From assembly GCF_038397755.1 (NCBI RefSeq), contig NZ_CP151637.1, positions 3,534,001 through 3,598,000 of the forward strand: 64,000 nucleotides of DNA, in the 5' to 3' direction. The translations under genes and the position numbers were made by a program. The notes beneath the pieces are model-generated. The model had not been told where the DNA came from. It did not search any database and was given only the letters and a program-made list of their open reading frames with translations. The number at the start of each line of letters is the position of its first letter. Positions within the stretch are counted from its first letter, which is position 1. The DNA comes from Microbacterium sp. LWH7-1.2. Lineage in GTDB: Bacteria; Actinomycetota; Actinomycetes; Actinomycetales; Microbacteriaceae. Shown in pieces: positions 1 through 64,000 of the stretch.

Positions 1-1148
1 AACGCGTCCCGCCACGCCGGGTCGGCGCTCGGGTTGCCGCGCCAGCCGACGTGCTCGAAGCCGTGGGTCTCGAGGTCGCACTCGTCGATCACCCAGAGCC
101 CGAGCTCGTCGAAGAGGTCGAGCACGTCGGGGTGCGGCGGATAGTGCGACGTCCGGACGGCGTTGATGTTGTGCCGCTTCATGAGCAGCAGCTCGTCGCG
201 GGCGATCGCGGCGTCGAAGACGCGACCATGCCGCGGGTGGTGCTCGTGCCGGTTGACGCCGCGCAGCATCACCGGCGCGCCGTTCACGAGCAGGCGCGCA
301 TCGCGCACCTCGACCCGGCGGAAGCCCACCTTCAGGTGGACGGTCTCCGTCGCGGTGCGGACCTCGACCGCATACAGGCGGGGGCGTTCGGCGCTCCAGG
401 GCTCGACTCCGGCGAGCCGCACCGCGCCGCCCGCCGGGATGTCGACCCCGAGCTCGTCGATCACGACGCGGGCGGCGCCGCCTCCGTCGACCTGCGCCTC
501 GACGTCGAGGATGCCCTCCGATGCGCGGTCGTCCCAGTCGGCGCGCACGAACACGTCGTCGAGGCCGCCGTCGGGCCGCGCGAGGAGGGTGACGCTGCGG
601 AAGATCCCCGGCAGCCACCACATGTCCTGGTTCTCGAGGTAAGTCGCGTCGCTGTACTGGGCGACGCGCACGGCCAGTCGGTTGACGCCTCCCACGAGGA
701 GGTCCGACACATCGAACTCGTGCGTGAGCCGGCTTCCGCGGGTCGTGCCCACGAGGCCGTCGTTCAGCCAGATCTCGGCCGCCGACTCGATGCCGTCGAA
801 GCGCAGCAGCCGCCTGTCGTGAGCCAGCACGGCCGCGGAGGCGGTGAAGTCGAGGCGGTAGTCGCCGATCGGATTGGCGTCCGGGGGGAACGGAGGATCG
901 ACCGGGAACGGCATCTGGACGTTGGAGTATGCCGGCGAACCGTACCCCTGCAGGTTCCAGTGCCCGGGGACTTCGACCGTCCCCCATTGCGCGGTCCCGG
1001 CATCGCGCCAGTCGGCGGGCGCGCTGCGCAGCGAGGGCGAGACCCGGAAGCGCCAGCGCCCGTCGAGCGACTGCTGCGGCGCGTCCGAACGCAGGCGGGC
1101 GCGGGGAGCGATGGTGCCGGAACCGGGGCGGGTGGTGGCGATCTTCAT
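1..1148 (-). CDS. GH2 beta-galactosidase (LacZ-type), N-terminal 382 codons; continues off the left edge
   Basis: Hydrolyses terminal beta-galactosides (or related beta-glycosides), probably in the cytosol because no signal peptide is visible. The translation from the ATG at 1148 begins MKIATTRPGSG. It contains the GH2 sugar-binding jelly-roll hallmarks GHWNLQGYG and QNQDMWW-like LENQDMWWLPGIFRSV (about residues 90-170), an immunoglobulin-like middle domain, and the start of the catalytic barrel with GVNRHEHHPRHG and NAVRTSHYPPHP. It breaks off at DECDLETHGFEHVGW before the acid/base Glu, so activity cannot be judged. Full-length family members have about 1000 residues. It is divergent from the polyol operon, and two LacI-type operators lie in the shared 230-bp gap. 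The family is clear; the exact substrate is inferred. Confidence 0.92.
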   Translation of the reverse strand, partial: MKIATTRPGSGTIAPRARLRSDAPQQSLDGRWRFRVSPSLRSAPADWRDAGTAQWGTVEVPGHWNLQGYGSPAYSNVQMPFPVDPPFPPDANPIGDYRLDFTASAAVLAHDRRLLRFDGIESAAEIWLNDGLVGTTRGSRLTHEFDVSDLLVGGVNRLAVRVAQYSDATYLENQDMWWLPGIFRSVTLLARPDGGLDDVFVRADWDDRASEGILDVEAQVDGGGAARVVIDELGVDIPAGGAVRLAGVEPWSAERPRLYAVEVRTATETVHLKVGFRRVEVRDARLLVNGAPVMLRGVNRHEHHPRHGRVFDAAIARDELLLMKRHNINAVRTSHYPPHPDVLDLFDELGLWVIDECDLETHGFEHVGWRGNPSADPAWRDA

Positions 1149-1191
1149 GCGTTCCTCGTCGGCGAGTGGTGAAGAGAGGCGATCCAGGAAG

Positions 1192-1241
1192 TGGAAGGCG
1201 CTTTCCCATCCGATGATAGAGAACTGGGAAGGCGCTTGCCC
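1192..1241. promoter_or_regulatory. Two LacI-type operators between divergent GH2 gene and polyol operon
   Basis: Two imperfect palindromes with a central CG are seen: GGAAGGCGCTTTCC at 1193-1206 and GGGAAGGCGCTTGCCC at 1226-1241. Their centres are 34 bp apart, about three helical turns. They match the pattern GGAAnGCGCTTnCC found upstream of other sugar genes in this window (16.6, 17.9 and 20.95 kb). The pairing and spacing suggest cooperative repression of one or both divergent transcripts. The protein that binds is inferred, not shown. Confidence 0.6.
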
Positions 1242-1252
1242 GATGGCGCACT

Positions 1253-1280
1253 TTGCATTAATGTCCTAACATCGTATCAG
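1253..1280 (+). promoter_or_regulatory. Candidate promoter of the polyol operon
   Basis: TTGCAT (1253-1258) and TATCAG (1275-1280) are separated by 16 bp and sit just downstream of the operator pair. About 100 nt of untranslated leader would precede the ATG at 1379, whose ribosome-binding site is AAAGGGA (about 1366-1372). The assignment is by consensus only. Confidence 0.35.
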
Positions 1281-1378
1281 CGATCGACTTCGAGCCCGCT
1301 TCGGAGTCGCACACAGGACGCGAAATCCCGCGCCCGATCGACAACGATGTTGGCCCCCCGGGGCGAAAGGGAAATCCA

Positions 1379-2656
1379 ATGAAGCATTCAGTCACCGCCC
1401 GCATGCGGGTGATCGTCGCCCTCGCCGCCGCGGCTGTCACGGCCGTCGCCCTCACCGGATGCAGCGGCTCGGACGATGCCGGTCAATCCGACGAGCCCCT
1501 CCAGTTCTTCCTCTCGGGCGACGCCAACCAGGGCGGCGGCTATGCGCACATGGCCGAGAAGTACGAGGAGGAGACGGGCGTCAAGGTCGAGATCGTCGAC
1601 ATCGCCAACGACGACCTCGCCACCAAGCTCCGCAACGCCGCTCAGGCGAACGACCTTCCGGCGCTCGCTCGCGTCGGCGCGGTCGACCCGGTCTGGCGCC
1701 GCCAGGCCACCGACCTCTCCGACATCACCGACGGCAGCGAGATCCGCACCGAGCTGTCCGACAGGGATGACGACGGCAACGTCATCTCGCTCCCGTCCGA
1801 CATCACCGCGGTCGGCATGTTCATCAACAAGACGCTGTTCGACCAGGCGGGGGTCGCGTACCCCACCAGCGAGGACGACATCTGGACGTGGGACGAGTAC
1901 GTCGCAGCCGTCAAGCAGGTGCAGGCGGCCACCGGCACCAGCTACGGCATGGTGATGGACAAGTCCTCGCACCGCCTGAAGGCGTTCCTGTACGAGTTCG
2001 GCTCGGACTACTTCCAGCCCGACGAGTCGGGTGAGTTCAGCACCAACGACCGCACCAAGGTCGCGCTCGAGTACTTCAACTCGCTCAACGACGACTCGTT
2101 CATGCCGCGCTCGGTATGGCTGTCGGACGCCGACGGCAACGCCCTCTTCAAGAGCGGCGACGTGGTCTCGTACCTCTCGGGCTCGTGGCAGATCGCCGAC
2201 TTCGCCGTCAACATCGCCGACTTCGAGTGGGCCTCGGTGTACATGCCGCAGGAGGAGGAGCGCGCGACGAACTACGGGAACGCCGCATCCATCGTCGTCT
2301 TCGAGGGTCCGCAGCAGGAGGCCGCGCACGACTTCATCAAGTGGCTGTACGAGCCCGAGAACTACACCGAGCTCTCGGAGACCTCGTCGTTCATCCCCGC
2401 CGTCGATGGGCTCGACATCACCTACGCGTCGCACGCGGACGCGTTCGACATCTACAACCAGGACATCGCGGCATCGCCGGCCATCGTCGGCGACATCAAG
2501 GCGATGGAGCTGCAGTACGGCGCGCAGAACGTGACGACCGAGGGCGACCCGGTCCGCGACGAGACGGTCAAGTACCTGAACGGCGAGCAGGACGTCGACA
2601 CCACGATCGCGAACATCAACGCGCTGTTCACCGACCAGCTGGGCGCGCTGGAGTGA
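1379..2656 (+). CDS. CUT1 ABC sugar-binding lipoprotein
   Basis: Extracellular solute-binding protein (family 1) that would capture a sugar or polyol and deliver it to the two permeases that follow. 425 residues. The N-terminus is a lipoprotein signal peptide with basic residues, a hydrophobic Ala/Val stretch and lipobox LTGC (Cys28), so the mature protein is membrane-anchored. The body has typical cluster features such as YEEETGVKVEI near the start and a Trp-rich C-terminal lobe (FIKWLYEPENY). A GAAAGGGA ribosome-binding site precedes the ATG. It is the first gene of an operon whose next start (2659) lies 2 bp after this stop. The ligand is not evident; the downstream IolG/IolE-like genes suggest an inositol-like polyol. 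Confidence 0.88.
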   Translation: MKHSVTARMRVIVALAAAAVTAVALTGCSGSDDAGQSDEPLQFFLSGDANQGGGYAHMAEKYEEETGVKVEIVDIANDDLATKLRNAAQANDLPALARVGAVDPVWRRQATDLSDITDGSEIRTELSDRDDDGNVISLPSDITAVGMFINKTLFDQAGVAYPTSEDDIWTWDEYVAAVKQVQAATGTSYGMVMDKSSHRLKAFLYEFGSDYFQPDESGEFSTNDRTKVALEYFNSLNDDSFMPRSVWLSDADGNALFKSGDVVSYLSGSWQIADFAVNIADFEWASVYMPQEEERATNYGNAASIVVFEGPQQEAAHDFIKWLYEPENYTELSETSSFIPAVDGLDITYASHADAFDIYNQDIAASPAIVGDIKAMELQYGAQNVTTEGDPVRDETVKYLNGEQDVDTTIANINALFTDQLGALE

Positions 2657-2658
2657 CG

Positions 2659-3624
2659 ATGTCCACCACCAAGTCCGTCGATGGTCGCAGCGCGGAGACG
2701 TCTGCGGTCATCACCGTGGAGCGGCGCGCGAAGCGCGTGCGCCGCTCCCGGCGGAGCTCGACGAGGTTCGTCCTGGCGCCACTGTCGTTCATCACGGTCG
2801 CGGTGGTGCTCTTCGGGCTCTTCTTCCTCTGGCCGGGCGCACTCGGCCTCTGGTACTCGTTCACCGACTACAGCGGCGTCGGCACGCCCGACTTCATCGG
2901 CGCCGAGAACTACATCGACCTCGCCCAGGACCCGGTGTTCTACTCGGTGCTCGGCCGCACTTTCCTCTACACGATCCTGTCGGTTCCCCTGCACTACGCG
3001 GCGGCGCTCGGCATCGCGATGCTGCTGACGACCTCGCTCGCGAAGGGCAAGTCCGCGGCCCGGATCATCTTCTTCCTGCCCTGGCTCATCTCGCCGATCG
3101 TCGCCGGTGTCATCTGGAAGTGGCTGTTCGGCGAGAACTTCGGTCTCGTGAACTACATCATCGAGCTGCTGGGCGGGACCGGCCTGCAGTGGGAGACCAA
3201 CCCCAACCTGGCGCTCGTGCTCATCCTCATCGTGAGCACCTGGGGCGGCACGGCGTTCAACATGCTTCTGTTCATCGCGGCGATCCGCAACATCCCGCAG
3301 TCCTACCTCGAGGCCGCCCAGCTGGACGGCGCGAACGGGTGGCAGCGCTTCTCCCGCATCATCCTGCCGCTCCTGCGCCCGACCTCGTTCATGGTGATCC
3401 TGCTCACGACCATCGGGTCGATGAAGGAGTTCGCCATGGTCCAGGCGCTCAACGGCGGTGGACCGGGCACGTCGAACATGTTCATGGTGCAGTACATCTA
3501 CCGCACCGGCTTCGAACGGGCCGATGTCGGCTACGCCAGCGCCGCGTCCATGGTCCTCATGGTGATCCTCATCATCATCGCGCTGATCCAGATGCGCTTC
3601 GACAAGAGGAACGATCTCGCATGA
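2659..3624 (+). CDS. CUT1 ABC transporter permease (MalF/UgpA-type)
   Basis: Inner-membrane subunit that forms half of the sugar channel. 321 residues. A basic cytosolic N-terminus (residues 1-35) is followed by six predicted hydrophobic segments. The conserved EAA loop that contacts the ATPase reads EAAQLDGANGWQRFSRI and is followed by ILPLLRP. The ATG at 2659 follows the binding-protein stop directly, and the stop overlaps the next start (ATGA at 3621-3624), which implies translational coupling. No ATP-binding subunit is encoded in the operon, so a shared MsiK-type ATPase elsewhere is inferred. Confidence 0.92.
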   Translation: MSTTKSVDGRSAETSAVITVERRAKRVRRSRRSSTRFVLAPLSFITVAVVLFGLFFLWPGALGLWYSFTDYSGVGTPDFIGAENYIDLAQDPVFYSVLGRTFLYTILSVPLHYAAALGIAMLLTTSLAKGKSAARIIFFLPWLISPIVAGVIWKWLFGENFGLVNYIIELLGGTGLQWETNPNLALVLILIVSTWGGTAFNMLLFIAAIRNIPQSYLEAAQLDGANGWQRFSRIILPLLRPTSFMVILLTTIGSMKEFAMVQALNGGGPGTSNMFMVQYIYRTGFERADVGYASAASMVLMVILIIIALIQMRFDKRNDLA

Positions 3625-4481
3625 CACTCCTTCGATCCTCCAAGCGCCCGCGCGACGGCGCCTCCGGGGTGCTCCGGTCGCTTCCCAGCACGCTGCTGCT
3701 GTGGGTTCTCGCGCTCGGATTCCTCATCCCGGTCGCCTGGTTCATCCTCAGCTCGTTCAAGCCGGGCTCGGAGCTGTTCAGCCTTCCGCTGACGCTCTTC
3801 CCCAAGGACTGGACGGTCAGCGGCTATTCGACCGCGTGGAACCGCTTCAACTTCGCGCAGTTCTTCCTCAACACCTCGATCGTCGCGATCGTGACGACCG
3901 TGCTGACGGTCTTCGTCAGCGCGCTGACCGGCTACGCGTTCGCGAAGTACAACGCGTGGTGGCTCAGGGTGTTCTTCATCTGCATGCTGGCGACGACGAT
4001 GCTGCCGACCGAGGTCATCATGCCGAGCTCGTTCGCGGTGGTCCGCGACCTCGGCCTGTACAACACGCTCGCCGGCATCATCGTGCCGTCGATCATCACC
4101 GCGACCGGCGTCTTCATGTTCCGGCAGTACTTCAAGACGATCCCCGACGAGCTCCTCGAGGCCGCGCGCATCGACGGCGTCTCCGAGTTCGGCGCGTTCT
4201 GGCGGATCATGCTGCCGCTCGCGAAGCCGATCGCGGTCGTGCTGGCGATCTTCTCGTTCCAGTGGCGCTGGAACGACTACATCTGGCCGCTCATCGTGCT
4301 GCGCGACCCCGAGCGGTACACGCTCCAGGTGGCGCTGCGCTCGATCGTCGGGGCCGACAACGTGGACTGGTCGGTGCTGCTGTCGGCCTCCGTGATCTCG
4401 CTGGTGCCGATGGTGATCCTGTTCGCCGTGTTCCAGCGGCAGATCATGAACGCCGACATCAATTCGGGACTGAAGGACTGA
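3621..4481 (+). CDS. CUT1 ABC transporter permease (MalG/UgpE-type)
   Basis: Second channel-forming membrane subunit, 286 residues. The start ATG overlaps the previous stop by 4 bp. After a short basic leader the first membrane helix begins at about residue 20 (LLLWVLALGFLIPVAWF). The EAA motif is EAARIDGVSEFGAFWRIMLP. The C-terminus is NADINSGLKD, close to the GLKG-type ending usual for MalG-like proteins. Together with the preceding gene and the lipoprotein it makes an importer lacking only the ATPase. The next gene starts 3 bp after the stop. Confidence 0.92.
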   Translation: MTLLRSSKRPRDGASGVLRSLPSTLLLWVLALGFLIPVAWFILSSFKPGSELFSLPLTLFPKDWTVSGYSTAWNRFNFAQFFLNTSIVAIVTTVLTVFVSALTGYAFAKYNAWWLRVFFICMLATTMLPTEVIMPSSFAVVRDLGLYNTLAGIIVPSIITATGVFMFRQYFKTIPDELLEAARIDGVSEFGAFWRIMLPLAKPIAVVLAIFSFQWRWNDYIWPLIVLRDPERYTLQVALRSIVGADNVDWSVLLSASVISLVPMVILFAVFQRQIMNADINSGLKD

Positions 4482-4484
4482 TCC

Positions 4485-6179
4485 GTGACGGACTCCGGAT
4501 TCGAGGCGGTGCTCCAGGCGGCCGTCGCCGACGAGGTGCGCCGCGCGCTCGCCGCGACCGTCGGGCCGGACGGCCCGCACCGCCGTCTCATGGAGCACGC
4601 GCGGCTCTTCGTCGCGGCGTACCTGTGGCCGCGCTCCGCACACTCCGGCGACGCGGCGCTGATCGCCGCCGCCGGAGAGAGGGTCCGCGCGCTGCGGGTG
4701 CTGCAGGGTCCGAGCGGTCTGTTCGTCGGCGGCGACAACGTCGACTCGCCGCCGGACTCCTCCTTCACGGTCAACGACCTGTGCGACGCGCTCGAGCTCA
4801 TCGCGCAGGCGCCCGCCGAAGAGCAGGCAGCGCTGGCCGACCTGGCCGCGGAGCTCACGGCCATCGCCGACGCGATCGAGCCCGCGCTCCTGGTGGGGGG
4901 CGTGCACACGCCCAATCACCGCTGGGAGATCTCGGCGGCGCTCGCGCGCCTGCACCGTCGGCGTCCGTCGCAGGCGCTCCGCGACCGCGCGGAGCAGTGG
5001 CTTGCCGAGGGGGTCGACATCACGCCCGACGGCGTCTACTCCGAGCGCAGCGCCAACTACGCGGCCTTCGTCTCGAATCCGTCGCTCACCGTGATCGCCG
5101 ACGTGTTCGAGCGCCCGGACGCACGGCAGGCCGTCATCCGCAATCTCGAGAGCACGCTCGGGCTCATCCACCCCGACGACTCGGTCGAGACGGTGCACTC
5201 GCGACGCCAGGACCAGCTCACGCGGTTCCCGCTCGCGCCGTATCTCACGGCCTACCGGCGCTACGCGATCGAGCTCGGCCGGGGCGACTTCGCCTGGGCG
5301 GCCGGGCGCGCGCTGGGCGGCGGCATCCCTCACCCCTCCGCGGTGCTGACCGAGCTTCTGCTCGCGCCCCGCATCGGGGAGGAACTTCCGGATGCTTCGC
5401 CCCCGGCGCCGCAGCGCGCGTGGGAGCAGTCCGGGCTCGTCGTGGACGACACGGCCGGCCGGCGCCTCGTGGTGTTCGGCGGCAGCGACTACGCGCGGTT
5501 CCGGCGCGTGCGCTCGGGGCTGTCGGCGAACCCGACGTTCCTGCGCATGTTCGCCGGCGACGTCGTGCTCGACTCGGTGCGCCTGTCGCGGGACTTCTTC
5601 GGCCTCGGGCCGTTCCGCGCCGATCGGTTCACCCCGCGATCCGACGCGGGTGCGCCGGGCCACGTGCTCGCCGAGACGGTATCCGCCCACTACTACCAGC
5701 CGCTCGACGCCGACCATCGCTCGCCGTCCGGGGAGTACGCGCTGACCGACGACGGCAGGTTCTACGGCTCGATGTCGTTCGGCGACCGCGCCACGGACGA
5801 CGTGAGCCTGCACACGGTGATCGACGTCGAGCCCACGGCCGACGGCGCCCTCGTGTCGATCGGCATCGACGGCCCCGACAGCCCATGGGCCCTCGAGCTG
5901 GCGTTCCGCGACGGGGGCGTGTTCGAGGGGGTCGCCGAGAGCGCGGACGGCACCGGGCTGCTGGAGTCCGGTGCGGGCCGCTACCGCGTGGGCTCGGCCG
6001 CCATCGCGTTCGACGCCGGCGACGACTACCGCGCCGAGGGCACCGGCCGCTACCACCCGGGTGAGGACTACGCATTCCTCGGGGCGAGCGACGCCGCAGC
6101 GGGATCCCGCGTCTACCTGACCGGACGCGCCCCGGGCCGGCTCGTCCTCGCCCTTCGCGCGGAACAGGCAGGGCGATGA
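4485..6179 (+). CDS. Heparinase-like (alpha/alpha toroid plus beta-rich) protein, function unknown
   Basis: 564 residues from a GTG at 4485, 3 bp after the permease stop. I do not recognise a named family with certainty. The first ~300 residues are helical and Ala/Leu/Arg-rich. They carry motifs reminiscent of polysaccharide-lyase or heparinase II/III-type toroids: HTPNHRWEISAAL, YSERSANYAAFVSNPSL and TVHSRRQDQ. The remaining ~260 residues look beta-rich (for example FRRVRSGLSANPTFLRMF and repeated aromatic-Asp turns). No signal peptide is visible, so it would act on an imported sugar. Its place between transporter and TIM-barrel genes suggests a role in opening or cleaving an imported glycoside or uronate. 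It overlaps the next gene by 4 bp. Confidence 0.5.
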   Translation: MTDSGFEAVLQAAVADEVRRALAATVGPDGPHRRLMEHARLFVAAYLWPRSAHSGDAALIAAAGERVRALRVLQGPSGLFVGGDNVDSPPDSSFTVNDLCDALELIAQAPAEEQAALADLAAELTAIADAIEPALLVGGVHTPNHRWEISAALARLHRRRPSQALRDRAEQWLAEGVDITPDGVYSERSANYAAFVSNPSLTVIADVFERPDARQAVIRNLESTLGLIHPDDSVETVHSRRQDQLTRFPLAPYLTAYRRYAIELGRGDFAWAAGRALGGGIPHPSAVLTELLLAPRIGEELPDASPPAPQRAWEQSGLVVDDTAGRRLVVFGGSDYARFRRVRSGLSANPTFLRMFAGDVVLDSVRLSRDFFGLGPFRADRFTPRSDAGAPGHVLAETVSAHYYQPLDADHRSPSGEYALTDDGRFYGSMSFGDRATDDVSLHTVIDVEPTADGALVSIGIDGPDSPWALELAFRDGGVFEGVAESADGTGLLESGAGRYRVGSAAIAFDAGDDYRAEGTGRYHPGEDYAFLGASDAAAGSRVYLTGRAPGRLVLALRAEQAGR

Positions 6180-7072
6180 GCGCCGTCATCGACGCCGTCG
6201 GGTTCGACACGCTGCGCGCGTTCCGCGCCGAGCGCCCCGACGCCGTGCAGGAGGCGCTCTCGAACCGCGTTCGCCGCGATGTCGTGCGCGGCGACGGCCG
6301 GCTGTTCATCGTTGCGGCCGACCACCCCGCGCGCGGTGCGCTGGCGGTGGGCGACCGCGACGACGCGATGGCGAGCCGGTACCTGCTGCTGGAGCGTCTC
6401 GCCGTGGCGCTGAGTCACCCCGGCGTCGACGGCGTCCTCTCCACGCCCGACATCATCGACGACCTCGCGATGCTCGGCCTCCTCGACGACAAGGTCGTGG
6501 TGGGCTCGATGAACCGCGGCGGGCTGCGGGGCTCGGCGTTCGAGATGGACGACCGCTTCACCGGGTACGACGTGCCGTCGATGGTGCGCTCCGGGATCGA
6601 CTTCGCGAAGGTGCTGCTGCGGCTGAACCTCGCCGACACCGGCACCGCGTCGACGCTCGAGGCGACCGCGCACGCCGTGACCGCGGCGGCCGAGGCGCGG
6701 ATGCCGATCATGGTCGAGCCGTTCATGAGCCGCTGGGTCGACGGCCGCATCGTCAACGACCTCACCCCCGATGCCGTGGTGCTCTCGCTCGCGATCGCCG
6801 CGGGCCTGGGCGTCACCAGCGCCTACACGTGGATGAAGCTGCCCGTCGTTGCCGACATGGCGCGCGTCATGGAGGCGACGACTCTGCCCACCCTGCTGCT
6901 CGGCGGAGACTCGGGCGGCGCCCCCGACGAGACGTTCTCGTCGTGGGAGGATGCTCTCGCCCTTCCGGGCGTGCGCGGCCTGACCGCCGGACGTGCACTG
7001 CTGTACCCGGCGGACGGCGACGTCGCCGGCGCCGTCGACGTGGCCGCGCGCCTCGTCCACACCGATCTCTGA
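6176..7072 (+). CDS. Cgl0159-family (beta/alpha)8 aldolase-like protein
   Basis: 298 residues, ATG overlapping the previous stop. The sequence fits the Cgl0159 family of TIM-barrel proteins, first noted in corynebacterial inositol catabolic clusters and distantly related to class I aldolases. Motifs include RLFIVAADHPARGAL, GVLSTPDIIDDL, GSMNRGGLRGSAFE, YTWMKLPVVADM (a Lys in the position expected for Schiff-base chemistry) and LLLGGDSGG near the C-terminal phosphate-binding strand. Its exact reaction is not established. Co-occurrence with IolE-like and IolG-like genes supports a role late in polyol breakdown. Confidence 0.68.
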   Translation: MSAVIDAVGFDTLRAFRAERPDAVQEALSNRVRRDVVRGDGRLFIVAADHPARGALAVGDRDDAMASRYLLLERLAVALSHPGVDGVLSTPDIIDDLAMLGLLDDKVVVGSMNRGGLRGSAFEMDDRFTGYDVPSMVRSGIDFAKVLLRLNLADTGTASTLEATAHAVTAAAEARMPIMVEPFMSRWVDGRIVNDLTPDAVVLSLAIAAGLGVTSAYTWMKLPVVADMARVMEATTLPTLLLGGDSGGAPDETFSSWEDALALPGVRGLTAGRALLYPADGDVAGAVDVAARLVHTDL

Positions 7073-7111
7073 CCCGATGGGGGACTGCGTGAGCACTGCC
7101 GAGGCCACCCG

Positions 7112-8029
7112 ATGAAGGCGACAGTGGCGGGAGCGCCCGTGAGCTTCGGGGTGTTCGAGATGACACCCGAGGGCGCGGCGACGGTCGCGGCCGACGACCT
7201 GCTCGAGGTGCTGGCCGAGACAGGGTACGGAGGGGTCGACCTGGGGCCCGTCGGCTTCCTCGGTCGTGGCGCCGACCTTCGCGCGCGTCTGTCGCGGTTC
7301 GGGCTGGAGCTCGCCGGCGGCTGGGTGCAGCTGCCGTTCTCGGACGACGAGGCGTTCGAGGCCGCACTGCCGTCGCTGCACGACGCGCTGCGGGTGTTCT
7401 CCGACGCGGCGGAGGCGGGACCGGAGCGACTGCCGCTGCCGACGTTGGCAGACGACGGCTCCCTGGCGCGCCGTGCACGTCCCGGCCGCGGCCATGACGT
7501 CGACCCGCTCACCGCCCACGCGTGGGAGCGGCTCTTCGCGAACACCGAGCGCACGGCCGACCTGGTGCGCGCCGCCGGCTTCGAGCCGACCTTCCACCAC
7601 CACGCCGGGACGTTCGTGGAGTCGCCCGACGAGATCGACCGGTTCCTCGCCCACGTCGACGTCGGCCTCACTCTCGACACCGGTCATCTGCTCATCGCCG
7701 ACGGCGACCCTCTCGACGCGGTCGCCCGCTGGGGAGACCGCATCAACCACCTGCACCTGAAGGACGTCGACCTCGCCGAGCTGCGGCGAGTGCTGGCGGC
7801 CGGCGGCGGGATGACCGAGGTGTGGTCGTCGGGCTCGTTCGTGGCCTTCGGTCGCGGCGACCTCGACCTCGACGGCGTGATGGACGCCGTCGAGGCGCGT
7901 GGCTTCGACGGGTGGGTGGTCGTCGAGCAGGACGTCCTGAACGCCCCCGACGTGGCGATCGACGCCTTCCGCGCCGCGCGCGGCGACGACCAGCGCGTCA
8001 ACCGCGCAGCGCTCCGTCCCTGGGCCTGA
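7112..8029 (+). CDS. Sugar phosphate isomerase/epimerase, IolE-like TIM barrel
   Basis: 305 residues. Xylose-isomerase-like TIM barrel related to inosose dehydratase IolE and other sugar isomerases. It begins ATVAGAPVSFGVFEM, similar to IolE starts (APVNWG). Metal-binding positions are visible in order: FHHHAGTFVES, LTLDTGHLLIADGDP, INHLHLKDVD and VVVEQDV. Dehydration or isomerisation of a keto-polyol made by the adjacent IolG-like dehydrogenase is the natural reading, but an epimerase role is possible. It lies 39 bp after the previous gene and 37 bp before the dehydrogenase, in the same operon. Confidence 0.75.
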   Translation: MKATVAGAPVSFGVFEMTPEGAATVAADDLLEVLAETGYGGVDLGPVGFLGRGADLRARLSRFGLELAGGWVQLPFSDDEAFEAALPSLHDALRVFSDAAEAGPERLPLPTLADDGSLARRARPGRGHDVDPLTAHAWERLFANTERTADLVRAAGFEPTFHHHAGTFVESPDEIDRFLAHVDVGLTLDTGHLLIADGDPLDAVARWGDRINHLHLKDVDLAELRRVLAAGGGMTEVWSSGSFVAFGRGDLDLDGVMDAVEARGFDGWVVVEQDVLNAPDVAIDAFRAARGDDQRVNRAALRPWA

Positions 8030-8066
8030 CCGGCCCGACCGTACCCCTCACGAGGAGGACACCGAA

Positions 8067-9077
8067 GTGACTCATGCCCCGCTCCGCTTCGGTCTGATCG
8101 GCACCGGCCGCATCGGCCAGGTGCACGCCGCCAACATCGCCGGAAACCCCGCGACGACACTGTCGTGGGTCGCGGACCCGTTCGTCGACGGCGCCCGCTC
8201 CGTGGCCGACGGCTTCGGTGGCCGGGTGACCGCGGACGCCGGCGAGCTGTTCGCCGCCGACGACGTGGACGCCGTGCTCATCGCCTCGCCGACCCCGACG
8301 CATGTCGACCTCATCGAGCGAGCCGTGGACCGCGGCATCCCGGTCCTCTGCGAGAAGCCGATCGACCTCGACATCACCCGGGTCGAGGCTCTGCGCCCGA
8401 AGGTCGCCGCGGCGGGTGTCCCCGTGGCGCTGGGCTTCAACCGCCGGTTCGACCCCGCCTTCGCGGAGGTCCGCGCGCGCGTCGCGGCGGGCGAGATCGG
8501 GGCCCTCGAGCAGCTGACGATCATCAGCCGCGATCCAGCCGCCCCGCCGGCCGCGTACGTCGAGGTCTCGGGCGGGATCTTCCGCGACATGACGATCCAC
8601 GACTTCGACATGGCGCGCTTCTTCCTGCCCGACATCGTCGAGGTCAGTGCGGTCGGATCGACCACCTTCGACCCGGGCGCGCGCGAGCACGGCGACTTCG
8701 ACACGGCCGTCGTGACGCTTCGTGCCGCGTCGGGTGCGGTCGTCACGATCATCAACTCGCGCCACAGCGCGGTCGGCTACGACCAGCGCCTGGAGGCGTT
8801 CGGCGGCAAGGGCACGCTCCAGGTCGCGAACCGCTCGACGAGTCTCGTCAGCCTCTCCACCGCCGAGCGGGTCGAGGCGAGCGCGCCGTACGAGGACTTC
8901 TTCCTGCAGCGCTACGCCGAGGCCTACGCGGCTGAGCTCGCCGCGTTCGTCGCGCTCGTCCGCGACGGCGCGTCGCAGAGCCCCACGTTCGACGACGGCC
9001 GGGCTGCCCTGCTCCTCGCCGACGCCGCCCAGCGCTCCGCGACAGAGCGGGTCGCCGTCGCCGTCAGCCTCGACTGA
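8067..9077 (+). CDS. iolG: Gfo/Idh/MocA dehydrogenase, inositol 2-dehydrogenase-like
   Basis: NAD-dependent oxidation of a cyclic polyol or sugar. 336 residues. The N-terminal Rossmann fold shows GLIGTGRIGQVHAAN and ends in the conserved CEKPIDLD. The catalytic region contains GFNRRFDPAFAEV and GIFRDMTIHDFDMARFF, where Asp and His of the DMTIHDFD block match the catalytic pair of inositol dehydrogenases. A GAGGA ribosome-binding site sits at about 8051. It is the last gene of the operon and is followed by a perfect hairpin. The gene symbol reflects family resemblance; substrate (myo- or scyllo-inositol or another polyol) is not proven, since iolB, iolC, iolD and iolA are not in the window. 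Confidence 0.78.
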   Translation: MTHAPLRFGLIGTGRIGQVHAANIAGNPATTLSWVADPFVDGARSVADGFGGRVTADAGELFAADDVDAVLIASPTPTHVDLIERAVDRGIPVLCEKPIDLDITRVEALRPKVAAAGVPVALGFNRRFDPAFAEVRARVAAGEIGALEQLTIISRDPAAPPAAYVEVSGGIFRDMTIHDFDMARFFLPDIVEVSAVGSTTFDPGAREHGDFDTAVVTLRAASGAVVTIINSRHSAVGYDQRLEAFGGKGTLQVANRSTSLVSLSTAERVEASAPYEDFFLQRYAEAYAAELAAFVALVRDGASQSPTFDDGRAALLLADAAQRSATERVAVAVSLD

Positions 9078-9095
9078 TCCGGGAGCGGGACGCGC

Positions 9096-9142
9096 AGACA
9101 CGGATGCCGCGGCACGAAGCTCGTGCCGCGGCATCCGTGTCT
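9096..9142. terminator. Bidirectional hairpin between convergent genes
   Basis: A perfect inverted repeat with 22-bp arms (9096-9117 and 9121-9142) and a 3-nt loop lies between the iolG-like stop (9077) and the convergent lipoprotein stop (9159). There is no long T-tract, but symmetry and position fit a terminator for both strands. Each arm contains the frequent CGGATGC/GCATCCG heptamer. Confidence 0.75.
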
Positions 9143-9158
9143 CGGATCCCGTGCGGGA

Positions 9159-10442
9159 TCAGCCGAGGATGGCGTCCGCCTCGGCGAAGAACTGGGTCAC
9201 GGCGTCATCGACCGAGAGCGCGCCGAGGCCGATCGACTTGCCGAGGTCCCAGAAGGTCTGCTCGAGCGACCCGTAGCCCACGACGGGGACCGGCGGCGCC
9301 TCGCCGATGCGGTCCGACGCCGACTCGATGTAGTCGGCGACCTGCTTGTCGGCACCCTCGAGCGTCGTGCCCTCGAGCTTCGACGAGGACGCCGGGAAGC
9401 CGAGAGTCGTGCCGAAGATCTCGCCCGCCTCCGGGCTGTTCACGACGAAGTCGAGGAAGAGGGCCGCGGCCTCGGGGTGCTCGGTGTTGGCAGCGATCGC
9501 GACCTGGAGGCCGGCCTGGCGGTACAGGTCCTTCGAGCCCTCCTTCGCGGTGGGCGGCGCGACGAGCGAGATCGAGGAGGCGCCGGAGTCGGCGAGGTAG
9601 CCGCCGAGGAAGTTGCTCCAGCTCATCTCGCTCGCGGTGACGGCGGCGCCGAAGCCGGACTTGGGCGAGAGCTCCTCGAGCTTCTGCTGCGGCACGGTGA
9701 CGCCGTCGCGGATCTCGGCGCCGGACTCCCAGAACTCGCGCAGGTCGTCCTCGGTGAACCCGAGCTCGCCGTCCTCGGTGTAGAGGTTGTCGCCGTTCGC
9801 GCGCAGCTGCAGCTCGAAGACCTGGATGCGCTGCGTGTAGTCGGTGCCGCCGTACACGGCGCCGCCGGTGGCGTCGGTGACCGAGGCCATCCACTCGTCG
9901 AAGTCGGCGAAGCTCGTCCCGCCCTCCGGCGCCTCGACGAGGGCCTGCGCGACGAGGTCGTCGTTGACGAAGTTCGCCCACAGGCTGTAGCCGGTCGGCA
10001 GCGAGTACTGCACACCGTTCAGGGCGCCGGTGCCGAGCAGCGACTCCTCGAACGTCGTGGTGTCGATGTGGTCCGACACGTCGGCGAGATCGAGCAGGTT
10101 GCCCGACTCCGCGTACTGGCGAAGGTAGCTGTCGGAGAACTGGAAGACATCGGGAAGGCCTCCACCGGCCGCCTCGGTCTGGCGCTTCTCCCAGAAGCTC
10201 GGGAAGTCGGTGAACGACGTGTTGATCGTGATGTTCGGGTACTCCTCGTTGAACGCCGCGATCAGGTCGTCGTAGCGGGTCGCGCGGTCGTCGTTGCCCC
10301 AGAACGCGAAGTCGAGGGTGACCTTCTCGTCGGGGTCGAACGCGGCGGCGTCGTCCGCGGCGCCGCCGGAGCAGCCCGTGAGGACGAGAGCGGCGCCCGC
10401 GGTCAGTGCGGCGGCCGCGAGCAGGGGGCGGGGTGCGGGCAT
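9159..10442 (-). CDS. CUT1 sugar-binding lipoprotein, paralogue of the one at 15230-16534
   Basis: 427 residues from the ATG at 10442, with AGGAG upstream. Lipobox LTGC (Cys24) follows a short signal peptide, so it is a surface-anchored binding protein. It is strikingly similar along its whole length to the lipoprotein at 15230-16534. Both have FWGND at the start of the mature domain, AAFNEEYPNIT, FWEKRQTEAAG, a SYLRQY block and VDDAVTQFFAE near the end. It is the last gene of the galactoside operon, 32 bp after the GH42 stop. A second ligand for the same permease pair is the simplest reading. Confidence 0.9.
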   Translation of the reverse strand: MPAPRPLLAAAALTAGAALVLTGCSGGAADDAAAFDPDEKVTLDFAFWGNDDRATRYDDLIAAFNEEYPNITINTSFTDFPSFWEKRQTEAAGGGLPDVFQFSDSYLRQYAESGNLLDLADVSDHIDTTTFEESLLGTGALNGVQYSLPTGYSLWANFVNDDLVAQALVEAPEGGTSFADFDEWMASVTDATGGAVYGGTDYTQRIQVFELQLRANGDNLYTEDGELGFTEDDLREFWESGAEIRDGVTVPQQKLEELSPKSGFGAAVTASEMSWSNFLGGYLADSGASSISLVAPPTAKEGSKDLYRQAGLQVAIAANTEHPEAAALFLDFVVNSPEAGEIFGTTLGFPASSSKLEGTTLEGADKQVADYIESASDRIGEAPPVPVVGYGSLEQTFWDLGKSIGLGALSVDDAVTQFFAEADAILG

Positions 10443-10474
10443 GGATGGGCTCCTGTCGTCAGTTGTGGTGGGGG

Positions 10475-12619
10475 TCAGGGGGTTGTGACGGCGGCTCGGC
10501 CGGTGGGCGCGACGGTGCCGGCGGCGACGGGTGCGGTCACGAAGGCGACGCCCTGGGCGTCGAGCACCACGCGCTGGACGGCGACGCCGGTCTCGGCATC
10601 CGTCCCGTCGATCGTGATCTCGACGCTCGCGTCGCCGTGGTTGATGAGGGTGACGAGGTCGCCTCGGCGCGCGGCCTCGACACCGGCGGGCAGATCCGCC
10701 ACGACGGGACGGACATCGGATGCTGCGACCACCGCCGCCACGACGGCAGCGAGCGCGTCGGGGGTGGGTTGCGTGGCCGTGTACCAGGCCTCGCCCGAGC
10801 CGAAGCGATGGCGGGTGATCGCGGGAGCCCCGGCCTGCGGGCCGGACGTGAACGCTGCGACCACGGTCGCGCCGGTCGCGTGGACCGCTTCGGCGACGAG
10901 CCGCCCGGAGTGCTCGATCCCGCCGAGGTCGAAGGTCACCCCGCCGCGGCCGGCCGCGTCGCGTGGGGCCGGGACGGCGGCGGCGCTCAGCGCACCGACG
11001 CCCGATCCGCCGGAGGACTGGCCGGCGAGCGCACCGAAGTCCTCGAAGCGCAGGCCCAGCACCGGGCCGAGCTGCGTCAGGAAGCCGCCGGCGCGGAACT
11101 GGTCGTGTGCGTCGACGATGTCGGTGAAGGGGCCGGTGAGGAGCGTCCCGCCCTCGTCGACGAAGCGGGCGAGGGCCGACGCCCCTTCGTCGCGCAGCAG
11201 ATAGAGCGCGGGCGCGACGACGAGGTCGTACGAGTGGTCGACGTCCTCGGGACCGATGATGTCGACCTGGATGTTCTGGGCGTGGAACGCGCCGTACCAC
11301 TCGAGGGTCAGCGCGAGGTAGTCGATCTCGGTGGGGTGGTCGCGCTCCTCGACGGCCCACCAGTTCTCCCAGTCGAACACCAGCGCGACCTGGGCGTCAC
11401 GGCCGGGCGCGGGCAGGTCCGGCAGCGCGGCGAGGCGCGCACCGAGCTCGGTCACCGCGTCCCACGTGCGGGTCCCGGTGCCGGCGTGGGGGAGCATCGC
11501 CGAGTGGAACTTCTCGCTGCCGGCGCGGGACTGCCGCCACTGGAAGAACATGATGCCGTCCGCGCCGCGCGCGATCGACTGCGCCGTCTCGGCGACCAGA
11601 GCGCCCGGCCGCTTGCCGGGATTCGCGGGACGCCAGTTGACGGCATCCGTCGCCTGCTCCCACAAGAGCCACGGCACGCCGGGCTTCAGCGAGCGGATCA
11701 GGTCGCGCTGGAAGGCGGCATCGCGCACGCGGTGCGGGTTCGCGGGATCGGGGTAGCAGTCGTCGGCGATGACGTCCATGAAGGGGGCCCACCGGCGGTA
11801 GTCCGCCGGCTTGAACGGACCCATGAAGTTCGTCGTGATCGGCTGTGTCGCCCCCGCCTCTTGCAGGATCGACCGCTCCATCAGGTAGCACTCGAGCAGC
11901 ATGTCCGAGGTGAACCGGCGGTAATCGAGCATCGACGACGGGTTGTGGCTGTAGGGTGCCAACCGCGGCGGGAAGATCTCGTCGAACGACCCGTAACGTT
12001 GCGACCAGAAGCTCGTGCCCCACGCGTCGTTGAGCGCGTCGACTGTTGTGTACCGCTCGCGCAGCCACCCGCGGTAGGCGTCGCGCGCAGCGTCGGAGAA
12101 GTCCATCGGAAGGTGGCACCCGAACTCGTTGCCGACGTGCCACATGACGACGGCAGGATGCTTCGCGTAGCGCTCGGCGAGCCGCCGCACGAGCTCTCCG
12201 GCGAGACGCCGGTACGTCGGCGACGAGGGCGCGAAGTGCTGGCGGCTGCCCGGCCAGTACGAGGCGCCCGCCTCGTCGGCGGGCAGCGTCTCGGGGTAGC
12301 GCGCACTCACCCAGGGCGGGGGAGACGCGGTCGCGGTCGCGAGATTCACCGCGATGCCGCCGGCGTGCAGCCTCTCGATCACGGTGTCGAGCCAGGCGAA
12401 GTCCCACACATCCTCGGCCGGCTGGATGCGCGACCACGCGAAGATGCCGAGGCTCACGATGTTGACGCCGGCCTCCTGCATGAGGCGGACGTCCTGGTCC
12501 CACACCTCCTCCGGCCACTGGTCGGGGTTGTAGTCGGCGCCGTACAGCACGTCGAGCAGCTCCTGTTCTGTCGGTCCGAGCGACGGGTCAGCGGCCGTGG
12601 CGGGCTGGGACGGCGACAA
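10475..12619 (-). CDS. GH42 beta-galactosidase
   Basis: Retaining beta-galactosidase, cytosolic (no signal peptide), 714 residues. Early barrel motif YGADYNPDQWPEEVW is diagnostic for GH42. The acid/base is Glu165 in WHVGNEFG and the nucleophile Glu321 in LLWEQATDAVNW. IMFFQWRQSRAGSEKFHSAM follows as in other GH42 enzymes. The last ~300 residues form the trimerisation and C-terminal beta domains. The start is uncertain: the TTG at 12619 overlaps the upstream membrane gene by 32 bp. It would cleave galactosides imported by the surrounding CUT1 genes. A second GH42 lies at 29570-31618. Confidence 0.93.
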   Translation of the reverse strand: MSPSQPATAADPSLGPTEQELLDVLYGADYNPDQWPEEVWDQDVRLMQEAGVNIVSLGIFAWSRIQPAEDVWDFAWLDTVIERLHAGGIAVNLATATASPPPWVSARYPETLPADEAGASYWPGSRQHFAPSSPTYRRLAGELVRRLAERYAKHPAVVMWHVGNEFGCHLPMDFSDAARDAYRGWLRERYTTVDALNDAWGTSFWSQRYGSFDEIFPPRLAPYSHNPSSMLDYRRFTSDMLLECYLMERSILQEAGATQPITTNFMGPFKPADYRRWAPFMDVIADDCYPDPANPHRVRDAAFQRDLIRSLKPGVPWLLWEQATDAVNWRPANPGKRPGALVAETAQSIARGADGIMFFQWRQSRAGSEKFHSAMLPHAGTGTRTWDAVTELGARLAALPDLPAPGRDAQVALVFDWENWWAVEERDHPTEIDYLALTLEWYGAFHAQNIQVDIIGPEDVDHSYDLVVAPALYLLRDEGASALARFVDEGGTLLTGPFTDIVDAHDQFRAGGFLTQLGPVLGLRFEDFGALAGQSSGGSGVGALSAAAVPAPRDAAGRGGVTFDLGGIEHSGRLVAEAVHATGATVVAAFTSGPQAGAPAITRHRFGSGEAWYTATQPTPDALAAVVAAVVAASDVRPVVADLPAGVEAARRGDLVTLINHGDASVEITIDGTDAETGVAVQRVVLDAQGVAFVTAPVAAGTVAPTGRAAVTTP

Positions 12620-13232
12620 CGGCGAAGGCGGCGCAGCCGAGTCCGGCGACGATGAGCGGCGCGAGCATCCAGGTCATGACGCCGACCAGCACGGCCGAGG
12701 CCGCGAGATAGACGGCGGCGATCGGATCCGACGCGATCGCCGATGGGATGCTGCGCACCGCCGCGCGCCACCCGCCCTCGGGCGTCCACGCACCTGCGGC
12801 CACGAGCAGCGCCACGGAGCCTGCGACCAGGCCGGCCCAGCCGACGATCGAGATGAGCCCGCCGCCCGGGAGGGCGCCGGAGTTCGCGAGGAAGATGTCG
12901 AGCGTCAGCACGAAGGTCAGGACGACGGCGGCGCCGCCGACGACCAGGCCGCCGGGGAGCGCCCGGCGCCAGTCCTGCCAGAACGTCTTCACGTGGGACT
13001 GCTCGGCGTTCACGTAGCGACTCAGGTGACGGATGCCGGCGGCCAGCGCTGCGGGCAGCGTCACCACGAGCAGGCCCGCCGCCGTCACCAGCAGCCCGGT
13101 CAGCAGCACCTCGCCGAAGAGGGCGAAGGCTCCCTTGGCACCCGGGTAGCGGGCCGGTTCGCGCTCCTCGAGGGTGGGCCCGGCACCGGACGCGTCGGCG
13201 CGACGCGCGGCGCGGAGTTCTCGGCGATCCAT
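12588..13232 (-). CDS. YesL/DUF624-like integral membrane protein
   Basis: 214 residues. A hydrophilic N-terminus (residues 1-40, with LEEREPARYPG) is followed by about five hydrophobic segments (for example VLLTGLLVTAAGLLVVTLP and VGGAAVVLTFVLTLDIFLA). Between the first two helices SRYVNAEQSHVKTFWQDWR matches the YesL-type cytosolic loop. YesL-like proteins often sit in CUT1 sugar operons and their role is unknown. The gene lies 7 bp after the permease stop and overlaps the GH42 start, so it is embedded in the operon. Family assignment is by pattern and context. Confidence 0.6.
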   Translation of the reverse strand: MDRRELRAARRADASGAGPTLEEREPARYPGAKGAFALFGEVLLTGLLVTAAGLLVVTLPAALAAGIRHLSRYVNAEQSHVKTFWQDWRRALPGGLVVGGAAVVLTFVLTLDIFLANSGALPGGGLISIVGWAGLVAGSVALLVAAGAWTPEGGWRAAVRSIPSAIASDPIAAVYLAASAVLVGVMTWMLAPLIVAGLGCAAFAVVAVPARHGR

Positions 13233-13239
13233 GTCGGTC

Positions 13240-14163
13240 CTATCCCTTGAGTCCCTGGGTGGCGACGCCGTCGACGAGGAAGCGCTGGAACACGAGGAAG
13301 AAGAGCAGCACCGGGATCAGCGCGATGAACGACGCGGTGACGGTGGCGCCGTAGTCGCTCACCGAGGTCTGGTCGTTGTAGAGGCGCAGCGCGATGGGCA
13401 GCGGGTAGTTCTCCGGGCTCGTCAGGTAGAGCAGGGGTCCGAGGAAGTCGTTCCAGGCCCAGATGAACGCGAAGATCGAGCAGGTGATCAGGGCGGGCTT
13501 GATCAGCGGCAGGATGATCGACCAGAAGATCCGCACGTGCCCGGCGCCGTCGATGCGGGCGGCTTCGTCCATGTCGCGGGGCATCTGCCGGATGAACTGC
13601 ACGAGCAGGAACACGAAGAACGCTTCGGTGGCGAGGAACTTCGGCAGCAGCAGCGGGATGAACGTGTCGATCATGTCGAGGCGCTGGAAGATGATGTACT
13701 GCGGGATGATCACGACGTGGAACGGCAGCAGCAGCGTGCCGATCATCGCCGCGAACAGGATGCCGAGGCCCTTGAACTGGATGCGGGCGAACGCATAGGC
13801 GGCCAGCGACGAGGACAGCAGCACGCCGATCACGGAGCCGGCGGCGATGATGAGGCTGTTCAGGAAGAACCGCCACATCGGCACCCCGGCGATGCCCTCC
13901 ATCACCTTCGCGTAGTTGTCGATGGTGGGGTTGTTCGGCAGCAGGCCCATGTTCGAGCCGAACTCGCTGTTGGGCTTGAAGGTGGAGAACAGCAGCCACA
14001 CCAGCGGGTAGAGCACGACCGCGGTGACGGCGATGAGGACGACGAACCAGATCACGGTCTGCCACGTGCCGCGCTTCACCTTGCGGCGGGGCTGCTGCGG
14101 GGTGGCGTCGACCTGGTTCTCGAGGGTCGCGATGGCGGGTTCGCCGAAGCTTGTGGTGCTCAT
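13240..14163 (-). CDS. CUT1 ABC permease (MalG-type) of the galactoside operon
   Basis: 307 residues from the ATG at 14163, which overlaps the preceding permease stop by 4 bp. A ~40-residue polar N-terminus precedes helix 1 (TVIWFVVLIAVTAVVLYPLVW). The EAA motif is DEAARIDGAGHVRIFWSI followed by ILPLIKP. The protein ends GVATQGLKG, the standard MalG-type terminus. It pairs with the next-listed permease and the lipoproteins at 9159 and 15230. No ATPase is adjacent. Confidence 0.93.
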   Translation of the reverse strand: MSTTSFGEPAIATLENQVDATPQQPRRKVKRGTWQTVIWFVVLIAVTAVVLYPLVWLLFSTFKPNSEFGSNMGLLPNNPTIDNYAKVMEGIAGVPMWRFFLNSLIIAAGSVIGVLLSSSLAAYAFARIQFKGLGILFAAMIGTLLLPFHVVIIPQYIIFQRLDMIDTFIPLLLPKFLATEAFFVFLLVQFIRQMPRDMDEAARIDGAGHVRIFWSIILPLIKPALITCSIFAFIWAWNDFLGPLLYLTSPENYPLPIALRLYNDQTSVSDYGATVTASFIALIPVLLFFLVFQRFLVDGVATQGLKG

Positions 14164-15155
14164 CGGTTGTCTCCGGCGTAGTGCACCCAGGAGCGCTGGG
14201 TGCGGAAGAGGATGAAGGCGATGACCGCGACGACGATCAGCAGCACCCACGCGATGGCGGCGGCGTAGCCCATCTGGCCGTCCGAGAAGCCGCGCTTGTA
14301 GAGGTAGAGGGTGATGAAGTTCGTCATGCCGGCGGGGCCGCCGGTGCCGTTGGAGATGATGTACGCGGACGAGAACACCTGGAACGCGCCGATGAGGCCG
14401 AGCAGCAGGTTGAAGAAGATCACCGGTGAGAGCATCGGCAGCGTCACGGCGCGGAAGCGGTGCCAGGGTCCGGCGCCGTCCATCTCGGCGGCCTCGTAGA
14501 GCTCCTTGGGGATCTGCTTGAGGCCGGCGAGGAAGATCACCATGGTGGCGCCGAACTGCCAGATCGCCAGCAGGATCATCGCGGGGAGCACCAGCGCCGG
14601 ATTGCCGATCCAGCCGCCCAGGTCGATGCCGATCGCCGACAGCGAGTTGTCGACGGGGCCGTCATTGGCGAACATCGCACGCCACACGATGGCGACCGAC
14701 ACGGATCCGCCGATGAGAGAGGGGGCGTAGAAGGCGGAGCGGAAGAAGCCGGCGCCCTTGTCGCGGTAGTTCAGCAGCATCGCCACGCCCAGCGCGGCCG
14801 CCAGCGTGATCGGGGTGCCCACGAGCACGTAGATCAGGGTGATCTGCGCGGACTGCACGAAGGCCGGGTCCGACGTGAACATGCGGATGTAGTTGTCGAA
14901 GCCGATCCACTGCGGCGGGGTGAAGATGTTGTACTTCGTGAACGAGAGGTACAGCGAGTACGCCATCGGGATCAGCGTGAGGCCGAAGAACCCGACCAGC
15001 CACGGGATGAGGAACCCGTATCCGGCCAGGGTCTCCTTCACGACACGCTGCCGCTGACCCGGCCGATTCACATGCTCGGGCCTGCTCCGGCGGAACAGGG
15101 ACCGGCGCGAGGGCTTCTCGCCGGTCACGATGACTCTGGTCGCTGTGGTGCTCAC
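14160..15155 (-). CDS. CUT1 ABC permease (MalF-type) of the galactoside operon
   Basis: 331 residues from a GTG at 15155, chosen because GGAGAG lies just upstream; a longer reading from 15233 lacks a ribosome-binding site. The first ~45 residues are basic and cytosolic (SRRSLFRRSRPEHVNR). Six hydrophobic segments follow, starting GYGFLIPWLVGFFGLTLIP. The EAA loop is EAAEMDGAGPWHRFRAVTLP. It begins 74 bp after the binding-protein stop. Confidence 0.92.
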   Translation of the reverse strand: MSTTATRVIVTGEKPSRRSLFRRSRPEHVNRPGQRQRVVKETLAGYGFLIPWLVGFFGLTLIPMAYSLYLSFTKYNIFTPPQWIGFDNYIRMFTSDPAFVQSAQITLIYVLVGTPITLAAALGVAMLLNYRDKGAGFFRSAFYAPSLIGGSVSVAIVWRAMFANDGPVDNSLSAIGIDLGGWIGNPALVLPAMILLAIWQFGATMVIFLAGLKQIPKELYEAAEMDGAGPWHRFRAVTLPMLSPVIFFNLLLGLIGAFQVFSSAYIISNGTGGPAGMTNFITLYLYKRGFSDGQMGYAAAIAWVLLIVVAVIAFILFRTQRSWVHYAGDNR

Positions 15156-15229
15156 GAGACTCTCCGATACGGGTTGTGGAGTAGTGGTTCCCGGGCCCGG
15201 GCGCATCGCACGCCCGGACCGGGAAGCTG

Positions 15230-16534
15230 TCACTGGTTGAGGACGACGTCCATCTCAGCGAAGAACTGCGTGACCGCGTCATCGACGGTGACGGTGCCGA
15301 AGTTGAGCTCGGTGCCCAGCTGACGGAACTTCTCCTCAAGCGTGCCGTAGCCGACGATCGGGACGGGCGGGGCATCGCCGAGGCGGTCGGCGATGGAGGC
15401 CTCGTAGTCCTTGACCTGCTGGCTCAGCGGGTCGAGCTCGGCCGCGTCGAGGGCCGTCTCCGAGGCCGGGAGTCCGCGGTTCGTCCCGAAGATCTCACCG
15501 GACTGGGGCGAGTTGACGAGGAAGTTGACGAGCGTCGCCGCCGCCTCGGGGTGCTCGGTGTTGGCCGAGATGGTGTGCAGCATGGACGGCTTCAGGTACA
15601 GGTCCTTGGCGCCTTCCTCGGTCACCGGCGGGGCGATGAGGCCGAGCTCGGTGTAGCTCTCACCGAGGCCGGCGAGGTAGCCCGCGCCGAAGTTGTCCCA
15701 GGTGAGCTCGCTCGCGGTCAGCGCGCTGTCGAAGGCGCCCTTCGGGGCCACCTCCTCCACGCGCTGCTGCGGGATGCCGATGCCGTCCTCGCGGATGGGG
15801 GCACCGGACTCCCAGAACTCGGTGAGGCGCTCCTCGTCGAAGCCGGGCGTGCCGTCCTCGTCGAACAGGTTCTTGCCCTCGGAGCGAAGCTGCAGCTCGA
15901 AGTTCTGGATGCGGCCCGTGTAGTCGCCGCCACCCCAGAACGCGCCGCCGGCGCCGTCGGTCACCTCGCCCATCCAGTCGGTGTAGTCCTCCCAGCTGCC
16001 GCCCTCGAACTCCTCGACGCCGGCCTGCTCGAGCAGGACCGGGTTGGTGAACAGGCCCCATGCGTTCGTCGACGTGGTGATGCCGTAGGTGGTGTCGTTC
16101 ACGACGCCGATGTCGAGGATGTTCTCGGGCAGCGGGTCGGTCTCGATGATGTTGCCGAGGTACGGGTCGAGGTCGAGCAGAAGTCCGTTCTCGGAGTACT
16201 GGCGCAGGTACGAGTAGTCGAACTGCATGACATCGGGCAGGTTCTTGCCCGCGGCCTCGGTCTGCCGCTTCTCCCAGAACTCGGGGAAGGTGAGGAAGGT
16301 GGAGTTCACCGTGATGTTCGGGTACTCCTCGTTGAACGCGGCGATCGCCTCGTTGTAGAGCTCGGCGCGCACGTCGTTGCCCCAGAAGGCGAGGTCGAGC
16401 GTGACCTCTTCGTTCGGGTCGAATGTGGGCGCGGCGTCGGGATTCCCGTCGCCGCCGCCGGCGCAGCCGGCGAGCACCAGGGCTGCGCCGGCCGCGATCG
16501 CGGCTCCGGCCAATGCCCGCTTCTTGCTGAACAT
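15230..16534 (-). CDS. CUT1 sugar-binding lipoprotein heading the galactoside operon
   Basis: 434 residues from the ATG at 16534, preceded by a near-perfect AAGGAGGACAAGG ribosome-binding site. Lipobox LAGC (Cys24). The mature protein starts with a flexible Gly/Asp-rich linker and then the binding fold (LDLAFWGNDVRAELYNEAI). It is a clear paralogue of the protein at 9159-10442 and heads the operon with two permeases, a YesL-like protein, GH42 and that paralogue. A LacI-type operator lies about 90 bp upstream. The presumed ligand is a galactoside because of the GH42 gene. Confidence 0.92.
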   Translation of the reverse strand: MFSKKRALAGAAIAAGAALVLAGCAGGGDGNPDAAPTFDPNEEVTLDLAFWGNDVRAELYNEAIAAFNEEYPNITVNSTFLTFPEFWEKRQTEAAGKNLPDVMQFDYSYLRQYSENGLLLDLDPYLGNIIETDPLPENILDIGVVNDTTYGITTSTNAWGLFTNPVLLEQAGVEEFEGGSWEDYTDWMGEVTDGAGGAFWGGGDYTGRIQNFELQLRSEGKNLFDEDGTPGFDEERLTEFWESGAPIREDGIGIPQQRVEEVAPKGAFDSALTASELTWDNFGAGYLAGLGESYTELGLIAPPVTEEGAKDLYLKPSMLHTISANTEHPEAAATLVNFLVNSPQSGEIFGTNRGLPASETALDAAELDPLSQQVKDYEASIADRLGDAPPVPIVGYGTLEEKFRQLGTELNFGTVTVDDAVTQFFAEMDVVLNQ

Positions 16535-16622
16535 CCTTGTCCTCCTTGTGAACGTCTGCGTTCTCACGTGCCCGCAAGACGTTCGTCGTCTGTGTGCGGT
16601 GTGGCGCTCGTGGTGCGAATGC

Positions 16623-16637
16623 TGGAAAGCGCTTGCC
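16623..16637. promoter_or_regulatory. LacI-type operator upstream of the galactoside operon
   Basis: TGGAAAGCGCTTGCC has the CG-centred palindrome of the class-A operators in this window, about 90 bp upstream of the ATG at 16534. A looser relative (AAAAACGTTTCGC) follows at about 16655-16667. Binding by the LacI protein at 19872-20882 is inferred from operator similarity. Confidence 0.6.
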
Positions 16638-16752
16638 GCCACGGTACCTCGTCAAAAAACGTTTCGCAAGGCGTTCAGCGAAGAAATTTGAACGATTCAG
16701 TAACAGGGCGATGTGCGTCCCGGGGCGTCGGGGGGCGAGGGTGGGTAAGCCG

Positions 16753-17847
16753 TCAGCGAGTCGGCCGCAGGTCGATCACGGCGCTCGCGAAGCTCTTGCG
16801 GTGCGTCGGGTGCGCCGCGAGGTCGGCCGGCGTCACGACCGCTCCGTCGGCGTCGGCCGACGCGTAGATCGCGGCGACCAGCTCGAACGAACGGGCCGGC
16901 GCCTCCGCCGTCGGCGGCAGGGGTGCGCCCGAGCGGAGGGCGTCGAACACGTCGCGCAGCAGGTACACGTGGTCGCTGCGCTCCTCGGGGCCGGTGATCT
17001 CCCAGGTCGCGGCCTCGTCGGCGTCGACGAAAGGCGCCGGCGTGATGCGCCAGTTCTCGTGGCCATGGCCGTACAGGTGGTCCACGGTGATCGTGGCCTT
17101 CTCGGTGTCGATGCGGATCGAGCTGGTCTCGCGCGGCGAGAGGGTGCTCGAGACGACCTGGGCGACGACGCCGCCCTCGAAGACGACGGTCGCCGTCGAG
17201 ACGTCCTCGGTGTTCGTCTCGCGGTCCAGGCGCCAGAGGCGCCCCTCGACCCGCGTCCAGTCGCCCAAGAGGTACGCCAGCAGGTCCAGCTGGTGGATCG
17301 CGTGGCCGAGCGTCGTCCCACCGCCCTCGGTCTCCCACTTCCCGCGCCACGGCACCGCGAAGTAGGCGGCGTCGCGGTACCAGAGGGTCTGGCACTGGGC
17401 GACGAGCGGCCGCCCGAGCGCGCCGGAGTCGAGCAGGCGCTTCACATGCGCGGGGGCAGTGCCGGTGCGCTGCTGGAAGACGACCGCGAGCCGGCGACCG
17501 GCCGCGGCCGCAGCATCCGTCATCTCCTGAAGCTCGTCGAGCGACGGTGCCGGGGGCTTCTCGACCACGACGTGCGCGCCGGCCGCGAACGCAGCGAGCG
17601 TCTGTGCGGTGTGCGCACCCGGGGGAGTGCAGATGTGGACGACGTCGGGGTGCTCGGCGGCGAGCAGCGCGTCGAGGTCGTCGTACACGGCGGGCGCGCC
17701 GTACGTGGCGGCGAAGGCGTCGGCCGACGCGCGGCTCAGGTCGGTGACCGCGACCAGCTCGGCGTGGGTGTAGGCGCTGATGGCCCTGATGTGCGAATGC
17801 GCGATCGCGCCCGTGCCCACGATGGCGCAGCGGAGGGTGTCGGTCAC
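16753..17847 (-). CDS. Gfo/Idh/MocA-family oxidoreductase
   Basis: NAD(P)-dependent sugar dehydrogenase or reductase, cytosolic, 364 residues from a GTG at 17847 with GAAGGAG upstream. Rossmann motif AIVGTGAIAHSHIRA. VVEKPPAPSLDE contains the conserved EKP. The substrate domain has GGGTTLGHAIHQLDLLAYLLG, with the HxxD catalytic-type pair. It stands between the ABC exporter and the galactoside operon, all on the minus strand, with its own class-A operator upstream (17921-17934). A role in oxidising or epimerising a sugar freed from imported galactosides is inferred. The exact substrate cannot be told from sequence. Confidence 0.85.
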   Translation of the reverse strand: MTDTLRCAIVGTGAIAHSHIRAISAYTHAELVAVTDLSRASADAFAATYGAPAVYDDLDALLAAEHPDVVHICTPPGAHTAQTLAAFAAGAHVVVEKPPAPSLDELQEMTDAAAAAGRRLAVVFQQRTGTAPAHVKRLLDSGALGRPLVAQCQTLWYRDAAYFAVPWRGKWETEGGGTTLGHAIHQLDLLAYLLGDWTRVEGRLWRLDRETNTEDVSTATVVFEGGVVAQVVSSTLSPRETSSIRIDTEKATITVDHLYGHGHENWRITPAPFVDADEAATWEITGPEERSDHVYLLRDVFDALRSGAPLPPTAEAPARSFELVAAIYASADADGAVVTPADLAAHPTHRKSFASAVIDLRPTR

Positions 17848-17920
17848 GGTGGCTCCTTCGGGTCGCGAACGGATGCTGCAGCCCCGCGGCGTCCGTTCCT
17901 CCAGGGTAGGCGGTGTATGC

Positions 17921-17934
17921 GGAAAGCGCTATCC
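17921..17934. promoter_or_regulatory. LacI-type operator upstream of the Gfo/Idh/MocA gene
   Basis: GGAAAGCGCTATCC is a 14-bp near-palindrome with central GCGC, 74 bp upstream of the GTG at 17847. It matches the operators at 1193 and 16623. A related half-site, GGGCGCTTTCCGGG, occurs at about 17983-17996 inside the long palindrome. Confidence 0.55.
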
Positions 17935-17961
17935 CGCTCCCTTCGCCCGCGCGCTCTTGCG

Positions 17962-18047
17962 GATCCGGAAATCGGAGTTCTGGGCGCTTTCCGGGCCCGG
18001 AGTGGCTCAGGGGTCCGGAAAACGTGCGCATCTCCGAATTCCGGATC
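17962..18047. repeat. Long imperfect palindrome downstream of the ABC exporter
   Basis: Outer arms 17962-17977 and 18032-18047 are complementary over 16 bp with one mismatch (GATCCGGAAATCGGAG against CTCCGAATTCCGGATC). Pairing continues inward through CGCTTTCCGGGCCC and a matching GGGTCCGGAAAACGTGCG, so nearly the whole 86 bp could fold into one arm. It starts 40 bp after the exporter stop. It may act as a terminator or be an extragenic palindromic repeat. Confidence 0.6.
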
Positions 18048-18087
18048 GCGCGAGGAGCACGACGGAGGACGGATGCTGCGACCGGCG

Positions 18088-19875
18088 TCAGCGGGGAAGG
18101 CCGGCCTGCGTCGCATGAAGGTGGGCGTAGCGGCCTTCGGCGGCGACGAGGGCGTCGTGACCGCCGACCTCGACGACCTCGCCGTGCTCGAGCACCACGA
18201 TGCGGTCGGCCTGGCGGATCGTCGACAGGCGGTGCGCGACCACGAGCGTGGTCCGGCCCTTCATCAGGCGGTCGAGGGCCTCTTTCACCAGCTCCTCCGA
18301 CTCGGGGTCGAGGGCCGACGTCGCCTCGTCGAGCAGGAGGATGCGGGGATCGCGCACCAGCGCCCGCGCGATCGCGAGCCGCTGGCGCTGCCCGCCCGAC
18401 AGGCGTGCGCCGCGCTCGCCCACCACGGTGTCCCACCCGTCGGGGAGCCGGTCGACGAACTCGGCGGCGTTCGCGTCGCGCAGCGCGGCGTGCAGGCGCT
18501 CGTCCGACACGTCGTCGAGGCCGTACGCGATGTTCTCGCGGATCGTCCCCTCGAAGAGCACCGACTCCTGCGGCACCACCGACACCGACTGGCGCACGGT
18601 GCGCAGGTCGAGGGCCTGCATGTCGACGCCATCGAGCAGGATGCGACCCGCCGTCGGGCGCACGAAGCCCAGCACGAGGTTGAGCATCGTCGACTTGCCC
18701 GAGCCCGACGAGCCCACGAAGGCCACGGTCTCGCCCGGCGTGATGTCGAGCGAGATGTCGTGCACGGCATCCCGCTCCGCCTCGTCGTACCGGTGCGACA
18801 CGTGCTGCAGCTCGAGGTGGCCGCCGACGTGTGCGACCGCGCGCTTGCCCTCGTTCTGCTCGAGGTCGGGTTCCTGCAGCACCTCCGAGATCGACCGCAT
18901 CGACTCCATGCCGCGCGCGCCGACCGGGATCAGCATGAGCAGCTGGGTCAGGCCGCCGGTCAGCAGCGTGAAGTAGGTCGACAGCAGCACGACCTCGCCA
19001 GGGGTGATGGGGAGGAGGCCCGTGAGGGAGAAGACCGCGGCGAGCACGAGGCATCCCACTCCCAAGAGCTGCATCGCGACCCACGAGATGGAGGCCACAT
19101 GCCCGTTCAGCATGTCGAGGTGCAGGCCCGCCCGACGCACGCCGTCGGCGCCGGACGCGACACGCGTGACGGCCGTCCGCTCGAGGCCGTGCGCGCGGGT
19201 GACGGGGATGAGCGAGGCCATCTCTCCCACCCGCGCGGAGAGGGTCTCGACCTCGCGACGGAACACCTCGTTGCGCTCGCGCGAGCGGTTGCGCAGTCCG
19301 TAGCGGATGCCGATGGCGATGGGGATCGCGAGCGCGTAAACCGGCAGGAACTGCGGCACGGCGATCGCGGTCATCGAGATGGCGCCGATCACGACCATGG
19401 TGGCCGACAGCAGGGGGTGGGTCACCTGCTGGAGCATGAGTTCGATGTTCTCGACGTCGCGCACGACCTTCGTCTGCACGATCGACGAGCTCACCCTGGT
19501 GTGGTAGCCGATGGAGAGGCTCTGCAGCCGCGCCGCGAGCGCGTTGCGCAGGTCGGCCCCTGTGTCGCGCACGACCGTCATGAAGTTGCGCGTGTAGACG
19601 ATGTGCATCGGGTAGTTCTGGACGAGCAGCACCGCGGCCACCCCGAACCAGATGAGCACCGTCGAGACCTCGCCGCCGGTCGCGACGATGTCGATGATGC
19701 GTGCCGTCACGACCGGCAGGAACCACAGGGGGATCTCTTTGCAGGCGAAAGCGAGGATGGCCAGCGTCATGCGGCCGGGCCGCCGGGCGAGCAGCTTCAG
19801 CACGGAGCGGCCGGGGCGCGGATTCTGTGCGATCGAGATGATGGGAACCGGTCCGGTAAACGCTTTCTGCGTCAT
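18088..19875 (-). CDS. ABC-type exporter half-transporter (fused membrane and ATPase domains)
   Basis: 595 residues from the ATG at 19875, which overlaps the LacI stop by 4 bp. The first ~330 residues are a six-helix type IV exporter domain (for example EIPLWFLPVVTARIIDIVA). The ATPase domain has Walker A GSSGSGKST, signature LSGGQRQR, Walker B ILLLDEATSALDPE and H-loop VVAHRLST. Such proteins act as homodimers exporting lipids, drugs or peptides. Translational coupling to a sugar-type regulator is odd for an exporter and suggests it removes or secretes something linked to sugar growth. The substrate is unknown. Confidence 0.93.
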   Translation of the reverse strand: MTQKAFTGPVPIISIAQNPRPGRSVLKLLARRPGRMTLAILAFACKEIPLWFLPVVTARIIDIVATGGEVSTVLIWFGVAAVLLVQNYPMHIVYTRNFMTVVRDTGADLRNALAARLQSLSIGYHTRVSSSIVQTKVVRDVENIELMLQQVTHPLLSATMVVIGAISMTAIAVPQFLPVYALAIPIAIGIRYGLRNRSRERNEVFRREVETLSARVGEMASLIPVTRAHGLERTAVTRVASGADGVRRAGLHLDMLNGHVASISWVAMQLLGVGCLVLAAVFSLTGLLPITPGEVVLLSTYFTLLTGGLTQLLMLIPVGARGMESMRSISEVLQEPDLEQNEGKRAVAHVGGHLELQHVSHRYDEAERDAVHDISLDITPGETVAFVGSSGSGKSTMLNLVLGFVRPTAGRILLDGVDMQALDLRTVRQSVSVVPQESVLFEGTIRENIAYGLDDVSDERLHAALRDANAAEFVDRLPDGWDTVVGERGARLSGGQRQRLAIARALVRDPRILLLDEATSALDPESEELVKEALDRLMKGRTTLVVAHRLSTIRQADRIVVLEHGEVVEVGGHDALVAAEGRYAHLHATQAGLPR

Positions 19876-20882
19876 GCCGACATGGTACTGGCGCGAACGA
19901 TCAGTTCGGGCCGATAGACCACGTTCCCGAGTTCGGGGCCCGCGATGCCGCTGATCCGGGCGAGCAGCATCTCCGCCGCGGTACGGCCCATCTCGTGGGC
20001 CGGCTGGCGGACGGAGGTCAGCGGGACGCCGGCGATCGCCGCGAACTCGATGTCGTCGTAGCCGACCACGGCGATGTCCTCGGGCACCCGCACGCCGCGG
20101 GAGATGAGGCCGTGCACGAGTCCGATGGCGAGGTGGTCGTTCGAGGCGACCACCCCGTCGGGACGATCCGCGGGAGAGCGGGCGGCGAGCTGCTCGCCGA
20201 AGGCCACGCCGCGGTCCGAGGTGGTGCGCTCGGTCCAGATCGGCTCGAGAGTCGCGCCCTGATACGCCGCGACGGCGAGGCGTGCGCCCTGCAGTCGCTC
20301 CCGCACCTGGCGCACTTCTTCGCGCGCGCCGACGAAGGCGAGCCGTCGCCGCCCGGTCGCGAGCAGGTGCTCGGCGGCGAGCCGGCCACCGGCGACATCG
20401 TCGAACGACACCGAGGGCAACTCGCCGGTGTCGTCGATCGCGTCGACCAGGACGACCGGGATGCCGCGGCCTCGCAGACGCTGCAGCCAAGGTTCGAGGG
20501 GACCGAACGGGCTCACCAGCGCCCCCTCGACCTGCACGCGCTCGAACAGTTCCAGGTGATCGCGCTCCTTCGTCACGTCGTCGCTCGAGTTGCCGACCAG
20601 CACGCGCAGGCCCGCGCCGGAGGCGGCCTCCTCGGCGCCGGCGACCATGTCGGCGAAGAAGGGGTTCGCGATGTTGATGACCGTCATGCCGAGAAGGCCC
20701 GACCGTCCGGCTCGCAGCTGCTGGGCCGCCTGCAGCGGTACGTACCCGAGCTGGTCGGCGGCTGAGCGCACGCGGTCGACCAGGCGCTCGCTGACCATGT
20801 GCGGGCGGTTCAGGGCGTTCGAGACGGTGCTGATCGAGACGCCCGCGCGCTCGGCGACGTCGCGGATGCCGACTCGCTTCAT
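19872..20882 (-). CDS. LacI-family transcriptional regulator (regulator 1)
   Basis: 336 residues from the ATG at 20882 (MKRVGIRDVAERAG), the usual position for a LacI start; an upstream in-frame codon at 20912 is less likely. The N-terminal helix-turn-helix has [20 protein letters not shown] and a hinge region LRAGRSGLLG. The rest is a periplasmic-binding-protein-like sugar sensor (VVASNDHLAIGLVHGL, IAVVGYDDIEFAAI). It is transcribed with the ABC exporter (ATGA overlap). A class-A operator about 75 bp upstream suggests autoregulation. Its likely targets are the class-A sites at 1193, 1226, 16623 and 17921. Confidence 0.92.
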   Translation of the reverse strand: MKRVGIRDVAERAGVSISTVSNALNRPHMVSERLVDRVRSAADQLGYVPLQAAQQLRAGRSGLLGMTVINIANPFFADMVAGAEEAASGAGLRVLVGNSSDDVTKERDHLELFERVQVEGALVSPFGPLEPWLQRLRGRGIPVVLVDAIDDTGELPSVSFDDVAGGRLAAEHLLATGRRRLAFVGAREEVRQVRERLQGARLAVAAYQGATLEPIWTERTTSDRGVAFGEQLAARSPADRPDGVVASNDHLAIGLVHGLISRGVRVPEDIAVVGYDDIEFAAIAGVPLTSVRQPAHEMGRTAAEMLLARISGIAGPELGNVVYRPELIVRASTMSA

Positions 20883-20952
20883 GTCGTTCGTCCTGTCCTG
20901 CTCGCCCGGCATGGGCCCGGGGCGGATGCCCCCGCGCGTCCGATCCGACTAT

Positions 20953-20966
20953 GGTAGGCGCTTTCC
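20953..20966. promoter_or_regulatory. LacI-type operator upstream of regulator 1
   Basis: GGTAGGCGCTTTCC has the same GGCGCTTTCC half as the operator at 1193, with a weaker left arm. It lies about 75 bp before the LacI start and overlaps a possible -10 box (CATAGT on the minus strand), consistent with autorepression. Confidence 0.5.
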
Positions 20967-21026
20967 GACATGAGGGAGGCCCTCGCAGCGCTGTCTGATC
21001 GTTACCTCCGCGTTACGAGGAGACAT

Positions 21027-21089
21027 TTGACGAATCGCGCACCGCCGCCTACTCTTCAATCGAAGCGGTTCGAAATCGAAGCGGTTCGA
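21027..21089 (+). promoter_or_regulatory. Promoter and tandem operators of the second CUT1 importer
   Basis: TTGACG (21027-21032) and TACTCT (21050-21055) are 17 bp apart, the best promoter match in the window. Two copies of the 14-bp palindrome TCGAAGCGGTTCGA follow at 21060-21073 and 21076-21089, centres 16 bp apart, covering the expected transcription start. The AAGCGGTT core fits the LacI-family AAnCGnTT pattern. The same class of site occurs at 29484 near the GH95 and GH42 starts. The 21-kb operon therefore looks LacI-repressed. Apart from this, the 330-bp gap 20883-21213 holds only the regulator-1 operator and the leader ORF. Confidence 0.75.
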
Positions 21090-21148
21090 CGGATGAACCT
21101 CGATCCCGCCCCTCGGTAGAGCGGCAGCCACGTACACGAAGGAGTGAC

Positions 21149-21217
21149 ATGGAACGGTGTCATGCTCACCCGACGGCATCCCGCGCGGATGCCTCGCACC
21201 CGGGTCCGGTCCGATGA
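21149..21217 (+). CDS. Predicted 22-codon leader peptide coupled to the permease
   Basis: ATG at 21149 preceded by GAAGGAG at 21138-21144, the only strong ribosome-binding site in this leader. It reads MERCHAHPTASRADASHPGPVR and ends with TGA at 21215-21217. The stop overlaps the permease ATG (21214) as ATGA, exactly like true gene pairs here. The permease start has no ribosome-binding site of its own. Inside the ORF, GGCATCC and GGATGCC (21175-21192) can form a 7-bp hairpin. It resembles no family I know and may be only a ribosome-loading device. Confidence 0.5.
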   Translation: MERCHAHPTASRADASHPGPVR

Positions 21218-22215
21218 CCACGCAGGCCCAGGCGCAGACCGTCTTCCAGGAGGCGGCGGTCCACAACCTGGAGAAAGCCACGAAGAAGGTACGTGGCCGC
21301 CGGCCGCGGCCCGCGGGGAGCCGGACGTCGTTCACACTGTTCCTCTGCATCGTCCCGTTCCTGATCCTCGCGTTCGTATTCTCGTACCTCCCGCTGTACG
21401 GCTGGATCTATTCGCTGTACGACTACAAGCCGGCGCTCGGTCTCGAGGGCAGCGAGTTCGTCGGGCTCCAGTGGTTCCAGATGCTCGTGAGCTCGCCCAC
21501 CCAGATGGCGCAGATCAGCCAGGTGATGATGAACACCCTCGCGATCAGCTTCCTGGGGATCGCGACATCCGTCCTGCCGCTCTTCTTCGCGATCCTCCTC
21601 AACGAGATCAAGGCGCCGTGGTTCCGCAACTCGGTGCAGACGCTCACGGCCCTCCCGAACTTCATCTCGTGGGTGCTCGTCTACATGATCGCGTTCTCGC
21701 TGTTCTCGAGCTCGGGGCTCGTGAACGACGTGCTCAACGACGCCGGACTGATCACGGCACCGATCAAGTTCCTCGACTCCGACCAGAACGTCTGGCTCAC
21801 GATGACGCTCTGGAGCATCTGGAAGGGGCTGGGCTGGGGGGCGATCATCTACCTCGCCTCGATCGCGGGCATCGACCAGTCGCTCTACGAATCGGCCCGC
21901 ATCGACGGCGCCGGCCGGTTCCAGCTGATGCGGTACATCACGATCCCGCAGTTGATGCCGACCTATCTCGTGCTGCTGCTGCTGTCGATCGCGAACATCC
22001 TCAACAACGGGATGGAGCAGTACTACGTGTTCCAGAACGCGTTCAACAAGGAGTGGATCCAGGTGCTGGATCTGTACGTCTACAACATCGGCATGACCGG
22101 CAACAGCCTGTCGCTCGCCACCGCGGTCGGCATGCTGAAGAGCCTCATCTCGGTCGCCCTTCTGCTCACCGTCAACGCGGTCTCCAAGCGCGTCCGCGGC
22201 GAATCGATCGTCTGA
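21214..22215 (+). CDS. CUT1 ABC permease (LplB-type)
   Basis: 333 residues from the ATG at 21214. An in-frame GTG at 21157 would add 19 residues, but it has no good ribosome-binding site and would overlap the leader ORF. A ~35-residue basic N-terminus precedes six membrane segments, the first being FLCIVPFLILAFVFSYLPLYGW. The EAA loop is ESARIDGAGRFQLMRYITIP. LplB/YteP-type permeases pair with YtcP/LplC-type permeases and large LplA-type binding proteins, exactly the arrangement here. They usually import oligosaccharides. Nearby xyloglucan-type hydrolases suggest the cargo. No ATPase gene is adjacent. Confidence 0.9.
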   Translation: MTTQAQAQTVFQEAAVHNLEKATKKVRGRRPRPAGSRTSFTLFLCIVPFLILAFVFSYLPLYGWIYSLYDYKPALGLEGSEFVGLQWFQMLVSSPTQMAQISQVMMNTLAISFLGIATSVLPLFFAILLNEIKAPWFRNSVQTLTALPNFISWVLVYMIAFSLFSSSGLVNDVLNDAGLITAPIKFLDSDQNVWLTMTLWSIWKGLGWGAIIYLASIAGIDQSLYESARIDGAGRFQLMRYITIPQLMPTYLVLLLLSIANILNNGMEQYYVFQNAFNKEWIQVLDLYVYNIGMTGNSLSLATAVGMLKSLISVALLLTVNAVSKRVRGESIV

Positions 22216-22225
22216 GAGGCCCGAC

Positions 22226-23182
22226 ATGACCACGACGATGACCAAGACGCTCACCACCGCGAAGAAGGGCGACACCTCGGCGCGCTATCGCAGCTCGCCC
22301 GGCGACATCATCTTCCGCCTCCTGAACTACGCCCTCTTCTTCCTCTTCGCGCTGATCTGCGCGTACCCGTTCTACTACCTGATCATCAACTCGGTCAGCG
22401 CGAACGACCTCTCGGCTCTCGGCGACGTGCGCCTGTGGCCGGTCGGATTCCACCTGTCGAACTACGGCCAGGTGTTCCAGCTGCAGGGCCTGCCGATGGC
22501 GACCGTCGTGAGCATCGGCCGCACGGTCATCGGCACGGCTCTCACCGTGCTGGCATCGGCGTTCCTCGGGTTCATGTTCACGCAGACCCGCATGTGGGGG
22601 CGGAAGTTCTGGTACCGCTTCCTCATCATCACGATGTACTTCAGCGCGGGCCTCATCCCCGTGTTCATCATCATGAAGACGCTGGGGCTCACCAACAACT
22701 TCTGGGTCTACGTGCTCCCGTTCGTCGTGCAGCCGTTCAATGTCATCCTCGCCAAGACCTACGTCGAGTCGATGCCGAGGGAGCTGCAGGAGGCCGCCGA
22801 GGTCGACGGCGCCAACATCCTGCAGGTGTTCTTCAGGGTCTACCTGCCGAATATGACGCCGATCCTCGCGACGATCGCGATCTTCAGCGCGGTGACGCAG
22901 TGGAACAGCTTCCAGGACACGCTCATCTACATCACCGACCAGAGTCTGTACACACTGCAGTACCTGCTCTACGTCTTCATCAACCAGGCGTCGAGCCTCG
23001 CGCAGGCGGCGCAGAACGCCGGCGGCGACCTCGGCCAGATCGCCGGGCTCGCCACAGAGCAGACGCCGACGTCCATACGGATGACCGTCTCGGTGCTCGT
23101 CGTCCTGCCCATCATGTTCGTCTACCCCCTGTTCCAGCGCTTCTTCGTGAAGGGCATCATGCTGGGCGCCGTCAAGGGTTGA
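22226..23182 (+). CDS. CUT1 ABC permease (YtcP/LplC-type)
   Basis: 318 residues, starting 10 bp after the LplB-type gene. The Thr/Lys-rich N-terminus (residues 1-30) is cytosolic. The first helix includes LNYALFFLFALICAYPFYYLIINSV. The EAA loop is EAAEVDGANILQVFFRVYLP. It ends FFVKGIMLGAVKG, the characteristic YtcP-type C-terminus. A long loop with INQASSLAQAAQNAGG before the last helix is also usual in this subfamily. It forms the channel with the preceding permease. Confidence 0.92.
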   Translation: MTTTMTKTLTTAKKGDTSARYRSSPGDIIFRLLNYALFFLFALICAYPFYYLIINSVSANDLSALGDVRLWPVGFHLSNYGQVFQLQGLPMATVVSIGRTVIGTALTVLASAFLGFMFTQTRMWGRKFWYRFLIITMYFSAGLIPVFIIMKTLGLTNNFWVYVLPFVVQPFNVILAKTYVESMPRELQEAAEVDGANILQVFFRVYLPNMTPILATIAIFSAVTQWNSFQDTLIYITDQSLYTLQYLLYVFINQASSLAQAAQNAGGDLGQIAGLATEQTPTSIRMTVSVLVVLPIMFVYPLFQRFFVKGIMLGAVKG

Positions 23183-23215
23183 CGGCGGCCACGAACCACC
23201 AAGAAAGGAAGAGCA

Positions 23216-24967
23216 ATGAAGCTTCGAAAGAAGGTGTCCCTGGCCCTCGTGGCGCTCCTCGCGGCCGGCTCACTCGCCTCCTGCACCGCGGGCGGCGGTG
23301 ACGACCAGGGCGCGATCGACCAGTTCCCCGCGAAGTGGGACGAGGAGATCACGATCGACGTCTTCGACAGCGTCGCGAACTACATGGGGATCCAGCCGGG
23401 CTGGTTCGCCAAGGTCGTCAAAGACAAGTTCAACATGAAGCTCAACATCATCGCCCCGAACATCGCGGGTGGCGGTGACACCCTCTACAACACGCGCGTC
23501 GCAGCCGGCGAGCTGGGCGACCTGATCGTCACCCAGAAGGGCGAGAAGCTCGACGAGCTGATCCAGGGTGGCCTAGTGATGGACGCGTCGAACTACTACC
23601 CCGCGATGGAGAGCCTGTCGAAGTACGACCGGGCCGTCGAGCATCTCAACGACGGCGACGACGGCATCTACGGCTTCCCGACCCAGGTGTCGTCGCTGCA
23701 GCCGACCGAGTCGTCGGAAGGCGTGAACCCCACGTACGGAGCATTCGTGCGCTGGGACTACTACAAGGAGCTCGGCTACCCCGAGATCGGCACCCTCGAG
23801 GATCTCTTGCCCGTGCTCGCCGACATGCAGGCGGCGCACCCCACCGGCGACAACGGCCAGCCCACCTACGCCTTCTCGCTGTTCAAGGACTGGGACGGCA
23901 ACATGATGACGACGGCCAAGGCGCCCTCGGCCTACTACGGCTACGAGGAGATCGGCTTCGTGCTCGCAAAGGCCGACGGCTCGGACTACCAGAGCAACCT
24001 CGACCCCGAGGGCGAGTACTTCCGCAACCTGAAGCTGTACTTCGACGCGAACCAGCTCGGACTCGTCGACCCGGAGTCGACGACGCAGAACTACGACACC
24101 ATGTTCACGAAGTTCCAGAACGGCCAGGTGCTGTTCTCGTGGTGGTCGTGGCTGGGACAGTCGGCCTACAACACCGAGCAGAACATGGCCGCCGGCAAGG
24201 GCTTCCAGATCGCGCCGATGGCGGATCAGACGATCTACTCGAACGGCGCCGAGGCCTACGGCGGCAAAGCTGTCTTCGCGATCGGCTCCAAGGCCGAGGA
24301 CCCCGAGCGCATCGCCGCGTTCATCGACTGGCTGTACTCCGCGGAGGGCATCTACGCGAACGCCGGCTCGGTCATGGGCACGGCAGGCCCGCAGGGCCTC
24401 ACGTGGGATCTCAACGACGCGGGCGAGCCCGAGCTCACCGAGCTCGGTCGCCAGGCGCTCCTCGAGGGCGGCGCAACCGTTCCCGAGGAGTGGGGGGGCG
24501 GCACTTTCAAGGACGGCGGCTCACAGATCAACATGTCTGCCGTGCTCCTGATCGAGACCGATACCGAGACGGGGCTCCCGTACAGCTACACCTCCTGGCC
24601 GACGTACCAGGCCGGAATCGCCAACCCGCTGACCGAGGACTGGTCGGCGAAGATGGGCGGCGCGACCTCCACCATGGAGTACCTGCAGGCGAACGACCAG
24701 CTGCTCGTCGCGCCGGGCGCGAGCTTCGAGACTCCCGCCGACACGTCTGAGATCGAGACCCTGCGCAACCAGATCAAGGAGATCATCAAGCAGTACTCGT
24801 GGCAGATGGTGTTCGCCGAGAACGAGGCGCAGTTCGAGTCGCTCCGCGACGAGCTCATCGAGACCGCGAACGGCCTCGGCTTCGAGCAGGTGCTCGAGTT
24901 CGACATGGCCAACGCGAAGTTGCAGAACGACGCGCGCGAGGCCGTCGTGAAGGAGTTCGCAGGCTAG
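23216..24967 (+). CDS. LplA/YtcQ-type large extracellular sugar-binding lipoprotein
   Basis: 583 residues, the larger size typical of LplA/YtcQ-type binding proteins. Start ATG at 23216 with AAGGAAGAG upstream. Signal peptide MKLRKKVSLALVALLAAGSL and lipobox LASC (Cys23). The mature part has ITIDVFDSVANYMGIQPGWF and many surface aromatics (FSWWSWLGQSAY, YSYTSWPTYQAG) suited to stacking on an oligosaccharide. It completes the operon with the two permeases, and a strong hairpin follows its stop. The ligand is inferred to be a xyloglucan-type oligosaccharide from the flanking hydrolases. Confidence 0.9.
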   Translation: MKLRKKVSLALVALLAAGSLASCTAGGGDDQGAIDQFPAKWDEEITIDVFDSVANYMGIQPGWFAKVVKDKFNMKLNIIAPNIAGGGDTLYNTRVAAGELGDLIVTQKGEKLDELIQGGLVMDASNYYPAMESLSKYDRAVEHLNDGDDGIYGFPTQVSSLQPTESSEGVNPTYGAFVRWDYYKELGYPEIGTLEDLLPVLADMQAAHPTGDNGQPTYAFSLFKDWDGNMMTTAKAPSAYYGYEEIGFVLAKADGSDYQSNLDPEGEYFRNLKLYFDANQLGLVDPESTTQNYDTMFTKFQNGQVLFSWWSWLGQSAYNTEQNMAAGKGFQIAPMADQTIYSNGAEAYGGKAVFAIGSKAEDPERIAAFIDWLYSAEGIYANAGSVMGTAGPQGLTWDLNDAGEPELTELGRQALLEGGATVPEEWGGGTFKDGGSQINMSAVLLIETDTETGLPYSYTSWPTYQAGIANPLTEDWSAKMGGATSTMEYLQANDQLLVAPGASFETPADTSEIETLRNQIKEIIKQYSWQMVFAENEAQFESLRDELIETANGLGFEQVLEFDMANAKLQNDAREAVVKEFAG

Positions 24968-24982
24968 CACGCCGGTACGAAG

Positions 24983-25017
24983 CGAAGGGCTCGGGATGCC
25001 GCATCCCGAGCCCTTCG
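24983..25017 (+). terminator. Rho-independent-type hairpin after the LplA-type gene
   Basis: Arms 24983-24999 and 25001-25017 are perfectly complementary over 17 bp around one unpaired C, 16 nt after the stop codon at 24967. There is no U-tract beyond TCGTCATG, as is common in high-GC actinobacteria. Confidence 0.75.
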
Positions 25018-25073
25018 TCATGCCCTCGTGCACTCCGCCCCGCTTCGTCGCGCCGCTCCGCCTCGCCGGTTCA

Positions 25074-25123
25074 GGTGGCGCAACACGCGGAGTGACTCTC
25101 GCGATTCCGCGTGTTGAGCCACC
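25074..25123. repeat. Intergenic inverted repeat (18-bp arms)
   Basis: Arms 25074-25091 and 25106-25123 are complementary except for one position, with a 14-nt loop. It lies in the 269-bp gap between the convergent LplA-type and YesL genes, beyond the terminator. It could end the minus-strand transcript or be an extragenic palindrome. The rest of this gap shows no gene. Confidence 0.55.
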
Positions 25124-25236
25124 CGAGTGGGTCGTTGGTGCGCGCGAACGCGAGCGGGAATGAGCCGGGACCGCGGGAGGAAGGCGGGGACGGATGCTGC
25201 GGGCCGCGGCATCCGTCACCACGAAAGCCCGAGGGG

Positions 25237-25842
25237 TCAGGCCTCGTGGCGGGTGAAGACGCTGCGGAAGATGAAGGCCGTGGCGTAGGCGCCGACGGAG
25301 AAGCCGATCGTCGCCACGAGGATCGCGACGGGCGGGAACAGGATCGTCAGGGCGACCGCCGTCACGGGGATCACGAGCGCCCCCAGGGTGCGCACCGGCT
25401 CCGCGGCAGGCAGCAGCAGCGCGTTCTTGAGGGTCTGGCGCACACTGTTCTTGAAGTACGCGACCTGCGCCATCGCGAACAGGAACGCGGCGAAGAGGTA
25501 GACGGCGCCGATCACGGCGAGGGTCCCGGCGACTCCCGCGAACAGGGCGGAGTGCGAGAACCAGAACACGCTCGAGAAGCCGAGCAGCACCGCGGGAAGC
25601 AGCAGGCACAGCATCAGCACCGTCGCGCGGCCGAAGTTCGCCCGGAACGCGGGGAAGAAGTCCTTGAGGGGGCGTCCGCTCTCGTCGTCGGAGTAGCGGA
25701 TCGCCACCTCGTACAGCGCGCTCGTCGCGGCGCCGATCGTCACGATCGGCAGGCACACGACGATGTAGAGAAGGTTGAGCCCGACGAACGTCAGGAATGT
25801 GGAGAAGCCTCCGAGCGCGCGGCTGTCGGGGTCGATCCTCAT
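25237..25842 (-). CDS. YesL/DUF624 family membrane protein
   Basis: 201 residues with about five hydrophobic segments. The N-terminus is typical of YesL: a short leader, then FLTFVGLNLLYIVVCLPIVTIG followed by ATSALYEVAIRY and a loop with DDESGRPLKDFFPAFRANF. YesL-like proteins are common in carbohydrate operons, and their molecular role is not established. The ATG at 25842 is 7 bp after the LacI stop, so the gene is the third in the GH95-LacI-YesL operon. Another, more divergent relative sits in the galactoside operon (12588-13232). Confidence 0.85.
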   Translation of the reverse strand: MRIDPDSRALGGFSTFLTFVGLNLLYIVVCLPIVTIGAATSALYEVAIRYSDDESGRPLKDFFPAFRANFGRATVLMLCLLLPAVLLGFSSVFWFSHSALFAGVAGTLAVIGAVYLFAAFLFAMAQVAYFKNSVRQTLKNALLLPAAEPVRTLGALVIPVTAVALTILFPPVAILVATIGFSVGAYATAFIFRSVFTRHEA

Positions 25843-25849
25843 GCGGTGT

Positions 25850-26839
25850 TCACAGCGCCGCCGGCGCTCCGGTCAGCGCCGGCGGCAGCAGCCGCACGGC
25901 GGGCTTCGCGCCGCTCGCCAGGATCTCGCAGATCATGTCGGTCGCGGCCGCGCCGATCGCCTCGGCGGGCACGGCGATGCTGTCGGCGAGCCCCGGCACC
26001 GAGCGCGCCACGTCGTCCGGGCACAGCGCCAGGATGGCGGGCTCGTCGCCCCGCTGACGACCGCGTTGGGCGATCGCCGTCGCGACATGGGGGAGTGCGC
26101 CCTCGTTGTGCACGAAGAAGCCGGTGATGCTCGGGTCCTCCGTCATGACGCCGTCGACCGTGGCGATGGACTCGGCCGAGCTCGGGCACGCGTGCACCGT
26201 GCCGTGAACCTCGTTCGCCTCGCACGCCGCGAGGAAGCCATGCGCCAGGCGTTCGGCGTAGGCGGTGTGGCGCGCCATGACCTCCGGCGGCGAGCCGATC
26301 AGGGCGAGCCGGCGATGCCCGAGCGCGACGAGCCTGTCGACGGCGAGCCAGCCCGCGGCCTCGAAATCGAAGTCGACGCAGGGGATCGCGCGGCGACCCG
26401 CGGGCAGGCCGATGAGCACGCTGGGGTGGTCGAGGCCCGACAGCGTGTCGATGCGGGGGTCGTCGGACTCCACGTCCATGACCAGCAGTGCGTCGACCAT
26501 CGATCCCTTGGCCGCCCGCTGCAGCGCCTTGGAGTCGTCGCTCGCGATCAGCAGGATGTCGTAGCCGTGCTTGCGCGCCTGTGTGACGACGCCCGTGACC
26601 ACCTGCATGACGACGTGCACGTCGACGCCCGTGCGCAGCGGCGCCTGCAGACCGATGACGTTCGTCGAGCGGGACGCCAGCGAGCGCGCGCCCGCGTGCG
26701 GGCTGAAGCCCAGGCTGTCGATCGCCTTCTCGACGCGGTCGCGCGTCTCCTGCGAGATGGCCCGCTTGCCGCTCATCACGTACGACACCGTCGAGATCGA
26801 CACGCCCGCCTTCTGCGCGACGTCCGCGATCGTCACCAT
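25850..26839 (-). CDS. LacI-family transcriptional regulator (regulator 2)
   Basis: 329 residues. The ATG at 26839 overlaps the GH95 stop (ATGGTGA) and is preceded by a GGGGGA ribosome-binding site inside GH95. The helix-turn-helix is [22 protein letters not shown]. The recognition helix differs from regulator 1 at SYVM versus SNAL. The hinge is [14 protein letters not shown] and the sensor domain follows. Its position between GH95 and YesL, and the class-B operators (TCGAAGCGSTTCGA-like) at 21060, 21076 and 29484, make it the probable repressor of the importer and of both hydrolase operons. Confidence 0.92.
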
Positions 26840-29454
26840 GAGATCCCCCGCTCTCCTCGTTCGATCACCCGCGTGGTTCCGGGTGCGAGCTCGTATGTTC
26901 CGATCGAACCGTCCGGCCCGTGCACACTCATTGTGACCCCTCGCGTCCCCGCCCGAAGACGCGCCCGCACGAGTTCTCCGCCGGCCCATTCCACATCGAC
27001 CGACACGCCGCCACGGGAACGGATGCCGCGCACCCGGCCGTCCGGCCACTCCGAGGGCAGCGCGGGCAGCAGCCGCAGCGTGATGCGGGCCGGCTCGGCG
27101 CCGGACGCGGCAGGCTCGTCGAACGACTGCACGAGGGCCTCGGCGATGGCCGCGGTCACGCCGAGGTTGCCGTCGATCTGGTACGGCGGGTGCGCGCTGA
27201 AGAGGTTCGGGTAGACGCCTCCGCGGTGCGCCTCCGAGCTCTCCTCGGCCGGACGCAGCGCGAGCCGCAGCTGCGCGTGCACGGCCGCGCCGTCGCCCAG
27301 GCGGGCCTGCATGGCGGCGCGCCACGCGAGCGCCCAGCCCGTCGACTCCGGACCGCGCAGACGGATGGACTCGGATGCCGCGCGCGCGAGGCCGGGCGTC
27401 GCCTCCGGGGTGATCTGCGCCAGCGGGAACAAGCCCACGAGGTGCGAGAGGTGGCGGTGGAGGGGCTCCGCCTCGACGCGCTCGCGATCCCACTCGAGCA
27501 GGTCGCCGCGCGCCGAGACCTGGGGATCGGGGAGGGCGTCTGTGAGCTGGGTGAGTTCCGAGATCCACGGCTCGTCGAGCTCGAGCACGTCTGCGGCCGC
27601 GCGGCAGACGGCGGCCAGCTCGCGCAGCAGGGCGACGTCCATGGTCGCCGACACCGCGACGCCGCGCTCGCGCCCTTCGTCGTCCAGGTAGCGGTTCTCG
27701 GGCGATGTCGAAGGGCTCGTCCAGGCGCGCTCGCCGTCGGTCTGGATCCACGACCGCGCGAACTCCGCTGCCGACGCCAGCACCGGCCAGGCCTCGTCGC
27801 GCAGGTACGAGCGGTCGCGGCCGAACGCGTAGTGCTCCCACAGGTGCAGCGCGAGCCAGACGCCCCCGAGCGACCAGTTCGCCCACGCCGGGTCGCCGTG
27901 ACCGGCGCCGACGGGTGCGGCGAACGCCCAGGCGTCCGAGTTGTGGTGCGCGACCCAGCCGTTCGCACCGTACAGCTCGCGGGCGACCACCGGGCCCGTG
28001 GTCTCGGAGAGCCGCCGGGTGAACCGCAGCAGCGGCTCGTGACACTCGGCGAGGTCGGTCGTCTCGGCGGGCCAGTATGCCATCTGCGTGTTGATGTTGA
28101 GGGTGTAGGCGCTCGACCAGGCACCGGGGAGCTCCGCGTTCCACAGCCCCTGGAGAGTGACCGGCAGCCCGCCCGGCTGCGACGACGCGATCAGCAGGTA
28201 CCGGCCGTAGTGGAACATGAGGGCCGCGAGAGCGGGGTCGTCACGCTCCTGCGCGCGGTGGACGCGAGCCACGGTGTCGAGCGCCTCGACGTCGTCCGCC
28301 GGCGGCAGTTCCAGTGCGCAGCGCGCGTAGAGCTCGCCGTGCGCCGCTTCGTGGGTGCTGCGCAGATCGGCGGCGGTCGCGTGGACATCGAAGGAGCCGC
28401 GGATGCCGCGCAGCAGCGCTGCCGCGTGGCCGAGCGCATCGCGGGCATCGGCCGGGTCGCCGGGCAGCGAGGGCGCGGTGGCGGTGGCGACCGCGAAGAG
28501 GTGCGTCGTCGCGGGGGCGCCGACCAGCGCGCCGTCGACGACCTCGGAGGAGCCGCGGGCCTGCACCACGATCGCGCCGTGGCGGCCGTGCTTCCCGTCG
28601 TAGCGGATGGGCTCGGCGGGATCCTCATGAGCCGGAGCGACGTCGACAGGAAGCCACCACTCGGTGGCGAGGTCGCCGCCTGCCGAGCGCGGCACCGAGC
28701 GCGGGCGCAGCAGCGAACCGACCACGAGGCGCACCCGCACCGGCTCGCTCGCCGTGACCTCGTGCATGAGCGCGCCGGTCACCAGGTCCGCCCAGGTGCG
28801 GTGACGCACGTCCACGCCGTCGATCGTGTACTCGTGCGTCGCGACGCCGGTGGAGAGGTCCAGACGCCGCCCGTAAACCCGAGGCGTTTCGACTCGCTCG
28901 TTCCTCGCTCGCTCAACGACCGAAGAAGGTTCTCGCCCGTTCCTCGCTCGCTCAACGACCGAAGGTTCTCGCTCGTTCCTCGCTCGCTCAACGACCGGAG
29001 ACGGTTCTCGCTCGTTGAGCGGTTCAGCGCCGGCGAGCGAGTCGGAACGCCCCGGCACCGGCTGCGACCCCGGGGCGGCAGCATCCGTCTCCACCGTCAG
29101 GTCGACCCAGCCCAGCGGGAGGTAGGCCTGCACCCAGGGCGCCTGCATGCGCTTCAGAAGCTCTTCGGCGGCGTCCGGATCGTCGGCGTCGATGGCGGCT
29201 CGTACCGCGGCCAGCGCTTCGGGCCCGCGGTCGGCGACGCCCTCGAGCGGGTCCGCGCCGGCATGGCCCGACCAGGCCGTGATGTCGTTCAGCCACAGCC
29301 GTTCGCCGCCGGAAAGCCCCGCGCACATCGCGCCCCGCGCTCCGTTGCCGACCGGGTACGCCTCGAGCCACCGTGACGCGGGCGACGAGGCGCGCAGGGC
29401 GTGGAGAGCCTCGGAAGGGGCCTGGGGGGTCGCATCATCGCGGCGCGTGGACAT
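26833..29454 (-). CDS. GH95 alpha-L-fucosidase-family glycoside hydrolase
   Basis: Inverting hydrolase family best known for 1,2-alpha-L-fucosidases acting on fucosylated glycans including xyloglucan; some members are alpha-L-galactosidases. 873 residues from the ATG at 29454, cytosolic. Family motifs are [12 protein letters not shown] and [11 protein letters not shown] at the N-terminus, [13 protein letters not shown] in the barrel, the SPENRY block with Glu586 as likely general acid, and [20 protein letters not shown] with Asp761. The count is close to that of characterised members (566/766 in the bifidobacterial enzyme). About residues 134-190 are a foreign-looking repeat with [12 protein letters not shown] units. 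The start is nearly leaderless: TATACT lies 12 nt upstream. Confidence 0.88.
28883..29051. repeat. Interspersed repeat cluster inside the GH95 coding sequence
   Basis: Three copies of CGTTCCTCGCTCGCTCAACG begin at 28899, 28938 and 28974. An inverted relative (CGTTGAGCGG...GAGTCGGAACGCC) starts at 29013. Spacings of 39, 36 and 39 bp are all multiples of three, so the frame stays open and encodes [16 protein letters not shown] repeats. The cluster is bounded by GGCGTTTCGACT on the left and AGTCGGAACGCC on the right. These are the same terminal sequences as the intergenic array at 36564-36848. Confidence 0.85.
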
Positions 29455-29466
29455 CGTCACAGTCGT

Positions 29467-29498
29467 AGTATACCGTCTCAGTGTTGAAGCGCTTCGAA
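29467..29498. promoter_or_regulatory. Divergent promoter and operator for GH95 and GH42-GH31-GH3
   Basis: TATACT on the minus strand (29472-29467) is a good -10 box 12 nt before the GH95 ATG. The 14-bp palindrome TTGAAGCGCTTCGA (29484-29497) has the AAGCGCTT core of the class-B operators and sits upstream of that promoter. It would also lie near the start of the plus-strand transcript. The region agrees with control of both transcripts by regulator 2. Confidence 0.6.
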
Positions 29499-29569
29499 AG
29501 ATCGACGCCCTTCGCGCCCGCAATCCCATGACCGCCCTATCGAAACTCAGCGAAGAGGTTCTCCGCTCC

Positions 29570-31618
29570 ATGGCCACCATCCGCGACCCGCGCCGCGTCG
29601 ACGCGTTCTCCGAGATCACGCGCGACCTCGGCATCTGCTTCGGCGGTGACTACAACCCCGAGCAGTGGCCCCGCGAGGTGTGGCGCGAGGACGTCGAGCT
29701 CATGAACCGTGCCGGCGTCAACCTCGTCACGGTGGGTGTCTTCAGCTGGGCGCGCCTGGAGCCCACCCCCGGCGAGTACGACTTCGAATGGCTCGACGAG
29801 GTGCTCGACCTGTTGCACGGGCACGGGATCGCCGTGGATCTGGCCACGCCGACCGCGTCGCCGCCGCCGTGGCTCGGCATCCTTCACCCCGAGACCCTTC
29901 CGGTGAATCCCGACGGCGTCCGGCTCGCGGCGGGGTCGCGCAACCAGTTCACGCCGGCGTCGCGCGTGTACCGCGAGAAGGCCCTCGCGATCGCGACCGC
30001 CCTCGCCGAGCGCTACGCGGCGCACCCCGCGGTGCGGATGTGGCACATCGGCAACGAGTTCGGGCAGATCGACTTCGGCGACGAGGCGGCCCGCGAGTTC
30101 CGGCTGTGGTTGCGCGAGCGCTACGGCTCGATCGACGCGCTCAACGAGGCATGGGGCACGCTCGTGTGGTCGCAGCAGTACCGCGACTTCGACGAGATCG
30201 TGCCGCCGCGCCGCATGCCGTACCTCGTCAACCCGGCGCAGTCGCTGGACTTCCGCCGGTACACGTCGTGGGCGCTGCAGCGCGTGTTCGCCGAGCAGCG
30301 CGACGCCATCCGCGCGACCGGTGCGGCGCAGCCGGTCACGACGAACTTCATGGGCTTCGAGCCGCTCACCGACCTGTGGGAGTGGGCGGGCGATGTCGAC
30401 GTCGTCGCCGACGACCAGTACCCCGACCACGCCGCCACGACGTCGTCGTCCGACATCGCGCTCGTGCAGGACCTCATGCGCTCGCTCGGGCACGGCCGGC
30501 CGTGGGTGCTCATGGAGCAGGCGATGAGCGCGACCTCGTGGCGCCCGCACAACCTGCCCAAGAGCCGCGACCGCGCACGCCTCGACTCGCTGCAGGCCGT
30601 CGCACGCGGTGCCGACGCCATCTGCTTCTTCCAGTGGCGTCAGGCGCGCACCGGCGCCGAGCGCTTCCACTCCGCGATGCTGCCGCACGCCGGCGCCGAC
30701 TCCGAGGTGTTCGCGACCACGTGCGCGCTGGGCGCCGACCTGCGGCGACTGCGACCGGTGGTCGGCGGGCGGGTCGAGGCATCCGTCGCCCTGCTCTTCG
30801 ACTGGCCGTCGCGATGGGCCGCCGAAGAGCCGGGGCGCCCGACACAGCGCCTCGACACCCTCGGGCAGGTGCAGCGTTGGCACCGGGCGCTCTGGCGCCG
30901 CGGCATCGCGGTCGATCTCGTGCGTCCGGGCGCCGACCTGTCGGCGTACCGCACGGTGCTCGTGCCGCACACCTACATCGTCGAGACGGATGCTGCCGCC
31001 ACCCTCCGCGCGGCGGTCGAGCGCGGTGCGAGCCTCGTGGTCGGGCCGTTCTCCGGCGTCGCAGACGTGAACGCCGGCATCCTCGCCGGGCGCTCGCCGG
31101 TGCTGCTGCGCGATCTCCTCGGCGTGAGCGGCGAGGAGTGGGTCGGCCTTCCGGACGAGCCCACGCCCCTCGCGGTGGAGCAGTCCTGGGCGAGCGCGCC
31201 GGCTCGGGTCGAGGCATCCGTGCTGGGTGAGCGCCTGCGTACCGACGGCGCCGACGTGCTCGCGCGGTTCGGCACCGGCCACCTGCACGGCGCTCCTGCG
31301 ATCACCCGCCACCGCGCCGGCGCCGGCACGGCTTGGTACCTCGGCGCCGTCGTGTCGGACGACGCGCTCGCCGCCGTGCTCGACGACGCCCTCGACGCCG
31401 CCGGTGTCACGGGCGTCCTGCCCGACCGCGTGCTGCCCGACGACGTCGAGGCCGTGCAGCGCGGTGAGGCCCTCTTCCTCCTCAACCACGGCGAGGCGAC
31501 GCGGCACGTCACCGTGCCCGGACCTCGCCGGGATCTCCTGTCCGACGCGGACGTCGACGGGCGGCTCACGCTCGCCCCCGGCGCCGCCATGGTGCTCATC
31601 GAAAGGCACGCAGAGTGA
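29570..31618 (+). CDS. GH42 beta-galactosidase (second copy)
   Basis: Cytosolic beta-galactosidase, 682 residues from the ATG at 29570 ([13 protein letters not shown]) with GAAGAGG upstream; an ATG at 29528 has no such signal. [15 protein letters not shown] is the GH42 signature. Acid/base Glu163 is in WHIGNEFG and nucleophile Glu316 in [12 protein letters not shown]. It is related to but distinct from the GH42 at 10475. Its stop overlaps the GH31 GTG start. In xyloglucan breakdown this enzyme would remove galactose from L-type side chains, after GH95 removes fucose. Confidence 0.94.
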
Positions 31619-33993
31619 AGTTCACCGATGGCTACTGGCTCACCAGACCCGGCCTCGCCCCGCTGTACGCGGTCGAGGTCGACGACATCCGCGTCGACGA
31701 GGCGGCGGGCACGATGACCGTGTACGCCCCGACCGCCGCGATCCGCGACAGGGGCGACACCCTCAACCGCGCGATGCTCACCGTCACGTTCTCGGCGCCC
31801 GCGCCGGGCGTGGTCAAGGTGCGGGTCGAGCGTCACGCGGGCGCCGTGCATCGCGGGCCGGACTTCGAGGTCTTCGGCGCGGAGGGCTTCCGCCCGGGCG
31901 TCACGGTCGACGAGAACGAAGGCGTCCTCGATGCCGGTCCCGTCAAGGTGCGGGTCGCACGCGCGGCGGGCCAGTGGCGCGTCGACTTCATCGATGCCGA
32001 CGGGCGCGTGCTCACGAGCTCCCTCCCGCGGTCGATCGGGCACGTGACCGACACCACGGGCAAGAACGGCACCGCCGCCACAGCCGGGACGGCCGGCACC
32101 GCCGGCACCGCCGCGGGCGGCACGAAGCCCACGTGGGTGCACCAGCAGCTGAGCATCGAGCCGGGCGAGCGCGTCTACGGTCTCGGCGAGCGCTTCGGCG
32201 CGTTCGTCAAGAACGGCCAGGTCGTCGACACGTGGAACGCCGACGGCGGCACGTCGAGCGAGCAGGCGTACAAGAACGTGCCGTTCTACCTGACCTCTCG
32301 TGGCTATGGCGTCTTCGTCGACCACCCCGAGAACGTGTCGTTCGAGGTCGGCAGCGAGGTCAACTCGCGCGTGCAGTTCTCGGTGGGCGGCGAGTCCCTG
32401 GACTACTACGTCATCGGCGGCCCCGAACCCAAGGACGTGCTGCGTCGCTACACCGCGCTCACCGGCCGGCCGGCGCGCGTGCCGGCGTGGTCGTTCGGAC
32501 TGTGGCTCACGACATCCTTCACCGCCAGCTACGACGAAGACACCGTCAGCGCGTTCGTCGACGGCATGGCAGAGCGCGACATCCCGCTCTCGGTGTTCCA
32601 CTACGACTGCTTCTGGATGCGCGAGTTCCAGTGGAGCGACTTCGAGTGGGACTCCCGCGCATTCCATGACCCGGTGGGGCAGATCGCCCGCATGCACGAG
32701 CGCGACGTGCACGTGTCGCTGTGGATCAACCCCTACATCGCGCAGCGCTCGGCGCTGTTCCGCGAGGCGGCCGACAACGGCTACCTCCTCAAGCGCACCG
32801 ACGGCAGCGTGTGGCAGTGGGACATGTGGCAGGCGGGCATGGGGCTCGTGGATTTCACGAACCCGGATGCCGCGGACTGGTACGTCGAGAAGCTGCAGGG
32901 TCTGCTCGACCAGGGCGTCGACGCGTTCAAGACGGATTTCGGCGAGCGGATCCCGGTCGAGGGCGTCGTGTGGCACGACGGCTCCGACCCGCACCGCATG
33001 CACAACTACTACGCGAAGCTCTACAACGAGGTCGTGTTCCGCGCGCTCGAGCGGCACCACGGCGTCGGCGACGCCGTCGTGTTCGCCCGTTCCGCGACGG
33101 CCGGCTCGCAGCAGTTCCCCGTGCACTGGGGCGGCGACAACGACTCGACGTTCCTGTCGATGGCCGAGTCGCTGCGCGGCGGCCTCTCGCTCGCGATGTC
33201 GGGCTTCGGCTACTGGAGCCACGACATCGGCGGCTTCGAGGGCACCCCCGACCCTGGCCTGTTCAAGCGCTGGCTCGCCTTCGGCCTGCTGTCGTCGCAC
33301 TCGCGGCTGCACGGCTCGTCGTCGGTGCGCGTGCCGTGGGCGTTCGACGACGAGGCGGTCGACGTCGCCCGTGCGTTCACGAAGCTCAAGATGCGGCTCA
33401 TGCCGTACCTCGCGGGCGCGGCCGAGCAGGCGCATCGCTGCGGGACGCCGATGATGCGCCCGATGGCGCTCGAGTTCCCCGGGGACCGCTCGGGCTTCGA
33501 CGCCGACACCCAGTACATGCTGGGCGACGCCCTGCTGGTCGCGCCGGTCTTCACCGCCGACGGCAGCGTGGAGTACTACGTGCCCGAGGGGGAGTGGACC
33601 TCGCTCCTCGACGGATCCGTGGTCGACGGGCGCCGATGGGTCTCCGAGACCCACGGGTACGACTCCGTGCCGCTGCGGGTGCGCCCCGGAACGGTGCTCC
33701 CGTTCGGCGCCGACGACAGCCGCCCCGACTACGACTGGTCCGACGGCGTGACCCTGCGCTGCTTCGAGCTTCCCGACGGCTACGACCGCGAGACGCGGGT
33801 GCCGGGCCACGACGCCAGGGGGTCCATCGACGGCGTCGGCGCCACCACGTTCCGCGTGCGGCGTGAGGGCTCCATGATCATCGCGACGACGGACGACGCA
33901 CACGCCCCGTGGGCGCTGCAGGTGGGTGACCGGATCGCCCGCGCCGCAGCATCCGGAGAGATCCGTCTCGAGATCGAGGAGAACGCACGATGA
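31615..33993 (+). CDS. GH31 alpha-xylosidase (YicI-type)
   Basis: Removes alpha-1,6-linked xylose from xyloglucan oligosaccharides such as isoprimeverose units. 792 residues from a GTG overlapping the GH42 stop by 4 bp. The motif YDCFWMREFQWSDFEWD closely matches the xylose-selective pocket of E. coli YicI. Nucleophile Asp441 is in KTDFGERIP and acid/base Asp508 in HWGGDNDSTF. There is no signal peptide. Oddity: around residues 150-170 there is a low-complexity stretch of Gly-Thr-Ala repeats, encoded by GCCGGCACC-like 9-mers, in the N-terminal beta domain. Followed by GH3 with a 4-bp overlap. Confidence 0.93.
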   Translation: MKFTDGYWLTRPGLAPLYAVEVDDIRVDEAAGTMTVYAPTAAIRDRGDTLNRAMLTVTFSAPAPGVVKVRVERHAGAVHRGPDFEVFGAEGFRPGVTVDENEGVLDAGPVKVRVARAAGQWRVDFIDADGRVLTSSLPRSIGHVTDTTGKNGTAATAGTAGTAGTAAGGTKPTWVHQQLSIEPGERVYGLGERFGAFVKNGQVVDTWNADGGTSSEQAYKNVPFYLTSRGYGVFVDHPENVSFEVGSEVNSRVQFSVGGESLDYYVIGGPEPKDVLRRYTALTGRPARVPAWSFGLWLTTSFTASYDEDTVSAFVDGMAERDIPLSVFHYDCFWMREFQWSDFEWDSRAFHDPVGQIARMHERDVHVSLWINPYIAQRSALFREAADNGYLLKRTDGSVWQWDMWQAGMGLVDFTNPDAADWYVEKLQGLLDQGVDAFKTDFGERIPVEGVVWHDGSDPHRMHNYYAKLYNEVVFRALERHHGVGDAVVFARSATAGSQQFPVHWGGDNDSTFLSMAESLRGGLSLAMSGFGYWSHDIGGFEGTPDPGLFKRWLAFGLLSSHSRLHGSSSVRVPWAFDDEAVDVARAFTKLKMRLMPYLAGAAEQAHRCGTPMMRPMALEFPGDRSGFDADTQYMLGDALLVAPVFTADGSVEYYVPEGEWTSLLDGSVVDGRRWVSETHGYDSVPLRVRPGTVLPFGADDSRPDYDWSDGVTLRCFELPDGYDRETRVPGHDARGSIDGVGATTFRVRREGSMIIATTDDAHAPWALQVGDRIARAAASGEIRLEIEENAR

Positions 33994-36545
33994 GCGACAC
34001 GATCACGGATGCTGCGACCACGATGCCCGCGCAGGACCAGGCGCCGGGGCGGCCGTTGTTCCGGCAGGTCGACCAGCCGCTCGCCGCGCGCGCTCGCGAC
34101 CTCCTCAGCCGGCTGACGCCCGAGGAGCGCATCGCGATGCTGCACCAGGCGGCGCCGGCCGTCGAGCGTCTCGGGGTGTCCGCGTGGCACACCGGATGCG
34201 AGGCGCTGCACGGCGTCGCGTGGCTCGGGCGTGCGACGGTGTTCCCGCAGCCGGTGGGACTCGCCGCCACGTGGGACACCGACCTCGTGGAGAAGGTGGG
34301 CGAGGTCGCTGCGGTCGAGGTGCGCGCGAAGCGCGCCGAGAACCCGCGGGTGAGCCTCAACGTGTGGGCTCCGGTCGTCAACACGCTGCGCCACCCGGGC
34401 TGGGGGCGCAACGAGGAGGGCTACTCCGAGGACCCGCACGTGACCGCGGTCTTCGGCACCGCGTACTCGCGGGGCTTGCGCGGCGACCACCCGCGCGTGT
34501 GGCGCACCGTCCCCGCGCTCAAGCACTTCCTCGCCTACAACAACGAGACCGACCGCTCCACGACGTCGTCCGAGATGTCGCTGCGCACCCTCCACGAGGA
34601 GGAGCTTCCGGCCTTCCGCGGCGCGATCGAGGAGGGCGTCGCGGGCGGCATCATGCTGGCGTACAACCGCGTGAACGGCGTCCCCGCGCACACGCAGCCC
34701 GAGCTCGTCGAGGAGGCGCGGAGCTGGTCGGACGAGTCGATCGCGGTGGTGTCCGATGCCGGCGCCCCGTCCTTCCTCGTCACCACGCAGCGCTCCCAGC
34801 CCGATCACGTCCACGCCGCGGCAGCTCTGGTGACCTCGGGGCTCGACTCGTTCACCGACAACGACGCCGACGCGTCACCCACGATCGGCTACGTGACGGA
34901 GGCGCTCGCCGCCGGGCTGCTCACCGCGGACGACGTCGACCAGGCCGTGCTGCGGCTGCTCGAGCTGCGCATCCGCACCGGCGAGTTCGACGGCGACGCC
35001 GACCCGTACGGGGGGATCGGCGTCGACGCCATCGACGCGCCGGCGGCCCGTGAACTCGCCCGGGAGGCGGTGGCCCGCTCGGTCGTCGTGCTGCGGAACG
35101 ACGCCGGCGTGCTGCCGCTCTCCCGGGCGTCCCGCATCGCGGTCGTCGGGCCGCTCGCCGACCTCGTGCTCACGGACTGGTACGCGGGCACCCCGCCGTA
35201 CGCGGTCGGCATCGGCGCGGCCGCCGCCGAGCGCTTCGGCGAGGCTGAGGTCGTGACTGGCGCCGACACCATCGCGCTCCGGGCAACCTCGAACGGCCGC
35301 TACATCGTGTCGAGCGCTGACGGCTCCGTGGTCGAGGCGGCCGGCGACGCCGCCGAGGGCGACGCCCTGTTCGACGTGACCGACTGGGGCGACGGCATCC
35401 TGACCCTCCGATCCCACGCGAGCGGACTGCTGCTCACCGGAGGGAAGTGGCCCATGCGCGCCGACGCCGCGCGCGTCGGCGGGTGGGTGGTGCAGGAGAG
35501 CTACCGCAAGCACGTCCACGCGGACGGCACGTGGTCGCTGCTGCACCTCGGCTCGGGACGGTGGCTGCGCGTGTTCCGCGACTCGGGTCTGCTGGCGGCC
35601 GAGGCGGTCACGCTCGACGACGCCGAGCGCTTCGGTGTGCGTGTGGTGCGATCGGGCGCTGCGGCGGTCGCGGAGGCGGCCGCGCGCGCCGACGCCGTCG
35701 TCGTCGCGGTCGGCAACGACCCCCACCTCAACGGCCGCGAGACGGAGGACCGGCCGCACCTGCGCCTGCCCGCCGCGTGGGCCGAGGTGTGGCGCGCCGC
35801 GCGCGAGGCCAACCCGCGCGCCGTGCTGACGATCGTGTCGAGCTACCCCTACGTGCTCGACGACGTCGAGGCCGACACCGTCGTCTGGTCGAGCCACGGC
35901 GGCCAGGAGCTCGGCCACGGGGTTATCGACGTGCTCTCGGGCGACCGCGAGCCGTCGGGCCGCCTCTCTCAGAGCTGGCCGGCCACTGAGGAGCAGGCGG
36001 GCGATCTGTTCGACTACGACACACTCCGCCAGGGAGCGACCTACCGCCACCAGCCCGACGAACCTGCGTTCGCGTTCGGCCACGGCCTCACGTACACGTC
36101 CGTCGCCTACGAGTCGGTCTCGTTGACGGGTGCTGCGGTCCCCGCGCCCGCACCGACGCATCGGCACTCCGGCTTCGCGCCGCGGGCCGACGAGTCCGTG
36201 GTGGCCGCGGTGGTGCGGGTCCGCAACACCGGCGACCGCGACGCAGAGGAGCTCGTGCAGCTGTACGCGCTGCCGGCGGCGGATCTTCCGCTGCCCACAC
36301 CGCGCCGGCTGCTCGTGGCGTACCGCAGGGTGCGGCTCGCCCCCGGCGAGACCCGCGACGTGGAGCTGTCGTTCTCGTCCGCGCGCCTCGCGGTGTGGGA
36401 CGACGCCGTGCGTCTCCCCGGCGCTGTCGACGACTGGCTCCACCAGGGTGCGCTGCGGGTCCAGCCTGGGTCGTATGCCGTGGCCGCAGGCCCGTCGGCG
36501 TGGGACCTCCCCGTCTGGACTGACCTGGAGGTCACCACGGGCTGA
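33990..36545 (+). CDS. GH3 beta-glycosidase (beta-glucosidase/xylosidase) with inserted beta domain
   Basis: Retaining exo-hydrolase, cytosolic, 851 residues. The TIM-like domain contains WGRNEEGYSEDP and PALKHFLAYNN. The nucleophile is Asp256 in AVVSDAGAPSF. Then come the alpha/beta sandwich (ARSVVVLRNDAGVLPL) and a C-terminal fibronectin-III-like domain ending near residue 850. About residues 425-550 hold an extra beta-rich insert with TSNGRYIVSS, GDGILTLRSHASG and LLHLGSGRWLRVF. This looks like a fascin/beta-trefoil-type module where many GH3 enzymes carry PA14. It likely trims the glucan backbone once GH31 has removed xylose. It closes the operon, and a repeat array follows. Confidence 0.92.
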   Translation: MSDTITDAATTMPAQDQAPGRPLFRQVDQPLAARARDLLSRLTPEERIAMLHQAAPAVERLGVSAWHTGCEALHGVAWLGRATVFPQPVGLAATWDTDLVEKVGEVAAVEVRAKRAENPRVSLNVWAPVVNTLRHPGWGRNEEGYSEDPHVTAVFGTAYSRGLRGDHPRVWRTVPALKHFLAYNNETDRSTTSSEMSLRTLHEEELPAFRGAIEEGVAGGIMLAYNRVNGVPAHTQPELVEEARSWSDESIAVVSDAGAPSFLVTTQRSQPDHVHAAAALVTSGLDSFTDNDADASPTIGYVTEALAAGLLTADDVDQAVLRLLELRIRTGEFDGDADPYGGIGVDAIDAPAARELAREAVARSVVVLRNDAGVLPLSRASRIAVVGPLADLVLTDWYAGTPPYAVGIGAAAAERFGEAEVVTGADTIALRATSNGRYIVSSADGSVVEAAGDAAEGDALFDVTDWGDGILTLRSHASGLLLTGGKWPMRADAARVGGWVVQESYRKHVHADGTWSLLHLGSGRWLRVFRDSGLLAAEAVTLDDAERFGVRVVRSGAAAVAEAAARADAVVVAVGNDPHLNGRETEDRPHLRLPAAWAEVWRAAREANPRAVLTIVSSYPYVLDDVEADTVVWSSHGGQELGHGVIDVLSGDREPSGRLSQSWPATEEQAGDLFDYDTLRQGATYRHQPDEPAFAFGHGLTYTSVAYESVSLTGAAVPAPAPTHRHSGFAPRADESVVAAVVRVRNTGDRDAEELVQLYALPAADLPLPTPRRLLVAYRRVRLAPGETRDVELSFSSARLAVWDDAVRLPGAVDDWLHQGALRVQPGSYAVAAGPSAWDLPVWTDLEVTTG

Positions 36546-36563
36546 GGTCGCCGGGACGCTCGG

Positions 36564-36848
36564 GGCGTTTCGACTACGGGCGCTGGAGCGCCCTCCGCTC
36601 AACGACCGGCGATGTGTGTGCCGGTCGTTGAGCGAGCGCGCCCCCGCTTCCCGGTCGAGCGCGCGCGCCCCGTTTCCCGGTCGTTGAGCGAGCGCGGCCC
36701 CGTTTCCCGGTCGTTGAGCGAGCCTGCGAGTCGAAACGCGCGGGGGAACGCGGCCCCCTCCCGGTCGTTGAGCGAGCCTGCGAGTCGAAACGCGCGGGGG
36801 AACACGGCCCCCTCCCGGTCGTTGAGCGAGCTTGCGAGTCGAAACGCC
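36564..36848. repeat. Tandem GC-rich repeat array filling a 321-bp intergenic gap
   Basis: The gap between the convergent GH3 and PmoA-family genes has no gene. It holds repeats of CCGGTCGTTGAGCGAGC, often followed by (C/T)TGCGAGTCGAAACGC. Copies begin at 36621, 36677, 36707, 36761 and 36815, with a degenerate copy near 36651. The last three are spaced exactly 54 bp; 36677 to 36707 is 30 bp. An inverted copy (GGCGTTTCGACT...CTCAACGACCGG) opens the array at 36564. The core and both ends match the cluster inside GH95. Confidence 0.9.
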
Positions 36849-36872
36849 CTGAGCCCGGCGCAGGGCTCAGGG
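36847..36872. terminator. Hairpin at the end of the PmoA-family gene
   Basis: CCCTGAGCCC (36847-36856) and GGGCTCAGGG (36863-36872) form a perfect 10-bp stem with a 6-nt loop. It overlaps the stop codon of the minus-strand gene and would act after both convergent genes. Confidence 0.6.
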
Positions 36873-37781
36873 TGCGAGTTCCTCCGCCAGCGCCCGCGTC
36901 TCCTCGGGCGTCCACACCCGGTCGCCGAAGACGTGACGGTGTGTGAGCGACAGCTCGGCGCCCGCGGCCAGCACGACGTACTCGTCGAACGAGGGCGAGG
37001 GTGCCAGTACCGGGATCGGCTCGCTGCGGACGAACCAGCGGATCGGCGGCGCCCCTGTCGAGGTGCCCGCGAACGCGAGCACGGTGGCGCCGCCGTCCAC
37101 GTCGTCGTGCTGGCCCGAGAAGGCCACCCACGGCGCGACGCGGCCCATGACGCCTTCGTCGCCGGCGTCGTCGGGCAAGCCGCCCGCCAGGACCCGCCCG
37201 CCGGTCCAGGCACGCGGCATCCGCATCATGAGGCCGGTGTAGCCCGCGCCCGGTCGGCCCTCGGTCGTCGGGCTGCCGAGCTCGAGCCGGTGCCCCGACA
37301 CGTTGCGCAGCGTCGTCGAGAAGTCGAGCATCCAGAAGCCGCGGTCGGTGTCGACCCCGTGGAAGCGGTGCGTCCGGGTCTCGGCGAGCCACTCCTCGCC
37401 GCCCTGCGTGATCCACGTGAGCTCCTCGGTGAACGAGACCTCGCCTCCGGCGTCGGCGACCGTGGTGAAGCCGTCGTGGCGGATGGTGCCGACGTTGTCG
37501 AGGAGCGCGTAGTCGCCGTGCTCCGGCCGGTAGGTGTTGCCGCCCCAGAAGTTCTGGCCCGACACGTGGGTCCAGGTCATCTGCAGACCCTTGTGCCACC
37601 GGTGATCCCAGGGTCGGAAGCCCGTCAGCAGCCCGCCGTCGAGCGCTCGCAGCGGGTGCAGGAAGGGCTTCGGACCCTCGGAGATCGCCCCGCCGGGATC
37701 GAACGCGTAACGCGCGATCTCGACGCCGGCAGCGGTGACGGTCACGTCGGTCTCATCGAGGCGGAGAGTGAGGTCGGTCAC
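36867..37781 (-). CDS. PmoA-family (DUF6807) protein
   Basis: 304 residues from a GTG at 37781. The sequence fits the family annotated as PmoA/DUF6807 (PF14100): PFLHPLRALDGGLLTGFRPWDHRWHKGLQ, given here only as its PFLHPL and DHRWHKGL anchors, then GQNFWGGNTY, GMD-like GYTGLMMRMPR and FVRSEPIPVLAPS. Despite the name, no methane oxygenase function is established. Members are commonly found near Gfo/Idh/MocA and sugar catabolic genes. It would be cytosolic, with no signal peptide. It is convergent with the GH3 operon and might be a sugar-related accessory protein. Translation may be leaderless: CACAAT ends 6 nt before the start. Confidence 0.72.
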   Translation of the reverse strand: MTDLTLRLDETDVTVTAAGVEIARYAFDPGGAISEGPKPFLHPLRALDGGLLTGFRPWDHRWHKGLQMTWTHVSGQNFWGGNTYRPEHGDYALLDNVGTIRHDGFTTVADAGGEVSFTEELTWITQGGEEWLAETRTHRFHGVDTDRGFWMLDFSTTLRNVSGHRLELGSPTTEGRPGAGYTGLMMRMPRAWTGGRVLAGGLPDDAGDEGVMGRVAPWVAFSGQHDDVDGGATVLAFAGTSTGAPPIRWFVRSEPIPVLAPSPSFDEYVVLAAGAELSLTHRHVFGDRVWTPEETRALAEELAP

Positions 37782-37964
37782 CCTCCCATTGTGGGCCCAG
37801 AGCGGCGGAAAACGGTTGCCCCGCGAGATGCGGAGCGTAATTTACCGCTGTCGGGGCTCGAGCGGTAGAGGCATCCCCGCACGGACGGGCGGCGATAGCG
37901 TCTTGGTCATCTCACATGAGACCTCGCACCCCCCGCGGGGTCCACGAGACAGAAGGAGAGAGAC

Positions 37965-38246
37965 ATGCTCTGGACCATTCTCGGCCTGATCATCGTCGGC
38001 CTCATCGCCGGCCTCATCGCTCGTGCCATCATTCCTGGCAAGCAGAGCATGGGCATCCTGCTCACGATCGTCCTCGGAATCGTCGGCTCGTTCGTCGGCG
38101 GGTTCCTCGGCTTCCTGCTGTTCGGAAGCGACCCGAACGGTGGCTTCCTGCAGCCGTCGGGCATCATCGGCTCGATCCTCGGCTCGATCGTCGTGCTGGG
38201 CCTGTACGTGCTCTTCACGCGTCGCCGGGGTGTGAACCGCGCCTGA
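37965..38246 (+). CDS. GlsB/YeaQ/YmgE-family small membrane protein
   Basis: 93 residues, three hydrophobic segments rich in Gly and Ile. It begins MLWTILGLIIVGLIAGLIAR. The pattern ARxIxPG is present as ARAIIPGKQSMG, followed by GIVGSFVGGFLGFLLFG and a last helix, as in the transglycosylase-associated (Gly-zipper) family linked to general stress responses. AGAAGGAGAGAG lies just before the ATG. It is monocistronic, between the PmoA-family gene and a bidirectional hairpin. Confidence 0.9.
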   Translation: MLWTILGLIIVGLIAGLIARAIIPGKQSMGILLTIVLGIVGSFVGGFLGFLLFGSDPNGGFLQPSGIIGSILGSIVVLGLYVLFTRRRGVNRA

Positions 38247-38255
38247 CAGACACTT

Positions 38256-38293
38256 CGCCCGGATCCGTGCGCTCCCTCGCACGGGTCCGGGCG
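38256..38293. terminator. Bidirectional hairpin between glsB-like gene and pgm
   Basis: Arms 38256-38271 and 38278-38293 pair over 16 bp with one wobble; the loop is CTCCCT. It sits 9 nt after the small membrane protein stop and 18 nt from the convergent pgm stop. Confidence 0.75.
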
Positions 38294-38311
38294 CGTCTGT
38301 GCGCGGCGGCG

Positions 38312-39955
38312 TCAGGCGCCGGCGAGCGCCTGCGACACGACCTCGCGGGCCTGGGCCTGCACCTGAGCCAGGTGCTCGGGACCCCGAAGCGACTCGGCGT
38401 AGAGCTTGTACACGTCTTCCGTGCCCGACGGGCGCGCGGCGAACCACGCGTGCTCGGTCTGCACCTTGAGGCCCCCGATCGCGGCCCCGTTTCCCGGCGC
38501 GTGGGAGAGCTTCGCGGTGATCGGTTCGCCGGCGAGCTCGGTCGCCGTCACGGCTTCGGGGGCGAGCTTGCCGAGCGCAGCCTTCTGCGCGGGGGAGGCG
38601 GGGGCATCCACGCGCTGGTAGGCCGAGGCGCCGAACTCGGCCTCGAGCTCGGCATAGCGCTGCGACGGCGTCTTGCCGGTGACCGCGAGGATCTCGGCCG
38701 CCAGCAGGCACAGCAGGATGCCGTCCTTGTCGGTGGTCCACACCGAGCCGTCCTTGCGCAGGAACGAGGCGCCCGCCGACTCCTCGCCGCCGAAGGCCAC
38801 CGATCCGTCCAGCAGTCCGGGAACGAACCACTTGAACCCGACGGGAACCTCGAGCAGCTCGCGGCCGAGCGATGCGGCCACGCGGTCGATGATCATCGAG
38901 CTGACGAGGGTCTTGCCGACCGCAGCATCCGCCGGCCAATCCGGCCGGTGCGAGTACAGGTAGTCGATCGCGACGGCGAGGTAGTGGTTCGGGTTCATCA
39001 GCCCGGCGTCAGGCGTGACGATGCCGTGCCGGTCGGCGTCGGCGTCGTTGCCGGTGAGGATGTCGTACTCCTCGCGGCGGCCGATCAGCCCGGCCATCGC
39101 CGACGGCGACGACGGGTCCATCCGGATCTTCTCGTCCCAGTCGAGGGTCATGAACCGCCACGTCGGGTCGACGTCGGGGTTCACGACCGTGAGGTCGAGG
39201 CCGTGCACCTCGGCGATGAGCGCCCAGTACTCGACCGACGCGCCGCCCAGCGGGTCGGCGCCGATGCGCACGCCCGCGGAGCGGATCGCGTCGACGTCGA
39301 TGATGTTCGCGAGGTCGCGCACGTACGCGTCCCGGAAGTCGTACTGCCCCAGCGTGTCGGCGTCGAGGTCCTTGAATGGGGTGCGCGCGACGCCTTCGAG
39401 GCCGGCGGCGATGAGCTCGTTCGCCCGGTTCGCGATCCAGCCCGTCGCGTCGGTGTCGGCGGGACCGCCGTTCGGCGGGTTGTACTTGAAGCCGCCGTCG
39501 CGCGGCGGGTTGTGGCTGGGCGTCACGACGATGCCGTCCGAGCGGGTCGGGTCCGCGGCATCCTTCCCGCGGTTGTGCGTCAGGATCGCGTGGCTGAGCG
39601 CGGGAGTCGGCACCCACGAGTCGCGCGAGTCGACCCGCACGTCGACGCCGTTGGCGACGAGCACCTCGATGGCGCTGCGCTCGGCCGGCAGTGACAGGCC
39701 GTGCGTGTCGCGCCCGAGGAACAGCGGCCCCTCGATGCCCTGCGCCTTGCGGTAGTCGACGATCGCCTGCGTCGTGGCGAGGATGTGGGTCTCGTTGAAG
39801 CTGGCCGACAGCGACGAGCCGCGGTGACCGCTCGTCCCGAACGCGACGCGCTGCTCGGGAACCGAGGGATCTGGCTTGATGTCGTAATAAGCGGCGATCA
39901 GCTCATCGATGTCGATGAGGTCGGATGCTTCGGCCGGTTGTCCTGCGCGAGTCAT
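38312..39955 (-). CDS. pgm: Phosphoglucomutase (alpha-D-glucose-phosphate-specific)
   Basis: Interconverts glucose 1-phosphate and glucose 6-phosphate. 547 residues from the ATG at 39955. Signature sites in order: substrate entry [10 protein letters not shown], active-site serine loop [12 protein letters not shown], metal loop [13 protein letters not shown], sugar-specificity loop [10 protein letters not shown] and phosphate-binding [10 protein letters not shown] near the C-terminus. The length agrees with the bacterial enzyme. A -10-like CAGACT lies 7 nt before the ATG, so the message may be leaderless. Confidence 0.95.
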
Positions 39956-40146
39956 GCGTCCCAGTCTGCCTGTCCTCGGCTCGCCGTGCACGGTCCGTGA
40001 CGCCCCGCCGCGGACCGCGATTCAGGATGCGCGCACGCCGCGCCCGGGCGCACCCGCGGAATTCCGCGGGTGCCGCCGATGGCGCCGGGCGTCCGTCCTG
40101 AGTTACGGGCGGACTCGGGTAGCGGAGGCGGCTCGCGGCGCGGGGC

Positions 40147-40160
40147 TAGGCTGGCACGCG
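40147..40160 (+). promoter_or_regulatory. Likely leaderless promoter of pheA
   Basis: TAGGCT (40147-40152) ends 7 nt before the GTG start at 40160. No ribosome-binding site lies between, so transcription probably starts at or next to the start codon. No other feature is seen in the 204-bp divergent gap from pgm. Confidence 0.5.
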
Positions 40161-41140
40161 TGACTTCCGAGGTCGCCTCCGCCGAGGCATCCGTTCCCGT
40201 TCGCCGCACGTACAGCTACCTGGGCCCCGCGGGCACGTTCACCGAGGCGGCGCTCGCCCAGGTGCCGGAGGCGCGCGGCCAGGAGTGGAGGCCGGTGCGC
40301 AACGTGGGCGAGGCGCTCGCCGACGTCGTCGAGGGGCGCTCCGACGCCGCGATGATCGCGATCGAGAACTCCGTCGACGGCGGCGTGTCGACGGCCCAGG
40401 ACGCTCTCGCGACGGTGCCGGGACTGCGCATCGTCGGGGAGTATCTCGTGCCGGTCGAGTTCGTCCTCGTCGCACGCCCCGGTGCGCGTCTCCAGGACGT
40501 CTCCCTCATCGCCGCGCACCCGGTCGCCTACGCGCAGTGCCTCCAGTGGCTCTCGGGCATGCTGCCGGCCCACGCGCACGTGCCGGCCGCGAGCAACGTC
40601 GCGAGCGCGATGGGGCTGCTCGATGGTTCGAGCGACGCGGATGCCGCGATCGCCCCTCCCGGGATCCTCGAGCACCATCAGCTCGAGCTGCTGGCCTCGA
40701 ACATCGGCGACAACCCCAACGCGGTCACCCGGTTCGTCCTGGTGAGCCGCACCGTCGTGCCGCCGCCCCCGACCGGCGCCGACAAGACCTCGCTCATCGT
40801 CGAGCTGCCCGACGACCACCCCGGTGCGCTCCTCGAGATGCTCGAGCAGTTCGCCACCCGCGGCATCAACCTGTCGCTCCTGGCCTCCCGCCCCATCGGC
40901 GACGAGCTGGGCCGCTACCGCTTCGTCGTCGACGCCGATGGGCACCTCGAGGACGAGCGCATGGCCGACGCCCTCATGGGGCTGCGCCGCTTCAGCCCGC
41001 GCGTGACTTTCCTCGGGTCGTACCCGCGCGCCGACCGCGCCGTCGTGCGCTACCCCGAGCGCTACGCCGACGACGTCTTCGTCGAGGCACGGGACTGGCT
41101 GCGGGGGCTCATCTCCGGGGAACCCGAAGTCCAGGACTGA
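40160..41140 (+). CDS. pheA: Prephenate dehydratase
   Basis: Converts prephenate to phenylpyruvate for phenylalanine synthesis. 326 residues from the GTG at 40160, chosen because TAGGCT lies 7 nt upstream; reading further upstream gives Arg/Gly-rich non-homologous sequence. The catalytic domain starts YSYLGPAGTFTEAAL and carries IAIENSVDGGV and the TRF motif (AVTRFVLVSR) needed for activity. The C-terminal ACT domain shows GALLEMLEQFATRGINL with the LASRP loop for phenylalanine feedback. It is monocistronic and nearly abuts the convergent LLM gene (12 bp). Confidence 0.94.
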   Translation: MTSEVASAEASVPVRRTYSYLGPAGTFTEAALAQVPEARGQEWRPVRNVGEALADVVEGRSDAAMIAIENSVDGGVSTAQDALATVPGLRIVGEYLVPVEFVLVARPGARLQDVSLIAAHPVAYAQCLQWLSGMLPAHAHVPAASNVASAMGLLDGSSDADAAIAPPGILEHHQLELLASNIGDNPNAVTRFVLVSRTVVPPPPTGADKTSLIVELPDDHPGALLEMLEQFATRGINLSLLASRPIGDELGRYRFVVDADGHLEDERMADALMGLRRFSPRVTFLGSYPRADRAVVRYPERYADDVFVEARDWLRGLISGEPEVQD

Positions 41141-41152
41141 CGAGCGCCGCGC

Positions 41153-42217
41153 TCAGAGTCCCAGCTCGGCGGCGAGCAGCTCCAGCGTCTGCAGGCGTCC
41201 GGGGGCGGCATCCATCGGCTCGGCCTCGTACGAGCCGGCGATCGGGGAGATCATCACCTCGTCGACGCCGTGCTGCGTGGCGAAGGAGCGGAGATCGGAT
41301 GCTACGGCCGCCGCCGTGCCGACGAGCCACTTCGCGCGGGCCGACGCCATGAACGTGTCGCCCAGGCCGGCGAAGTCGGCCGCGTTCGCGAGGGAGTGCT
41401 CCACCGTCTCCAGCGGGACGAGGGGTCTGTTGGTGCGCAGTCGTGCCGTCATGCGGAGGTTGGGCAGCGCGCGGGCTTCGGCCTCCTCTTGCGTGGGTGC
41501 GGCCAGCACGTTCGCGGTCAGGAAGGTGCGCGGGGCGTCGAGAACCTCTGACGCCACGAACGCCGAGCGGTAGAGCTCGAGGGCGCGCTCGAGGCCCTCG
41601 CCCGAGAAGTGGTTGGCGAACACGTACGGCAGGCCGAGCGACGCGGCGAGCTGCGCGGAGTAGTCGCTCGACCCCAGCAGCCACACCTCGGGTGTGGTCG
41701 TCGCCGCGGGAGTCGCGTGCACGTCATACGTGCCACCCGACGTGAAGCGCAGCGACGCGCCGTCCGGTGCGACGAGCGAAAGGATGTCGCGCACGTGGTC
41801 GGGGAACCGCTCGACGTCGCTCGTGGTGCCGCTCTGCCGCAGCAGCTGCGTGATCACCGGATCCGACCCCGGTGCGCGCCCGAGGCCGAGATCGATGCGC
41901 CCGGGAGCGAGCGCCTCGAGGGCCGCGAACTGCTCGGCGACCACCAGCGGGGAGTGGTTCGGCAGCATGACGCCGCCCGACCCCAGCCGGATGCGCGACG
42001 TCCGCGCGGCGGCCGCCGCCGCCAGCACCGGCGGCGTGGTCGAGGCGACGGCCGGCATGTTGTGGTGCTCGGCGAACCAGTACCGGCGATAGCCGAGCCG
42101 ATCCGCCGCATCCACGACGGACAGGGATGCTGCGACCGCCTGCGCGCTCGTCTGCCCGGTGCGCACCGGAACGAGGTCGAGAACGGACAGGGCCGGGGCG
42201 GGGGTCGCAGTGCTCAT
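41153..42217 (-). CDS. LLM-class flavin-dependent oxidoreductase
   Basis: Luciferase-like monooxygenase family with TIM-barrel fold, 354 residues from the ATG at 42217. Typical blocks are GYRRYWFAEHHNMPAVAS, TSRIRLGSGGVMLPNHSPLVVAEQFAAL and RIDLGLGRAPGSDP, near-diagnostic for the MsnO8/YhbW-like group. The flavin (FMN or F420) and substrate are unknown. It is on the same strand as the F420-reductase-like gene 76 bp upstream, which makes an F420 link possible but unproven. Confidence 0.9.
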   Translation of the reverse strand: MSTATPAPALSVLDLVPVRTGQTSAQAVAASLSVVDAADRLGYRRYWFAEHHNMPAVASTTPPVLAAAAAARTSRIRLGSGGVMLPNHSPLVVAEQFAALEALAPGRIDLGLGRAPGSDPVITQLLRQSGTTSDVERFPDHVRDILSLVAPDGASLRFTSGGTYDVHATPAATTTPEVWLLGSSDYSAQLAASLGLPYVFANHFSGEGLERALELYRSAFVASEVLDAPRTFLTANVLAAPTQEEAEARALPNLRMTARLRTNRPLVPLETVEHSLANAADFAGLGDTFMASARAKWLVGTAAAVASDLRSFATQHGVDEVMISPIAGSYEAEPMDAAPGRLQTLELLAAELGL

Positions 42218-42293
42218 CGTCGTCTGCAACCACGCGCCCCGGCGTCCGCATTCCGCATTCGGACTCATTCGCCGGATCCGCGGTGAGGGGGCG

Positions 42294-42935
42294 TCAGGGC
42301 AGGCGGTTCGCCTTCGCGAGGTTCTCGCGCAGTTCGTCGGCGGTCTGCGCGACGACGTAGGCGGGGCGGTCGCGCTCGAGACGCCACGATTCGCTCAGCG
42401 GACCCGCGCTCACGGTGTCGAAACCCAGCGCGTCGTAGACGCCGGTGACGAACTCGATGGCCTCGGGGTCGTCGCTCGCGGTGCCGAGCGCACGGCGCCG
42501 CGGGTCTCCCGCGGCGAGACCGCCCGCGTTGATGTCGGACGCGAAGAGGTGATTGAAGGCCTTGACGACCTTCGACCCCGGCAGGTGCTGCTGAAGGAGT
42601 CCGGAGGTCGTGGCCTCGCCGCGGTCGAGAGCGTCGACGTGGCCGTCGCGCTCGAAGTAGTAGTTGTTCGTGTCGAGGACGATCTTCCCGGCGAGCGGCT
42701 CGACGGGAACGTCCTTCAGCGCCTTGAGCGGCACCGTCACCACGGCGATGTCCGCCGCTGCGGCCGCTCCGACGGCGGTCGCCGCACGGACATTCGGGCC
42801 GAGGTCGTCGACGAGTCCGGCGAGGCTCTCCGGTCCGCGCGAGTTCGAGATCACGACGTCGTAGCCGAGTCCCGAGAAGGCGCGGGCGAGCGCGCTGCCG
42901 ATGTGTCCTGCACCGATGATTCCGATCGTGGTCAT
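42294..42935 (-). CDS. NADPH-dependent F420 reductase-like protein
   Basis: 213 residues from the ATG at 42935. The N-terminal Rossmann fold has IGIIGAGHIGSALARAF, then ISNSRGPESL, the NADP-phosphate-binding pattern of F420H2:NADP oxidoreductases. VLDTNNYYFERDG, VKAFNHLFASDI and a C-terminal helical part follow. It would transfer hydride between NADPH and F420 or act on a related substrate. Many homologues in F420-producing actinobacteria are annotated only as NADPH-dependent F420 reductase or NAD(P)-binding protein. Confidence 0.82.
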   Translation of the reverse strand: MTTIGIIGAGHIGSALARAFSGLGYDVVISNSRGPESLAGLVDDLGPNVRAATAVGAAAAADIAVVTVPLKALKDVPVEPLAGKIVLDTNNYYFERDGHVDALDRGEATTSGLLQQHLPGSKVVKAFNHLFASDINAGGLAAGDPRRRALGTASDDPEAIEFVTGVYDALGFDTVSAGPLSESWRLERDRPAYVVAQTADELRENLAKANRLP

Positions 42936-43003
42936 GACGGGGCGCAACCGCGGGGCGCAGCATCCCATTCCGCACTTCCGTCACAGGACGACATCCGCCG
43001 GCC

Positions 43004-44359
43004 TCAGGAGCGGGCGGCCCGCTTGACATGCTCGTAGGCGGCCAGGGCGGCCTTGCGCGTATCACCGAGGTCGACGAGAGGCTCGGGAGCGTCCTCGCCC
43101 AGCGTGTCGGGAGCCCACTCGCGCACGTAGTGCCCGTCGCCGTCGAACTTCTTCGCCTGCAGGTCGGGATTGAAGATGCGGAAGTACGGCGCCGCGTCGG
43201 CGCCCGAGCCGGCGACCCACTGCCAGTTGAACGGGTTGCTGGCCTCGTCCGCGTCCACGAGCGTGTCCCAGAACCATTCCTCGCCACGCCGCCAGTCGAT
43301 GAGCAGGTTCTTGACGAGGAAGGATGCCGTCACCATCCGCACGCGGTTGTGCATGTAGCCGGTCGTCCAGAGCTCCCGCATCCCCGCGTCGACGAACGGG
43401 ACGCCCGTGCGGCCCCGCTGCCATGCCTCGAGGTGCGTCGGCTTCAGCCGAGGCCACGGGAACGCGTCGAACTCGGGCCGGAGGTTCTGCGTCGCGAGCT
43501 GCGGGAAGTGGAACAGCGTGTGCCACGCGAATTCGCGCCAGCCCAGCTCCGAGAGGAACCGGCCCCCGTGCCCGGCCTGGACCGTGTCGTGCCACACGGT
43601 GAAGGGGCTGACCTCGCCCCAGCGCAACCGCGGCGACAGCAGCGACGTCGCGCCGGCCGCGGGCTCGTCGCGCGCCCGGTCGTACGCGGCGAGGTCGTCG
43701 TCGAGGAACTCCCGCAGACGCCGCCGGGCCGCGGGTTCGCCCGGCTCCCACGCCTCGCGCAGCCCACCCGCCCAGTCCGGGTTGCGGGGGAGCAATCCCC
43801 AGTCGTCGAGGGAATCGGATGCTGCGCCCCGCCGCGCGCGGTCGACCTCACGCGGCTCGGGCAACGGTGCCCGGGGCGACTGCAGCGCGAGGCACGCGCG
43901 CCAGAACGGCGTGAACACCGAGAAGTGCGTGCCGCCACCCGTCTTCACCGTCCAGGGCTCGAACAGCAGCGACCCGGCGAAGGAGGCGACCTCGACGCCG
44001 TCGTCCCGCAGCCGCGCCTTGAGGGCCGCGTCGATCTCGCGCTCGGGCCCCCCGTACCGCCGGTTCCAGAAGACGGCGCCGGCTGCCGCATCCGTCACGA
44101 GATCGCTCACCACGCGCGCGGCCGGGCCGCGCCGCAGGACGAGGGCCGCGCCGCGCTCGCGCAGCCGATCGCCGAGGGAGGCGAGCGAGTGGTGCAGCCA
44201 CCAGCGGGCGGCGCCGCCGAGAGGCCGGATTCCCGGCGACTGCTCGTCGAGCACGTAGAGCGCGATGATCGGCTCGCCACGGTCGATCGCTGCGCGCAGC
44301 GCGGGGTTGTCGGCGAGGCGGAGGTCATCGCGAAACCACACGATCGACGGGCTGGCCAT
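43004..44359 (-). CDS. phrB: Deoxyribodipyrimidine photolyase
   Basis: Light-driven repair of cyclobutane pyrimidine dimers. 451 residues from the ATG at 44359 with GAGG upstream. The N-terminal photolyase domain starts IVWFRDDLRLADNPAL. The FAD-binding domain has WGEVSPFTVW, GWREFAWHTLFHFP, GVPFVDAGMRELWTTGYMHNR and the Trp-rich FNWQWVAGSGADAAPYFRIF, all standard class I CPD photolyase features. It is alone on the minus strand, between the F420-reductase-like and lipid-kinase genes. Confidence 0.94.
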   Translation of the reverse strand: MASPSIVWFRDDLRLADNPALRAAIDRGEPIIALYVLDEQSPGIRPLGGAARWWLHHSLASLGDRLRERGAALVLRRGPAARVVSDLVTDAAAGAVFWNRRYGGPEREIDAALKARLRDDGVEVASFAGSLLFEPWTVKTGGGTHFSVFTPFWRACLALQSPRAPLPEPREVDRARRGAASDSLDDWGLLPRNPDWAGGLREAWEPGEPAARRRLREFLDDDLAAYDRARDEPAAGATSLLSPRLRWGEVSPFTVWHDTVQAGHGGRFLSELGWREFAWHTLFHFPQLATQNLRPEFDAFPWPRLKPTHLEAWQRGRTGVPFVDAGMRELWTTGYMHNRVRMVTASFLVKNLLIDWRRGEEWFWDTLVDADEASNPFNWQWVAGSGADAAPYFRIFNPDLQAKKFDGDGHYVREWAPDTLGEDAPEPLVDLGDTRKAALAAYEHVKRAARS

Positions 44360-44425
44360 GGGTTCATCCTCGCCCGTCGTCGCTGCGCGCGACCGGCATT
44401 GACAGGCGGGCGCGCACCTGCCTCG

Positions 44426-45793
44426 TCAGAGGCCGTCGGTGGTGTGACCCTTGGGGACGACGACACGGAGCGCCGAAGCCTCGACCCGGGTCTTGACCGA
44501 GAGGGCCTCGCCGAACTCGTCGCCGTCCAGCTGGACGGGACGCGCCTCGTGCGTCGCGAGCTCGATGCCCGCGCCGCGGGAGTAGACGACCGCGTTGTCC
44601 TTCGTGCGCAGCGACAGCACCCGGCGCCCGGCGCGGAAGCGGCGGAGGAAGCTGTTGTCCCACGCGACGCGACGCCACACGAAGAGCCAGCCGAACGGGC
44701 CTTTGGGCTGGAAGATCACGATGTCGAGCGCACCGTCGGCGACGGAGGCCTCCGGGATGAGGTCGAGGCCGGCCGGGAGCTTGCCGCAGTTCGCGAACAG
44801 CACGCTCTGCACCCGCGACGAGTGCAGCCGGTGCCCGGGCAGCTCGTACACGACGCGGAACGGCTTGGCGGCCGGAAGCGACCGGGCGGCCCCGTCGACG
44901 TAGGCGACCCAGCCCACGGTCTTCTTCAGCTGTGGGTTGGTGTTGGCGATCATCGCGGCGTCCAGGCCGATGCCGCCCATCACCACGAACGCGTGCTCGG
45001 CGGTGGTTCCGTCCGGGCGGGCGAGCTCCGTCCAGCCGACGTCGATCGACAGCTCATCGCCGTCGAAGACGGCGCGGATCATCGTCTCCGGCTCGGCGAG
45101 CGGCAGCTTGAGGTTGCGGGCGAGCAGGTTGCCGGTGCCGCTGGGCACGATGGCCAACGGCACCCCCGAGCCGCTCATCGCCTCCGACACCGCACGCACG
45201 GTGCCGTCGCCGCCGGCGACGAGCACCGTGTCGACGCCTTCTTCGAGCGCCTCGCGGGTCACGTCGTCGCCGAGGTCGTCGACGGTCGTCTCGTAGAAGA
45301 GAGGTTCCGACCAGCCGGCTTCGGCCGCGAGCCGGGTGACCGTGTCCCGCAGGGTCGCGGCATCGACCTTGATCGGGTTGTAGACGAGCGCGGCCTTCGG
45401 GGTGGGGCGGCCGCTGCTCTCCATGGGCCGCGTCTCGCCCTCGGGACCGACGCGGCGGGCGCGTCCGCCCTCGTCGTCGGTGGTGTCGGATCCGATGTCA
45501 TCGGGTTCACGGATGATGTGGTCGGGCTCGGCGGCCTTCTGGGGATCCGGGGCTTCCGCCTCCCTGTCGGAGGCGGCGGGCGCGGGGTCATCCGCGGAGG
45601 AAGGGGCGGCAGCATCCGTCCCCTCCGCCGTCACGTCAGCGAGGTCGAGCTCGGAAGTCGATGGCCCATCGGCGTAGATGGCATCAGCCGGGTGCGGATT
45701 CAGGTCGGTCGGGATCTCGCCGGTGGGAACATCGTCGACAGGACCGTCGCCGCCGCTGGGAAGGTCTTCGCCCGATCCGGATGCCGCCGCCAT
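44426..45793 (-). CDS. Diacylglycerol kinase-family lipid kinase with long acidic N-terminus
   Basis: 455 residues from the ATG at 45793. Residues 1-125 are acidic, Asp/Glu/Ala/Pro-rich and probably disordered. The catalytic domain begins at about 130 (ALVYNPIKVDA) and has VLVAGGDGTVRAV and PSGTGNLLARNL, the nucleotide-binding motifs of DagK/YegS-type lipid kinases. The extension is unusual; a start at the internal ATG before ESSGRPTPKAAL (about residue 125) would give a standard-size protein. I kept the long form because a -10 box (TAATCT) ends 7 nt before its ATG. The lipid substrate is not determined. Confidence 0.88.
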   Translation of the reverse strand: MAAASGSGEDLPSGGDGPVDDVPTGEIPTDLNPHPADAIYADGPSTSELDLADVTAEGTDAAAPSSADDPAPAASDREAEAPDPQKAAEPDHIIREPDDIGSDTTDDEGGRARRVGPEGETRPMESSGRPTPKAALVYNPIKVDAATLRDTVTRLAAEAGWSEPLFYETTVDDLGDDVTREALEEGVDTVLVAGGDGTVRAVSEAMSGSGVPLAIVPSGTGNLLARNLKLPLAEPETMIRAVFDGDELSIDVGWTELARPDGTTAEHAFVVMGGIGLDAAMIANTNPQLKKTVGWVAYVDGAARSLPAAKPFRVVYELPGHRLHSSRVQSVLFANCGKLPAGLDLIPEASVADGALDIVIFQPKGPFGWLFVWRRVAWDNSFLRRFRAGRRVLSLRTKDNAVVYSRGAGIELATHEARPVQLDGDEFGEALSVKTRVEASALRVVVPKGHTTDGL

Positions 45794-45890
45794 GAGGTAC
45801 AGATTAGGACCCGAATCGCCCGGCGGGAGCATCCGCCGTGGGGCTTGACAGTCCGGGTGTCCGCTTGCGGGCGCCGACTAAGCTTGCAGG
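45794..45890. promoter_or_regulatory. Divergent leaderless-type promoters (lipid kinase / serS)
   Basis: On the minus strand TAATCT (45806-45801) ends 7 nt before the kinase ATG. On the plus strand TAAGCT (45879-45884) ends 6 nt before the serS GTG. Neither start has a ribosome-binding site. A TTGACA occurs at 45845-45850, but too far from TAAGCT for normal spacing. Confidence 0.5.
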
Positions 45891-47156
45891 GTGATCGATC
45901 CCCTGCTTCTTCGCGACAATCCCGAGCTGGTCAAGCGGTCGCAGGAGGCGCGGGGCGAATCACCCGGCACCGTCGACGCCGCCGTCGAGGCCGACCGCGC
46001 GCGACGCGCCGCCATCACGGCCTTCGAAGAGCTCCGCGCGGCGCAGAACGCGCACGGCAAGAAGGTCGCTCAGGCGCCGAAAGAGGAGAAGGCGGCCCTC
46101 GTCGCCGAGGCCAAGGAGCTCAGCGAGAGGGTGAAGCAGGCCCAGCACGCGGTCGCCGCGGCGGAGGAGGCGTCCGCCGAGGTCTTCGGTGCGCTCGAGA
46201 ACATCGTGATCGACGGTGTGCCCGCGGGCGGCGAAGACGACTTCGTCACGCTGCGCACGCACGGCGAGGTCCCGGCGTTCGGCTTCGAGCCGCGCGACCA
46301 CCTCGAGCTCGGCGAGAAGCTCGGCGCGATCGACATGGAGCGCGGCACCAAGGTGTCGGGCAGCCGCTTCTACTTCCTCACGGGGATCGGCGCGCGGCTC
46401 GAGATCGCCCTCATGAACCTTGCGCTCGACCGGGCGCTGCAGGCCGGCTTCACGCCCATCATCCCGCCGACGCTGGTGCGGCCCGAGGTGATGCAGGGCA
46501 CCGGGTTCCTCGGCAAGCACTCGGCCGAGGTCTACCACCTCGAAGACGACGACCTCTACCTCGTCGGCACGAGCGAGGTGCCGCTGGCCGGCTACCACAT
46601 GAACGAGATCCTCGACCTCTCGCGCGGGGCCAAGCGCTACGCGGGCTGGTCGACCTGCTACCGCAGCGAGGCCGGCTCGTACGGCAAGGACACCCGCGGC
46701 ATCATCCGCGTGCACCAGTTCAACAAGCTCGAGATGTTCGTCTACACGACCCCTGAGGAGGCCGAGGCGGAGCACCTGCGCCTGGTCGCGATGCAGGAGG
46801 GGATGCTGCAGGACCTCGGCCTGTCGTATCGAGTGATCGACGTCGCCGCCGGCGACCTCGGCTCGAGCGCTGCCCGCAAGTACGACATCGAGGCCTGGGT
46901 CCCCACGCAGCACGCCTATCGCGAGCTCACCTCGACCTCGAACTGCACGACCTACCAGGCGCGCCGGCTCGACATCCGCTACCGGCCGGAGGGCGGCAAG
47001 ACGCAGCCCGTCGCAACCCTCAACGGCACGCTCGCGACCACCCGTTGGATCGTCGCGCTGCTCGAGACGCACCAGCGGGCGGACGGCTCCGTGACGGTCC
47101 CCGAGGTGCTGCGACCATTCCTCGGCGGGCTCGAGGTGATGGAGCCGATCGCGTGA
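45891..47156 (+). CDS. serS: Seryl-tRNA synthetase
   Basis: Charges tRNA-Ser. 421 residues from the GTG at 45891. The N-terminal long antiparallel coiled coil covers about residues 20-105. Class II motifs follow: motif 1 region, [10 protein letters not shown], motif 2 [20 protein letters not shown], and motif 3 [18 protein letters not shown]. Its stop overlaps the next gene's GTG (GTGA), so serS and the HAD phosphatase form an operon. Two tRNA-Ser genes lie 1 and 5.3 kb downstream. Confidence 0.97.
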
Positions 47157-48061
47157 GCGAAGCGCACCTGCCGAAGACCGGGTCGATCAAGGTCGTCGCG
47201 CCGAAGAAGGCCGCGAAGATCGTCGAGCAGGTGGCGCGCGACACCGAGAACCCCGCGGTCGCGACCGAGCAGCTGCTGATCGCCCTCGACATCGACGGCA
47301 CCGTCCTCCTCGAGGACGAATCGCTCAGCCCCGGTGTCGTCGACGCCGTCGAGCACGCCCACCGGTCCGGTCACGAGGTGATGGTCGCGACCGGACGCAG
47401 CTGGGAGGGCACACGCGGCATCCTGCGCGTCCTCGGCATCGCTCCCGAGTTCGTCGTGTGCTCGAACGGCGCCGTGGTGCTCAAGCGCGTCGAGGCCGAC
47501 GAACTGCGCTACGACCGCTGGCACGTCGAGACCTTCGACTCGCGCGCGGTGCTCGAGCAGCTGCGCGTGCACCTGCCCGACGCGCGCTACCTCGTCGAGC
47601 TCGCCGACGGGCAGCGTCTGTACACCGAGTACCTCGAGGACTGGAACCTCACGCACGCGCGCCGAGTGCCGTTCGAAGAGCTCGGTGCCCAGCCGGTGTG
47701 CCGCGTGGTCGTCGTCGCGCCCGACAAGCGCGAGCAGGACTTCGTCGAGCTCGTGAAGCGCATCGGCCTCAACCACGTCTCGTACGCGGTCGGCTGGACG
47801 GCGTGGCTCGACATCGCCCCGAAGGGCGTCGACAAGAGCACCGGTCTGGAGCTCGTGCGCACCGAGCTCGGCATCGACCCCGCTCACGTGCTGGTGATGG
47901 GCGATGGCCGCAACGACGTCGGCATGTTCCGCTGGGCGCTCGACAACGGCGGCCGTGCCGTCGCGATGGCGCAGGGGCCGCCGGAGGTGCGCGACGCCGC
48001 CGGAGAGATCACCGACTCGGTGCACGAGGGCGGCGTGGCCGCGGTGCTCCGCCGCCTCTGA
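47153..48061 (+). CDS. HAD-superfamily hydrolase (Cof/YidA-like)
   Basis: 302 residues from a GTG at 47153 overlapping the serS stop. HAD motif I is ALDIDGTVL (nucleophile Asp, acid Asp), motif [11 protein letters not shown], and motif [12 protein letters not shown]. The cap between motifs II and III is of the Cof type. The basic N-terminal 40 residues ([10 protein letters not shown]) are extra. It probably dephosphorylates a small sugar phosphate or nucleotide; the substrate cannot be predicted. Close linkage to serS is common in actinobacteria. Confidence 0.88.
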
Positions 48062-48160
48062 CGCCTTCCGCTGGTCGCCGGTCCGGCTCGGAGGGAAAGC
48101 GCGCGTCCCTCAGATGATTGCCAGGCGCCGTTGGAAGAATGAGGCGACAGTGCTGTCGGC

Positions 48161-48166
48161 TAGACT
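48161..48166 (+). promoter_or_regulatory. -10 box upstream of tRNA-Ser(UGA)
   Basis: TAGACT lies 45 nt before the mature tRNA 5' end, and no convincing -35 is seen. The 150-bp gap after the HAD gene otherwise holds only a weak hairpin around GGATGCC and GGCATCG. Confidence 0.4.
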
Positions 48167-48211
48167 CGACGCCTGTTCGACGGATGCCTCCTCTCGGGGC
48201 GGCATCGGTCG

Positions 48212-48296
48212 GGAGGGTTGTCCGAGCGGCCGATGGACCTGGTCTTGAAAACCAGTGGGCAGCAATGTCCCGTGGGTTCGAATCCCACACCCTCCG
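48212..48296 (+). tRNA. tRNA-Ser (anticodon UGA)
   Basis: The acceptor stem GGAGGGT (48212-48218) pairs with ACCCTCC (48289-48295), followed by discriminator G. The anticodon stem-loop is CTGGT-CTTGAAA-ACCAG with TGA at 48246-48248. A long variable arm (TGGGCAGCAATGTCCCG) and the T-arm GTGGGTTCGAATCCCAC complete a class II tRNA-Ser that reads UCN codons. CCA is not encoded. Confidence 0.97.
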
Positions 48297-48344
48297 CAGT
48301 GATGATGTGCCGGGGGGCGAGAAGCAGTCCCCGAAAGGAACCGA

Positions 48345-49631
48345 GTGAGTCCGACGCACAAGCCCACGAGGCGCGGCCGCCGCACGGTGGCCCGTCACGG
48401 TGAGCTGTCGTCTCCGACCCCGCTCGGTTTCATCTTGAAGCTCGTCGGCATCGTCGCCGCCGTCGTGCTGGTGTCGGGTGCCGGCGTCGCCGCGTACGCC
48501 GCCGCCGACATCACGACGAGCTTCACCGAGGACGCCGTCGAACTCGAGGGCCAGGGTGCCGTCCCGCCGGACATCGGCGCGATCGAGGGCGGCGTCGACG
48601 TGCTCCTGGTCGGCACCGACGAGTGCGAAGAGGAGTTCGCCTACATCTTCGGCGAACGCTGCACCGGCGCCGACGCCGGCGGGCAGCTCAACGATGTCAA
48701 CATGCTCGTGCACATCTCCGACGATCCACGTCGGGTGACGGTGGTGTCGTTCCCGCGCGACCTCATGGTGCCGATCCCGTCGTGCACCCGCGAGGACGGC
48801 TCGACCACGTCCGCGACGAGCAAGACGCAGATCAACGAAGCGTGGGGCTACGGCGGGCTCTCCTGCGTCGCGAAGACGATCAAGGAGCTGAGCGGCCAGA
48901 ACATCCCGTTCGCCGCCAAGGTGAGCTTCGGCAACGTCATCAACATCACGGATGCGATCGGCGGCGTGGACGTCTGCATCGGCAACGGCGGCATCAAGGA
49001 CAAGTACACGGCCATCAACTGGCCGGCGGGGCCTCGCACGATCCAGGGCGTCGAGGCGCTGCAGTTCCTGCGCACCCGCCACGGCCTGCAGAACGGCAGC
49101 GACCTGGCGCGCATCAGCAACCAGCAGCAGTACATGTCGAGCCTCGCACGCAAGCTCGTGAGCGACGAAGTGCTGTCGAACCCCGCGACGCTGTACAAGC
49201 TCGCGGCGACCGCCGTCGACAACATCACGCCGAGCAAGTCGCTGACCAACCCGATGACGCTCGTGCAGATCGCGCTCGCGGTCAAGAACGTGCCCTTCGA
49301 AGACATCGTGTTCGTGCAGTACCCCGTGCTGACCGACCCTGCCGACGCCAACCGTGTGGTGCCCGACGACGAGTCGGCGAAAGAGCTGTGGGCGGCGCTC
49401 GCGGCGAACGAGCCGATCGAGATCACGCACGACCAAGACCTCACCGGAGGAGTGATCGTGGCCGACCCGCAGCCGACTGAGGCGCCCGCCGACCCCGAAC
49501 CCACGGCGACCGCCGATCCGTCGGCGACGCCCGCGCCCACCGAGACCGCGGTGGCGCTGCCCGACAACATCCCCGGCCAGAACGCCGCCCAGCAAACCTG
49601 CTCCGCCGGCAACGTCAGGTCCAACGGCTGA
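48345..49631 (+). CDS. LytR-CpsA-Psr (LCP) family protein, copy 1
   Basis: Probable transferase attaching glycopolymers to peptidoglycan, anchored in the membrane and acting outside. 428 residues from the GTG at 48345 with AAAGGA upstream. A basic cytosolic N-terminus precedes one helix at about residues 25-50 (FILKLVGIVAAVVLVSGAGVAAYA). The LCP domain has NDVNMLVHIS, VVSFPRDLMVPIP (catalytic Arg/Asp region) and QFLRTRHGLQNGSDLARI. The C-terminal ~70 residues are Pro/Thr/Ala-rich. It overlaps the next paralogue by 1 bp. Confidence 0.93.
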   Translation: MSPTHKPTRRGRRTVARHGELSSPTPLGFILKLVGIVAAVVLVSGAGVAAYAAADITTSFTEDAVELEGQGAVPPDIGAIEGGVDVLLVGTDECEEEFAYIFGERCTGADAGGQLNDVNMLVHISDDPRRVTVVSFPRDLMVPIPSCTREDGSTTSATSKTQINEAWGYGGLSCVAKTIKELSGQNIPFAAKVSFGNVINITDAIGGVDVCIGNGGIKDKYTAINWPAGPRTIQGVEALQFLRTRHGLQNGSDLARISNQQQYMSSLARKLVSDEVLSNPATLYKLAATAVDNITPSKSLTNPMTLVQIALAVKNVPFEDIVFVQYPVLTDPADANRVVPDDESAKELWAALAANEPIEITHDQDLTGGVIVADPQPTEAPADPEPTATADPSATPAPTETAVALPDNIPGQNAAQQTCSAGNVRSNG

Positions 49632-50947
49632 TGGCATCGATGAAGCGGCCCTCGAGAGAGGGCCAGACGCCCCTTGCGCGTCACGGAGTGCTGAAGTCGC
49701 GGCATCCGTTCATGACTCTCGTCGCGATGCTCGGGGTCGTGCTCGGCGTGTTCGGCGTGAGCGCGGCCGGAATCGCCGCGTACAACCTGTTCGACGCGAC
49801 GCAGACGATCACCGCGAACGCCGTCGTGCTCGACGAGGAGAAGCCGCTGCCGCCGTCGCTCGGCGCGATCGAGGGCGGCGTGAACATCCTCATGGTCGGC
49901 ACCGACTCGTGCGAGGGTGCGAACGCCGCGCTCTCGATGGCATGCCAGGCCAAGGCGACCGAGGGTGAGCGCAACGACGTCACGATGCTCGTGCACATCT
50001 CGGACGAGCCTCGGCGCGTGACCGTCGTGTCGTTCCCGCGCGACATGCTCGTGCCGATCCCGTCGTGCCCGAAGGAGGACGGCAGCGGCAGCTACTCGGC
50101 GATGTCGTCGCAGATGCTCAACGCGTCCTACCAGTACGGCGGGCTCGCGTGCACCGTGCTCACGATCGAGTCGCTGATCGACGACCAGATCGACTTCGCC
50201 GCGGCCATCCGCTGGACCGGCGTCATCAACATGTCCGACGCCATCGGCGGCGTTGACGTGTGTGTCGCCGGCGACATCAGCGACTCGCATACGGGACTCA
50301 AGCTGACCGCCGGGACCCACACCCTGCAGGGTGTGCAGGCACTGCAGTTCCTGCGCATCCGTCACGGCATCGGCGACGGCTCCGACCTCGGCCGCATCTC
50401 GAACCAGCAGCAGTTCATGTCGTCGATGGTGCGCAAGCTCCAGTCCGATTCGGTGCTCGCCAACCCCGCGACGCTGCTGAACCTCGCGTCCACGGCCATC
50501 AACCAGGCGAAGGAGGGTCAGCTCGTGCTGAGCTCCGGCCTCACGAACGCGACCCTCATGGTGCAGATCGCGATGGCCGTGAAGGACGTGCCGTACGAGG
50601 ACATCGTCTTCGTGCAGTACCCGACGCGCTACGCCTCGGGCGACGGCGCCAGCCGCGTGGTGCCGGTGAAGGACGCCGCGACGGTGCTCTTCGACGCCCT
50701 CAAGGCCAACCAGCCCCTGACGCTGACGGGCGACGCGAGCCAGGGCTACGGCGTCGAGGTCACCGGCGAGGCCGTCAAGCCCGAGGTGGCTCCGACGCCC
50801 GCCCCGACCGAGGCGGCCGGCGAGACGCCGGTGGCCGAGGCTCCGGTCACCGAGACCCCGGCGGCGGAGACGCGTGTCGAGCTGCCGTCGGCGATCGCGG
50901 GGCAGACCGCGGCGCAGACGACCTGCACGAAACCCGAAGGCCGGTAG
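49631..50947 (+). CDS. LytR-CpsA-Psr (LCP) family protein, copy 2
   Basis: 438 residues, ATG at 49631 sharing its A with the previous stop (TGATG). Same architecture as copy 1: basic N-terminus, a single membrane helix (FMTLVAMLGVVLGVFGVSAAGIAAY), an LCP domain with NDVTMLVHIS, VVSFPRDMLVPIPS and QFLRIRHGIGDGSDLGRI, and a Pro/Glu/Thr-rich tail. The two proteins align through most of their length, so they are a tandem duplication. Different glycopolymer acceptors or redundancy are possible. Confidence 0.93.
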   Translation: MASMKRPSREGQTPLARHGVLKSRHPFMTLVAMLGVVLGVFGVSAAGIAAYNLFDATQTITANAVVLDEEKPLPPSLGAIEGGVNILMVGTDSCEGANAALSMACQAKATEGERNDVTMLVHISDEPRRVTVVSFPRDMLVPIPSCPKEDGSGSYSAMSSQMLNASYQYGGLACTVLTIESLIDDQIDFAAAIRWTGVINMSDAIGGVDVCVAGDISDSHTGLKLTAGTHTLQGVQALQFLRIRHGIGDGSDLGRISNQQQFMSSMVRKLQSDSVLANPATLLNLASTAINQAKEGQLVLSSGLTNATLMVQIAMAVKDVPYEDIVFVQYPTRYASGDGASRVVPVKDAATVLFDALKANQPLTLTGDASQGYGVEVTGEAVKPEVAPTPAPTEAAGETPVAEAPVTETPAAETRVELPSAIAGQTAAQTTCTKPEGR

Positions 50948-51105
50948 GCCGCGAGCCGCTGACGGCGCCTGGTGCGGCTTCAGGCGTGGTGCAGGGCGGC
51001 GCACATCGGTGCGTTGTTCGCTTCTCGTGCCGTTCCTGTCGCTGCGGGAGCGGTGTGGGTTAGATTTCTCACGCGCCCTGGGCGCCCGACGCGGGGGAGG
51101 AACCG

Positions 51106-52395
51106 ATGATCGGACCGGAGATCGACGCGCTCCCGGTCGTCGTCCTCCTGCTGGACGCCGATGACCGCGTCATCGAGTCGAACGACTGGTTCCGCCGATG
51201 GATCGGCGTGGAGCCGGTCGGGCGCGCGCTGGACGAGCTGCTCGTGGTCGTTCCCGACTTCCTCGACGAGACCGACACGGTCCTCATGGCGAGCGCGGCA
51301 GACCCCGAGCGCGTCCTGATGCTCGTCCGCGAGCGGCGGAGCGACGGGACGGCTCTGACCGGTATCGACGCGTCCGACCGCTACGCGGCCGGCAAACGCC
51401 TTCGGCGCCTCCATGCGCTCGCGGATCGCACACAGACACGTCTGCAGCTCATCATGGATGCGTCGATCGCGTTCGCGACCGCCACGACCGAGGAGCGGCT
51501 GAGCCAGATTCTCGCCATCACCGCCGCGCAGGCGTACCAGGCCGAGGAATCGGCTGTCGCCCTCTGCGGTGAGGACGGCGTGCTCCGCCGCACCGCGGGA
51601 ACCAATCCCTTCCACGACCTCATTCCCGAGTCGCTCATCTCGACTGTGCCGATGCGGCTGCGTCAGGTCGTCAAAGTCAGCGGTCTCACCGAGGCCGAGC
51701 AGCTTTCACCCGTCATCGCATCGGCCATGCGGCAGGCCGGAGTCGACGCGTTCCTCGCCGCACCGCTTCAGCTGGACGAGGCGGCCACGGGCGTCTTCAT
51801 CTGCTTCTTCCGGCACCCGCGCGTCTTCGACGATGAGGCGACACCGCTCGCCGAGGCGCTGGCCGGTCAGGCGGCACAGAAACTCGCGGCCGTCCGGCTG
51901 CAACGTCGCCTCGAGCACGCGGCGATGCACGACGAGACGACGGATCTGCCGAACCGGCGCAGCCTCGAGGATCTCGCCGCCTTGACGGATCTGTCGCACG
52001 CCACGGTGATCTTCATCGACCTGGACGGCTTCAAGGCCGTCAACGACCACCTCGGGCATGACTTCGGCGACGAGGTGCTCCGCGAAGTCGCACGGCGGCT
52101 CCAGGCGAACGTCCGCGAGGGAGACGTGGTCGCGCGCTACGGCGGTGACGAGTTCGTCGTCGTCCTCATCGCGGATCCCGACTCGGCTGTCGAGATCGCG
52201 GAGCGTCTGCGCCGAGCGGTGGAGGAGGACTACGCATTCCTGACGGAATCGCTCTCGATCCGTGCGAGCATCGGCGTCGCGCACGCTCGCGGCCCTTCCG
52301 ACGCTGGCAACGTCGATCAGCTCATACGCCTCGCCGATCAGGCGATGTACATGGCGAAGGCCCGCGGCGGGAATCAGGTGGCGTCCGCCGGGTGA
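51106..52395 (+). CDS. PAS-GAF-GGDEF protein, probable diguanylate cyclase
   Basis: Makes cyclic di-GMP, cytosolic. 429 residues. A PAS-like N-terminus (VVVLLLDADDRVIESNDWFRRW, about 10-100) is followed by a GAF-like domain (about 115-265) and the GGDEF domain (about 275-425). The active site YGGDEFVV is intact (GGDEF 346-350). The inhibitory site RxxD is present at 337-340 in REGDVVARYGGDEF. No EAL domain is present. A -10-like TAGATT lies about 40 nt upstream. The signal sensed by PAS/GAF is unknown. Confidence 0.93.
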   Translation: MIGPEIDALPVVVLLLDADDRVIESNDWFRRWIGVEPVGRALDELLVVVPDFLDETDTVLMASAADPERVLMLVRERRSDGTALTGIDASDRYAAGKRLRRLHALADRTQTRLQLIMDASIAFATATTEERLSQILAITAAQAYQAEESAVALCGEDGVLRRTAGTNPFHDLIPESLISTVPMRLRQVVKVSGLTEAEQLSPVIASAMRQAGVDAFLAAPLQLDEAATGVFICFFRHPRVFDDEATPLAEALAGQAAQKLAAVRLQRRLEHAAMHDETTDLPNRRSLEDLAALTDLSHATVIFIDLDGFKAVNDHLGHDFGDEVLREVARRLQANVREGDVVARYGGDEFVVVLIADPDSAVEIAERLRRAVEEDYAFLTESLSIRASIGVAHARGPSDAGNVDQLIRLADQAMYMAKARGGNQVASAG

Positions 52396-52484
52396 ACCTC
52401 GGCTCGCGGATCGGCCGTGCAAGAAGCGGTCCCGGTCTCGGTTATGATTGCTGGGTGCATCCGCGCCTCCACGGCCGGATGCCT

Positions 52485-52573
52485 GGAGACGTCGCATAGT
52501 CAGGCCTAGTGCACCACCCTGCTAAGGTGGAGTCCTCGCAAGGGGACCGAGGGTTCAAATCCCTCCGTCTCCG
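52485..52573 (+). tRNA. tRNA-Ser (anticodon GCU)
   Basis: Acceptor GGAGACG (52485-52491) pairs with CGTCTCC (52566-52572), followed by discriminator G. The anticodon stem-loop is ACCACC-CTGCTAA-GGTGG with GCT, so it reads AGC/AGU. The long variable arm GTCCTCGCAAGGGGAC and the T-arm GAGGGTTCAAATCCCTC are class II features. TATGAT at 52442-52447 is a likely -10 box. The 3' end is a typical integrase attachment site, and a decayed integrase follows. Confidence 0.97.
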
Positions 52574-52577
52574 CTGA

Positions 52578-52602
52578 AAAACCCCCGATCAACGGGGGTT
52601 TT
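52578..52602 (+). terminator. Rho-independent terminator after tRNA-Ser(GCU)
   Basis: AAAACCCCCG (52578-52587) and CGGGGGTTTT (52593-52602) flank ATCAA and are followed by CTTG. It is one of the few hairpins here with a real T-tract. Confidence 0.9.
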
Positions 52603-52629
52603 CTTGTTCGTCGGTGGCGTGTGTCTCGT

Positions 52630-53663
52630 TCACAGTTTGGGCCCGGAGCGGCTCCAGGTGTCCCCCAGGCGTCCCCCGTCGCTGTCGGTGCCGTTCTCAG
52701 CGTCCTCGGCGGCCGCCAAGCGGGTCAGGTGTTCGCGACGCTGGCCTTCGCCGAGGATGTGGGCGTAGACCCTCAGCACTGTCCGGGGATCGTCTCCCAG
52801 ATACTCGGCGACTTCGTTGATCGGCGTCCCGAGTCGCAGCCAGCTCGAGGCCGCGTGGTGACGAAGCGCGTGCGGGCGAAAGCCTAGGGGGGCTTGCGGA
52901 TGAGGCCTACGGCGAACTGCCCACCGAGTCGATTGGTAAAGAGGTAGTCGTCGGGTGCCTCGCCAATAGCGTGCTTTCGATAGATCTCGACGGCGCGTGG
53001 CGAGAGCGGGACGACTCGAGTGCCGCGCCACGACTTGGGGTCTTTCTCGTCATACCCGTTGGAGTGCGACCGCCCCACCGCGAACTGCGGTAGCGGGACC
53101 TCGACGAACCATCCCACGCGGGCCGCGCGGATCTCGCCCCACCGCAGCGCAGTCAATGACTTGAACTCGTACAGATCGGCGACGTCTTCGCGCTTCTCGC
53201 GTACGGCGGAGAGTTTCGCCGCCAGCTGTTCTCGAGTTGGTGTATCCGCCGGGCCAACCGAGCGCTGAGTCGCTGCGAGCTCGGGGATCTTCTGCATGGT
53301 GCGCACAGGATGCGGCTGGTGCAGGAGTCCCTCTTGGTCGGCGTAGGTGAACAGCGCGCTCAACGTCGTCTTGGCTCGAGCTACGGTCGCGGGCTTCTTT
53401 CCCCGTCGGAGTTCGGCGACGAGGTGCGCGCGGATGTCGCCCGCGTGAATGGACGCGAGCGGGCGGGCGAGCAACGTCCTCGGAAGTGCAGCGAGATTGT
53501 TGTTGTCGGTGTCGATCGCATGCGGGTTGCCGTCCTCGCGCGCCGCCTTGAACAGCTCGACGAGATTTCTCAGCGTGAACGAGCGCTTTGGAGCCAGCGG
53601 CGTGGCGCCGCGATCTGCACGATGGCTTGCGTTCCCACCTTCGGCACGGTGGGGTAATTCACC
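52630..53663 (-). pseudogene. Tyrosine recombinase/integrase, frameshifted and lacking a start
   Basis: Reading from the right, an open frame runs from about 53663. It holds a core-binding domain (NLVELFKAAREDGN, ASIHAGDIRAHL) and the first catalytic block with Arg in ALRWGEIRAAR. It stops at 52884 just after GGQFAVGLIRKPP. The next frame continues without a gap as PLGFRPHALRHHAASSW, EVAEYLGDDP and YAHILGEGQR, which supply the H-x-x-R pair and the catalytic Tyr. The switch falls at a run of six C (minus strand) near 52887-52892, so a one-base indel splits the gene. No plausible start codon is seen at the N-terminus. It faces tRNA-Ser(GCU), 57 bp away. Confidence 0.8.
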
Positions 53664-53734
53664 TCAACGTCATCACGCAGGGCGACAGGGCTGACTTCCT
53701 TGATGACGTAGCGGCCGTGCTCCCGAGGCCATGT

Positions 53735-54060
53735 TGACCGTGAACGCCAAGTCCAGGCTGGTTGCCGTGACTGGGACGATTGCGGTGGCGAAGCTGCTGC
53801 CGGTGTAACTGGCGCTCTGTCCCGAGATGCTCCATCCGCTCTGTTGGCCGGCGATCGATCAGGCGCTCGGCCACTGTTGTGTTCCGCGGATCGTTGCGCC
53901 GACGTCGGTGGCGAGTTTGACTGTCAGGGTCCCGTCGCTGAGCGGCACGAGCTGACGAGGGAGGCTGAGGTGCCCGCCCCAGGCGTTTCCGTCGTGGTCT
54001 TGGGGGATCCACCCGTTGAAGAGATGCCGGTCAGGGAAGAGGGCCCCAGCTGCCTTCGGC
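53735..54060 (-). pseudogene. GH32-like (fructan hydrolase) C-terminal remnant
   Basis: The minus strand encodes FNGWIPQDHDGNAWGGHL then SLPRQLVPLSDGTLTVKL, ending at 53859. This strongly recalls the WGG...LPRE...DG segment of GH32 levanases and fructosidases. In another frame, GQSASYTGSSFATAIVPVTA and SLDLAFTVNMASG (about 53740-53850) look like the following beta-sandwich domain. At least one frameshift separates the parts and the N-terminal catalytic barrel is absent. This is gene debris. It abuts the TetR gene end, and the remaining stretch to the integrase has no recognisable gene. Confidence 0.5.
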
Positions 54061-54612
54061 GCTCGGAGAGCTCCCGTACAGGGAACGGAAGACGCACTCC
54101 TGGTGAAGCATCCGTGCGACATCCCGATTCACGGTCGGGTCAGAATGCGGTAGGAGATCGGCGACGATATCCACGAACTCCAGCGACTCTCTCGCGCCGC
54201 GCTCCAGGAGCGCCAGGTCGGAGGTGGTGCTCACGATCGGGTGAAGGAAGTCGACGTTGTTCTCCCAGGTGTCGCCCATTGCGCGCACCACGCGGTCCAC
54301 ACGTTCGCGCGTGCCGGCCGGAAGAGCCGCCGCCTCGTCAAGACCGGCACGGTACGTCTCGGCGACCTTCGCCATGCCGCGGTCATAGATCGCCCAGAAC
54401 AGCCCGGCGAGCCCGTCCACTCGGCGATAGATCGCCGTCGGCGCGACGCCGGCCCGCTCGCACACCTCTGAGACGGTGAGCGCCTCGCGGCCTTCGTGCT
54501 CGAGGATCCAGGTCCCGGCGTCGAGGATCCGCTCCCAGGCCTTCTGGCTGCGGATCTGCATCGGCGGCCGCACGCGACCGCTCTGTGCAACGGACTCGGA
54601 TATAGCGACCAT
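54031..54612 (-). CDS. TetR/AcrR-family transcriptional regulator
   Basis: 193 residues from the ATG at 54612; a GTG at 54624 is an alternative. The helix-turn-helix is ILEHEGREALTVSEVCERAG and VAPTAIYRRVDGLAGLFWAIYDRG. The C-terminal ligand domain is shorter than usual and ends in SSPSAEGSWGPLP, where the reading runs into the GH32 debris. The native C-terminus may thus have been lost at a recombination junction. It is divergent from the VOC gene across 168 bp and is the natural local regulator of the catabolic cluster. Confidence 0.87.
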   Translation of the reverse strand: MVAISESVAQSGRVRPPMQIRSQKAWERILDAGTWILEHEGREALTVSEVCERAGVAPTAIYRRVDGLAGLFWAIYDRGMAKVAETYRAGLDEAAALPAGTRERVDRVVRAMGDTWENNVDFLHPIVSTTSDLALLERGARESLEFVDIVADLLPHSDPTVNRDVARMLHQECVFRSLYGSSPSAEGSWGPLP

Positions 54613-54780
54613 CTTTGCAGGCACCGGTCACAGCTGGGCGATAGCGCCGGGTGCGGGCATCGGGCGGAGCCATGGCGGGCATCGCGGATTCGGGCTGTCT
54701 GACTGGTCTACGCCGTCCTTACGCTGAACGCTGTCGCGCGGCGGATGTCCGCGCCGACAGAAGCGTGAGGGAGAATTCCA

Positions 54781-55740
54781 ATGGCGCAATTGCACAGCTT
54801 CGGCTACCTCGGGTTCACAACCCCAGCGATCCGTGAATGGCCCATGCTCGCTGAAGAGATCTTCGGACTCGAGGCGTACCCGCAGGAGGACGGCTCGCTC
54901 CGGCTGCGCTGGGACGACCGAGCGTTCCGGCTCCAGCTGTTCCCCGGCCATGAGGACCGCATCGCGTTCATCGGCTGGGAGGTGCGCGACGAGCAGGACC
55001 TGAAGGAGTTCGTCGCACACCTCGAGAGCCATGGCATCGAGGTGGAGCTGGCACCGGAGGAAGACCGATTGGCGCGTGGCGTTCAGCATCTCGTGCGTTT
55101 CGTCGACCCGTTCGGCGTTCCTCAGGAACTGTTCTCCGGGCAGGTGTACCTTGACCGCACGTTCAAGGGCGGCAGGGCCACCAGCGGGTTCATCACCGGG
55201 GCACAGGGCGCGGGGCACTTCGTCCTCGCGGTCCCCTCGCTGGAGGAGGCCTACGGCTTTTACCGCGACGTGCTGGGCTTCCGCGTGAGCGACGTCGTCG
55301 ACATGGGATTCGGCACGATGTCTTTCCTGCGGCTCAACCCCCGCCACCACAGCCTTGCGCTCTGGGAAGTCCCCGGACGGGTCGGGCTGAACCACATCAT
55401 GGTCGAGTCCAAGGACATCGACGACGTCGGCCGCGCATACGACCTGCTGCAGCGCTCGGACTACACGCTGAGCTCGACCCTCGGGCGCCACACCGGCGAC
55501 GAGCAGCTGTCGTTCTACACGCGCACGCCCAGCGGCTTCGACCTCGAGTTCGGTGCGGACTCGCTGGTCATCGAGGAGGAGCAGGCGTGGACCGTCCGCT
55601 ACTACGGCAAGGAGTTCGGCTCCCACAACGAGATCTGGGGACACAAGTGGCAGCCGTTGCCGCCGCAGTCCTCCATCCACCCGTACGGTGACGGCGCGGA
55701 GCTCGCACCGATGCCCGGCCCGACCGAGGGGGCACAGTGA
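54781..55740 (+). CDS. VOC-family protein, type I extradiol dioxygenase-like
   Basis: Probable ring-cleaving dioxygenase of the BphC/2,3-dihydroxybiphenyl dioxygenase type, cytosolic. 319 residues with two VOC modules (about 5-130 and 140-270). The C-terminal module keeps the Fe(II) ligands: His in GAGHFVLAV, His in GLNHIMVES and Glu in SGFDLEFGAD. A GAGGGAG ribosome-binding site precedes the ATG. First gene of the cluster; its stop overlaps the amidohydrolase GTG. The catechol-like substrate is unknown. Confidence 0.88.
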   Translation: MAQLHSFGYLGFTTPAIREWPMLAEEIFGLEAYPQEDGSLRLRWDDRAFRLQLFPGHEDRIAFIGWEVRDEQDLKEFVAHLESHGIEVELAPEEDRLARGVQHLVRFVDPFGVPQELFSGQVYLDRTFKGGRATSGFITGAQGAGHFVLAVPSLEEAYGFYRDVLGFRVSDVVDMGFGTMSFLRLNPRHHSLALWEVPGRVGLNHIMVESKDIDDVGRAYDLLQRSDYTLSSTLGRHTGDEQLSFYTRTPSGFDLEFGADSLVIEEEQAWTVRYYGKEFGSHNEIWGHKWQPLPPQSSIHPYGDGAELAPMPGPTEGAQ

Positions 55741-56744
55741 TCGACCTGCACGCGCACATCTTCTTCGACGAGCTGCTCGGCCAAGCCGGTGAGTTCGGGC
55801 CGGAGATTCGCCAGACCAGTTCGGGGCGCAACGAGGTCGTCACCGGCGCCTACTCATGGCCGATCGGTGAGAACACGTCCTTGGGCTTCTCCGCGGCAGC
55901 GCGGCTGGAGGCGCTGGACGTGGCCGGGATCGACATCCAGGCGCTCAGCCTCTCGCCGCTGTGGCTGTTCCATTCGGCCACCTCGGATGTGGCCGTCTCA
56001 TTCCTGCGGCGCGCGAACGATCTCCTGCACGAGTGGACGAGCCACGCGCCGGAGCGGCTGCTGGCATATGCCGCGCTACCGACCCAGGACGTCGATCTGG
56101 CCGTGGAGGAATTGGAGCGCAATGTCGCCCGCGGCTTCATCGGGGGTTACATCGGTTCGAACGCCAGGCCGGCGCTCGATGACCCCGACTTGGATCCGCT
56201 GTACGCCGCGCACGCCCGACTGGGGGTCCCGCTATACATCCACTCCACCGTCCCCGGAGTGGACGGCCCCGCCGGAGATCCCCGACTGGACCGCTGGCTC
56301 GGACACGTCACGGTCGGCTACCCCAACGAAGAGACCCTGACCGTACTGTCGATGATCCTCGGCGGCGTATTGGACCGTCACCCCGGGCTCAACGTCGTCA
56401 TCCCGCACGGCGGCGGCACCTTCCCGTTCATCGCCGGACGCGTACTCGACTCGCTGCGACTGCCCGCCGCGCCGGTCTCCCGCGACACAGCACGGGCCGC
56501 GCTGCAGCGCCTCTGGTTCGACACACACGTGCACTCCCGAGACTCCCTCGACCTACTCATCTCTGTCGTCGACACCGGCCGGCTCGTGTTCGGCTCGAAC
56601 TACGGCGGCTGGGACAGCGGCCACACGAACGAGGTCAGTGGCATGGAGCCGCTGCTGGACGCCAACGCACGGCGTCTGCTGCGGCTGGATCAGCCGGAAG
56701 CTCGGAACGAGGAAATTGTGGAGGTGGGACATGGCGGCCGTTGA
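55737..56744 (+). CDS. Amidohydrolase-2 / ACMSD-type decarboxylase
   Basis: 335 residues from a GTG overlapping the previous stop. TIM-barrel metal-dependent hydrolase or decarboxylase. The N-terminal HxH motif is IDLHAHIFFDE, IYIHS-like PLYIHSTVPG and VIPHGGGTFPFIAGR supply further His ligands, and the catalytic Asp may be in NYGGWDSG. The family includes ACMS decarboxylase and gamma-resorcylate decarboxylase, so decarboxylation of a ring acid or cleavage product is likely. It overlaps the FAD monooxygenase gene by 14 bp. Confidence 0.87.
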   Translation: MIDLHAHIFFDELLGQAGEFGPEIRQTSSGRNEVVTGAYSWPIGENTSLGFSAAARLEALDVAGIDIQALSLSPLWLFHSATSDVAVSFLRRANDLLHEWTSHAPERLLAYAALPTQDVDLAVEELERNVARGFIGGYIGSNARPALDDPDLDPLYAAHARLGVPLYIHSTVPGVDGPAGDPRLDRWLGHVTVGYPNEETLTVLSMILGGVLDRHPGLNVVIPHGGGTFPFIAGRVLDSLRLPAAPVSRDTARAALQRLWFDTHVHSRDSLDLLISVVDTGRLVFGSNYGGWDSGHTNEVSGMEPLLDANARRLLRLDQPEARNEEIVEVGHGGR

Positions 56745-57861
56745 ACGCGCTGCAGTGATCGGGGCCGGATTCGCGGGCCTCGCGGCCGCTATCGGCCTGG
56801 CCAGAGCCGGCGTCCACGTCGAGGTGATCGAGCGATTCCCGGACGTCAGCGCGCTCGGATCTGGGATCACGCTGCAGGGCAACGCGCTGCGCTGCCTCGA
56901 GAACCTCGGCGTCGGCGATCAGGTGAGAGAGGACTCCTGGAGCTTCAACAAGCTATCCTTCCGCGACCCCGACGACGGCCACATCATCGCCACGGTCGAG
57001 GGTCAGCGTGCTGGTGGTCCGGAGTTCCCCGCAACGGCCGGAATGTACCGGCCGAGCCTGGCGAAGATCCTCACCGACCGGGCTCGCGAGCTCGGTGTCA
57101 GGTTCCGATGGGACGCGAAGGTCGAACACATCGAACAGTCCGAGGACGAGGTGACAATCCTGACCGCTCGCGGCGAACGGATCAGCGCGGAGCTGGTCGT
57201 GGCCGCCGACGGACTCAACTCCACAGCCCGAGGTCTCCTGGGCATGCCTGAGAAGCCACAGGTGTTGGGGATGGGGATCTGGCGCGCGTTCGTTCCGCGC
57301 CTGCCCGAGATCACCCACAGCGAACTGACCTATGGCGGACCAGTGCACTACGCCGGCTACTGCCCGACGTCCCCGGACACGATGTATGTCTATCTCGTGG
57401 AGGACCTCGTCGATCGATCAGCGATGGACCACGAGTCGCAGGTCCGCACGGTGCGTGAGCTGGCCAGCGGCTACCCCGGCCCGTGGGCCCAGATCGCTGA
57501 GATGCTCGACGGGGAGGCGCAGGTCAACTACACCGCGATCACGCGGCTGCTGGTCCCGGCCCCGTGGAACCGCGGTCGGGTCGTCCTCATCGGCGACGCC
57601 GCACACTGCTGCCCGCCGACGCTCGCGCAGGGCGCTGCACAGTCGCTCGAGGACGCGGCCGTTCTGGAAGACGTGATCGCCCGCTATGACAAGCTCGAGC
57701 CGGCGCTGTGGGACGAGTTCCACGCGCGGCGCATCGAACGCGCGTCCAGCGTTGTGAACGGCTCGGTGCTGCTGAGCGAATGGCAACGGGAGCGGCGACC
57801 GGGTTCGGATGCGGCCGGGCTGATGCGCGACATCGCAACCATGCTCGCGGTGCCCGCGTAG
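56731..57861 (+). CDS. FAD-dependent aromatic-type monooxygenase
   Basis: Group A flavin hydroxylase, 376 residues from the ATG at 56731 with GGAGGTGGG upstream. FAD-binding GxGxxG is AVIGAGFAGLAAAIGLARAG, the mid motif is LVVAADGLNSTAR (DG) and the second FAD motif GRVVLIGDAAHCCPPTLAQG. This is the salicylate/3-hydroxybenzoate hydroxylase fold. It would introduce a hydroxyl group to prepare the ring for the VOC dioxygenase. Substrate unknown. Confidence 0.92.
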   Translation: MAAVERAAVIGAGFAGLAAAIGLARAGVHVEVIERFPDVSALGSGITLQGNALRCLENLGVGDQVREDSWSFNKLSFRDPDDGHIIATVEGQRAGGPEFPATAGMYRPSLAKILTDRARELGVRFRWDAKVEHIEQSEDEVTILTARGERISAELVVAADGLNSTARGLLGMPEKPQVLGMGIWRAFVPRLPEITHSELTYGGPVHYAGYCPTSPDTMYVYLVEDLVDRSAMDHESQVRTVRELASGYPGPWAQIAEMLDGEAQVNYTAITRLLVPAPWNRGRVVLIGDAAHCCPPTLAQGAAQSLEDAAVLEDVIARYDKLEPALWDEFHARRIERASSVVNGSVLLSEWQRERRPGSDAAGLMRDIATMLAVPA

Positions 57862-57939
57862 GGCGACGGACGGCCACCGGAGGCATACTTGTCCCATAAC
57901 GCGGCTGCTTCAGTTCGCGATTCGTCGGACGAGGGAGTC

Positions 57940-58878
57940 GTGAGGGAACTGAAGTCCATCGACCTCAACATGCTCCCGGCACTGGAGGCGCTCCTGGACG
58001 AGCGCCACGTCACGCGTGCGGGCGAGCGGGTCCGATTGACCCAGTCAGCGATGAGTGGCGTGCTGCGTCGGCTGCGGACCTACTTCGACGACGAGCTGCT
58101 CGTCAGGTCCGGCAACGACCTCGTCCTCACCCCGCTGGCTGAGAGTCTCATCCCGCTCGTCCGCGACGCCCGGCGCGCGACGGACAGGTTGTTCTCAGCG
58201 GCCGCGATCTTCGACCCGGCAGCGAGCGCCCGGCTTTTCACCCTGTCCGCGTCCGACTACGTACAGGCCACTCTTGCCCCTGCGCTGGCGCGCACGCTCG
58301 CACAGATCGAGTCAGGTGTCCGGGTGGACTTCGTCCCGCACCCGATGGACCTCCTCCGCGAGCCCCAGTCGGTTCTGCTGAAGTATGACCTGGTCGTCCT
58401 GCCGCCGAACTATCTCCCCGCGTACGAACGGACCTCCGAGGTGCTGTTCGAGGACGACTTCGTCTGCATCATCGCTGCCGACCATCCCGCCGTCGCGGGT
58501 CGGCTGCCGACGCTGGCCGAGCTCGCCGACATCCCGCTGGTCACTGCGTCGTTCGGCCTCAACCAGCAGCACCTGGTGCCCCTCGGCGGGCTCATGATCG
58601 CTCGCAGCGACGTTGAGCTGACGCGCCCGACCATGGAGGTGTCGTCGTATCTGTCCATTCCGTCGATCGTGCGGGAGGGACAGCACTGGGCGCTGATTCC
58701 CCGCCGCTTAGCTGAGCTGGAGTGCCCGCCGGACCGGTTTGCGGTGTTCGAGCCGCCGTTCCCGGCGGACTCGTTCACCGACTCGATGTTCTGGCACGTG
58801 TCCCGGACTCACGATCCCGCGCTCACGTGGTTGCGCGAGACGATCCGATCGGTGCTGTCGGCGGCGGACTCCGAGTAG
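57940..58878 (+). CDS. LysR-family transcriptional regulator
   Basis: 312 residues from a GTG at 57940 (VRELKSIDLNML); a TTG at 57889 would add 17 residues. The winged helix is IDLNMLPALEALLDERHVTRAGERVRLTQSAMSGVLRRLR, recognisable by LTQSAMSGVLRRLR. The effector domain includes FTLSASDYVQATL and VLPPNYLP, closest to the NodD/NahR-type subgroup, which senses aromatics. It lies inside the cluster in the same direction as the other genes. It has a 214-bp gap before the cyclase, where an inverted repeat may be its target. Confidence 0.9.
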   Translation: MRELKSIDLNMLPALEALLDERHVTRAGERVRLTQSAMSGVLRRLRTYFDDELLVRSGNDLVLTPLAESLIPLVRDARRATDRLFSAAAIFDPAASARLFTLSASDYVQATLAPALARTLAQIESGVRVDFVPHPMDLLREPQSVLLKYDLVVLPPNYLPAYERTSEVLFEDDFVCIIAADHPAVAGRLPTLAELADIPLVTASFGLNQQHLVPLGGLMIARSDVELTRPTMEVSSYLSIPSIVREGQHWALIPRRLAELECPPDRFAVFEPPFPADSFTDSMFWHVSRTHDPALTWLRETIRSVLSAADSE

Positions 58879-58958
58879 CGACTACCGGTGTACCGATGAC
58901 CGGCGGCGATGCCGGGCATGGCGACAAGCCATTTCCGTGGGCGCCGGTCCCGCTCATA

Positions 58959-58974
58959 GCCTCGAAGATGAGGC
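58959..58974. promoter_or_regulatory. Candidate LysR-type binding site upstream of the cyclase operon
   Basis: GCCTC-N6-GAGGC is a 16-bp dyad centred about 127 bp before the ATG at 59093. Size and place fit a LysR regulator site, but the sequence lacks the classic T-N11-A flanks. No other feature is seen in this 214-bp gap. Confidence 0.3.
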
Positions 58975-59092
58975 CTTCCGCCGCGACGTCGACCGCACGT
59001 CGCACACATGAGAACGCCTCCTGAGCCATCGGGCGATGAAGCGTGGGTGTGAGCCGTGACGTCTTCGCGCCCGCTATCCCGAGAGGAATGCC

Positions 59093-60118
59093 ATGGAGTT
59101 GGCGTCAGCTGAGTACGGTCGCACCGCGCTGGAGGACTTCGCGTTCGGGTTCGACGCCGCGGACCCGGAGGGCACGATCCGACGCACCGTCGACGGCGTC
59201 AAGAACTGGTTCCGGTGGGGCGAGCACGACGTCATCGGCACGCTCAACTTCATCACCGACGAGAAGCGCCGCGAAGCCGCCGGCCTGGTGCGCCGCGGAC
59301 GGGCGATCTCGCTCTCCCAGAGCTTCGATGCGAACGGCCCGCAGAAGGGCTGGCGTCGCCGGACGAACCCCGTGCACACGATGACCGACACGGGAACCGA
59401 TGCCGAGCGCGGCATCCAGGGCTTCCCTCACGGGCTGGGCGGCGCTGACGACGTCATCGCCATGCCGCTCCAGTGCTCCACGCAATGGGACGGACTCGGG
59501 CACATCTTCGATCACGGCCACGCCTGGAACGGTCGACGCGCCGGTGACGTCGTCACAAGCGAAGGCGACCTCGTCACCGGCATCGAGCACGCAGCCTCCC
59601 TGCTCGTCTCACGTGGCGTGCTGCTGGATGTCGCACGCCACCTCCAGCCGGACACTGGGGAGCTTCCTGACGGCTACGCGATCACTACTGCCGACCTCGA
59701 GTCGTGCATTCTCGCCCAGGGGCCCACGAGCCAGGTGGGAACGGGGGACATCGTCCTCGTCCGCACCGGCCAGCTCACGCGTGCCCGGCGTGACGGCTGG
59801 GGCGACTATGCAGGGGGGTCGGCGCCCGGCCTGTCCTTCACCACCGCCGAATGGCTCCATCGCATGGAGCTCGCAGCCATCGCGACTGACACCTGGGGAT
59901 TCGAGGTGCGCCCGAACGAGTTCACCGCACCTTCGTTCCAGCCCCTTCACCAGGTGGTCATCCCGAACATGGGGCTCACCGTCGGTGAGATGTGGGACCT
60001 CGACGAGCTGGCCTCGGCCTGTGCCGAGACCGGCGTCTGGGAGTTCCAGCTCGTGGCGCCACCCCTCTCCGTCACCGGCGCCGTCGGCGCACCGGTGCAC
60101 CCGATGGCACTGCTCTAG
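59093..60118 (+). CDS. Cyclase-family (kynurenine formamidase-like) hydrolase
   Basis: 341 residues, ATG at 59093 after GAGAGGA. The metal-binding signature of the family appears as TQWDGLGHIFDHGHAWNG (HxxxHxx-type region), with VLVRTGQ and IATDTWGFEVRP later. These are standard for PF04199 Mn/Zn-dependent cyclases that act on amides or lactones, such as kynurenine formamidase and isatin hydrolase. In this cluster it could open a lactone or amide. It is the first gene after the LysR gap and is followed by the FAH-type gene 27 bp later. Confidence 0.88.
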   Translation: MELASAEYGRTALEDFAFGFDAADPEGTIRRTVDGVKNWFRWGEHDVIGTLNFITDEKRREAAGLVRRGRAISLSQSFDANGPQKGWRRRTNPVHTMTDTGTDAERGIQGFPHGLGGADDVIAMPLQCSTQWDGLGHIFDHGHAWNGRRAGDVVTSEGDLVTGIEHAASLLVSRGVLLDVARHLQPDTGELPDGYAITTADLESCILAQGPTSQVGTGDIVLVRTGQLTRARRDGWGDYAGGSAPGLSFTTAEWLHRMELAAIATDTWGFEVRPNEFTAPSFQPLHQVVIPNMGLTVGEMWDLDELASACAETGVWEFQLVAPPLSVTGAVGAPVHPMALL

Positions 60119-60145
60119 CGCCTGGCCACTGGAAGGAACACATCG

Positions 60146-61123
60146 ATGAAGATTGGGCGCTGGTCGCACCATGGCCACATCAGCGAAGGCTGGATCATCG
60201 GGGACGCTGTCGTGCCGTTTCCCTATGACCTCACGATCCGAGACATGCTCCGGCTGGGGCTGCGGCGTGCGTTGGAACTGCACACGGAACTCAAGGCGCT
60301 CAAGCGCTTACCGCTGCGCGACGTTCAGCTCCTTGCGCCACTCGCGCCCGCCTCCATCCGCGACTTCGTGGCGTTCGAGGAGCACGTCGAAGGCGTCAGC
60401 GCTGCCATCGACGGTGTGAGTGAAGTCGTGCCCGAGTGGTACGAGGCGCCCACCTTCTACTTCACCAACCCGCACACCGTCCTCGGCCCCGGCGAGCGTC
60501 TGACACCTCCGGTCACGGAACGACTGGACTTCGAGCTGGAGATCGCGGTGGTCCTCGGCGGCGAAGACGGCAAGAACCTCGCTGTGCCGGACGCTGCGAC
60601 GCGGATCTTCGGCTACACGATCATGAACGACTGGTCGTCCCGCGATCTGCAGGGCCGGGAGATGAAAGTGCGGCTGGGCCCCGCCAAGGGCAAGGATTTC
60701 GGAACCAGCCTCGGTCCATGGATCGTGACCGCAGACGAGCTCGAGCCGTTCCTCGACGCCGATGGGTTCCTGACGATCCGTGCGGAAGTGTGGGTCAACG
60801 ACGAGCTCATCGGTCATGACCTCGTCTCCAACATGGGCTGGCCGTTCCCCGAGCTGGTCGCCTACGCCTCCCGCGCCTCCCGCGTTGTCGCCGGCGACGT
60901 GCTGGGTTCCGGGACGATCGGCAACGGCGGGTGCCTCGGCGAGCTGTGGGGCCGACGCGGCGAGCTGAGCCCACCGCCGCTGCAGTCTGGCGACGTGGTC
61001 CGCATGGTGGTGGAAGGCATCGGTGAACTCACCGGCACCGTCGGCGACGCGATCCAGCCACCACTGATCCCGCCTGCGCGACCGCGCCAACGGCTGCGCA
61101 ACCGGACTGGGGCAGCGGCATGA
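60146..61123 (+). CDS. Fumarylacetoacetate hydrolase (FAH)-family protein
   Basis: 325 residues with GGAAGGA upstream. The FAH fold has its metal ligands in FVAFEEHVEG, in the acidic pair of LDFELEIAVVLGG and in IMNDWSSRDLQ. GTIGNGG closes the active site. Members cleave C-C bonds of beta-diketo acids or hydrate and decarboxylate ring-cleavage products. It fits a lower step of the pathway after ring fission. The stop overlaps the SDR ATG by 4 bp. Confidence 0.91.
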   Translation: MKIGRWSHHGHISEGWIIGDAVVPFPYDLTIRDMLRLGLRRALELHTELKALKRLPLRDVQLLAPLAPASIRDFVAFEEHVEGVSAAIDGVSEVVPEWYEAPTFYFTNPHTVLGPGERLTPPVTERLDFELEIAVVLGGEDGKNLAVPDAATRIFGYTIMNDWSSRDLQGREMKVRLGPAKGKDFGTSLGPWIVTADELEPFLDADGFLTIRAEVWVNDELIGHDLVSNMGWPFPELVAYASRASRVVAGDVLGSGTIGNGGCLGELWGRRGELSPPPLQSGDVVRMVVEGIGELTGTVGDAIQPPLIPPARPRQRLRNRTGAAA

Positions 61124-61917
61124 GCGAGATAATCCTTCCCGGCATCACTGGCAACGTGTTCGTCGTGACGGGTGCCGCGGGAGGTCAGGGCGCCGAGGAG
61201 GCGCTGCTGCTTGCCCGCCAAGGCGCCGAGGTGATCGCCGCCGACATCCGAGACGACGCGCCGGAGCTGACGGAGGCTGCGGTGGCTCTGCCCGGGACGG
61301 TCACATACCGCCGCTTGGACGCCACCGACGAGGCCGATTGGGCGGCTCTTGCGACCTCCCTCGAAGGCCGCACGGTGAAAGGTCTGGTGAACAACGCTGG
61401 GATCACCCATCGCATTCGCATCGGCGCGGTCGAGCGCGCCGATTGGGACCGTGTCCTCGCCGTCAACGTGACGGGCGCGATGCTCGGCATCCAGGCGCTC
61501 TTGCCGCTCATGACCGCCGGTTCGTCCATCGTCAACATCGGCTCCGCCGCAGGGGTCACCGGGCACTACACGGCCGCCTACACGACGAGCAAGTGGGCGC
61601 TGCGGGGCCTCACGCACGCGTGCGTCACCGAGCTCGGACCCCGGGGCATCCGCGTCAACATCGTCCACCCCGGCTACATCCGCACCGAGATGACCGCGAG
61701 CGCGCCCGCCGAGTTCCTCGACGCGAATATCGCCATCGCGCCGCTCCACCGGGGCGGCGAGCCCGACGAGGTGGCGGGTGTCGTCGTCTTCCTGCTCTCG
61801 GATGCCGCGTCCTATGTCACCGGCGCCGAGATCAGCGTCGACGGCGGCCAGTTCCTCTCGGGCGTCGCGACGTTCCTGTCGGACGCCGTGCGCCCGGCGC
61901 AGACCCCAGAGCCCTGA
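61120..61917 (+). CDS. Short-chain dehydrogenase/reductase (SDR)
   Basis: 265 residues. NAD(P) motif VTGAAGGQGAEEALLLA, a D in ADIRDDAP that favours NAD over NADP, and NNAGITH. Catalytic residues are Ser in NIGSAAG, Tyr154 and Lys158 in YTTSK. Classical SDR with the PGYIRTEM loop after the active site. It likely oxidises an alcohol intermediate in the pathway. Confidence 0.93.
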   Translation: MSEIILPGITGNVFVVTGAAGGQGAEEALLLARQGAEVIAADIRDDAPELTEAAVALPGTVTYRRLDATDEADWAALATSLEGRTVKGLVNNAGITHRIRIGAVERADWDRVLAVNVTGAMLGIQALLPLMTAGSSIVNIGSAAGVTGHYTAAYTTSKWALRGLTHACVTELGPRGIRVNIVHPGYIRTEMTASAPAEFLDANIAIAPLHRGGEPDEVAGVVVFLLSDAASYVTGAEISVDGGQFLSGVATFLSDAVRPAQTPEP

Positions 61918-61941
61918 CCCCATCGCATCGGAGGACTCCTC

Positions 61942-63126
61942 ATGTTCATGTACTTCCCCACCAACTACGTGTGGAGCCTGTCGGTCGTCGCGACCCTCAA
62001 CAACGGCGGCTACATCGACGAGGTCGACCGCGCGTGCAAGCCGGTGCTGCTGGCGTCGCAGAACGGCGACGACGCGGGAACCGAAGAGCTCTACGCATCA
62101 TGGGCGGCCGTCGCCGACCGCCTGATCGCCAAGGCACAGGACGACGAAGCCCGCGGGCGCCGCATCGGCGCGGGGGAGACCTACTACCGCGCGTCGCTGT
62201 ACACGTCGCAGGCCGAGCGGCTGCAGTCGCCGAAGTGGGAGGGTCGCAACGCGGCGTACCAGAAGTCGATCGATCTGCTCCTCACGCACGTCGAGCTGCT
62301 GGACGTGCCGCTGACCACGGTGGAGATCCCGTACACGCCGGCCGACGAGTCGCTGCCCGAGGGCACGTCGCTGCCCGGCTACTTCTACCGCGCACCCGGC
62401 GAGGGCCCGCACCCCGTCATGATCCAGTGGAACGGCCTGGATTCGACGAAGGAGATGATGTACTACTCGGGCTTCCCGCAGATGCTCGCACAGCGCGGCA
62501 TCTCGACCCTCATGATCGACACCCCGGGCTCCGGTGAGGCGCTGCGGCTGCGCGGTCTGACGGCGCGGCACGACACCGAGGTGTGGGCGGGCGCCATCAT
62601 CGACTGGATCGAAGCGAACGCCGACGAGCTCGGCGCCGACACGGCACGCCTGGGCATCGTCGGCTGGTCGTTGGGTGGGTACTACGCGCCCCGTGCACTC
62701 GCGTTCGAGAAGCGGCTCAAGCTCGGTGTCGCCTGGGGCGCGAACCACAACTGGTTCGAGGTGCAGGAAGGTCGCCGCCAGCGCGAGGGCGAGAACCCGG
62801 TGCCGCACTACTGGGACCACGTGTTCTGGGTGTGGGGCGCGAGCGACATGGACGACTTCATCGAGAAGACGAAGGGCATGCACCTCAACGGCGTGGTCGA
62901 GCAGATCACGGCGCCCTTCCTCATCACCCACGGTGCGGGCGACCGGCAGATCAACGTGAAGTACGCCCACCAGTCGTACGAGCAGGCGGTGAACTCTCCC
63001 AAGGTCGAGCTGCGCCTGTTCGACGACCCCGAGGGCGGCACCGAGCACATCTCGATCGACAACATGCCGTACGTGGCCGGCATCATCGCGGACTGGGTCG
63101 CCGAGACGTTCTCCGAGACCCGCTAA
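61942..63126 (+). CDS. Alpha/beta hydrolase similar to 2,6-dihydroxypseudooxynicotine hydrolase (C-C hydrolase)
   Basis: 394 residues with CGGAGGA upstream. A helical N-terminal domain (about 1-135) is followed by the hydrolase core, as in the FrsA/DHPON hydrolase group, which cleaves C-C bonds in actinobacterial nicotine breakdown. The nucleophile is Ser243 in GWSLGGYYAP, the acid probably Asp in THGAGDRQINV, and the base His in GGTEHISIDN. Resemblance is to the fold group; nicotine as substrate is not implied because other nicotine-pathway genes are absent. Last catabolic gene before a hairpin. Confidence 0.83.
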   Translation: MFMYFPTNYVWSLSVVATLNNGGYIDEVDRACKPVLLASQNGDDAGTEELYASWAAVADRLIAKAQDDEARGRRIGAGETYYRASLYTSQAERLQSPKWEGRNAAYQKSIDLLLTHVELLDVPLTTVEIPYTPADESLPEGTSLPGYFYRAPGEGPHPVMIQWNGLDSTKEMMYYSGFPQMLAQRGISTLMIDTPGSGEALRLRGLTARHDTEVWAGAIIDWIEANADELGADTARLGIVGWSLGGYYAPRALAFEKRLKLGVAWGANHNWFEVQEGRRQREGENPVPHYWDHVFWVWGASDMDDFIEKTKGMHLNGVVEQITAPFLITHGAGDRQINVKYAHQSYEQAVNSPKVELRLFDDPEGGTEHISIDNMPYVAGIIADWVAETFSETR

Positions 63127-63140
63127 CACCACGACATCGT

Positions 63141-63172
63141 CGCCTGGCCGGGTGACTGCGGCCGGCCAGGCG
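63141..63172 (+). terminator. Hairpin ending the catabolic operon
   Basis: CGCCTGGCCGG (63141-63151) and CCGGCCAGGCG (63162-63172) form an 11-bp perfect stem with a 10-nt loop, 15 nt after the stop. There is no T-tract. The remaining ~220 bp to the next gene shows no clear feature except AAAGGAG just before the next start. Confidence 0.6.
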
Positions 63173-63391
63173 GCTTCGTCGCGCTCTCGTTCCGGACAGA
63201 CGCCGCGGCAGGCCACGGGGTCCGAGCAGCCTGCGCGAGCACTGCGAATTCCAACTGGGACCTGGCAGCCCCGTCGGCACGGTATCGCTGCGACGCATGA
63301 ACGGCATCGCGGATAACTGTTTCCGGCGCGCGGAGCCGTCTTCATACATTGAGTGTGATCCGCACCAAGTGATCGAGTCAAAGGAGATTCT

Positions 63392-64000
63392 GTGATCCGT
63401 CATTCCCGGAGAACCCGCCTGCTGGTTGGCGCGGTTCTCGCGACACTCCTCACCCTCACGGTCAGCGCCTGCTCCACGGGCACCGTCGGCGGGTCGAGCA
63501 CCCCGGCCTCCACGGCATCCGGTTCCGCCTCCGGCGACTCTGCAGAGGCACTGCAGGCGGCCTATGACGGCGTGGTCGGGGCACCCCCCACCGAGACGGT
63601 CCCGGTCACGCCGGGCCTGACCGCGTGGGTCTCGTCCTGTGGCGAGCTCTCGCTCACTTGCTCCGTCCCGGCGCAGGCGGCTGTGGAAGCCGCGGAGACG
63701 GTCGGCTGGCAGGCCAGCGTCTGCGACGGCAAGCTGAACCCGGACGGGTGGGGCAACTGCATCCGCCAGGGTGTCGCCGCCAAGGCTGACGTGATCATCA
63801 CGATCGGCCAGGACTGCGCCGCGATGAGCGGCGCGATGCAAGAGGCGAAGGCCGCCGGCATCACCACCGTCAACGTCGGCGGCCAGGACTGCGAGGACTC
63901 GCTCTACTCCGCGACCGTCCAGCTCCTCGACGGCTACAGCTACGACCAGTACTGGGAAGAGGTGGGCACCCTTCAGGCCGACTGGCTGATCGGAAAGACC
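63392..64000 (+). CDS. Type I periplasmic binding protein-like sugar-binding lipoprotein (partial)
   Basis: First 203 codons; continues off the right edge. GTG start at 63392 with AAAGGAG upstream. Signal peptide with RRTRLLVGAVLATLLTLTV and lipobox VSAC (Cys27), then a Ser/Thr/Gly-rich linker. The binding fold (AAVEAAETVGWQASVCDG, CIRQGVAAKADVIITIG, AAGITTVNVGG) resembles RbsB-type CUT2 binding proteins. It contains an unusual number of Cys residues in the lobe (at least five). It likely begins a new transporter operon that may import the substrate of the neighbouring cluster. Confidence 0.85.
   Translation, partial: MIRHSRRTRLLVGAVLATLLTLTVSACSTGTVGGSSTPASTASGSASGDSAEALQAAYDGVVGAPPTETVPVTPGLTAWVSSCGELSLTCSVPAQAAVEAAETVGWQASVCDGKLNPDGWGNCIRQGVAAKADVIITIGQDCAAMSGAMQEAKAAGITTVNVGGQDCEDSLYSATVQLLDGYSYDQYWEEVGTLQADWLIGKT

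What the first reader, a model, noticed from the sequence alone, without database searches (positions are those of the whole stretch)
21027..36545. Probable xyloglucan-oligosaccharide utilisation locus
GH95 (fucose), GH42 (galactose), GH31 of the YicI type with the DCFWM...QWSDFEW xylosidase pocket (xylose) and GH3 (glucose backbone) are exactly the exo-activities needed to dismantle an XLFG-type oligosaccharide. All lack signal peptides and sit next to an oligosaccharide-type CUT1 importer with the same operator class. No endo-xyloglucanase is visible, so the cell would scavenge oligomers. This order in an actinobacterium, with a regulator inside the operon, is to my knowledge not a described standard locus.
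Basis: partly seen in the sequence, partly recalled or inferred. Interest (0 to 1): 0.8.

Follow-up and report, generated by a model that had tools for sequence, protein, structure and literature searches.

The report
Xyloglucan-oligosaccharide utilisation regulon in Microbacterium
This stretch of a Microbacterium genome encodes an importer, four intracellular enzymes and a repressor that together fit the uptake and dismantling of plant xyloglucan fragments, and the same DNA switch also sits in front of a distant gene for the secreted enzyme that cuts xyloglucan.

Summary
Confirmed and extended. The window (Microbacterium, close to M. trichothecenolyticum) holds a CUT1 importer operon, a minus-strand GH95-LacI-MusI operon and a divergent GH42-GH31-GH3 operon. 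GH31 is a YicI-type alpha-xylosidase by curated score; the four enzymes lack signal-like N-termini. LacI-type operators (TCGAAGCG/CTTCGA class) mark the importer and enzyme promoters. All seven GH74 genes found in two Microbacteriaceae samples carry the operator (six exact); in two genomes GH74 is clustered with GH31. In 198 sampled Microbacterium genomes, all 5 with GH74 are among the 21 with the locus. The operator recurs in 77 of 80 GH31 loci, nearly all actinobacterial (162 sites; reversed pattern 1). The enzyme set matches the proven Ruminiclostridium cellulolyticum system (importer, GH42, GH31, GH3), with LacI control instead of XygS/XygR and GH95 added. New variant of a known kind. Substrates, inducer and repressor-operator pairing are inferred; nothing was assayed.

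The parts
21060..21073 (+). LacI-type operator copy 1 (TCGAAGCGGTTCGA), importer promoter
   Evidence: a site with 0-1 mismatch before perm1 in 18 of 19 testable Microbacterium loci, two more being truncated
21076..21089 (+). LacI-type operator copy 2, starting 16 nt after copy 1 starts
21149..21217 (+). 22-codon leader ORF with strong ribosome-binding site (CACGAAGGAGTGACATG), stop overlapping the permease start (ATGA)
   Evidence: a short leader ORF meeting the permease start in 19 of 22 loci tested; function unknown
21214..22215 (+). CUT1 ABC permease 1
   Evidence: PF00528 E=3.6e-19; start re-set from 21157 to ATG 21214
22226..23182 (+). CUT1 ABC permease 2
   Evidence: PF00528 E=3e-9
23216..24967 (+). 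lipoprotein solute-binding protein, large-oligosaccharide (cluster G-like) fold
25237..25842 (-). DUF624/MusI-family membrane protein, possible accessory importer subunit
   Evidence: PF04854 E=4.8e-14; NCBIfam MusI family 88 bits, below cut-off 160
25850..26839 (-). LacI-family regulator (LacI-B), proposed local repressor
   Evidence: LacI-type HTH at N-terminus; [11 protein letters not shown] kept in all 21 Microbacterium loci
26833..29454 (-). GH95 alpha-L-fucosidase (or alpha-L-galactosidase), cytoplasmic
   Evidence: PF22124 E=7.4e-145; PDB best 2RDY E=5e-153
29484..29497 (+). LacI-type operator (TTGAAGCGCTTCGA) between divergent GH95 and GH42
   Evidence: a site with 0-1 mismatch at the equivalent place in 21 of 21 Microbacterium loci, in L150 and L164 within the N-terminal edge of the GH42 match
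29528..31618 (+). GH42 beta-galactosidase, cytoplasmic
   Evidence: PF02449 E=2.8e-140; PDB best 9TA3, 4UCF
31615..33993 (+). GH31 YicI-type alpha-xylosidase, cytoplasmic
   Evidence: NCBIfam PRK10658 1162 bits vs cut-off 606; PDB best YicI 1WE5 E=1e-259
33990..36545 (+). GH3 beta-glycosidase, presumed beta-glucosidase on the backbone, cytoplasmic
   Evidence: PF00933 and PF01915; best PDB matches are beta-xylosidases, isoprimeverose-producing enzyme also matched

Best explanation
A LacI-controlled xyloglucan regulon. A secreted GH74 enzyme, encoded about 300 kb away under the same operator, cuts xyloglucan outside the cell. The lipoprotein and two permeases (with an ATPase encoded elsewhere and perhaps the MusI-like protein) import the oligosaccharides intact. 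In the cytoplasm GH95 removes terminal fucose, GH42 removes galactose, and GH31 and GH3 alternately remove xylose and glucose from the non-reducing end. LacI-B, encoded between GH95 and MusI, represses the importer promoter, the divergent enzyme promoter (hence itself) and GH74 until an oligosaccharide or breakdown product releases it. Shown here: gene content, lack of signal-like N-termini, operator positions and their conservation, GH74 co-occurrence and linkage. Inferred: substrates, order of reactions, repressor identity and inducer.
For: GH31 is a YicI-type alpha-xylosidase. GH74 xyloglucanase (PDB 6P2O E=9e-249) has an exact operator 76 nt upstream; the genome has four exact places in all (two at the importer, GH74, GH29). 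GH74 occurs in 5 of 198 Microbacterium genomes, all 5 among the 21 with the locus (hypergeometric 8e-6, not corrected for relatedness). Two further GH74 genes in a family sample also carry the operator. In G075 GH74 is divergent from the importer, in G419 it is about 5 kb from a GH95-GH42-GH31 cluster; in Kribbella L079, L085, L087 and Virgisporangium L104 it lies in the fetched GH31 neighbourhood. Operator: 162 sites in 77 of 80 GH31 loci against 1 for the reversed pattern and a mean of 1.5, maximum 21, for 40 permuted palindromes. Of 21 loci, 16 have GH95+GH42, 4 GH42 only, 1 neither, 0 GH95 alone. R. cellulolyticum Gal42A, Xyl31A and Glu3A act in this order on such oligosaccharides (PMC4780118).
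Against: No enzyme, binding or expression data. GH3 matches beta-xylosidases best (202 bits) and isoprimeverose-producing enzyme only at 141 bits. The GH95 polymorphic position is Thr, which PMC8245568 found non-diagnostic for fucose versus L-galactose. SBP sequence match to 9PMY is weak (E=0.002), and 9PMY is not among the 50 rows shown by either structure comparison. 16 of 21 locus-bearing genomes have no GH74 hit, and only 1 of 21 has GH12. The operator is not exclusive: one exact and one single-mismatch site precede a GH29/GH27-like operon and a single-mismatch site precedes a PL11 gene; none of the nine other GH29 loci fetched (two in this genome, seven in relatives; 53-58% identity) has a site. 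In G322 the enzyme promoter has no site with 0-1 mismatch. L168 has none before the importer. In the wider set, L044 and L048 show GH95 without a detected GH42. No ATPase gene in the locus.
Confidence: 0.88

Rival explanations
1. The locus serves small alpha-xylosides such as isoprimeverose, and mixed beta-galactosides, with xyloglucan polymer use incidental.
For: YicI-type GH31 enzymes act on isoprimeverose (shown for Xyl31A of R. cellulolyticum); 16 of 21 locus-bearing genomes lack a GH74 hit.
Against: The binding protein has the large-oligosaccharide fold, and the GH74 gene shares the exact operator and is clustered with GH31 genes in two Microbacteriaceae genomes.
Confidence: 0.06
2. The substrate is another plant oligosaccharide, with GH95 as alpha-L-galactosidase and GH3 as beta-xylosidase (a xylan or pectin side chain).
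For: GH3 best matches are beta-xylosidases; GH95 includes alpha-L-galactosidases (4UFC hit; named so in PMC8245568); a PL11 rhamnogalacturonan lyase gene has a single-mismatch site.
Against: A YicI-type alpha-xylosidase has no known role in xylan or pectin breakdown (established knowledge); the exact shared operator points to GH74 xyloglucanase.
Confidence: 0.04
3. The neighbouring LacI-A (19872-20912) rather than LacI-B controls the importer promoter (a rival about the regulator only).
For: LacI-A is divergent from the importer and shares its intergenic region.
Against: LacI-A was seen beside the importer in only 6 of 21 Microbacterium loci (window, L153, L156, L157, L159, L160; some others are truncated there), while operators persist without it and LacI-B is present in all 21. 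The HTH recognition regions differ.
Confidence: 0.1

Closest known systems
Ruminiclostridium cellulolyticum xyloglucan-oligosaccharide locus (Ccel_2451 onward, XygS/XygR; PMC4780118)
   Same: Cytoplasmic GH42, GH31 and GH3 beside a divergent importer cluster of two permeases and a binding protein; extracellular xyloglucanases including Xgh74A encoded in the genome; Gal42A, Xyl31A, Glu3A and SBP2458 tested biochemically there.
   Different: Two-component AraC-type activator instead of a LacI repressor; GH95 genes exist in that genome but are not named in the cluster; cellulosomal endo-enzymes. Fig. 12 of that paper shows clusters in other prokaryotes, its legend mentioning alpha-fucosidase genes, but the figure is not held and the species could not be read.
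Anaerocellum bescii Athe_2052-2057 xyloglucan importer locus (PMC12710961)
   Same: CUT1 importer with a ~60 kDa cluster G binding protein and no ATPase nearby, GH31 alpha-xylosidase in the locus, GH74 domain enzyme elsewhere; 9PMY is the best PDB sequence match of the window protein.
   Different: Proposed GH42 and fucosidase not in the same cluster; AraC-family regulators (AxuRS, XylQ; PMC8579813, passages).
Xanthomonas XyGUL (PMC8245568)
   Same: GH74, GH31, GH95 and a beta-galactosidase for fucosylated xyloglucan.
   Different: TonB-dependent transport, GH35 instead of GH42, an acetylesterase.
CelR regulon of actinobacteria (PMC3377646)
   Same: LacI-family repressor with palindromic operators coupling an importer, an intracellular glucosidase and unlinked glycoside hydrolases; in one organism a xyloglucanase is thought to be CelR-regulated.
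   Different: Different palindromes (for example AGGGAGCGCTCTCT in the passage read) and cellobiose as signal.

Membership tests
Gram-positive xyloglucan-oligosaccharide utilisation locus (R. cellulolyticum type) | CUT1 importer with dedicated binding protein next to cytoplasmic GH42, GH31 and GH3 | tested here: met
Gram-positive xyloglucan-oligosaccharide utilisation locus (R. cellulolyticum type) | XygS/XygR two-component regulation | tested here: not met
   the nine genes of 21214-36545 include no histidine kinase or AraC gene; a LacI gene instead
Gram-positive xyloglucan-oligosaccharide utilisation locus (R. cellulolyticum type) | binding of XXXG by the solute-binding protein | not testable with these tools
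   needs calorimetry
Gram-positive xyloglucan-oligosaccharide utilisation locus (R. cellulolyticum type) | secreted endo-xyloglucanase in the same genome | tested here: met
   GH74 at G000:C1:3870384-3873023, hydrophobic N-terminus
YicI-type GH31 alpha-xylosidase | equivalog score over curated cut-off and conserved pocket | tested here: met
   1162 vs 606 bits; DCFWM, KTDFGER and WGGD present and aligned to YicI
YicI-type GH31 alpha-xylosidase | activity on alpha-xylosides | not testable with these tools
   needs enzyme assay
Cluster G solute-binding proteins | fold shared with FusA, AlgQ1/2 | tested here: met
Cluster G solute-binding proteins | calcium-binding DPNGNG motif | tested here: not met
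   region reads HPTGDNG; the motif is also lacking in Athe_2052
TonB-type XyGUL | TonB-dependent outer-membrane transporter in the locus | tested here: not met
   the transport genes of the locus are ABC permeases and a lipoprotein

The most novel reading that the evidence does not exclude
Actinobacteria share a LacI-family xyloglucan/alpha-xyloside regulon not described in the papers I could search, marked by TCGAAGCG/CTTCGA operators, that joins importers, YicI-type GH31 and accessory GH95/GH42/GH3 or GH1 genes and, where present, an often unlinked secreted GH74; its importer transcript also begins with a conserved, translationally coupled leader ORF in Microbacterium and some relatives.
Probability: 0.65. 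Interest if true: 0.6.

Novelty: new variant of a known kind. Interest (0 to 1): 0.52.

Why it matters
Xyloglucan is a major primary-wall hemicellulose, and its use by soil actinobacteria is little described in the papers I could search. The operator gives a ready, testable marker for finding xyloglucan users and missing regulon members across the phylum, and explains how an apparently incomplete locus is joined to an unlinked secreted endo-enzyme.

Tried and rejected
Own-genome operator count: I first took from the listing, which is cut and left out a minus-strand exact match, that GH74 had the only other exact site. Searches corrected this: a fourth exact place precedes a GH29/GH27-like operon. 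I then looked for GH29 in 22 locus-bearing genomes: 8 of 22 have a hit, the best outside this genome at 58% identity, and none of the nine other fetched GH29 loci has a site, so GH29 membership in the regulon is left open. My odds did not change, since the GH74 evidence rests on seven genomes.

First gene calls by longest ORF gave false long plus-strand frames over GH95 and over-long GH42 and permease starts; corrected with protein matches. A first leader-ORF script had a pattern fault (it took GTG inside the ribosome-binding site as the start) and gave 3 of 23; one search replaces it. NCBIfam gave no family for GH95, GH42 or the binding protein. The one GH5-type gene found in the genome (PF00150) is most like a chain named putative beta-xylosidase GE32, then exo-1,3-glucanases and endoglucanases, so it was not taken as an endo-xyloglucanase. 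GH9, GH16 and GH44 were not searched. Operator-like two-mismatch sites at 28879 and 36560 lie in or beside a REP-like repeat and were set aside. 9PMY is not among the 50 rows shown, so the structural comparison with the xyloglucan-binding protein itself was not made.

Literature: searches (20 of 97 papers listed; 11 of 11; 20 of 78; 10 of 10; 20 of 59; 2 of 2; 20 of 52) listed no paper describing this locus in actinobacteria by title or abstract start. (operator strings) matched 441 papers and listed 20, none holding the 12-mer. Most subscription papers are not held. The XygS/XygR paper is not held; what I say of it comes from passages in PMC8579813 and PMC8576529. The MusI search listed no primary paper; the MusI role is recalled.
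Full report
What is there. The window is G000:C1:3534001-3598000 of a single-contig 4,446,169-base genome; its GH31 protein is 96% identical to that of Microbacterium trichothecenolyticum DSM 8608. The genes are listed in parts. They form an importer operon (permease, permease, lipoprotein; plus strand), a minus-strand operon GH95-LacI-MusI whose genes overlap or nearly touch, and a divergent plus-strand operon GH42-GH31-GH3 whose genes overlap.

Enzymes. GH31 scores 1162 bits on the curated alpha-xylosidase model (cut-off 606) and is closest to YicI in the PDB. GH95 is closest to BH0842 (2RDY) and also matches chains named alpha-fucosidase and 4UFC, which PMC8245568 names as an alpha-L-galactosidase. 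GH42 matches beta-galactosidases. GH3 matches beta-xylosidases best and the isoprimeverose-producing enzymes more weakly, so its glucosidase role rests on context. Short motifs around the expected catalytic positions are present in all four (which residues are catalytic is recalled, except that PMC8245568 gives the GH95 ones). None of the four has a strongly hydrophobic N-terminus, unlike the lipoprotein and GH74.

Operators and the missing endo-enzyme. TCGAAGCGNTTCGA occurs without mismatch at four places in the genome (the pattern read backwards gives 1 forward and 1 reverse match): the two importer sites, C1:3870294-3870307 and C1:757594-757607. The third lies 76 nt upstream of an 880-residue protein with a hydrophobic N-terminus that matches GH74 xyloglucanases (6P2O, E=8.6e-249; 17 of the 21 PDB matches cover the GH74 region, the other four only a C-terminal stretch). 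It starts about 300 kb beyond the end of the locus. So an endo-xyloglucanase exists and is probably co-regulated. The fourth site, with a single-mismatch one 58 nt away, precedes a GH29 alpha-L-fucosidase followed by a GH27-like gene, which may be a further member; none of nine other fetched GH29 loci has a site.

Conservation test within the genus. Of 198 sampled Microbacterium genomes, 5 have GH74 at E<=1e-30. All 21 loci were read, one in two pieces; perm2, SBP, MusI, LacI-B, GH31 and GH3 are present in all. The five GH74 genomes are all among the 21 (hypergeometric 8.4e-6); four of the five are close relatives, so this is about two independent events. Sites with 0-1 mismatch: importer promoter 18 of 19 (L155 and L158 truncated; L168 has none), enzyme promoter 21 of 21 (in L150 and L164 inside the N-terminal edge of the GH42 match), GH74 5 of 5 exact. 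In G075 the GH74 gene is divergent from the importer in the same cluster. A family sample of 299 genomes, own included, gave two further GH74 genes: G419, exact site, with GH95-GH42-GH31-LacI about 5 kb away on the same 35-kb contig (its GH31 is 65% identical); and G322, one mismatch, 223 nt upstream of the match, with a 77% GH31 on another contig. In G322 the enzyme promoter shows no site with 0-1 mismatch, against strict conservation.

Conservation test beyond the genus. In the 80 best loci around GH31 relatives (a capped list; nearly all actinobacterial, one Anaerolinea), the operator with 0-1 mismatch occurs 162 times in 77 loci; L072, L097 and L109 have none. The reversed pattern occurs once; 40 permuted palindromes average 1.5 sites, maximum 21. 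Several of these loci come from the same genomes as the 21 above (five pairs checked share sequence), so the two sets are not independent. GH74 lies in the fetched neighbourhood in Kribbella L079, L085, L087 and Virgisporangium L104. [11 protein letters not shown] is kept in the LacI of all 21 Microbacterium loci, and most GH31-side LacI regulators elsewhere keep S-T-V-S-Y. Many loci use a smaller SBP_bac_1 binding protein and a GH1 enzyme beside GH31, so importer types differ.

Nested gene content. In the 21 Microbacterium loci GH95+GH42 are found in 16, GH42 alone in 4, neither in 1 and GH95 alone in 0. This fits fucose capping galactose capping xylose. In the wider set L044 and L048 show GH95 without a detected GH42, so the rule is not absolute or another galactosidase serves there.

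How it most likely works. As in Best explanation. The closest proven precedent is R. cellulolyticum, where Gal42A removes galactose first, then Xyl31A and Glu3A alternate, after import by a high-affinity importer (PMC4780118; outline, passages, sections 8 and 9 and part 1 of 23 read). This also answers the worry that GH42 is unusual for xyloglucan. What differs here is LacI-type control, GH95 in the locus, and GH74 in trans under the same operator.

Limits. The operator class also precedes the GH29 operon and, with one mismatch, a PL11 gene, so other LacI regulators may use similar sites, or the regulon may be wider. 16 of 21 locus genomes have no GH74 hit and only G075 has GH12. Regulator-operator pairing, inducer and substrates are inferred. 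Other papers: PMC8245568, PMC8579813, PMC10766802, PMC3377646 and PMC8576529 passages only; the rest search listing only.

Noticed in passing
window 21149-21217: A leader ORF of 8-23 codons (22 here) with a strong ribosome-binding site ends on or beside the permease start in 19 of 22 loci tested (stop/start overlap of the ATGA kind in 17), including Tessaracoccus L054 and another Microbacteriaceae genus (L181). Peptides are poorly conserved, often with Arg/His. Role unknown.
   Followed up: partly
window 28841-29060 and about 36560-36850: A REP-like repeat (GGTCGTTGAGCGAGCG...) is present in frame, about three copies, inside the GH95 coding sequence and is also clustered in the gap after GH3; it explains operator-like weak matches there.
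   Followed up: partly
L111:5382-8429 (G000:C1 about 754-757 kb): A GH29 alpha-L-fucosidase and GH27-like gene pair has one exact and one single-mismatch operator upstream (L111:8595 and 8653): possible further regulon member, not seen in relatives.
   Followed up: partly
L112:7966-10725: A PL11 rhamnogalacturonan lyase gene with hydrophobic N-terminus has a single-mismatch operator upstream.
   Followed up: no
window 33990-36545, residues about 425-556: The GH3 carries an insert of about 130 residues within its C-terminal domain, at a place where some GH3 enzymes carry PA14 (recalled); it looks beta-trefoil-like by eye only, and no separate Pfam hit covers it.
   Followed up: no
window 10475-16642: A second CUT1 importer with a GH42 (10475-12619) and a DUF624 protein lies on the minus strand, probably a separate galactoside locus.
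   Followed up: no
L151:1238-4767 and L181:13012-16825: Two relatives (G075, G322) show two tandem matches to the lipoprotein gene at the importer, perhaps for different oligosaccharides.
   Followed up: no
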